Shown here piece by piece: positions 1 to 32,696 of a DNA stretch of 32,696 nucleotides (positions are counted from its first letter, which is position 1; every line of letters begins with the position of its first letter). The translations under genes were made by a program, and so were the position numbers. Source of the DNA: Cytauxzoon felis (taxonomy: Eukaryota > Apicomplexa > Aconoidasida > Piroplasmida > Theileriidae); assembly GCA_020283715.1 (NCBI GenBank), contig JAIQCW010000074.1:1-32696 (forward strand), in the 5' to 3' direction. The notes below the pieces were generated by a model. It was not told the origin of the DNA and did no database searches. It saw only the letters and a list, made by a program, of their open reading frames with translations.

Positions 1-297
1 AGTTCCACCTAAGGTCGTCTTGCAGATAGCTTCCTTTATTTATCTCCCCCTTCGCTTCCCTGAGATCGGCTACGGGTAGTCCACTTGAGGTCTCCACTTG
101 AGGTCCAATAACTAAACTTCTGCCACGATCTCTGGGAGTGGCTTTACTCTTTAGAGATAGGTAATTGGAAGAAGCCTCCACGGCGAGTGGAACAGTAGTT
201 GTAACCTCAAGTGGAGAGCTGTCTGCAGGACTAACCTCGGATGGAGTGGAATCAGTGGTTGGACATCGAGTGGAGGTAACCTCGTGTGGAGGTGAAT
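1..297 (-). repeat. REP-A copy 1, in frame in IleRS
   Basis: Dispersed modular repeat, read here in the sense of the host gene. It has the [20 protein letters not shown] module followed by the PVADLREAKGEINKG module, bounded by CCACYTGAGGT-like arms. It follows the KMSKS loop. Near its end one extra base relative to other copies changes the frame of the last module, which nevertheless stays open to the window edge. Confidence 0.9.
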
Positions 298-3200
298 ATA
301 TGTTAGGTGTTTTACGTTTATTATTTTGTTTACTTTTGCTAAATTTTTGTTTATATTTATCTACAACGAATCCGTGTGTGATGATATTTTCTACGGGTGT
401 ATTATTATTAGTATTAAGTAATGTATGAAGTATAATGATAGATTGATACCATCCTCGATGTTGATCTTGTCCTTCAATAGCATAAGTAGCTTTAATTGGT
501 CGATTAATAATGAAATCGAGATTAGGTATAGTTTTATATTTATTATTATTTTGAATTGCAATTTTTATCAACCTATTAAATACATTATATAAACTATAAT
601 TTGTATATAACCATGATAAACCAGACTCAAACCATATGTCAAATATATCAGATGTACCTCCACCACCAGAGGTTACATCTCCACCTGAGGTCATTCCACT
701 CGCCGTTCCACCTGAGGTCGTCCTGCAGACAGCTCCTTTATTTATTTCCCCCTCCGCTTCCCTGAGATCAGCTACGGGTTGTACACCTGAGGTTACATCC
801 AACACATCCTTAGCACCATCTTCCATCATTCCCATGATGGATGATCCATCACTACCTTCACCACGATCTCCGGGAGTGGCTATACTCTTTAGAGATAGGT
901 AATTGGAAGAAGCCTCCACGGCGAGTGGAACATAGGTTGGACTGTTGTTAGAGGTAACCTCAGGTGGAGTGGATTGGACATCGTTTGGAATATTGATTCC
1001 CCAATATCTTTGTCTACTGATGCACCAGTTATATTTTCTATTGAGTATGGTATTATAGATATAATTTTTTGATGATTGTGGGTACATATTGATATGATTG
1101 AGTGTATCGATGAATTTATCTTTATTTGAGATGTTCAAGCACCATTGTTTTGTTAATCTAACATGTGTTGGGTTATAGAATCTCCAATCACAATTTATTG
1201 GTATTGATTGTTGTTGATATTTAATTAAATTCTCATTTAATATAATTTTCAATAGATTGGGATTAATTATGGAAATATGTTTACCATCGACTAATGGATG
1301 TATACCAGAATAATAATATTCATTTTTATCTATTAAATTGGTAAAGGTTATGTTTTTATTATTAATCAAATAAAAATGATTTATATTATGCGCTGGATAT
1401 AAATGTATAATACCCGTAGATGGAGGAAGTTCCGATGAACGAAGTGAGGGAGGAAGTGACGAACGAAGTGAGGAAGGAGGATCCGATGAAGGAGGAATTT
1501 TCGACGTGGGTAGAATTTTCTTCGAGGAAGAAAAATTCTCCGATTCAAGTGGGGAACGGGGAAAATTCTTCAAGGAAGGAAAATTCTTCGATGAAGAAAA
1601 ATTAGCAGCAGAAGTGTCGGTGACATCAATAACTTCGTTGCCTTCGCTAGCATCGATGATATTATAGATATTATTATATATGGGATCATAATATTTTAAT
1701 CCTATTAAATCACTTCCATTAACATCAGCAATTTTATCATCATCATTAAATAATTTTATATTATTATTATTAGATATAATATAACCTATATTATTAATAT
1801 TATATATAGAATATATAATATTCTTATCAATACCTAATCCTTTATTACCAAATATAGTCCAACCCATATCTGTCCATATAATAATTTTATATTTCTTAAT
1901 ATTATATCTATTAAATATATCATTATCAATTATTAAATCAAATGAAATATAATATGTCATTATATTTTTAGATTTTATTATAATCTCTGAATCTGATAAT
2001 ACAGATTTTGATAATGTACTATAATGTTGTGGTAATATATCCCTATATATCAAATTCCTATCCTTTAACTTCATAAATGTATCAATAATCATCTTCTCAT
2101 AATCTTTATGATATGTAGCGTAATAGTCATTCCATAACGCCCATATACCGAATTTCTTAAACATCGACATCTGATCATTAATACAACCACTAACATACTC
2201 ACTACATCTCGATCTTATCCTGTTAATCCTATCTAAATCTGAAGACCCATCCAACTCTTCTCCACTACCACCCGAGGTCTTTCCACTAGGCGTGGAGCCT
2301 CCTCTATTTACCTCACCCTCAAACTCCCGTAGATCGTTCTCGGGTTTTCCACCTGAGGTTTCCACTTGAGGTCCAGTACTGTTCCTCGTCTCATGTTCTT
2401 CCGGATTGACATTATTTAATACAGTTGATGAATTATGGGTAATATCATGAGGTAATTCTACATTATAGTGTTTTTTATCCCTACATTCCCCCACATTACT
2501 ATCTTCATTACCTGAAATATTCCACTCAAAGTCCAATTCAGCTCTCTCCAATCCACCTGAGGTCGTCCTGCCGTCAGCTCCTCTATTTACCTCCCCCTTC
2601 GCTTCCCTGAGATCAGCTACGGGTAGTCCACTTGAGGTTACATCCAACACATCCTTAGTACCATCTTCCATCATTCCCATGATGGATGATCCATCACTAC
2701 CTTCCTCACTGCCACGATCTCCGGGAGTGGCTTTACCCTTTAGGGATATGTAATTGGAAGAGCTGTCTGCAGGACCAACGGTGGAGGCGAGTGGAACGGT
2801 TGTTGTAACCTCAGGTGAAGAGCCCTCTGCAAGAGGATCAGACGTGGATTGGACCTCAGTTGGAGAGTTCACATCACTTCGTTCATTATCGACTCCTCCT
2901 CCATCGTCGTGTCCTTCTTCATTCATAATTTTAATTTCAATTGGTATTCCATGGCAATCCCAGCCTGGTATCATGATAGGTATATTATTATTAAGTAATA
3001 AAAATCGTAAAATTATATCTTTAATAGTCTTATTAAGAAAATGACCATAATGTAATCTACCATTAGCATATGGAGGTCCATCAAGTATAATCTTCACATT
3101 ATTAAATAATTCTTCAATATTATTAGACTTATCCAAACCTAATTTAATCCTCTCTATACATATCTTCTCATAAATATTATTATCATTCCAATATTTTTGT

Positions 3201-3670
3201 ATCCTAAATTGCCTTTCTAAACCAGCCTTTATAATATTCATCGTTTTAGGCCATATTCTTTTAGGTAAGTTGATGAAGTACAAGTCAGCAGATGATTTAA
3301 TGGTGTCTGATGTATTGAAGTCCTCAATACCCCTTGGTATATGAGATTGAGAGTCTTCAATACTATTCGATACATGAGAGTTTTCAATACCATCCGATGC
3401 GTGAGGGTCTTCAAGATCACTCGACACATGAGATACTTCAATACCCTTCGATACATCCGACACAGTAGAATCCTCAACAACATCCGATTCATTTACATCA
3501 TTTAAATACAATTCATGACATCTAAATCGTTTCTTATCATCAATAATATGGTATGGGTTCATAAATAAAGATCCATTCGATGTCTTTAACACCGATATCC
3601 AACCATATACACTCCATATGTCCAAGACCGCGAAAATTTTTATTAAAATTATAAATCCTAATATAAACAT
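1..3670 (-). CDS. ileS: Isoleucyl-tRNA synthetase, bacterial (organellar) type, 3' end beyond window
   Basis: Charges tRNA-Ile with isoleucine; probably in the apicoplast. One uninterrupted frame runs from ATG at 3670 to the left edge (1223 codons, no stop). Class Ia motifs appear in order: DGPPYANGRLHYGH (HIGH region, residues 197-210), then PGWDCHGIPIEIK, WCISRQRYWG (882-891), DIWFESG (1011-1017) and KFSKSK (KMSKS loop, 1109-1114). The PGWDCHGxPIEIK form is bacterial-type. The start opens with a hydrophobic stretch (MFILGFIILIKIF), fitting a secretory/apicoplast leader. HIGH and KMSKS lie about 900 residues apart; about 540 is usual in bacterial enzymes. The excess is in-frame REP-A copies (about residues 266-372, 431-470, 896-1006, and from 1126 on) plus low-complexity segments (about 60-120 and 687-751). 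Splicing out of the repeats cannot be excluded but is not needed to keep the frame. Lies 86 bp downstream of the gene at 3756-4825. Confidence 0.9.
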   Translation of the reverse strand, partial: MFILGFIILIKIFAVLDIWSVYGWISVLKTSNGSLFMNPYHIIDDKKRFRCHELYLNDVNESDVVEDSTVSDVSKGIEVSHVSSDLEDPHASDGIENSHVSNSIEDSQSHIPRGIEDFNTSDTIKSSADLYFINLPKRIWPKTMNIIKAGLERQFRIQKYWNDNNIYEKICIERIKLGLDKSNNIEELFNNVKIILDGPPYANGRLHYGHFLNKTIKDIILRFLLLNNNIPIMIPGWDCHGIPIEIKIMNEEGHDDGGGVDNERSDVNSPTEVQSTSDPLAEGSSPEVTTTVPLASTVGPADSSSNYISLKGKATPGDRGSEEGSDGSSIMGMMEDGTKDVLDVTSSGLPVADLREAKGEVNRGADGRTTSGGLERAELDFEWNISGNEDSNVGECRDKKHYNVELPHDITHNSSTVLNNVNPEEHETRNSTGPQVETSGGKPENDLREFEGEVNRGGSTPSGKTSGGSGEELDGSSDLDRINRIRSRCSEYVSGCINDQMSMFKKFGIWALWNDYYATYHKDYEKMIIDTFMKLKDRNLIYRDILPQHYSTLSKSVLSDSEIIIKSKNIMTYYISFDLIIDNDIFNRYNIKKYKIIIWTDMGWTIFGNKGLGIDKNIIYSIYNINNIGYIISNNNNIKLFNDDDKIADVNGSDLIGLKYYDPIYNNIYNIIDASEGNEVIDVTDTSAANFSSSKNFPSLKNFPRSPLESENFSSSKKILPTSKIPPSSDPPSSLRSSLPPSLRSSELPPSTGIIHLYPAHNINHFYLINNKNITFTNLIDKNEYYYSGIHPLVDGKHISIINPNLLKIILNENLIKYQQQSIPINCDWRFYNPTHVRLTKQWCLNISNKDKFIDTLNHINMYPQSSKNYIYNTILNRKYNWCISRQRYWGINIPNDVQSTPPEVTSNNSPTYVPLAVEASSNYLSLKSIATPGDRGEGSDGSSIMGMMEDGAKDVLDVTSGVQPVADLREAEGEINKGAVCRTTSGGTASGMTSGGDVTSGGGGTSDIFDIWFESGLSWLYTNYSLYNVFNRLIKIAIQNNNKYKTIPNLDFIINRPIKATYAIEGQDQHRGWYQSIIILHTLLNTNNNTPVENIITHGFVVDKYKQKFSKSKQNNKRKTPNIYSPPHEVTSTRCPTTDSTPSEVSPADSSPLEVTTTVPLAVEASSNYLSLKSKATPRDRGRSLVIGPQVETSSGLPVADLREAKGEINKGSYLQDDLRWN
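653..984 (-). repeat. REP-A copy 2, in frame in IleRS
   Basis: Full-length repeat lying between the WCISRQRYWG and DIWFESG motifs of IleRS, a place where the family varies. It gives [15 protein letters not shown], a serine/methionine-rich SDGSSIMGMMEDG segment, then [15 protein letters not shown]. The frame before and after the insert is the same. Confidence 0.9.
1420..1610 (-). repeat. Low-complexity tandem repeat in IleRS
   Basis: Short imperfect tandem units encoding Ser/Pro/Lys-rich NFSSSK and PPSSLRSS runs, residues about 687-751 of the synthetase. Unrelated in sequence to REP-A. Typical of simple-sequence expansion in surface loops. Confidence 0.7.
2257..2382 (-). repeat. REP-A copy 3 (short variant), in frame in IleRS
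   Basis: Short copy with only the left half. It carries the alternative core (CCCGTAGATCGTTCTCGGG type), encoding ENDLREFEGEVNRGG, next to the CCACTAGGCGTGGAGCC cassette. Read in the same frame register as the longer copies. Confidence 0.85.
2549..2868 (-). repeat. REP-A copy 4, in frame in IleRS
   Basis: Full-length copy placed soon after the PGWDCHG motif. It encodes NYISLKGKATPGDRG, then the same SDGSSIMGMMEDG segment seen in copy 2, then PVADLREAKGEVNRG. Copies 2 and 4 are the only ones in the window that share this middle segment. Confidence 0.9.
3310..3490 (-). repeat. Degenerate tandem repeat near IleRS N terminus
   Basis: Imperfect units of about 30 bp encode repeated SHVSxxIEDS-like decapeptides at residues about 60-120, between the leader and the catalytic core. 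Probably a disordered linker; no known function. Confidence 0.65.
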
Positions 3671-3755
3671 AACATTTTAATATAAATTAAAATAATATTT
3701 AATCATATATAGTGACAATAAAAACATTAAACAAATTACACACTATTTATAACAT

Positions 3756-4825
3756 TTATTTATTATAATCTATAAGATAACTTCGTATCCTCTCCAATTG
3801 CTTAATTTGATTCGATAATTTCATAGCCTATTAATTAATATTATTATACATTATATTATACTTACCTTCAAACCAAAAAAACTTGTCCATGAATTTATAT
3901 CCATCTGCGATAGTTCTGAAAAGTTAACCTTTTTAAAATAATCTAATGGATCATCTGTATTATTTTTTTCATTTAAACGCTTATTATTCATTAGAATTGA
4001 TGTAGATTCCTTTTTATTTCTATCATTTTTACCACCATCTGATGATAATTTTAATGGAATTGGACTCGCATTATTACTCCTTTTCAAATTACGCATATTT
4101 ATAGGTGTTGTATTCGTAGATTTGTCCTGATCTTTATCATTATTTATACCAAGCCATGATGATTTCCAATACTGAGGATCCGTCTCGTTTGTTTCTATAG
4201 AATTGTGTACATTATAATTGACTGTTTTGTCATCTGTTGGTGTCTCATCATTTATATTCTTAAACATGTCTATATTATCGAGACTCCTAGAAAATACCTC
4301 CAAATTCGGTTCCTCAAATTCTATAGGCCTCTCATTAATCGCCTCACGCTGCTCATGAAGCGTTGATATAATCGATTTCAATAAAGGATCCAATAAAAAT
4401 TTATTATAACCATCGTCATTAAGCTTCCAAATAGCACATAAAAGACCCTGACGTTCAGAACAAAATTTTTTAATCTGCTTCTCTACATGTAATAACCTAT
4501 TACATATCGTTTTAAGATAACTCGGGATCTCTTTAACATTTTTAGGAGGTGTAACCCATATAGGTAATGTATCTAATCTAGTATTATTACTAGTACCATG
4601 TCTACGTTTACCATCAGATTTCGTCGCCTTAAGGTCTTTCTTTGTACCTTTAGAATTAGAGGTCTCCCTTAGGAATCTAAATGGCGATTCAGTAGTTATT
4701 CCGTTACTTTTTTTCGGTGTGTAACTGTTACAGTCATAAAGATTAGCTGAGAACGCCAAATCATTGAGTAACGATGAACACTTATCATCTTTTGTAGGAG
4801 AAACTGAATTTAATTCATCACTCAT
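3756..4825 (-). CDS. Hypothetical protein, two exons
   Basis: Exon 1 is 4825-3866 and exon 2 is 3827-3756. The 38-nt intron has GTAAGT at its donor and keeps phase, giving 343 residues. I do not recognise the family. The first 90 residues are Ser/Thr/Lys-rich. Residues about 85-175 form the most structured part (PIWVTPPKNVKEIPSYLK onward), predicted helical with conserved-looking aromatic and Cys residues. Residues 180-300 are Asn/Asp-rich and probably disordered. The spliced end (SELSQMDINSWTSFFGLK, then AMKLSNQIKQLERIR) looks like an amphipathic helix or coiled coil. No signal peptide or membrane segment. Without splicing the frame ends three codons after the donor with VSII. It is divergent from uL6m at 5048, with about 220 bp between the starts. 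Confidence 0.7.
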
Positions 4826-5047
4826 ACGTTGAAGACAATTCGAATCATGAAATGAAGAGCATATATGTGTTGGTAATTTTTTTCTACATGGCCTCCATCA
4901 TCTATAACCTCTACACAACAAACACCCATAGGAACATGACATTTAAGAGAGGTATGACAATGTCTTTTTACATTATTAATTTTAATTTATCTAATAATTT
5001 TTCATATATTTAAATCATGATTTTATTAATGGAAAATTTTAGAGGCA

Positions 5048-5827
5048 ATGCCTTTTAATATCTATCATCCCAAGTTCCTCCCTTTAATCCATCTACAATA
5101 TCGCAGTTTTGGAGTCTCTGGTAGCTATGGTTCTAGTATTTATGGTGTACAGAATAGAGTAACTAATGCACGATTAATTAAATTACCAGAAGTTAACAGT
5201 GGTGAACGTATACATCTCAATCCGAGATTACACATTTCAAAATGGCCTGGAAATATAAGGGCGCTAGGCGCCAAATATTTTTTTAGGTATTTTTCTAATC
5301 AAATTTCAGTATAAATCTTATAGAAATGATCAAAAGACTAATACTGGATATTATCATATGCTTATAAAATCATCATCTGATGTTAAAAAAGATATTTGTC
5401 TATTGTCTAATGTATTTAAGGAACCAATAAATACACGTAAAATCTCTTCATGTCTATATGAACAAACTAGAGGGTTTGTAGGTCAAGTACTATTACATGG
5501 AAGAGGTGTTAAAGCTTATTTTGAACCTGAATGGCCAAATTTAATGTTTAGATTAGGTGTAGGATCAAAATGTATTGATGCTACAAGAATATGTACAATG
5601 TATTCAGGACATGTAAAAGTTAATGTCGATAGAACAGGTACAGAAAATTAATATTTTTTAATCATACGTTAATAGGATTAATAATATCAGTTCATGGATA
5701 TAATAAAATGATGGTAGGGAATACAGTTTATAGAATCTTTAGACTCGTTGAAGCCAATCCATACACCATGAAAGGCGGTCATATCGCAAACTATCCAATA
5801 ATACAAAAAGTTACAAAAAAGAAGTAA
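5048..5827 (+). CDS. MRPL6: Mitochondrial ribosomal protein uL6 (L6), three exons
   Basis: Exons 5048-5286, 5324-5637 and 5676-5827 join in phase across introns of 37 and 38 nt to give 234 residues. The product is a large-subunit ribosomal protein, probably mitochondrial. The C-terminal half follows the L6 pattern: a central strand region (GRGVKAYFEPEWPNLMFRLG), then SVHGYNKMMVGNTVYRIFRL, then the family ending EANPYTMKGGHIANYP with a lysine-rich tail. The first about 40 residues lack acidic residues apart from late ones and could act as a mitochondrial presequence. An ATG at 5029 is in another frame with an early stop, so 5048 is chosen. An apicoplast location is possible but less likely, because there is no hydrophobic leader. 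Confidence 0.75.
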
Positions 5828-5896
5828 TAACTTTATAATATAATTACAACACTTATTAAAAATTTAATTTATATACTGATATTGTCCACATGAAGT

Positions 5897-6186
5897 TACT
5901 TCCACCTGAGGTCGTCTTGCAGACAGCTTCTTTATTTACTTCCCCCTCCGCTTCCCTGAGATCAGCTGCGGGTCCACTCGAGGTCCAATCATTACGTCCA
6001 CCTCTTCCACTCGCCGTGGTGGCCTCCTTATTTACCTCACCTCGACTCCCATAGATCGTCTCGGATAATTCGCCACGATCTCCGGGAGTGGCATTGCCGT
6101 TTACGGGGAGTGAATTGGAAGAGCTGTCTGCAAGACGAAGAGAGTTGGATTGGACCTCAAGTGGAGAGTTGGATTGGACTGCGGGT
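5897..6186. repeat. REP-A copy 5, intergenic
   Basis: Copy between the convergent genes uL6m and SF3B6. It shows the TCTTGCAGACAGCT cassette, the CCCTCCGCTTCCCTGAGATC core, the CCACTCGCCGTGG cassette, the CCACGATCTCCGGGAGTGG module, and an inverted AGCTGTCTGCAAGAC cassette at the right end. The sense peptide frame is on the minus strand. Confidence 0.9.
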
Positions 6187-6200
6187 GTATATATGATATT

Positions 6201-6673
6201 TTACGATTGATTCATTGCGGTGCGTATTCTATTGAGTTCTTCTTGTTGTTTATCTAGATCTTTTTTCTTATTGACTCTGGTTGGATTATAGTACAGTACA
6301 ACAAGGTACCTATGATGTTAGTGAGAACAAGTACTGAAAAACAAACCTCCCAGCTACATTGAAGCCAGAAAGATGATCGAGTGCATTTTTAGCGTCATAA
6401 ATGTCATCATAAACAACAAATGCTGTGCCACGTGTAGTTGGCCCTACTCCTCTAATTGATATGAAAGATTTGTATAAAACATCAACTTACTTTCTAATTT
6501 GACGTACAGATCCATACTTTCCAAAAATATCATACAGTTCATCTGATGTTATTTTATATGGGAGGTTCCTAAAAATCATTAAAATTATACTCATCAACTC
6601 ACCTTAAATAAAGAATCCTACTGACTTCAGGTGGTAAACGTATACTCCTCCTTGAAGTCGCACCAATAATCAT
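6201..6673 (-). CDS. SF3B6: Splicing factor 3B subunit 6 (p14), four exons
   Basis: U2 snRNP component that contacts the branch-point adenosine inside the SF3b complex in the nucleus. Exons 6673-6603, 6568-6491, 6451-6347 and 6309-6201 are joined by introns of 34, 39 and 37 nt, all in phase, giving 120 residues, the usual length. After [20 protein letters not shown] there is one RRM. RNP2 is ILYLRNLPYKI, then [18 protein letters not shown]1-like [18 protein letters not shown], and the diagnostic [20 protein letters not shown]. The C-terminal tail is charged ([16 protein letters not shown]). Confidence is high because the whole fold and tail match the p14 family. Confidence 0.95.
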
Positions 6674-6786
6674 TGCATAAAATTAAATTTACATTAAAAA
6701 TATATAATGATTCAAATAACAATAATCTAAATCACACCATATTAAATATTCTATTGTATTAAAACGATATTTGAGGCTACGGGTAG

Positions 6787-6860
6787 GCCTCCGTGGCGCA
6801 ATTGGATAGCGCGTTGGACTTCTAATCCGAAGGTTGCGGGTTCGAATCCCGCCGGTGGTA
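6787..6860 (+). tRNA. tRNA-Arg (anticodon UCU)
   Basis: Full cloverleaf. The D arm is GGCGC...GCGC, the anticodon stem-loop TTGGACTTCTAATCCGA places TCT at the anticodon, and the T arm is GCGGG-TTCGAAT-CCCGC. The acceptor pairs GCCTCCG with CGGTGGT, with one internal T-T mismatch and a G-T end pair. No intron; A at the discriminator position. A-box and B-box promoter sequences are internal. Confidence 0.93.
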
Positions 6861-7429
6861 AATCTATTGTGGAGGCGCTATTCATAAAGTTTATACAGTT
6901 TTGGCATTTATATAGTAAGTGTAATGGTATATGGAAGCGTATAATAGGATAGCTGGCGAACTTGGGTAGTTATTAGGCTATACTGACTCCCATACTCAGA
7001 CTAAAATATATATTTTCATAATTCATAATATATATTATATGGTCGATATCTTCATTTGTATATAACTATTTTCTATTCAATCCATTCGTTTACTGGGTAA
7101 ATCAATGTCTGACCCACTGATCATTAAATCGTGCTCGACATTCTATCTGACGTTTGGATAATTATTTTAAATAAAGTTGTATAAATATGTAAAAATTATA
7201 TTCTATAGTATTATTTAATTTCATTTTCAAGTCAATAATCTCATTATATATTGTCATTTCGTTATAAATTTGGTCCAAGTTTGATGAGTAGTTATTTATT
7301 AGTTACCCTCTAAAAATATTTGATAAATCATGTCAGATGAACTGTTTTTTAGGTTATTATTCGTAATCTTGCAGTGTTTAACGTCAGTAAATCATTCAAT
7401 AGTTACTAATCTACACCATCGATAAGAAA
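6861..7429. other. Intergenic region without recognisable gene
   Basis: AT-rich stretch between the tRNA and the Hrd3-like gene. No long frame and no REP-A module. A moderately GC-richer part (about 6930-7010) could hold a structured RNA, but I see no signature of a known RNA family. Confidence 0.4.
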
Positions 7430-10400
7430 ATGGTTCTGTTATCCTTTGTTAGAAGTATATTATTACTTATTATACTTAATATCGCAAATAATTTAAAAGT
7501 GGTTTGTATTCACGATGTTCATGAAGCTCATAAGGTTTGTTTACATAATTTTTAAATTTAAAATTTTTATAGTTGTCTATTCTGGAGGTGGGCAAGGCTA
7601 AATTTGAGTTGAGTGTCTTATCTAACTTGGAAATAAAAGAATATGGAACTTTTGATTTCGCTTCTCCACTTAATGGAAGATCTATTAGGATGTGTGGAGT
7701 ATTAGTTCCGAGAGACATTGAAATTTATTTTAGGATTCTTTCATCACCTGTATTTCATCAAAGGCCGTATAATTTATCACTACCGGCTGATAGTACTTTA
7801 TTACAGCAATTAGGTTTATCGAGTGATGTTGTATTTTTATCTGAAAATGATCCAGTGTATAAAGTTATAGTTTGTATATTAAGGAATGAAATTTCAGTTT
7901 TACGTTACATTAAAGATCATCATAAATCTAAACAGACGTGGCCTACATATTTAGATAACAAGGCTGCATATGCGAATTTATGGCATAATGCCCGAAATTT
8001 GTTTAAGGTTAAGCTTCCATTATATTCATTTATTGATGATTCTAATTATGTTTATTATATTACTAATGATGGTAAATATTTAAAATATAAATATAAATTG
8101 AAATTTGATTACAATAAGTACCAAAATTTGGCTTTACTTTTAGGTTATTGGAATACTGATGTGATTAAATTGAGGAGATATTATATTAATAATTTGGAAT
8201 CATTATTGAATGATGTAGATAGATCTAATTATCCTATGGATTTTTTTGAGATATTGGATGGAGATGTTGATATAATTAAAGGTATAGAATGGACTGGTGG
8301 TTTATCATGGGATGAGGCTATGTTAATAGAATCTAGGCGTATTGCAAAGATTAGTATAAGATTATTATATCATGTATTACATAAGATGTTGAATTCTCAT
8401 GGTATAAATGGTTATAAAATACAGCAAACAAAGAATAAATTGTATCATATACGATTATGTTCTGATGTACTTTTACAAATACGTACTTTATTGAATCATT
8501 ATACTTTAAATATAAAAATGTATAAGAATGTAAAGGAGACTCCTGTAATTAATGAGGATGTTGAGGAGTTATTATTTGAATCAGTTCCAAAGTATAGTAT
8601 GTATTGGAATGTTAAGAATGATTCATTATATAATAGGAATTCTTTACATGATATGACAATTGAACAACTGACTGCTAGTGTATTGGACAATTTAAAATTT
8701 GAACCTAATAGTTTTTATAATGAATTGGGTAATATTAGTGGTGAGGAGGTAGATTTTAAAAGGGTTTATGATATATTACTTATGTTAACTCAGGGTACTA
8801 CAGATGCTACAAGGATGTTATTTAATATTAAGAGGAATACATCTAATGTTGTAACTGATATTGTAGATATTGTAAATGAACAATATAAAGCATTACCTAA
8901 TTCATTAAATAAATTATTACGTGCACGATCTAAATGTTTAATGGCATTTTTATATTTATTTGGTGTTCCTGATAAGAAGGGACGATTAAAATTTCCTTAT
9001 GGTTGGCCTCGTGATGATAAACGTGCTATAAAATTATTAATATCAGGTATGGGATCAAAATGTGGTTTATGTAATTCTATATTGGGATTTTTATCTGCAA
9101 TAGGTTATCCACCTATATCTAATAATATGTTTGCATGGGAGATGAAGAAAAATAATGATGAGACTACTGTATATCAATTATTAGCCTCTAATATATTTGA
9201 TGATAATGAATATATAGTTGGTCGTAAAGGTTTTGATTTACCATTATTATCTTATCTAAGTGGTAGTTATAAACATGATGAGATATCATCATTAGCATAT
9301 GGTTATTATATATATAGTGGTATAAGTAATGTATCCAGAACATGTGAATATTCATCACACTCAAGTATTAATAGACCACTTAAAGATGTTGGCTCTAGAT
9401 GTCTTGATGCTATACCATATATTATAGATGCTGCTAAATATGCTATGAAGAATCGTCAAACAGATCAATATCAAGAAGCTAGTGATGAATATAAGAGTAA
9501 AAAATATGCCGAATTTGTTAAAAAATTAGCTAAAATGGGTGATTCTGATGGTTTACGTATGCTAGGTGATTTTTATTATGCTGGACATGAAGAAGGTGGT
9601 ATAAGAAGAGATTATCAACAAGCATTACATTATTGGAGATTAGCAGCTGATAATGGTGATGCATCATCAGCATTAGCTGTTGCACATCATCATATTACAT
9701 TAATGAATGATGATAATGATCATTCATATCATGCTGAACGTTATTTAAGAATGATTATTAATTCATCTGCTAATAATTCATCAACAGCAAAATTTTATTT
9801 AGCAAGATATGGTTTAGGACAACCTAAAGATCCTATATTAGCTGCTAGATGGTTACGTGAATCAGCTGATCGTGGTGATGTTAATTCACAAGTATTAATG
9901 GGACATGCATTTGCTGGTATATTAAATGATGTAACACCAGCTGAAGGTAAAAATATTTTCATGTCATTTTATTATTATCGTAGAGCAGCTAATAATGGTA
10001 ATATAGTAGGTCTATTTAATTCAGCTGTATTTACATTACATGGTTATGATCTAGGATATGATACACCACATAGTCGTTGTAATGCAGCATTCAAATTATT
10101 CTCTAAAGTTGGTAGAATGGGTACAATACCATATGCTATCAAATCATTATCTAAACGCTTTAAACAATTTGATGATCATATTGGTTATGCATTAACAAAT
10201 ATGTTTCTATCAGAATTTGGTGATCCAATTGCACATGAAAATACATCAAAATATTTCAAATTTAATAATAATTTATGCTTTATACCAAATAATGAAATCA
10301 TACAAGATAATAAATTGAATCTTGAAGATGGTGATGATGGAACCATCAATAATCCATGCCATTATTATTATAGTAGAAGATCAGCTTATGATCATGATTC

Positions 10401-10878
10401 TAATTCACCTTTATTATTAGCTGAAGCACTAGTTAGTGGTATACCATGGGATCCTATCGAAGCATTAAAATGGGCTAAAGAATCTAATAATAAAAATGAT
10501 GTTAAAGGTTCATACATGTATGCTACAATGCTAGAAGCTGGATTAGGCACCACGAAAAATTGTAATGAAGCATTCCTCATCTTTAAAAAATTATTAAATT
10601 CTAAAATACAAACCGAACGTATATTAGGACTCTTGTGCATTATCAGGAGTAAAATTATATCCTTCTTCAAAAATCATAATCTCATATACTCAATCATCGT
10701 ACACACACTCTATGATAAATATGCCATACACTCAATCAATCATGATAATTATACACCATGCAATTTCCCACTACTACAAGAACGACCAATCGTCATCAAT
10801 GGAATCAGATTAATCACAATCGTATATACACTAATACTAATACTAGTTATATTCGTCTATATCAAAACCATCACCTGA
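7430..10878 (+). CDS. HRD3: SEL1L/Hrd3-like ER membrane protein, two exons
   Basis: Probable luminal adaptor of the Hrd1 ubiquitin ligase in ER-associated degradation. Exon 1 (7430-7534) encodes a signal peptide (MVLLSFVRSILLLIILNIA). A 38-nt intron follows, then exon 2 (7573-10878), 1136 residues in all. The frame from 7573 alone would begin at TTG right after a splice acceptor, so the upstream ATG is preferred. SEL1 repeats lie at residues about 690-870 and 990-1045, with units such as QQALHYWRLAADNGDASSA, ILAARWLRESADRGDVNSQ and IEALKWAKESNNKNDVKGS. The C terminus has a single membrane span (about 1112-1133). The N-terminal half (40-680) is divergent and rich in Asn/Tyr/Asp. Type I topology with a luminal repeat domain fits Hrd3/SEL1L. 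Other SEL1 proteins are possible. Confidence 0.8.
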
Positions 10879-10948
10879 ATCTATTACAATTACATTATAC
10901 AATAACTGAATTGAATATAATATAGTTGAGGTTATAAACACATGAAGT

Positions 10949-11064
10949 TAGTCCTGCCGTCAGCTCTCCACCTGAGGTCGTCTTGCAGACAGCTCCTCTA
11001 TTTACTTCCCCCTCTGCCTACCGTTAGTCGGCTACGGGTATTCCACTTGAGGTCTTTCCTTCAT
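10949..11064. repeat. REP-A copy 6, partial, intergenic
   Basis: Shortened copy 3' of the Hrd3-like gene. Contains both GTCCTGCCGTCAGCT and GTCTTGCAGACAGCT cassettes, then a diverged core (CTCTGCCTACCGTTAGTCGGC in place of the usual CCGCTTCCCTGAGATCAGC), ending at CCACTTGAGGT. The rest of 11065-11338 is AT-rich and empty. Confidence 0.85.
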
Positions 11065-11338
11065 TTCATATAACACCATAATTATGTGGCAAACCCCATT
11101 TTCCGAATACAGTATATCAATTACATATCCTTCCAGTAATTTATAATGTATATTAATATAATTGAAGGATGATGTGTAGTTGTATGATGGTAGTTATGTA
11201 TTAATATAAATAATAATAATAATATATATAGTATATAACTATTAATATGAACTGAAGTATACTAACTATATTATACTTATAAGAATACTAACTATATATA
11301 CTTTAATAAATTATTAGAATATTATACTTCAATTATAA

Positions 11339-13957
11339 ATGATATTCTTCATTGAATCAGATTATAAAACTTTATTATTATCAATGCTATCAGATTATAT
11401 CAATAGTTGTGAGAGTATAAAGACGACTGTGGGAAATAATGGAACATCTGGAACTCAGGGTGGTAGTTCCACTGTAGGAACAAGTCCTAGTCAAACTAAT
11501 ACTTGCACTACTGAGGCATCATCACCATCTCCGAGTACATGTTCTGAGGCCCCTTCATGTCCTACTACAACTGGTGGTGGAACAAGTAATTGTTCACAGA
11601 CTTCTGCAGCTCAACCAGCTTCTACATCTCAGAATTGTAACACAGTACAACCACAACAAGCTCAAACTCAAACTGCAGCTCAGAGTAATAACGAATGTAG
11701 TTTTAAAGTGTTTTGTGAAAAAGTTAAGAATGGTACATGTAATGTGTTGAAGGAGATTGAGTGTAAAGAATGTAAAGAATGTACGGGTTCAGAGGAGATA
11801 TGTACAAAATTCATCAGTGTAACTATAGAACACTGTGAGAAGGAAGCTGAGTGTTTAATTATACAATTGAATGAGGATTTATCTCCTGAATTACTAAATA
11901 CAATTGTCTTGAGATTCATAGGTCTACTGTTATATCTGAGAATTATACAGGAATTCTCTTTGTTAAGAGAGTATTTTACAAAGATTATAGAGAATTTATC
12001 AACTTGTTATAATACAATTAAATCATGTACGTGTGGAAGTGCTGGACAGTCTACTAATAATAATTGTTCTAAGGATAGTAAATGTGTATGTACTATATTC
12101 TATAAATTATTTCAAGCAATTAAGACACTACATAATAGATATTGTAAGATTATTGGTTATATTAGAGGAGAATGTGATGTAGATTTATATAAAACTATAC
12201 CATCATTATCCCTAACTCGATCGGTTATTATATTAACTTCCTATTTTAATAATTATATCAACTCGGGTTATATGGTTGAAGAGAGTAGTTGTGGATGTGG
12301 TTATAATGAGTATGTAGAACCATCATTAATTAGAAGTGTGACTGGCATTGCGATTGAAACATTGTTATTGTTATTAAATACTGTTACTAAAACTGAATAC
12401 ACAGGGTTAAGAAGATGTCCGTGTCATAAATATAGTAGTAAATTGGATGATGTAGTGACACTACTACAAACAGGAATAGATGATACAGATGACTGTGATG
12501 GTCTACTATCTGATGTAATCTCCATGATTTCTCCTCTTGTTAAGGTTGAGGATTATAGATTTGTAACTCTTAAGACTGAGTTAAAAGGTAATGAGGATAC
12601 AACGAAGAAAAAAGAAATTGATCAGCAGTTGCAGGAAGTTAAAAAGGAGAAGGAGGAGAAACTTAAGGAAGTAATTGGTTCAAATATAAATTCTAGTTGT
12701 GAAGAGAATAGTGCTTCTGGCGGAGGGGGGTCAGGCAGTTCTACTACTGAATGTAATAGTTGTTCTACTGAATCTGCTTCGACTGATACTGCTAATACTC
12801 CTTGTAGTGAAACCAATGGTGGAACAATTGCAACAGCATGCCAAGCATATAACAATGGTGACGGAGGTACCACTGGCACATGTAATGACGGTGGTTCTAC
12901 TCAATGTAAGTGCGAATGTGATGCTTGTGCAAATGGTAAATCAGGAGAATGCTGTTGTTTCTATAGACATCAGAGTTGTCCTTGTGAAACAGCTGATAAT
13001 AGTAGTAAAACGTGCCTTGCGAATTTGGTTGGATTATTAAAGACGGATGGACTTCAGTGTAATACTACTGGTAATGGTAATTCTTTAATGTGTTATTTGT
13101 GTCTTTTAAAGTGCAGTATTTGTAAATTGAAGGATGCATGTAATAGTACTGGTGCTAATGGTAATGGATGTAATTTGGATGAGGCATTGGGTAAGTTGCC
13201 TGATCATATAAAAGAGGTGGTTGAAAAGATATGTGGAAATGGCACAGAAACTACTCTTCAGGAGTGTTGTAAGAATTGTAATGGTAATTGTTCTGAAAAT
13301 GGAACTTGCAAATGCGAAGGTGGAAATTGCTGTAAGGTTAATAATCGCTTCTCCAACTTTACGAAATTCCTATTAGGGACGTGTGCTACTTCTACTGAAA
13401 CTTCTAATAATAAATGTAAGACTATTACGGATACATTAATTCAATTGAATGGGACGTTGAAGAAATTTCTTGAGAATGGTGCTCAGAATGGTGACGCGAG
13501 TAATGGGTGTACATGTAATAACGGCTCTGCCTGCACAAATAATTGTTGTTGTGGCTTAACTAATTGTTCTAAAGATAACGGATGTAAAGAAAATAAACCA
13601 ATTAATATATTATCCTGCGTGATAGAGTGCGGGTTGAATGGAATTAAAAATAGGTCCACGAATATTGAGACGCATATAACGGAAATTGAAAAATGTTTGG
13701 AGTGTATTTGTGATAAGATGAACAAACTGGAAAAATGTTACTGTGAATTACATGAAAACATATCTGAATTGAAGAATTGCGTAACAAATGGAAAAAGTTG
13801 TATAGATGGGAAGATATGCAGCTTAGCGAAGGCAAAACAGGAGAATCAAGGGAAATTTAAGGAAGTAATTGATAAGTCTAGAGATGTACTTTCTGATATT
13901 TGTGGATTATATAGGGTTTATTCTATGGAATCCTATTCTTATTACTTGTCCCCATAA
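11339..13957 (+). CDS. Cysteine-rich variant-surface-antigen-like protein
   Basis: Single frame of 872 residues. Residues 27-120 are a Ser/Thr/Gly/Gln-rich low-complexity stretch. After that come many Cys residues in CxC, CxxC and CCC clusters (for example KECKECTG, CGCGYNEY, SKCVCTIFYK), hydrophobic helices (residues about 182-205 and about 330-345), a Lys/Glu-rich coiled-coil segment (about 415-445), and a second Ser/Gly/Cys-rich low-complexity region (about 450-500). The style resembles Babesia VESA/ves-type antigens, which are displayed on infected erythrocytes. I see no signal peptide and no C-terminal membrane anchor, and no introns are needed. It may be a truncated or divergent family member, or another cysteine-rich multigene protein. 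Its codon choice is less AT-biased than the neighbouring Hrd3-like gene. REP-A copies lie on both sides. Confidence 0.55.
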   Translation: MIFFIESDYKTLLLSMLSDYINSCESIKTTVGNNGTSGTQGGSSTVGTSPSQTNTCTTEASSPSPSTCSEAPSCPTTTGGGTSNCSQTSAAQPASTSQNCNTVQPQQAQTQTAAQSNNECSFKVFCEKVKNGTCNVLKEIECKECKECTGSEEICTKFISVTIEHCEKEAECLIIQLNEDLSPELLNTIVLRFIGLLLYLRIIQEFSLLREYFTKIIENLSTCYNTIKSCTCGSAGQSTNNNCSKDSKCVCTIFYKLFQAIKTLHNRYCKIIGYIRGECDVDLYKTIPSLSLTRSVIILTSYFNNYINSGYMVEESSCGCGYNEYVEPSLIRSVTGIAIETLLLLLNTVTKTEYTGLRRCPCHKYSSKLDDVVTLLQTGIDDTDDCDGLLSDVISMISPLVKVEDYRFVTLKTELKGNEDTTKKKEIDQQLQEVKKEKEEKLKEVIGSNINSSCEENSASGGGGSGSSTTECNSCSTESASTDTANTPCSETNGGTIATACQAYNNGDGGTTGTCNDGGSTQCKCECDACANGKSGECCCFYRHQSCPCETADNSSKTCLANLVGLLKTDGLQCNTTGNGNSLMCYLCLLKCSICKLKDACNSTGANGNGCNLDEALGKLPDHIKEVVEKICGNGTETTLQECCKNCNGNCSENGTCKCEGGNCCKVNNRFSNFTKFLLGTCATSTETSNNKCKTITDTLIQLNGTLKKFLENGAQNGDASNGCTCNNGSACTNNCCCGLTNCSKDNGCKENKPINILSCVIECGLNGIKNRSTNIETHITEIEKCLECICDKMNKLEKCYCELHENISELKNCVTNGKSCIDGKICSLAKAKQENQGKFKEVIDKSRDVLSDICGLYRVYSMESYSYYLSP

Positions 13958-14164
13958 TATCACCCCATATATACCCCATAATATACAATTGATCCTTCCA
14001 TGTATAAATAACTGAATTCATATATACTTCACATTAATATTAAATTAAATTACCTTATACTACATTACAATTAAATATAAACTTGACATAACATGCACAT
14101 AATTCACAATAACTAACCCGAGCGAACATGATGAAAGATTCAGATGAGATTCTATAAACTTCCT

Positions 14165-14283
14165 TACCACCTGCCACCACTTGAGGTTAGAGTCCTACTC
14201 TCTTCGTCTTGCAGACAGCTTCTTCTAATTACATCCCCCTCAAACTCCCGTAGATCGCTCTCGGGTAGTCCACTTGAGGTCTG
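14165..14283. repeat. REP-A copy 7, partial, intergenic
   Basis: Short copy downstream of the VESA-like gene, with the CGTCTTGCAGACAGCT cassette and the alternative core CTCAAACTCCCGTAGATCGCT. The AT-rich stretch between 13958 and this copy has no gene. Confidence 0.85.
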
Positions 14284-14409
14284 TTCTTCCGAGTTATTAT
14301 TATCGATGATTTTTCATCTGTCCCCATCATTATAACAATCTAATTTATATGTTGTTTATACAAAAATATGTCATTCCACTAGTTCATCGGCAAAATTTTC
14401 GTCATACGA

Positions 14410-15439
14410 AGCTGATCTACATGTCCTCAGGGAAACCTGTTTGCGAGAGAAAGCGAGGATAAATCTTACATAGAATAGTTCCAACCCGGTATTGCTGATA
14501 CTTCTCAAATTCCTAACCCTAAAGGCCTAAAGAAAGTTCAGGTGAAGAACGAGAAACTGCTGATGCTCCTCCTCCTCCTGAAACTCCTCAACCTATAGAC
14601 CATAAAGTATGGTTGAGTAAGATCACTATGTTCATTTCAGTTATATGTAAAGTATATATGGTTGTAATAGGATTTTTATTTCTACTGATATAGGATTCGA
14701 TATATCGATACGCAAGCAAAAGCTGATCCCGGTGGTAGTAAAACATCCATTGATTTCGGCACTTTTTCTGGAGGTAATGAACAAGATGATGCTGATAAAG
14801 AAGAGGCAAATAAAGGTATCGATAAACTTTTTTACAAAAATCCCAGTGCTACTCTTACTGAAGGTCAGGATACTGGACATGCTATGGATTGGTCACCTAT
14901 ATCTATGCTCGCTTGTTCTCTAGACTCTCTATACTCCTTTAACCAAACCCCGGAAGCGGGGACGGATACAATAGTAATGATCCAAATGATAAAGGTATTT
15001 TTCAGAATATTAGATACAATTGGTATGATAAACCTGAATGGAACTGTTTCTGGATTGCGGCAATACCTTATGTCCTATGTCTCCACATTTTCATCACTAT
15101 GATCCATTTTCCTGATGGTTTCATTGCAACCTTTCTGCGCTCAGACCGCGACTATTACAAGCTATCTGTGTATCCTTTAATTTCTGGCAAGAAATTTTAG
15201 AGATTGTAGGCTTTTCAGCCGCAGGAAAACAAAGCAACCCTTATGGTGTTATCAAAAGAAAAACTAGTCAAAGTGAACCTGATGAACCTACGGAACAGAT
15301 TGAATATAATGGAGATGTGATACAACTCCACTCGAGGTCCAATCCAACTCTGTTTCCACTCGGCGTTCCACCTGAGGTCAGTCCTGCCAATTACCTATCT
15401 CTAAAGAGTAGAGCCACTCCCAGAGATCGTGGCGGTTAA
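14410..15439 (+). pseudogene. Degenerate protein-coding relic ending in a REP-A copy
   Basis: Readable protein segments lie in different frames without clean splice junctions between them. Examples are a Pro-rich piece near 14550 (ADAPPPPETPQPIDHK) leading to a hydrophobic stretch, GGSKTSIDFGTFSGGNEQDD onward at 14730-14950, RYNWYDKPEWNCFWIAAIPY near 15020 in another frame, and FWQEILEIVGFSAAGKQSNP near 15190 in a third frame. The last segment runs on into REP-A (ANYLSLKSRATPRDRGG) and stops at 15437-15439. Base composition is less AT-rich than the neighbouring genes. This looks like a decayed copy of a multigene-family membrane protein. The family is not identified, and a gene with unrecognised introns is possible. 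Confidence 0.45.
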
Positions 15440-15565
15440 GAATATAGTTATTGGACCTCAAGTGGAAAACCCGTAGCTGATCTCAGGGAAGCGAAGGGGG
15501 AGGTAAATAGAAGAAGCTGACGGCAGGACGAAGAAAGGTTGATTGGACCTCAAGTGGACTAGACA
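15326..15565. repeat. REP-A copy 8, inverted
   Basis: Copy in the orientation opposite to copies 1-7, so the sense peptide frame is on the plus strand. It joins the end of the coding relic in frame, then continues as the GTAGCTGATCTCAGGGAAGCG core and the AGAAGCTGACGGCAGGAC cassette, ending 47 bp before the exonuclease stop codon. Confidence 0.88.
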
Positions 15566-15611
15566 ACACCTCACTTCACTCGTTCATCAGTTTCAATGAT
15601 CCTTCATTCAT

Positions 15612-17340
15612 TCACTTTGTGATTGCATCCCATTTGTAGGAAGTTCTGCTGAGTGAAAAAAGTCGTAGAAATGCATTAAATTGTGATGTAAGTGTATTTG
15701 ACTTCAAAAGTTGATCTGTAGTATCGAGTACATGTACATTTTTACGTAATCTGACAATACTATGGAAATCATGAGCCATTTTAATACTCTCCTCATATTT
15801 ATCACCCTTGGCTGAGAGTTTATTAATTTCTTCTGAGTTTATAATCTCCTATACCATCAACAAATACAACTACACTAAACTCACATCAAATGTCTTGTAT
15901 TTTTCAATCAATTTGGGTGCAGTCTTTGGGCCTATACCCATAATCCCAGGTATATTATCCGAATGATCACCAACCAATGCCAAATACTCACTAAAACGCT
16001 CCGGATCAACACCTATTTAAAAATACACATTAAGTTTATAAAAAAAGTAGAAAACATTCATTTCCAATCACCATTCCACACGAGGTCCAATCCACCTCCA
16101 CCTGAGGTTACAACCTTGTTTTCGTCTTGCAGACAGCTCTTTTAATTACCTATCTCTAAAGAGTAATGCCACTCCCAGAGATCGTGGCAGAGTGAAGGTA
16201 TTGATGTAACCTCAAGTGGAACCCGCAGCTGATCTCAGGGAAGCGGAGGGATAGGTAAATAAAGGAGCTGTCTGCAAGACGACATCAGGTGGAACGGCTA
16301 GTGGAAGAGAGTTGGATTGGACTTCAGGTGGAGAAGATAGACATACCGTATTCGTTTCTGACATGTTCTTCGGTGACTATTCTATATGCTTTATGTGGTT
16401 GTACTATGCGGACATGAACTCCATTTCTACCGTTGTTTGATAAAATTTGCATTAAATCCTTATCGGATGTCACTACTGTAACTTCATATCCAACATCGTT
16501 CAATTTACGGCGATAATCAATGGGTTCTTCGGGTGATGTTGCGATTGGTTCATTTTTTATTTGGGTTGGTGATGTATAATTCATTCTGTTGGTTTGTTCA
16601 AATTTATCGAAAATTCCTCGCGTCGTATTCTTTTCAAAATCAATCGTCTTCATAAAGGAATCCTTACTCTTATTAAAATCACTGTGTTCATCAATACTAT
16701 CACCACGTAGGAAATTTATTATACTCGTTATTATATCATCAGCTTCTGTAGCTTTTTTAATGAATGCTGGTAGACCTAAGATTGAACACAATTCACGTAT
16801 CCATGAAATCTGATTCTTAAAAGAAGTAGTTACAACTTGACGATTCAATTTATAAGCTGGCCATACCTCACGTTTAGTATCATTTGATCCTGGAGAATCA
16901 AAGACTAAACCAATATATTTAGGTGAATATAATTTATATAATCGTGTCAATGTATTCATAAAACCCATTAAACAACCAATATCACTACCTCTAAATGTCT
17001 TTATTTCAGGTAAGGCAAAGAAACATCGATAAGCTAGACCAGTAGCATCAATCAATAAAACTTTATCAGGTGTATCATTACCGACAGAATATAATGTGAA
17101 AGAATTACCCATAATCGTCTTTAAATTGATGAATGACATACGTAAACGCCTGTTGATTTCAGAAAATGAAAACTTATCCGCACGGATTCTTCCATCTTTA
17201 AGACTAGAGTTGCGATGTGTAAAGTCCATATAACAATTAATCAATCTTCCATAACTTGAAGTGGTATTTTCAATATTAACTGCGGGTGTATTATTAATAA
17301 AAATAATACAAAACCACGTTGATATAATTTTAATAAACAT
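15612..17340 (-). CDS. PolI-type 5'-3' exonuclease with N-terminal leader, three exons
   Basis: Exons 17340-16347, 16012-15885 and 15848-15612 join in phase (452 residues). The introns are 334 nt, holding REP-A copy 9, and 36 nt. The fold is the PIN-like 5'-3' exonuclease of bacterial PolI, without a polymerase domain. Motifs are LLIDATGLAYRCFFAL (about 95-110), FDSPG with YKLNR (147-167), KATEADDI (197-203), TSDKDLMQIL (291-300), then across the intron GVDPERFSEYLALVGDHSDN and IPGIMGIGPKTAPKLI, the helix-hairpin-helix. Key acidic residues are present. A low-complexity insert of about 70 residues separates EADD from SDKDL. The N terminus (MFIKIISTWFCIIFIN) is a signal-like leader followed by a polar stretch, fitting apicoplast targeting. 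Likely role: primer removal or repair of organelle DNA. Confidence 0.9.
16073..16332. repeat. REP-A copy 9, in exonuclease intron 1
   Basis: Lies entirely between donor (16346) and acceptor (16013) of a 334-nt intron and is antisense to the host gene. It has both arms (CCACCTGAGGT near the left, ACTTCAGGTGG at the right), the AATTACCTATCTCTAAAGAG module, the GATCTCAGGGAAGCGGAGGG core and two cassettes. Confidence 0.9.
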
Positions 17341-18103
17341 TAAACCATTATAAATATATAATCTGACCTGGATTCCAGAGCCCTTGGGTTATGTAACATA
17401 AATTAGACAAGTGTTCAAGTCAATGAAAATCATTTTTTATCTCTCCCAAGACATTAATATACTTGCTAATATATATATCTTCCTCGATAATTGAGGAATT
17501 TTCCTCGGATTCCATTCAACTTTATACACATTAATTTCATGGCCAACACTTTAATATATTTTTTACGTTCTAGATAGATTAATCTCAACAATATCATCAT
17601 ATATTTATAATTTTATTGCATTAATCCATTTACTTTATTCGATATCTATTCATTACACATTATATCAGTAGTCCTGACGACGACATAAACTCAAGGCTAA
17701 GACTAGAGAAGGTCCAATAACCTTTTATCATCTTGCAGAAAGCTATTCATCACTTGAGATCCTTTATCTTCCACTCGCCGTTCCACCTGAGGTCGTCTTG
17801 CAGACAGCTTCTTTATTTATTTCCCCCTCCGCTTCCCTGAGATCAGCTGCGGGTAGTCCACTTGAGGTCCAACTCTCATTACATCTTCTACTTCCGCCAC
17901 GATCTCCGGGAGTGGCTTTACTCTTAAGAGATAGGTAATTGGAAGAGGCAACACGCCTAGTGGAAAGACCTCAGGTGGAGAACTCTCTGCAAGAGTAAGA
18001 TAGTTGGATTGGACCTCATGCGAAGAGCCGTCTACAAGACCTACGGTAGACGTGTATTACAAGGATACTCCATCAACTTTCTTCACATTTCATCATTGTT
18101 ACA
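17341..18103. other. Intergenic region between divergent genes
   Basis: 17341-17710 is AT-rich with no gene seen; it must hold the promoters of the divergent exonuclease and WD40-like genes. The remainder is REP-A copy 10. Confidence 0.5.
17711..18042. repeat. REP-A copy 10, intergenic
   Basis: Full copy preceded by a broken cassette (TCTTGCAGAAAGCT at about 17740). Contains the core, the CCACGATCTCCGGGAGTGG module, the CACGCCTAGTGG cassette and a right cassette. It ends about 60 bp before the start codon of the WD40-like gene, so it forms part of that upstream region. Confidence 0.9.
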
Positions 18104-21050
18104 ATGTATTCTTATCTCGCTAGACGTAAGGTATATGGTGATTGTTTACCATGTAGTTTAAAGATGAGTCAAAATACATCATATATATTAGAAAAGGCTG
18201 TATGTAATCAATATAACAATGTGAATTGATATATATATGGATGGTATATATATATATTATAGGTGATGAAGATTGATGTATTTGCTGATTTACCGGATTA
18301 TTATCCATCTTGTTGTTATGATAGGAGAGATGTTAAAGAGATTATATTTACTGATGATATAGTAGCTATATTGTAAGATTAGATTATTATATTGAAATAT
18401 GATTTAGATTATCATCTGGTATTGCAAGGGCATTTGATAATGTAATTGAAAAAAATTTTTCCGTTTAAAATCACATCATTATAGATTTCAGGAGTATTGA
18501 AATGTGAATTGAATCCTATAACTAATACATCAAAATTTTCATGTATGTTATAAAGAGTCTATTAATGATACCATTCCTTCAGATGTTCATACTCTTGTAT
18601 ATAATAATGAAAATAAGACAATTATTATTGCATATGCTTCTATACCTTGTCATTTACAATGTAAAGTTGTATATTGTGAAGTAATTTTATCTAATAGATT
18701 TGAAATTTATTATTTTTAGTTTATAAATAAAGGGAAATTGATATCACCTAGTTATAGTTTTAATTTTGAACAAGTTATATTAAATCATCCAGCATTTTTT
18801 GAATTTTGTGGTAATATATTAGAACTGATATAATAAATTAATTATATTAGAATCCAATAATAGAATTGGTGCTGCAAATTTAATAGAAAATAAATATTGT
18901 TTTTGGGTGAAATTGAATATTAATAATTTAATTGATGGTTAATAGGATATGAAAACATATAAACATATTTTCCATATTAATGGGGAAAATTATCAAGGTA
19001 TGTTATTAATAATGGGGTTAATTAACACCATAATTTTATTATTTAGAAATTAGGTATTGATAATAATGATGAATGATACATAACAATAATATAATAGAGT
19101 ATCTGATGGTTTAGTAGCTATGATTAATCAACCAATAAATAATATTATCCCCATTTCATTATTTGATATTGAAGATGGTAAAAAATTAGTTAATATTAAT
19201 ATTAAATTATATATAATCATTATTATCAGATTGATACATCAATTTCAATAATACATAATCGTAATATGCAATTTCTAGAATTATTAGTATCACAATTATT
19301 GGTATATTGTCTTTCTATCACCCTCAACTTGATGTCTAATCCACCTCTCTTGGTCCTACCGTCAGCTCTCCACCTGAGGTTGTCTTGCAGACAGCTTCTC
19401 TATTTATTTCCCCTTCCAGCTCCCGTGGATCGCTTCCAGGTATTCCACTTGAGGTCCAACTCTCATTACATCTTTTACTTCTGCCACGATCTCTGGGAGT
19501 GGCTCTACTCTTTAGAGATAGGTAATTGGAAGAGCTGTCTGCAAGACTAACCTCAGGTGGAGAAGCCACCACGGCGAGTGGAAAGAGATGTGACATGGAC
19601 CTCAGGTGATGGAGCCCTCTTTTTATTAGTTATCCCTCCGCTTCCCTGAGATCAGCTACGGGTAGTCACTTGAGGTGATAATCATACATCTTCATCACTT
19701 CATCATATAATTAATAGCTTAAACAAGAAGGGCATTCATTAAGAGTATTTGATTTATTACGTGGAACATGTCTAGTAATAAAAAATACAGTACAATTAAA
19801 ACCATTTGGATTCATATTCTATGATGTATTGTTATACCCCCCCTTTAATTTTAAATTCTTAGATACCAAAAAATTCACATGTTAAAGTATATAATTTAAA
19901 TGTATACATCGTCTGTTTAAGAAAAATTTTTAAACATCTTAGATGCCTAGACGTTATTTTACAATCTCTAAATCATGTATTGAATTCTGGGAACTTGGTC
20001 CATCACAATTAATTTGTACAAGCATAGTTAATGTAACAGGTATATTACAGTCACCCCCTATATATCTTATTATTATAGGTTTAAATAATCCAGATTTATG
20101 TTGTCATTCAACTATATATAATATACTCTGTATAAAAGCACATAATTCATGGGAAATTGATAACATATCAAATGATTCTACAAATGTTACACCAAGAGCA
20201 CATTTATGCAATTATCTCAATAAAATAACACCAATTAATATAAAAGGTTAAATAAATTATATCCCATTCAATTAAAACATCCATAGATACAACAATGACA
20301 TCATATCTAAAGAAATTTGTAAATGATAACAACAACAACAATTACAATTATGCAATTTTATTCTTCTCACTTGATGATGGAAAATATCTAGGAAAAATAC
20401 CACCATATATATCCGGAAATAATATTGTCTCATTATCATCCTCAAATAACATGAGCGTATGTCATACAAATATATTTATACCTGAGGTCTTTCCATTCGC
20501 CATTCAACTTTTCCTTGTCCTGCCGTCAGCTCTTCTATTTATTTCCCCTTCCAGCTCCCGTAGATCGCTTCCAGGTAGTCCACTCGAGGTTGTAAACCAA
20601 TCTCATCGAGATAAGGATAAAGTGACGGAATCCACGTTTAAGGGGACATCTCAATGAATATAAATTGGAATGAAGTGAGGATGAGTATATTAGATACAAT
20701 CATCAAATTCCTTTTAAATAAAGTATTGAGATCAGATATTCATCCAATAGTCATTCCACAATCTTCATGAGTTTCCCCAGAAATTCAGGAATTTCGTTAA
20801 ATTTTGAGGTAAAAATGAAGTAGTGTAATTAGTAGATATGACCTCAAGTGGAACCCGTAGCTGATCTCAGGGAAGCGGAGGGGGAAGTAAATAGAGAAGC
20901 TGTCTGCAGGACGAAGTGAGGATGGAATGAAGAGTAGGATTTGACTTCAGGTGGATGATAATATTTCGTATATTTAATAAACAACTTCAGAGTATAGCGT
21001 GTGGTACATCAGATGGAACTGTAAAGATAATAAGGAATGATATGACATGA
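18104..21050 (+). CDS. Conserved WD40-like (beta-propeller) protein, 17 exons
   Basis: Exons: 18104-18220, 18263-18372, 18408-18441, 18485-18542, 18583-18680, 18720-18810, 18851-18906, 18946-18997, 19047-19053, 19098-19188, 19230-19301, 19718-19825, 19863-19901, 19943-20039, 20079-20246, 20287-20456 and 20991-21050. All join in phase (475 residues). Fourteen introns are 35-49 nt; two are 416 and 534 nt and hold repeats. The protein matches, by eye, a conserved propeller-type protein known to me from plants and apicomplexans. Landmarks are YGDCLPCSLK near the start, EIIFTDDIVAILLSSGIARA, QEIRVSDGLVAMINQP, LFDIEDGKKLIDTSISI, LLKQEGHSLRVFDLLRG and the last blade ACGTSDGTVKIIRND. Molecular role unknown. 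Least certain points are the exon 4/5 junction and the 7-nt exon 9. Confidence 0.8.
19338..19680. repeat. REP-A copy 11, in intron 11 of the WD40-like gene
   Basis: Inside the 416-nt intron 19302-19717, antisense to the gene. Uses the CTTCCAGCTCCCGTGGATCGC core variant on the left and the standard core on the right. On the minus strand it keeps an 86-codon open frame with NYLSLKSRATPRDRGR and ELEGEINREAVCKTTSGG, although that strand is not the coding strand here. Confidence 0.9.
20480..20955. repeat. REP-A copy 12 interrupted by REP-B, in last intron of the WD40-like gene
   Basis: The left REP-A piece (20480-20593) uses the CTTCCAGCTCCCGTAGATCGC core. The right piece (20837-20955) is in opposite orientation with the standard core. 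About 245 bp of a different repeat (REP-B, 20594-20836) lies between. All of it lies in intron 16 (20457-20990, 534 nt). Without splicing the frame would read into REP-A and stop at 20657, losing the last propeller strand. Confidence 0.88.
20594..20836 (+). repeat. REP-B copy 1
   Basis: Shares long stretches with 28009-28252 (for example AATGAATATAAATTGGAAT and CATCCAATAGTCATT, then CACAATCTTCATG) and with the inverted piece at 32598-32696. Several frames contain stops. Always flanked by REP-A arms. Confidence 0.85.
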
Positions 21051-21109
21051 AGGTGTATGAATATGATATGCCTGACATTTTGTAATTAAATTTATATATA
21101 ATATATTAG

Positions 21110-22057
21110 TTATTTATCATTACCCTTGATATATCCTTTCCATTTATTGTATAGTTCAATATATGTTGGATTTCTAACAGCATTTTTATATAATTCTATA
21201 ATCTCTTTAATGCGATCTGATGATGGTTCATCTTGTGGATTTGAACTATATTGCCATGGATTGACATTTAAAATATAAGATGTCATTTCAAGTTCATAAG
21301 CTCTTACATTTTGTGTAGTAATTAATCTTAATTCTTTCATATACATTGTACGTTCCATAAATAATTGTCTATTAGATCGTATTATTGTACGTAATTTTCT
21401 TACAAGTTCAATTTTATTTACAAATCTACATCTACAAAATGTTTCTACACCTGGTGGTGTAGGTCTTGACTTGATATCATTTATATTATAAGTTCCATCT
21501 GATTTACAAGCTGTATAATCACTTGAGGATAAATCAGATGATTTATTTATTGAATTAGATGTAATATCCTTACTCTTTTTAACATTATAACCACTAGTTA
21601 TATGATATCCATCCTTCAATTTAATATCATTTTTTTTAGAATCGATTTTTATATCCAATTTATGGAGATAAACATCATGAGCAATTGCCATGGAGTATAA
21701 ATCACCATATCCAAATTGTAGAGGCCCATATGGGCGTAAACTAACAACAATATATTGTTTTAATTGATCAAATGTCCAACATACTACTTTACCTTCAACA
21801 AAATCAGTAGAAATTGGAATCTCAAAGTTACTAACCTGTTTTCCTAATACAGATTTCTTAAAAAATAAAGAGTCACCACTAGATAATGTTTGTAATCTCC
21901 TTAAAACATCTTCAATTTCTAATTCTTTAGATGATTTATGCTTTGGTAAAGGTGTAAATGCTGGAGCATTAGATTCTGTAGGACCAGTATTTACATCTTC
22001 ACCAACTTTTACTTCTTGAGATTCTTCCAATGTATTACTCGATTCTACATTTGACAT
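21110..22057 (-). CDS. Hypothetical conserved-looking protein
   Basis: One frame, 315 residues from ATG at 22057. The frame stays open upstream, but only a TTG is available there. Not recognised. Residues 1-50 are acidic and disordered. Residues about 55-130 look folded (KELEIEDVLRRLQTLSSGDS, then KVVCWTFDQLKQYIVVSLRP and YGPLQFGYGDLYSMA). Residues about 140-200 are Ser/Lys/Asp low complexity. Residues 205-315 are helical and basic (FVNKIELVRKLRTIIRSNRQ, MYMKELRLITTQNVRAYELE). No signal peptide or membrane segment. It is convergent with the WD40-like gene (60 bp between stops). Probably nuclear or cytosolic, but that is a guess. Confidence 0.7.
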   Translation of the reverse strand: MSNVESSNTLEESQEVKVGEDVNTGPTESNAPAFTPLPKHKSSKELEIEDVLRRLQTLSSGDSLFFKKSVLGKQVSNFEIPISTDFVEGKVVCWTFDQLKQYIVVSLRPYGPLQFGYGDLYSMAIAHDVYLHKLDIKIDSKKNDIKLKDGYHITSGYNVKKSKDITSNSINKSSDLSSSDYTACKSDGTYNINDIKSRPTPPGVETFCRCRFVNKIELVRKLRTIIRSNRQLFMERTMYMKELRLITTQNVRAYELEMTSYILNVNPWQYSSNPQDEPSSDRIKEIIELYKNAVRNPTYIELYNKWKGYIKGNDK

Positions 22058-22411
22058 TTTAAATTTCCTACCGTTGAGGAAGGAATGAAGGGAATGATAG
22101 ATAAAAGTGGAAATGGTGTGTTTCAATTTAGATCTCGAGGTGGTGTGTTAACATTGAATAATGAAATAAACTCAAATCATATCAATTCTCCATAGTAATT
22201 AATACAAGAATTTAATATTGGATTGTATTTTAGACATCGCATTTGGAGATTGATGGAGATACTGCTCATACAGAAGTTGAAAGTGGAGGTGTAAACTATC
22301 ATTATACTCTCTTTAAGAATAGACTTTATATAAAGATTATATATCTTATTATTCTATTAGGTGTGTAATGACTTCAATTGAAGTATTCAACTCTCATGAT
22401 TTAATTCTAAA
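22058..22411. other. Head-to-head intergenic region, possible small exon pair
   Basis: A plus-strand ATG at 22085 opens a frame (MKGMIDKSGNGVFQFRSRGG) that could splice at about 22194 to an exon after TTTTAG at 22232. That would make a peptide of about 55 residues with no family I know. The alternative frame of the second exon also looks protein-like (SHLEIDGDTAHTEVESGG). Unresolved, so not called as a gene. Confidence 0.25.
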
Positions 22412-22666
22412 ATGGTAACAAGGCCTTTGAATTTTAATACAAAACTACAGTATAAGGATTTGTTACTGAAATTTCAAGGGTATACTAAAAAAATATTAAG
22501 TGAAGTTGAGAGTAAGAAGAAGGAATTTCTCCTTGATCAATGTAAAGAGCGATTTTTGGATCGTATAAAGCGTAGACGCGTTAATTTATTAAAGCCACCG
22601 CTATTTTATGAAGGACCATCAAATATTAGATACTGGATACGAGATAATCGCTTTACTAAGAGATGA
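22412..22666 (+). CDS. Small basic protein, unknown
   Basis: 84 residues, strongly basic and helical (LQYKDLLLKFQGYTKKILSE, then QCKERFLDRIKRRRVNLLKP), ending PSNIRYWIRDNRFTKR. No Cys pairs, signal peptide or membrane span. The size and charge would suit a mitochondrial assembly factor or ribosomal component, but I cannot assign it. An upstream exon is possible because GT-AG-like signals occur before the ATG. Confidence 0.5.
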   Translation: MVTRPLNFNTKLQYKDLLLKFQGYTKKILSEVESKKKEFLLDQCKERFLDRIKRRRVNLLKPPLFYEGPSNIRYWIRDNRFTKR

Positions 22667-23648
22667 TGTATTATATGTTCAACTTTAATGTATAGAAAGT
22701 TAAAGGGTGAATATATCGAGACAACCCTGAAATTTTAATGGGTTGATAATATCGCATACTTTATCATCAATAATCTATCATTAGACCTATAACTAACTCC
22801 CTTTTCTAATATGATCTATAAAACTCTATAGTTTTATGACGTCTCCATCTTTCAACCCTCCCTCTAGATGTTTAGTTGTGTGACCAATTGTAGACTGCAC
22901 TTGATTTCTTTAACAAGGGTAAAAGTTATAGTAGAGAAAATACTTTGTTACAAGAGATATGAGTTCAAGTGTATAAATCTATGACAGTCAACGATGAATA
23001 TATAATTTTGAACTGAGGCATGCGTTATGGGACATTTAAATAGATGCAACAGATGGACAGTATAACAAAATATTGAGGTTAAAGACACTTTAATTCGTTA
23101 ATTCATATCTCTTTTTTTGCAATTGATTCAATAGCTGGATTAATGTTTGGCACTGGTAGAGCAGTGACAAGTGTGAGCGTGAAGAATATAAGAGAAATAA
23201 ACTTAAAATTATATATTAGATGAAATATATAATATTTTAGTATTTATTAAAGTTAATGTGTTATAGTTAAGAGGTTATAATAAGAAATTACGACTTCTTT
23301 AATAAATTTCCAAATTATTTATACATTGTGGATATTATTGTAAATTTGGTGAACATTTCTATAGAATTTGTTAAATATTATAATAATCTCAACTTTATTA
23401 AATAATTCTTTCATTATATTCAACTTTTTATATGTTTTTGCTTGAAATTGCAAAAATTTGTCCATCGAGTGCCTTGATATATATCATAGAGTAAATATAT
23501 AAAAATTGCCTCGTAAAATTTGAATTTAATCATCAATTACAATGTAAAATTATTTTGGCTATTGGATAATGTTATATAGTTTGATATTTAATTCATCTTG
23601 TTCATAGATTTATATTTATCTTCATATTGCTTTGGTCATTGCAACTTG
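22667..23648. other. Long intergenic region, no gene recognised
   Basis: Almost 1 kb, AT-rich, without long frames, REP-A or REP-B. 22680-23060 is less AT-rich and contains a small inverted repeat (AAACTCTATAGTTTT near 22830), so a noncoding RNA is possible, but no snRNA, snoRNA, SRP or RNase P signature was found. Confidence 0.4.
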
Positions 23649-24434
23649 ATGGAGATCTCTTGGGAATCATTTAGAAATCTTAAGCATTATAGGACATATA
23701 GTTCTAGAGCATTAAAGGACAACTCTGTTATTGTTGATCATATACTTTCATATATATCTAAGCGTAGGAAATGTACACTTGAACATTTTACCCACAAAGG
23801 TCATAATGATGCCTCTGTAGAATCTGATTCCACTGCAGATGGAGGAATTACTATTAGTAATGAGGGTGATGATGGAGGATCTACTATGAATAACGAGGAT
23901 AATCTTCCTATACGTTACAGTTCCTTTAATAGAAGGTTGAACACTATCAATACTTCTACTTTTAAATCATCAGAAGATTTACGTGGTACTAATTTGATAT
24001 TTGATTTAAAATATTGTAGCCTACAGCTACCAATACCTCTAGAAGAGATACATGAAGCGGTGTATACAGAGTTGGAGGATGAAGAGATGATTTTCGAGGG
24101 TAATAATTCACTGACCTCGAGTGATTATGATTCATGTTGTGATGAAGATATAGATAGAGATTATATAATGCTGGAACCATTTCATTTTCTATGTAAAATA
24201 CACGTTACATATGATAAAGATGATGGAGAACAATGGTGTTGTTGTTATTATGACGCTGGTGGAAATTATATTAAAAAGAGGTTCAATACCACACATATCG
24301 CATTTGATACTGCTAAAATGTTAGCAACTAGATGTAGAGACGCTGCAGAAGTTATGTTTCATCATGTATGGATACGTAAGCGTAAAAATTTATTAAATAG
24401 ACCAATACCTAATGACGTTTACATTAGTCCATGA
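23649..24434 (+). CDS. AP2-like domain protein (candidate ApiAP2)
   Basis: 261 residues from ATG at 23649; the frame extends upstream only from a TTG. The last 80 residues hold an AP2-like unit of about 50 residues: a strand (CKIHVTYDKDDG), a strand with aromatic residues (EQWCCCYYDAGGNYIKKRFN), then a helix (IAFDTAKMLATRCRDAAE). This is the order seen in ApiAP2 DNA-binding domains (GVxYDK..W...W...GK..SKSFS..KYGF..AK.LA...R). A basic tail (HHVWIRKRKNLLNRPIP) follows. The middle (residues about 50-110) is acidic and low complexity. If correct it is a nuclear transcription factor with a single domain. The strand-3 SF motif is weak, so assignment is tentative. Confidence 0.55.
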   Translation: MEISWESFRNLKHYRTYSSRALKDNSVIVDHILSYISKRRKCTLEHFTHKGHNDASVESDSTADGGITISNEGDDGGSTMNNEDNLPIRYSSFNRRLNTINTSTFKSSEDLRGTNLIFDLKYCSLQLPIPLEEIHEAVYTELEDEEMIFEGNNSLTSSDYDSCCDEDIDRDYIMLEPFHFLCKIHVTYDKDDGEQWCCCYYDAGGNYIKKRFNTTHIAFDTAKMLATRCRDAAEVMFHHVWIRKRKNLLNRPIPNDVYISP

Positions 24435-24438
24435 AAAA

Positions 24439-24678
24439 TTATTTAATCTTAGAGATTCTCTGATTATTTATACAATAGGACATCACCTTAAAACAAAAGT
24501 ATAATAATAATTTTTTTACACGAAAAATTCTTGTAGTTTCAGCTGAGTTCAGTTCGTTGATTGGCTTAAATAAATCCATACATGCATTTGTAAATGAATT
24601 TGGTTTAAGGTGGAGAGATGATTTCATTGTATCCTGATATTTGTGATGTCCATAGACATCTCTTCCACTTTTACACAT
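24439..24678 (-). CDS. Small ORF, hypothetical
   Basis: 79 residues from ATG at 24678, ending five bases after the stop of the AP2-like gene on the other strand. The frame stays open for about 45 more bases upstream (reading ILSQFEDVKRLVLSVGTLM) to a TATATAG that could be a splice acceptor. It reads YQDTMKSSLHLKPNSFTNAC and FRVKKLLLYFCFKVMS. No family recognised. It would be divergent from MCM2, with its start 75 bp from the MCM2 ATG. Could be spurious. Confidence 0.35.
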   Translation of the reverse strand: MCKSGRDVYGHHKYQDTMKSSLHLKPNSFTNACMDLFKPINELNSAETTRIFRVKKLLLYFCFKVMSYCINNQRISKIK

Positions 24679-24753
24679 TAAGGTCCCCACAGACAAAACT
24701 AGTCGTTTTACATCTTCAAATTGTGATAATATCCTCGCACAGCTCTATATAAA

Positions 24754-27720
24754 ATGGTAATTTTAAATATTTTAATTTCCCCTGTCATTTATACATATGT
24801 ATAGGCTAGTTCGAGACAACATCAATCTACTGATTCTGAAGGTAAGTCAATCTACGATCAATTGTCATTACACACTATTTCTAATCTCTATTTGAGGTTT
24901 AAAAACTTTGATATTTATTTTTAACAATTTAAATTCCCATATTTAGATGAGGTGTTATCAATTCCTGAAGATTTAGACAGGGAAGATTATTTTGCTGCGG
25001 AAGGGATAAGATATGAGGAAGATGAACAAGCTGAATTAGAAGGTGAGGATTTGTATGAAGATGAGACAGGTTTTGTGTTGGGTCAAAGGGATTTGGAGAA
25101 GGAACTTCAGGGTTTTGCTAGATTGGGTATAGAGAATGTGAATGAATATGATCCGGATCTACTTGATGATGCTCATTATGTTGATGATCCAAAGGCTAGA
25201 AGGGCTGCTGAGCGTCGTATGAGATATGAATCTCGTATTATGGGTCAGGGTGCTGAAGGTGATAGATCGATACATCAGCGTTTATGGAGGCGTATATTAG
25301 ATTTAGAGGATGATGAAGTTGATGAGAATTTATTCGAGAGGATATCGGAGAGAGTTGCTAAAAGGAGGGCGGATATTACAGGTGGTGATGCTGATGCTCC
25401 TGATATAACATTATTGGAAGGTGCTAAGGTTGTATTACATTCTACACCAAATGAGACATATTTTGATGAGAAATATCAGCAGGCTGTTGATTGTTGTTTT
25501 AGATATTTTTTGTATAAATTTAAATTGACTGAGGGTTCTGATGATTATTATTATATATCGAAGATAACGAGTATGATAAGGGAGGATAGTTGTACATTGA
25601 GGGTATCTGCTCCACATTTATTACAATTTCATTGTGAGAATTTAGTGACATGGTTGGAATTTCGTCCATGTGATATATTACCTATATTGCATGATTGTTT
25701 AACTGTTGAGGCTCATAGGATACGTCCAGATTTATATGGTGGTAGATATTGTAAGGTTGCTATAACTGATTGGCCATTTTCGACTCAATTGAGTCAATTA
25801 AGATCTACAGAGCTGAATACTCTTGTAAGGGTATCTGGTATAGTGATAAGGAGGGGATCTGTATTACCTAGATTGCGTATATTATATTTAAAGTGTAGTA
25901 CATGTGATAGTACATTATTAGAAGCTCCTATATATTTTTCTGATGTATTGAAGCCGATATTTCCAAGGAGATGTCCATATTGTAGTGGTTCTGGATTTAA
26001 TGTTGATAGGATTAATACTGTATATACAGATTATCAGAAATTGACTATACAGGAGCCACCGAATACTGTATCTGCTGGTAGAACACCTAGACAAAGACAT
26101 GTTATATTAACTGGTGATTTAGTAGATAGTGTTAAGCCTGGTGATTTGGTTGATGTATTAGGTATATATAAGACTAGATATGATATTGGTTTGAATATTA
26201 AGCATGGTTTTCCTGTATTACATACTGAATTAGAGGCAAATAATATAGAAGGTCAGCATGATTTATCATCATTTGATATAACAGATGAGGATATAAATGA
26301 GATAAAGAAATTATCTAATGATCCATGTATACGTGAAAGATTAATTGCATCAATAGCTCCTACATTATGGGGTCATAAGAGTGCAAAAGCTGCTATATGT
26401 TGTGCATTATTTGGTGGTGTACCTAAAGGTGAAACTAGTAGTCAAGATTCTGATGAGACAGGTGCTCATCGTATTAGAGGTGATATTAATGTATTATTAG
26501 TTGGTGATCCAGGTTTAGGTAAATCACAATTATTACAATATGTACATAAAACTGGTCATCGTACTATATTAACAACAGGTAAAGGTGCATCAGCAGTAGG
26601 TTTAACAGCTGGTGTACGTAGAGATCCAATTACAAATGAATGGTCATTAGAAGGTGGTGCATTAGTATTAGCTGATGAAGGATTTTGTGTTATAGATGAA
26701 TTTGATAAGATGACAGATAAAGATCGTGTAAGTATACATGAAGCTATGGAACAACAATCAATATCAATATCAAAAGCTGGTATAGTTACAACATTAAGAG
26801 CTAGATGTTCAGTAATAGCAGCAGCTAATCCAAAATTTGGTAGATATGAACCTAGTTATACATTTAAAGAGAATGTAGATTTTACAGATCCAATATTAAG
26901 TAGATTTGATTTAATTATAGTATTACGTGATATACCTAATATAGATGAAGATTCATTATTAAGTGAATATGTAATTACTAATCATCAATTATTACATCCT
27001 AGATTAGATAATATAGATGATTATCATAATGTTATTAATAGATTACAAAGAACTATAATGTCATCATCAGTATGTGAACCTATACAACAATCATTATTAA
27101 AAAAATATATATATTATTCTAGAAAAAATTGTCATCCTATTATAGCACCAGAATATTATAAAGAGATTGAAGGTAAATTAAGTGGTGTTTATAGTAGAAT
27201 TAGACAACGTACTTCATTTGGTGGTGGTTATCCATTAACATTAAGACATATTGAAAGTATAATTAGAATTGCTGAAGCTAATGCTAAAATGAGATTAAGT
27301 AATAAAATTATATCACAAGATGTTGATTTAGCTATTGCTATCTTATTAGAATCTTATATCTCTAGTCAAAAATATTCTATAGCTAATAGATTAAATAAAG
27401 AATTTACTAGATATAGAACATTATTCTCTGGTAGTGATGATGTATTATTACAATTATTACGTACTTCTATACAACAACAACATGAAAAAGAATTAAGAAA
27501 AAAACATGCACAATCATTATATACAGGTAATAATTATATAGATAATAATATTATACCATCATTACCATGTAATCTATTTATTAAAATCGCCAATAAATAT
27601 AAATTCGATACCAATCGTATCACTAGATGGATACATTCATCACATTTCAATGATAACTTCATACTAGATAATATCAATGGAGTCGAATGTATCACATCCA
27701 AAAGATTTATACAAAATTAA
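24754..27720 (+). CDS. MCM2: DNA replication licensing factor MCM2, three exons
   Basis: Subunit of the nuclear MCM2-7 replicative helicase. Exon 1 is only the ATG (24754-24756). A 48-nt intron, exon 2 (24805-24841), a 105-nt intron and exon 3 (24947-27720) follow, 937 residues in all. The acidic N terminus (DEVLSIPEDLDREDYFAAEG) is MCM2-like. A zinc finger has CxxC pairs at about 329/332 and 356/359 (KCSTCDS, RRCPYCS). MCM2-type text includes IQEPPNTVSAGRTPRQRHVI and LVDSVKPGDLVDVLGIY. AAA+ core: Walker A GDPGLGKSQ (about 533), Walker B VIDEFDKM (about 595), arginine finger LSRFDL (about 665). The C-terminal winged-helix region follows. Length fits the family. Codon use drifts to more AT-rich, adenine-rich codons toward the 3' end, as in the Hrd3-like gene. 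Confidence 0.95.
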
Positions 27721-27794
27721 TTATAAACGTCAATCTCGTTATATTCACATTTATAATTTATATCTCAGTCGAAGTTCCATTCCTTCATATCACC

Positions 27795-28400
27795 TTGAGG
27801 TCCAGTCACTACCTTCACCTCTTCCACTAAGCGTGGAGCCTTCTCTATTTAGTTGTCCCTCCGCTTCCCTGAGATCAGCTGCGGGTTCCAGTTGAGGTTA
27901 CATGACTACCTTTTCACTATTACACCTCTTCCTTAGTCTTGCAGACAGCTCTTTTATTTACTTCCCCTTCCAGCTCCCGTAGATCGCTTCCAGGTTCCAC
28001 TCGAGATTAATTCCTAATCTCAGCGAGATACGTTAAAAGTGACGGAATCTACGTTTGTTCGGATTACTCAATGAATATAAATTGGAATTGAGTGAGCATG
28101 AGTAAACTAAATAGAATGATCAAATTCCTGTTGAATGAAGTATTGACATCAGAAATACATCCAATAGTCATTGCACAATCTTCATGGGTTTACCCAGAAA
28201 TTGAGGATTTCCTTCAAATTTTGGAGGTAAAATGAAGTTAGTGAAATTAGTGACTGGACCTCGAGTGGAGACCTCAAGTGGAATACCCGTAGCTGATCTC
28301 AGGGAAGCGAAGGGGGAAGTAAATAGAAGAGGCACCACGCCTAGTGGAAAGATGACGTGGTTGTAATCTCAAGTGGAGTGGAAGGAGTTGGATTGGATAT
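27795..28400. repeat. REP-A copy 13 interrupted by REP-B
   Basis: Left piece (27795-28008) has the TTCCACTAAGCGTGGAGCC cassette with the standard core, then the CAGACAGCT cassette with the CTTCCAGCTCCCGTAGATCGC core. REP-B lies at 28009-28252. The right piece (28253-28400) is inverted, with the GATCTCAGGGAAGCGAAGG core and the CACCACGCCTAGTGG cassette. Same architecture as copy 12. Confidence 0.88.
28009..28252 (+). repeat. REP-B copy 2
   Basis: Near-duplicate of 20594-20836, with small indels and substitutions, in the same orientation and the same position inside a REP-A pair. Confidence 0.85.
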
Positions 28401-28426
28401 CATTTATGGGTAAATTTTATTTCGAC

Positions 28427-28997
28427 TTAAGATTTGATATGTGGTTTATAATCTTCGGTGAAGTTTTTGAGTCCCATAGCTTCCTTCATTCTATTGATCA
28501 TGTTGGTAGCGGATTTTGTATTCCTTGATGGTGGTACAATGGAACAAATAGCATCAGTCTTGACATTATATTTAGATGTATGATTAGGATGAATTTTATA
28601 CATATCATCCTAATAATATATAATAAATACAAAGAATTCATACCTTTATTATAATTTCTGGACCATTTGGCCTATTACATTCACGGAATAGAATGAATTC
28701 CTTTGAACAACCATTGGGGTTAGGGTGTCTAGAAAATGATTAATAAAATTGAAAGATTAAAGAAAATACCTTGAACAATTTAAAAGTCTAATAATTTCAT
28801 CAATACAATAATTATTATCTTGATCTCTATAGAAATTTATATAAGAAGGTGATACAATTAAGAACATACGCCTGTGAACATTTCCTTAAGACATTTTCCT
28901 TATTTATACACTGCGATACATTACGGTCACTAGAACTAAGACATTTATAATATTCAGCCAATGGCTCAGCACAAGGTCTATCATCATTTCCAACCAT
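28427..28997 (-). CDS. Mitochondrial intermembrane-space protein with four CX9C motifs
   Basis: Exons 28997-28870, 28826-28770, 28728-28644 and 28609-28427 join in phase over introns of 43, 41 and 34 nt, giving 150 residues. Cysteines fall exactly in the twin-CX9C pattern twice: C9/C19 with C30/C40, and C50/C60 with C69/C79. This means two CHCH hairpins, which in this class are oxidised by the Mia40/Erv1 relay in the intermembrane space. No presequence, as expected for such substrates. After residue 85 a basic tail (KIHPNHTSKYNVKTDAIC, ending EDYKPHIKS) carries one further Cys. Two tandem CHCH units occur in NDUFA8-like proteins. Whether this is a respiratory-complex or assembly subunit cannot be told from sequence alone. 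Confidence 0.82.
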
Positions 28998-29329
28998 TTT
29001 ATAAATGTAATGATCACAAACACTACAAAAGACAAAACATGATGGGAAGACTGATATGAACTGATCAAATTTCCATAATAAACAAATTATAACTCAATAT
29101 ATATTCTATATCATCTAAATTTATTGTACTAGGAAAATTATTTATTTAGTTAATGTTAAAGGATGTATAATTTTGATACTCCGTAAAGGCACATAATGAT
29201 GTGAGGTGACTTTTTTGAAGCTACAGAATATTATTGAAGGGAATTTCTGCTACAGTTTAACTAGATGAATGTCAATCAACTAACTTCATCATCTCGTTCA
29301 GTGCCTTCAATCGGATCCTCACTTTGTTA
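28998..29329. other. Tandem-gene spacer
   Basis: Between the UFD1 stop and the CX9C gene start, both on the minus strand. AT-rich; no REP-A, no frame and no RNA signature seen. Must contain the UFD1 3' end and the CX9C promoter. Confidence 0.5.
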
Positions 29330-30652
29330 CTATCCACTACGTTTTACTGCTGGAATCTTCTTAGATCTTACAAGTTTATCAAACTCTTCACAATGTGTCT
29401 AAATAAATATAAAATAAACTTCATCTCTAGACAAACCCGTATCCCAAGGGGCAATTTTTGCAACCATGGCATAGGATTAATTTTTTCCACCTTTTGCTTC
29501 GATATTTTAGGCGTTTTACCATCCAATCTCTTGCCTAATATCTCATCCTTGTCAATGTTATTATCTGATATACGTTTGTCATGTGATGTAGCAATATCAG
29601 TATCACAGCCTCTAGTCGGTATATTCTCAAACTCAACCTCCATATCAGTCTCTATTATAGAACATGCCCTAGCCGGTTTTAAATTCTATATTTATATTAA
29701 TCAAACACAATTCAACTCACAACAATCTCAATGTTGTATATACTATGAATATAATGTACAGGTATCACATCACCAACAGTCAACGTCGCATAGTTCCTCA
29801 AAGCAGTCTCCAATCTATACAGAAAACAATTATCAAGTCCATCGGATATCACTTCCACCTGAGGTTACAGCCTTGTCTTCCACTAGGCGTGGAGCCTTCT
29901 CCATTTACCTCCCCCTCCGCTTCCCTGAGATCAGCTGCGGGTTCCACTTGAGGTTACATCACTAACTTCTCATCGTCACGATCTCCGGGAGTGGCTATAC
30001 TCTTTAGAGATAGGTAATTGGAAGAGGCTCCACGCCTAGTGGAAGAGGTGAAGGTAGTGACTAGACCTCAAATGCACAGACAATATCTAAGTTATAACAC
30101 ATCTTTGTAAACATACACTGCTCTGGGATTTGATATATCCCAGTAATCGTTTGAGAGTGGTTTCAACTTGACCCATGTGGCCTTGGGGAGGGATACATTT
30201 GTAATTGTTACAAAATCTCCTTCATTTAGCTCCAATAATTGCATCATCTGTAATGAGTTATAGAATAATAGAGAGGAATAAATGTACCCAGTATGGTATA
30301 TTACAAGTGCCTTCATCCGATATAAATTCTAATACTCCACCATGGGTAGTCTTTGTTCCTTTTTGATTTTTAATCTCAAATAGCATAGGCCATGATATAT
30401 TTCTACTCGCTAATATATGCAACGTAGATTGAGGTAATAATACTGATGAATGATGAGATGGTGAAACTAGACATACTTTTATTGCCTCTTTCCATAGATT
30501 CTTTACCAGCAAACGATACCGAAAAACAACGATAGGTTTCTACATGAGGTGAAGTATTGTAGAACCCACTAGCATCACCAGACCATAGTGTATTGAATTG
30601 ATTCCAATTCCACTGAAGGGAATGAAAAAAAATATATCGCTCAACTAACCAT
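29330..30652 (-). CDS. UFD1: Ubiquitin fusion degradation protein 1, seven exons
   Basis: Adaptor that with Npl4 recruits ubiquitinated clients to the Cdc48/p97 ATPase. Exons: 30652-30650 (ATG only), 30612-30477, 30442-30288, 30247-30117, 29814-29721, 29685-29437 and 29398-29330 (278 residues, all in phase). Five introns are 34-40 nt; one (30116-29815, 302 nt) holds REP-A copy 14. The UN domain follows the family closely: [79 protein letters not shown] and [18 protein letters not shown]. Then comes [20 protein letters not shown], and a C-terminal LGKRLDGK, related to the family's FxGxGxxLDGK. No apicoplast leader, so this is presumably the host ERAD form rather than the SELMA-type paralogue known in other apicomplexans. 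Confidence 0.93.
29851..30072. repeat. REP-A copy 14, in UFD1 intron 4
   Basis: Lies inside a 302-nt intron, in the sense orientation of UFD1. It has two CACTAGGCGTGGAGCC-type cassettes in inverted arrangement, one at each side, the CTCCGCTTCCCTGAGATC core and the CGATCTCCGGGAGTGGC module. Reading without splicing gives a stop a few codons after the donor, before the repeat. Confidence 0.9.
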
Positions 30653-30953
30653 TTTCTGAATATAATAAAATTGAGACGTTAATATCGTAAATTTTGTATC
30701 ATTATTTCGGAACTATTCCATTACGGTATTAATTACAATCAACTCCTTCCTCGGTATATACTTCAAACGACTCCTTCATCTCCCCACAGATAAAAATGTG
30801 TAAATTTTTTTTAACCTCTGGAGAGAATAGACAAATGATATGATGAAACAAGAGATACTATTGTAAAGTTCTACTGGTTAGAATACAAGTGAAATGTGTA
30901 AATGATTTGTTACTTAAATTTATGTTTATTGTGCAGTTGTTACTAAAAAGTCA
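30653..30953. promoter_or_regulatory. Shared divergent promoter region
   Basis: 301-bp AT-rich space between the divergent starts of UFD1 and the four-helix membrane protein, so it must drive both. No repeats and no recognisable binding motif. Confidence 0.4.
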
Positions 30954-31654
30954 ATGGATTACAATGATGATTTAAAAGACACCCTAGAGGGTGATTTATT
31001 AGGTTCAAACGTATACTATCTATGTTATGTATCAGTTTTTATATTAGTGGTATCTCTGCTACATTTTTACACATTTAACATCAGCAATGCTGTCGCAGAT
31101 GTCGTCCTTGGTACGAGGAAAAATGACATCCAATATTAATCTATAGGTTTATCTACGCTTTATTTTGTAACTAAGCCATCGATTATGGTCATAGTATGTC
31201 TAATGTCTTATAGTAAGTTGAACCATCCTTTATACACACCTCCTTATACAGGTATTTCATTGGCATGTACTTCTATGCTTCTATTAATCATCAATATAAT
31301 CAAACATCCAGTATTAATACAACTTCTACATTCTTTAATTTCCAGGCATGGGTACACGACTTCAAGAAGAGGATAGATTTTCTGATGTTCATAGTCGATG
31401 TGATATCAGCAGCGACTATATTTTCAATATTAAATAAAGGTATAACAATATCTTATAATATAAATTATAAACAGTCTGGAAATCACCCGCTTATATCAAT
31501 ACCGATACACATAATCTTTATTATTATGATAATTCAATGTACAAGAATAATGTCTGGACACCATTTACTGGTAATTTCATCCTAATCATAATCACAACTC
31601 TCAGGAATGGGTGATGATATCTTTTCCATCAAAGCTTCATCTACCGTAGTATAA
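30954..31654 (+). CDS. Four-helix membrane protein, six exons
   Basis: Exons 30954-31110, 31147-31212, 31252-31310, 31346-31439, 31475-31570 and 31605-31654 join in phase over introns of 34-39 nt, giving 173 residues. Four hydrophobic spans are visible: about 21-40 (YYLCYVSVFILVVSLLHFY), about 50-70 (ending VTKPSIMVIVCLMS), about 74-91 (SISLACTSMLLLIINIIK) and about 103-122 (FLMFIVDVISAATIFSILNK). A polar Tyr/Asn-rich segment and the ending KASSTVV follow. Both termini are probably cytosolic. The family is not recognised. The splice choice after 31439 is the least certain: an unspliced reading gives a different, more hydrophobic tail that ends at 31585, but the spliced form uses introns like those elsewhere. 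Confidence 0.65.
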
Positions 31655-31705
31655 TTATACTTCACTCTAGGTACAACCGACACCGTTAGGTATAGGTAAA
31701 TATCT

Positions 31706-31962
31706 ACACTCTTTCCACTCGCCGTCCCACCGTAGGTTGTTTTGCAGACAGCTTCTCTATTTACCTCCCCTCCGCTTCCCTGAGATCAGCTATGGGTTCC
31801 ACTTGAGGTCCAATCACTAACCTCTTCACCGCCACGATCTCTGGGAGTGGCATCACTCTTTAGAGATAGGTATTAAAAGAGCTGACGGCAGGACTGACCT
31901 AAGGTGGAGAGCTGTCTGGAAGACAAGGATACAACTTCAGGTAGAGGCGGTGAAAAGAAGAG
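31706..31962. repeat. REP-A copy 15, intergenic
   Basis: Between the convergent membrane-protein and TRM1 genes. Standard core, CCACGATCTCTGGGAGTGGC module, GAGCTGACGGCAGGAC cassette and GAGCTGTCTGGAAGAC cassette. Sense frame on the minus strand. Confidence 0.88.
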
Positions 31963-31987
31963 GATAGTGATTAATATATATATGTTA

Positions 31988-32696
31988 TCATTTTCCATTG
32001 TAAATTAGTGATGATGAGACGCTTTTATGCATTTTTTTGGGTCCCCAATAGCTGGTTGGATTAGGCATCCATCTTGCGACATTTTTCTTTTTACTTCGTT
32101 CATTTGTATCGATGACTATATTTTCGGTCCTATTGTATTGATATTATGAGATAGAAATTGAATTACTTGATTTCGGCTTTTAAAAAGTTAAAATTTCCAA
32201 TTTTATTTAGTGTTTTGGCATGTGTTCTAATGATATCCATAATAACACGTGATGGCGCGTTTGTTTTTAATGATTGTGGATCTCTATGGAAATGTGATGC
32301 CTTATAACCCAATTTTTCGAGTGTATTTCTATATTTATAAAATTCATAATATATAAAATATACTTGAATACATATGGACTTATAGTTGGAAGATTCCAAC
32401 GTTGACAAAGCTTTGGTATATGATAATATAATGGATAATCAAGTTCCTATATAATACATGAAATATATCATACTTTCCTTCCACTCGAGGTTCCACCTGA
32501 GGTTACATCCTTATCTTCCACTCGGCGTGGATGCCTTCCTATTTATTTCCCCCTCAAACTCCCAGAGATCGTTTTCGGGTAGTCCACCTGAGGTCCAATC
32601 ACTAATTTCATTTTTACCTCGAAAATTTGAAGTAATTTCATCATTTCTGGGGAAACTCATGAAGATTGTGGAATGATTATTAGATGAATTTCTAAT
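31988..32696 (-). CDS. TRM1: tRNA (guanine26-N2)-dimethyltransferase TRM1, C-terminal part
   Basis: Only the last three exons are in the window: 32446-32364, 32328-32167 and 32129-31988, joined over 35- and 37-nt introns (128 residues). The intron upstream (from 32447) runs past the window edge and holds REP-A copy 16. TRM1 makes N2,N2-dimethylguanosine at position 26 of tRNAs. Matching C-terminal domain features are DYPLYYHIPKLCQRWNL, then LEKLGYKASHFHRDPQSLKT with NAPSRVIMDIIRTHAK, and the closing RWMPNPTSYWGPKK, which corresponds to the PNPxxNWGPK signature near the end of eukaryotic TRM1. The methyltransferase core lies outside the window. A lysine-rich stretch (ERSKKKNVAR) could serve nuclear or tRNA binding. 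Confidence 0.85.
32476..32696. repeat. REP-A copy 16 with inverted REP-B, in a TRM1 intron, cut by window end
   Basis: REP-A piece 32476-32597 has the CCACTCGGCGTGG cassette and the CTCAAACTCCCAGAGATCGTT core. It is followed by an inverted partial REP-B (32598-32696) containing the complement of CATCCAATAGTCATTCCACA-type sequence. This is the third example of REP-B abutting REP-A. Confidence 0.82.

Follow-up and report, generated by a model that had tools for sequence, protein, structure and literature searches.

Short selfish repeats, GC-rich and built of small palindromes, most probably (we would put it at about 0.86) spread through the nuclear genome of the piroplasm Cytauxzoon felis, survive in exons where they lie in frame, are retained in the mRNA and, on translation, add unstructured loops to the host proteins. 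The copies are dispersed, mosaic in structure and prone to fold, given coding flanks they remain open and in the frame of their hosts far above chance, and their insertion sites fall in variable regions. In the mechanism proposed, such repeats would multiply by hairpin-prone recombination, template switching or gene conversion between modules, and new copies would land in exons and between genes alike. A typical exonic copy would have one open reading frame out of six and would survive only in the right frame and orientation, in loops tolerating extra residues; it would then remain in the message as part of a working protein, isoleucyl-tRNA synthetase (IleRS) included. It is also quite likely that this mosaic selfish element is a normal constituent of the proteome, still being reshuffled, held open by selection for the frame of the host and present in about a fifth of the long open reading frames (ORFs), with around a thousand exonic copies, a rough extrapolation from 47 inserts in a sample enriched 1.5-fold.

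The window, that is, the whole stretch of 32,696 nucleotides analysed here, opens inside an IleRS gene. A single minus-strand frame (2-3670) has 1,223 open codons up to the contig edge, as a preliminary description of this DNA had claimed, and is recognised as a bacterial-type IleRS by Pfam (PF00133, E=9e-58) and by alignment with PDB IleRS chains. Its best database matches are Babesia duncani, Theileria equi and other piroplasms and, being of bacterial type, the enzyme is presumably organellar. The repeat masks agree closely with the four in-frame copies proposed earlier, all of them between conserved blocks. Furthermore, the catalytic motifs HYGH (HIGH-type, residues 207-210) and KFSKS (KMSKS-type, residues 1109-1113) stand 902 residues apart, close to the earlier estimate of about 900, against some 545 in the aligned H. 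pylori IleRS chain. The features of the window are the following:

2..3670, minus strand: IleRS ORF, first 1,223 codons (open frame, Pfam, PDB), continuing on contig C41
1..297 (mask 12-231), minus strand: palindromic element copy 1, in frame, cut by the contig end
653..984 (mask 669-979), minus strand: palindromic element copy 2, in frame, modules E' P S B M E C T' E E
2249..2404, minus strand: palindromic element copy 3, partial, in frame, forming a compound insert with copy 4
2547..2868 (mask 2547-2859), minus strand: palindromic element copy 4, in frame, compound with copy 3
3041..3052, minus strand: HIGH-type motif HYGH, residues 207-210 (sequence and alignments)
332..346, minus strand: KMSKS-type motif KFSKS, residues 1109-1113 (sequence and alignments)
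1425..1640, minus strand: low-complexity in-frame insert of another family, modelled as unfolded
5899..6179, no strand: palindromic element copy outside long ORFs (repeat mask and modules)
10951..11055, no strand: partial palindromic element copy outside long ORFs (repeat mask and modules)
14177..14282, no strand: partial palindromic element copy outside long ORFs (repeat mask and modules)
15326..15561, no strand: palindromic element copy outside long ORFs (repeat mask and modules)
16081..16334, no strand: palindromic element copy at the 3' end of the exonuclease-like ORF 16324-17340(-)
17767..18018, no strand: palindromic element copy outside long ORFs (repeat mask and modules)
19359..19665, no strand: compound palindromic element copy outside long ORFs (repeat mask and modules)
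20485..20937, no strand: two partial element copies (20485-20591, 20840-20937) outside long ORFs
27794..28397, no strand: partial element copies (27794-28005, 28234-28397) directly downstream of the MCM ORF
29852..30060, no strand: element copy overlapping the end of ORF 29324-29965(+), not wholly in an ORF by the 150-residue rule
31712..31918, no strand: palindromic element copy outside long ORFs (repeat mask and modules)
32479..32604, no strand: partial palindromic element copy outside long ORFs (repeat mask and modules)

Besides these, the window holds a tRNA-Arg (TCT) at 6787-6860 (+), called by ARAGORN and Rfam; a 1,101-codon ORF with Sel1 repeats (PF08238) at 7573-10878 (+); an 872-codon cysteine-rich ORF at 11339-13957 (+), without Pfam match and possibly a surface protein; an ORF with a 5'-3' exonuclease N-terminal domain (PF02739) at 16324-17340 (-), whose frame ends at the repeat 16081-16334; and an MCM helicase ORF at 24952-27720 (+), free of inserts, with the repeat copies directly downstream. 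By eye, the N-terminal region of IleRS shows degenerate short repeats at 3281-3510, GIE.SHVS-like, with no further copy in the 227-kb sample, and its first 23 residues resemble a signal peptide.

The element is abundant. Its core 18-mer, with at most one mismatch, occurs 2,335 times in the 8.6 Mb of the genome, against none for the reversed control, and an 83-nt piece has 11 copies in one orientation of the window, with more inverted. The sample studied, made up of the window and loci L029-L048, covers 227,463 bp (about 2.6% of the genome); it was picked around DNA matches and is thus some 1.5-fold enriched in the core motif (94 against 61.6 expected). In this sample the repeats form 171 segments totalling 33,467 bases, with a median segment of 201 bp and a GC content of 0.51, compared with 0.29 in the rest, and the contigs carrying them have nuclear-type genes (MCM, symplekin, histone-fold). 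The fuller copies are ordered E' {T or P or D'} S B (M) E C {T' or P' or D} E, several of these short modules being palindromic; partial and compound copies are many, and inserts may be single or compound. All nine combinations of left and right slots occur, so the modules recombine, and the copies are no single hairpin but a mosaic whose small palindromes can be exchanged. Moreover, its copies fold strongly relative to dinucleotide-shuffled sequences (mean z -4.04, 26 of 32 below -2), whereas the non-repeat controls in the same test do not (mean z -0.08, 3 of 32). Most clusters (107 of 140) do not lie wholly in ORFs of at least 150 non-repeat codons.

How the element spreads bears on the alternative that survives best, namely that the family is a miniature inverted-repeat transposable element (MITE), non-autonomous, moved by an undetected transposase and tolerated in exons. 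Inverted 12-mer ends (E' and E, at most two mismatches) are found in 75 of the 140 clusters, and most full copies have a common internal module order, both of which would suit a MITE. Against it, target-site duplications of at least 4 bases are absent from all 75 copies that have both end modules, shorter ones being about as frequent as expected (one of 3 bases against 0.72, three of 2 bases against 4.05), and beyond the 12-mers the terminal repeats often mismatch, since left and right slots mix freely. In addition, searches for rve and DDE_3 gave no match in the genome although their positive controls were detected; the Helitron-type and piggyBac-type searches (PF14214, PF13843) gave none either, and there no positive control was detected. 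A reverse transcriptase match was seen in one 1,010-codon ORF on contig C56, perhaps telomerase. C. felis was found to have no transposable elements in a published survey, which also states that class II genes are absent from Apicomplexa (PMC9141347). The pipeline of that survey discarded models matching annotated exons as well as MITE candidates, and retained only models supported by known transposable elements (PMC9141347), filters which could have removed a palindromic family. On balance, we regard a MITE as unlikely.

As regards the route of spread, 20 of 118 copies find their best match within their own region, compared with 10.5 expected and a maximum of 22 in 1000 shuffles, and all six copies whose best match is at least 95% identical have it nearby. 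In a sample of about 2.6% of the genome, this local excess may hint at gene conversion. Taken together, the shuffled modules, the lack of duplications, the strong hairpins and the weak local excess may point to spread by recombination or template switching.

The evidence that carries the reading of translated selfish repeats is the preservation of the frame, which the preliminary description had noticed in IleRS and which extends across the whole sample. Clusters were classified by their flanks alone, requiring 100 open codons on each side. Coding flanks on both sides were found for 31 of 137 clusters in the sample, 26 of which are in frame and open, 4 frame-shifted and 1 between opposite strands, i.e. 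26 of 30 same-strand inserts keep frame and openness. Leaving out the seed-search clusters, the window and contig C41, 19 are in frame, 4 shifted and 1 opposite-strand (19 of 23 on the same strand); with 60-codon flanks and the same exclusions, the figures are 21, 6 and 2 (21 of 27). The null probability per insert was 0.013 (0.0128), based on 18 open frames out of 468 in 78 copies of at least 150 bp not wholly in long ORFs; a looser null, from clusters of at least 60 bp with non-coding flanks, is about 0.037 (0.67 of 6 frames open, times 1/3). Under the null of 0.0128, 19 of 23 has P of about 9e-33, and under a lenient 1/6 it has 7e-12. For three of the four frame-shifted inserts, the ORF upstream terminates at the edge of the repeat (offsets -14, +2, +31), and in two of these three a downstream ORF begins anew. 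At L042:2198-2411, L047:7833-8161 and L032:8952-9219, the repeat begins no more than some 30 bases from the stop of an upstream ORF; repeats may set the end point of some proteins.

Within ORFs, the modules are read almost always in a single frame (boxB 33/33, SNYL 20/20, core 30/32, EVNR 26/28), a uniformity partly expected of modules that lie in an ORF, because the whole element usually has one open frame; the short end modules and T appear in several frames, and boxB alone is also open in other frames. In all 26 ORF copies, as their location would imply, B and C are spaced by a multiple of three; the same holds for 29 of the 45 remaining copies, perhaps because coding copies often serve as sources or because some of the 45 sit in shorter exons. 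Module spacing was examined in place of BLAST gap lengths, whose weak frame bias (multiples of three in 200 of 1180 gaps between two ORF copies, 723 of 6185 in mixed pairs and 919 of 8031 between two others) is unreliable because of the mosaic structure.

Repeat density is 9% inside long ORFs and 20% outside, and 22 of 88 long ORFs hold an insert (15 of 81 when those touching seed matches are left out). The host ORFs include MetRS, ProRS, symplekin-like, Der1-like, RRM and caspase-like ORFs, while 5 of 17 scanned repeat-bearing ORFs have no Pfam match; in MetRS and ProRS the conserved domains continue beyond the inserts. A FAINT ORF (PF04385; L041:2377-5313, minus strand) holds a short in-frame repeat segment of 97 bp. 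As to selection on the peptide, the ORF copies of the modules are necessarily free of stops, because stops were used to delimit the ORFs; outside ORFs, stops occur in 4 of 74 and 9 of 98 module copies. The comparison of nonsynonymous to synonymous differences in module copies, inside versus outside ORFs (126:64 vs 306:134; 115:64 vs 267:175), gave no sign of protein-level selection on the insert. With ratios so alike, openness would appear to be retained while the peptide itself looks neutral.

Transcript evidence comes from the surface antigen cf76, which matches the genome at 100% over all its 723 residues (locus L049, contig C114:6540-8708). On this match the genome is taken as that of C. 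felis, a cytochrome b search for the same purpose having given no hit. When an IleRS insert was used as protein query, 1,416 candidates included a single one bearing the repeat peptide, cf76, and the repeat part of another ORF again retrieved only cf76 among 85; these searches cover proteins of similar length sharing exact words, in a database that seems to lack most C. felis proteins, and are no proof that relatives are free of the element. Two elements are carried by cf76, at about codons 178-263 and 583-658. The published work treated the RNA with DNase, checked it for DNA and then amplified from cDNA the whole ORF (2,172 bp) as well as three fragments, all of which were cloned and sequenced; it describes the gene as a single exon (PMC3748084). 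The first element contains two of the published primers (fragment 1 reverse, fragment 2 forward; about codons 229-242), and the second is covered by the C-terminal fragment. Thus, from the published cDNA and the genome match, the repeat remains in the mRNA of cf76. We infer translation in IleRS and in the hosts other than cf76, as well as neutrality of the peptide. The C-terminal fragment reacts with sera of surviving cats, seroreactivity being strong for this fragment and the full-length protein and weaker for the other two (PMC3748084); part of it may come from antibodies to other repeat-bearing proteins, and the serology does not identify the repeat as the epitope. In that paper the word repeat is used once, for a 30-bp tandem repeat; a 30-bp repeat of the C-terminal region of cf76 is reported as double in ten of eleven samples and single in the remaining one (PMC3748084).

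These data also bear on the notion that splicing removes the repeats from the mRNA, either as introns or as introners (transposons that create introns). Introns were predicted in 68.7% or 61.7% of C. felis genes by two predictors (PMC3748084), GT and AG are inevitable in 300-bp inserts, and the 4 of 30 out-of-frame inserts might be taken as such. Nevertheless, inserts destined for splicing need neither stay in frame nor stay open, but 19 of 23 do both when 1-4% would be expected; the upstream ORFs ending at repeat edges in three of the four out-of-frame cases look as they would between separate genes; and the published cDNA of cf76 retains two copies (PMC3748084). Because of this cDNA and of the confident IleRS core modelled with AlphaFold2 (below), splicing is very unlikely. 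Even less probable is that the inserts are transcribed and then bypassed by the ribosome or excised as inteins. Hairpin-rich coding inserts do resemble the bypassed GC clusters of Magnusiomyces capitatus mitochondria (PMC8811140), but bypassed segments could contain host-frame stops freely, and no intein domain was matched by Pfam (E 0.001) in 18 repeat-bearing ORFs.

The remainder of the IleRS gene, with the anticodon-binding part, is found on contig C41 and is open too; the contig break between the halves falls within a repeat copy, and C41 starts with another in-frame copy. The conserved domain picks up again past the inserts, catalytic motifs and invariant residues are retained in the alignment with related enzymes, and the comparison with other piroplasm and related IleRS, which had been proposed earlier as a check, places the repeat inserts at sites of length variation. 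An AlphaFold2 model of residues 130-1116 (mean pLDDT 67, pTM 0.68) has 452 of 987 residues reaching pLDDT 90 and 397 below 50, the core blocks being mostly above 90 and the inserts below 50. The low-confidence stretches are 129-341 of the model (residues 258-470), which is the compound repeat insert, 551-618 (residues 680-747), the low-complexity insert, and 774-874 (residues 903-1003), copy 2. Foldseek ranks 1-19 are IleRS structures with TM-scores of about 0.4-0.5, modest as expected with so many residues unfolded. The model, of a kind proposed earlier to see whether the inserts fall in surface loops, predicts them as unfolded on a confident IleRS core.

It seems hardly credible that this copy of IleRS is in decay, or a product of misassembly, with an intact IleRS alongside. 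The contig does terminate within a repeat and the gene is split across two contigs; however, an intact second copy, which the preliminary description had considered, did not appear, as no other bacterial-type IleRS was found in a six-frame genome search with the B. duncani enzyme as query. The leftover matches were two weak ones on contig C4 (28 and 37% identity) and one on C36, which sits inside a MetRS ORF. Moreover, the C41 half is open, the catalytic motifs are kept and other genes display the same insert pattern. Local slippage, giving the usual apicomplexan low-complexity expansions, would fit insert sites that are also length-variable in other piroplasms and the one low-complexity insert (1425-1640), but the same modules in similar order across unrelated genes and outside genes are not a slippage product, and it can be practically dismissed. 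The low-complexity insert (about residues 680-747) is in frame and different from the palindromic family; it has partial matches on contig C39, one within a caspase-like ORF, and is possibly another dispersed coding repeat.

Rickettsia palindromic elements (RPEs) are single palindromes of roughly 100-150 bp, and RPE-like insertions have been reported from Wolbachia and Methanocaldococcus. The proposal that the inserts are translated as a eukaryotic counterpart of RPEs is favoured by the frame data, the cf76 cDNA, the folding and the AlphaFold2 model. Both show in-frame insertion in conserved genes, strong hairpin potential and copies outside genes too; in contrast, RPE hosts are Rickettsiales and other prokaryotes, whereas here the host is a piroplasm and the compartment a eukaryotic nucleus, and RPEs are single palindromes while our element has exchangeable palindrome mosaics with a median of 201 bp and more than 2,000 core motifs. 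Since the host is a piroplasm, the element may be said to work like RPEs, likened to them by behaviour and not by sequence, and membership is not claimed.

The GC clusters of yeast mitochondria are at least as close a parallel. These are described as GC-rich and palindromic, with in-frame insertions in var1; they show size polymorphism among strains, merger, shuffling and gene conversion, and their terminal repeats are viewed as target-site duplications (PMC8811140). Shared with our element are GC-richness in an AT-rich genome and the shuffling and merger of clusters; unlike them, the element is nuclear, occurs in about a fifth to a quarter of the sampled long ORFs and had no duplication found. 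Other coding repeats are less similar. PARCEL repeats, with dyad symmetry, are described from bacteria and some eukaryotic microbes, but as motifs of 25 residues, arrayed in tandem within ORFs whose function is unknown, and not as insertions into conserved enzymes (PMC2996958). The CAG or homopolymeric amino acid repeats of Eimeria are reported as common, translated and seemingly harmless to protein function (PMC7564333), though they are simple trinucleotides, unlike a dispersed complex element. QMITE1 of Coxiella burnetii is described as a short non-autonomous repeat partly overlapping ORFs; unlike the C. felis element, it is bacterial and has about 50 copies with short direct repeats at the ends (PMC5896051). 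In the titles and abstract openings of the open-access literature, no earlier description of dispersed coding repeats in Cytauxzoon was found. Elements of this in-frame, palindromic kind have been described from Rickettsia-like bacteria and from the mitochondria of yeast; one that is nuclear and proteome-wide appears to be new.

For C. felis, these results have implications for gene annotation and assembly, the contig studied here terminating within a repeat in the middle of a gene. Translated palindromic repeats also sit awkwardly with the published survey that detected no transposable elements in this species (PMC9141347). If our reading is true, unrelated parasite proteins, cf76 among them, would share the same dispersed peptide; this vaccine candidate has it twice, and serology could in principle detect antibodies to other proteins. 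Furthermore, a nuclear, proteome-wide case would, if true, make the seeding of protein segments by selfish DNA testable in a eukaryote.
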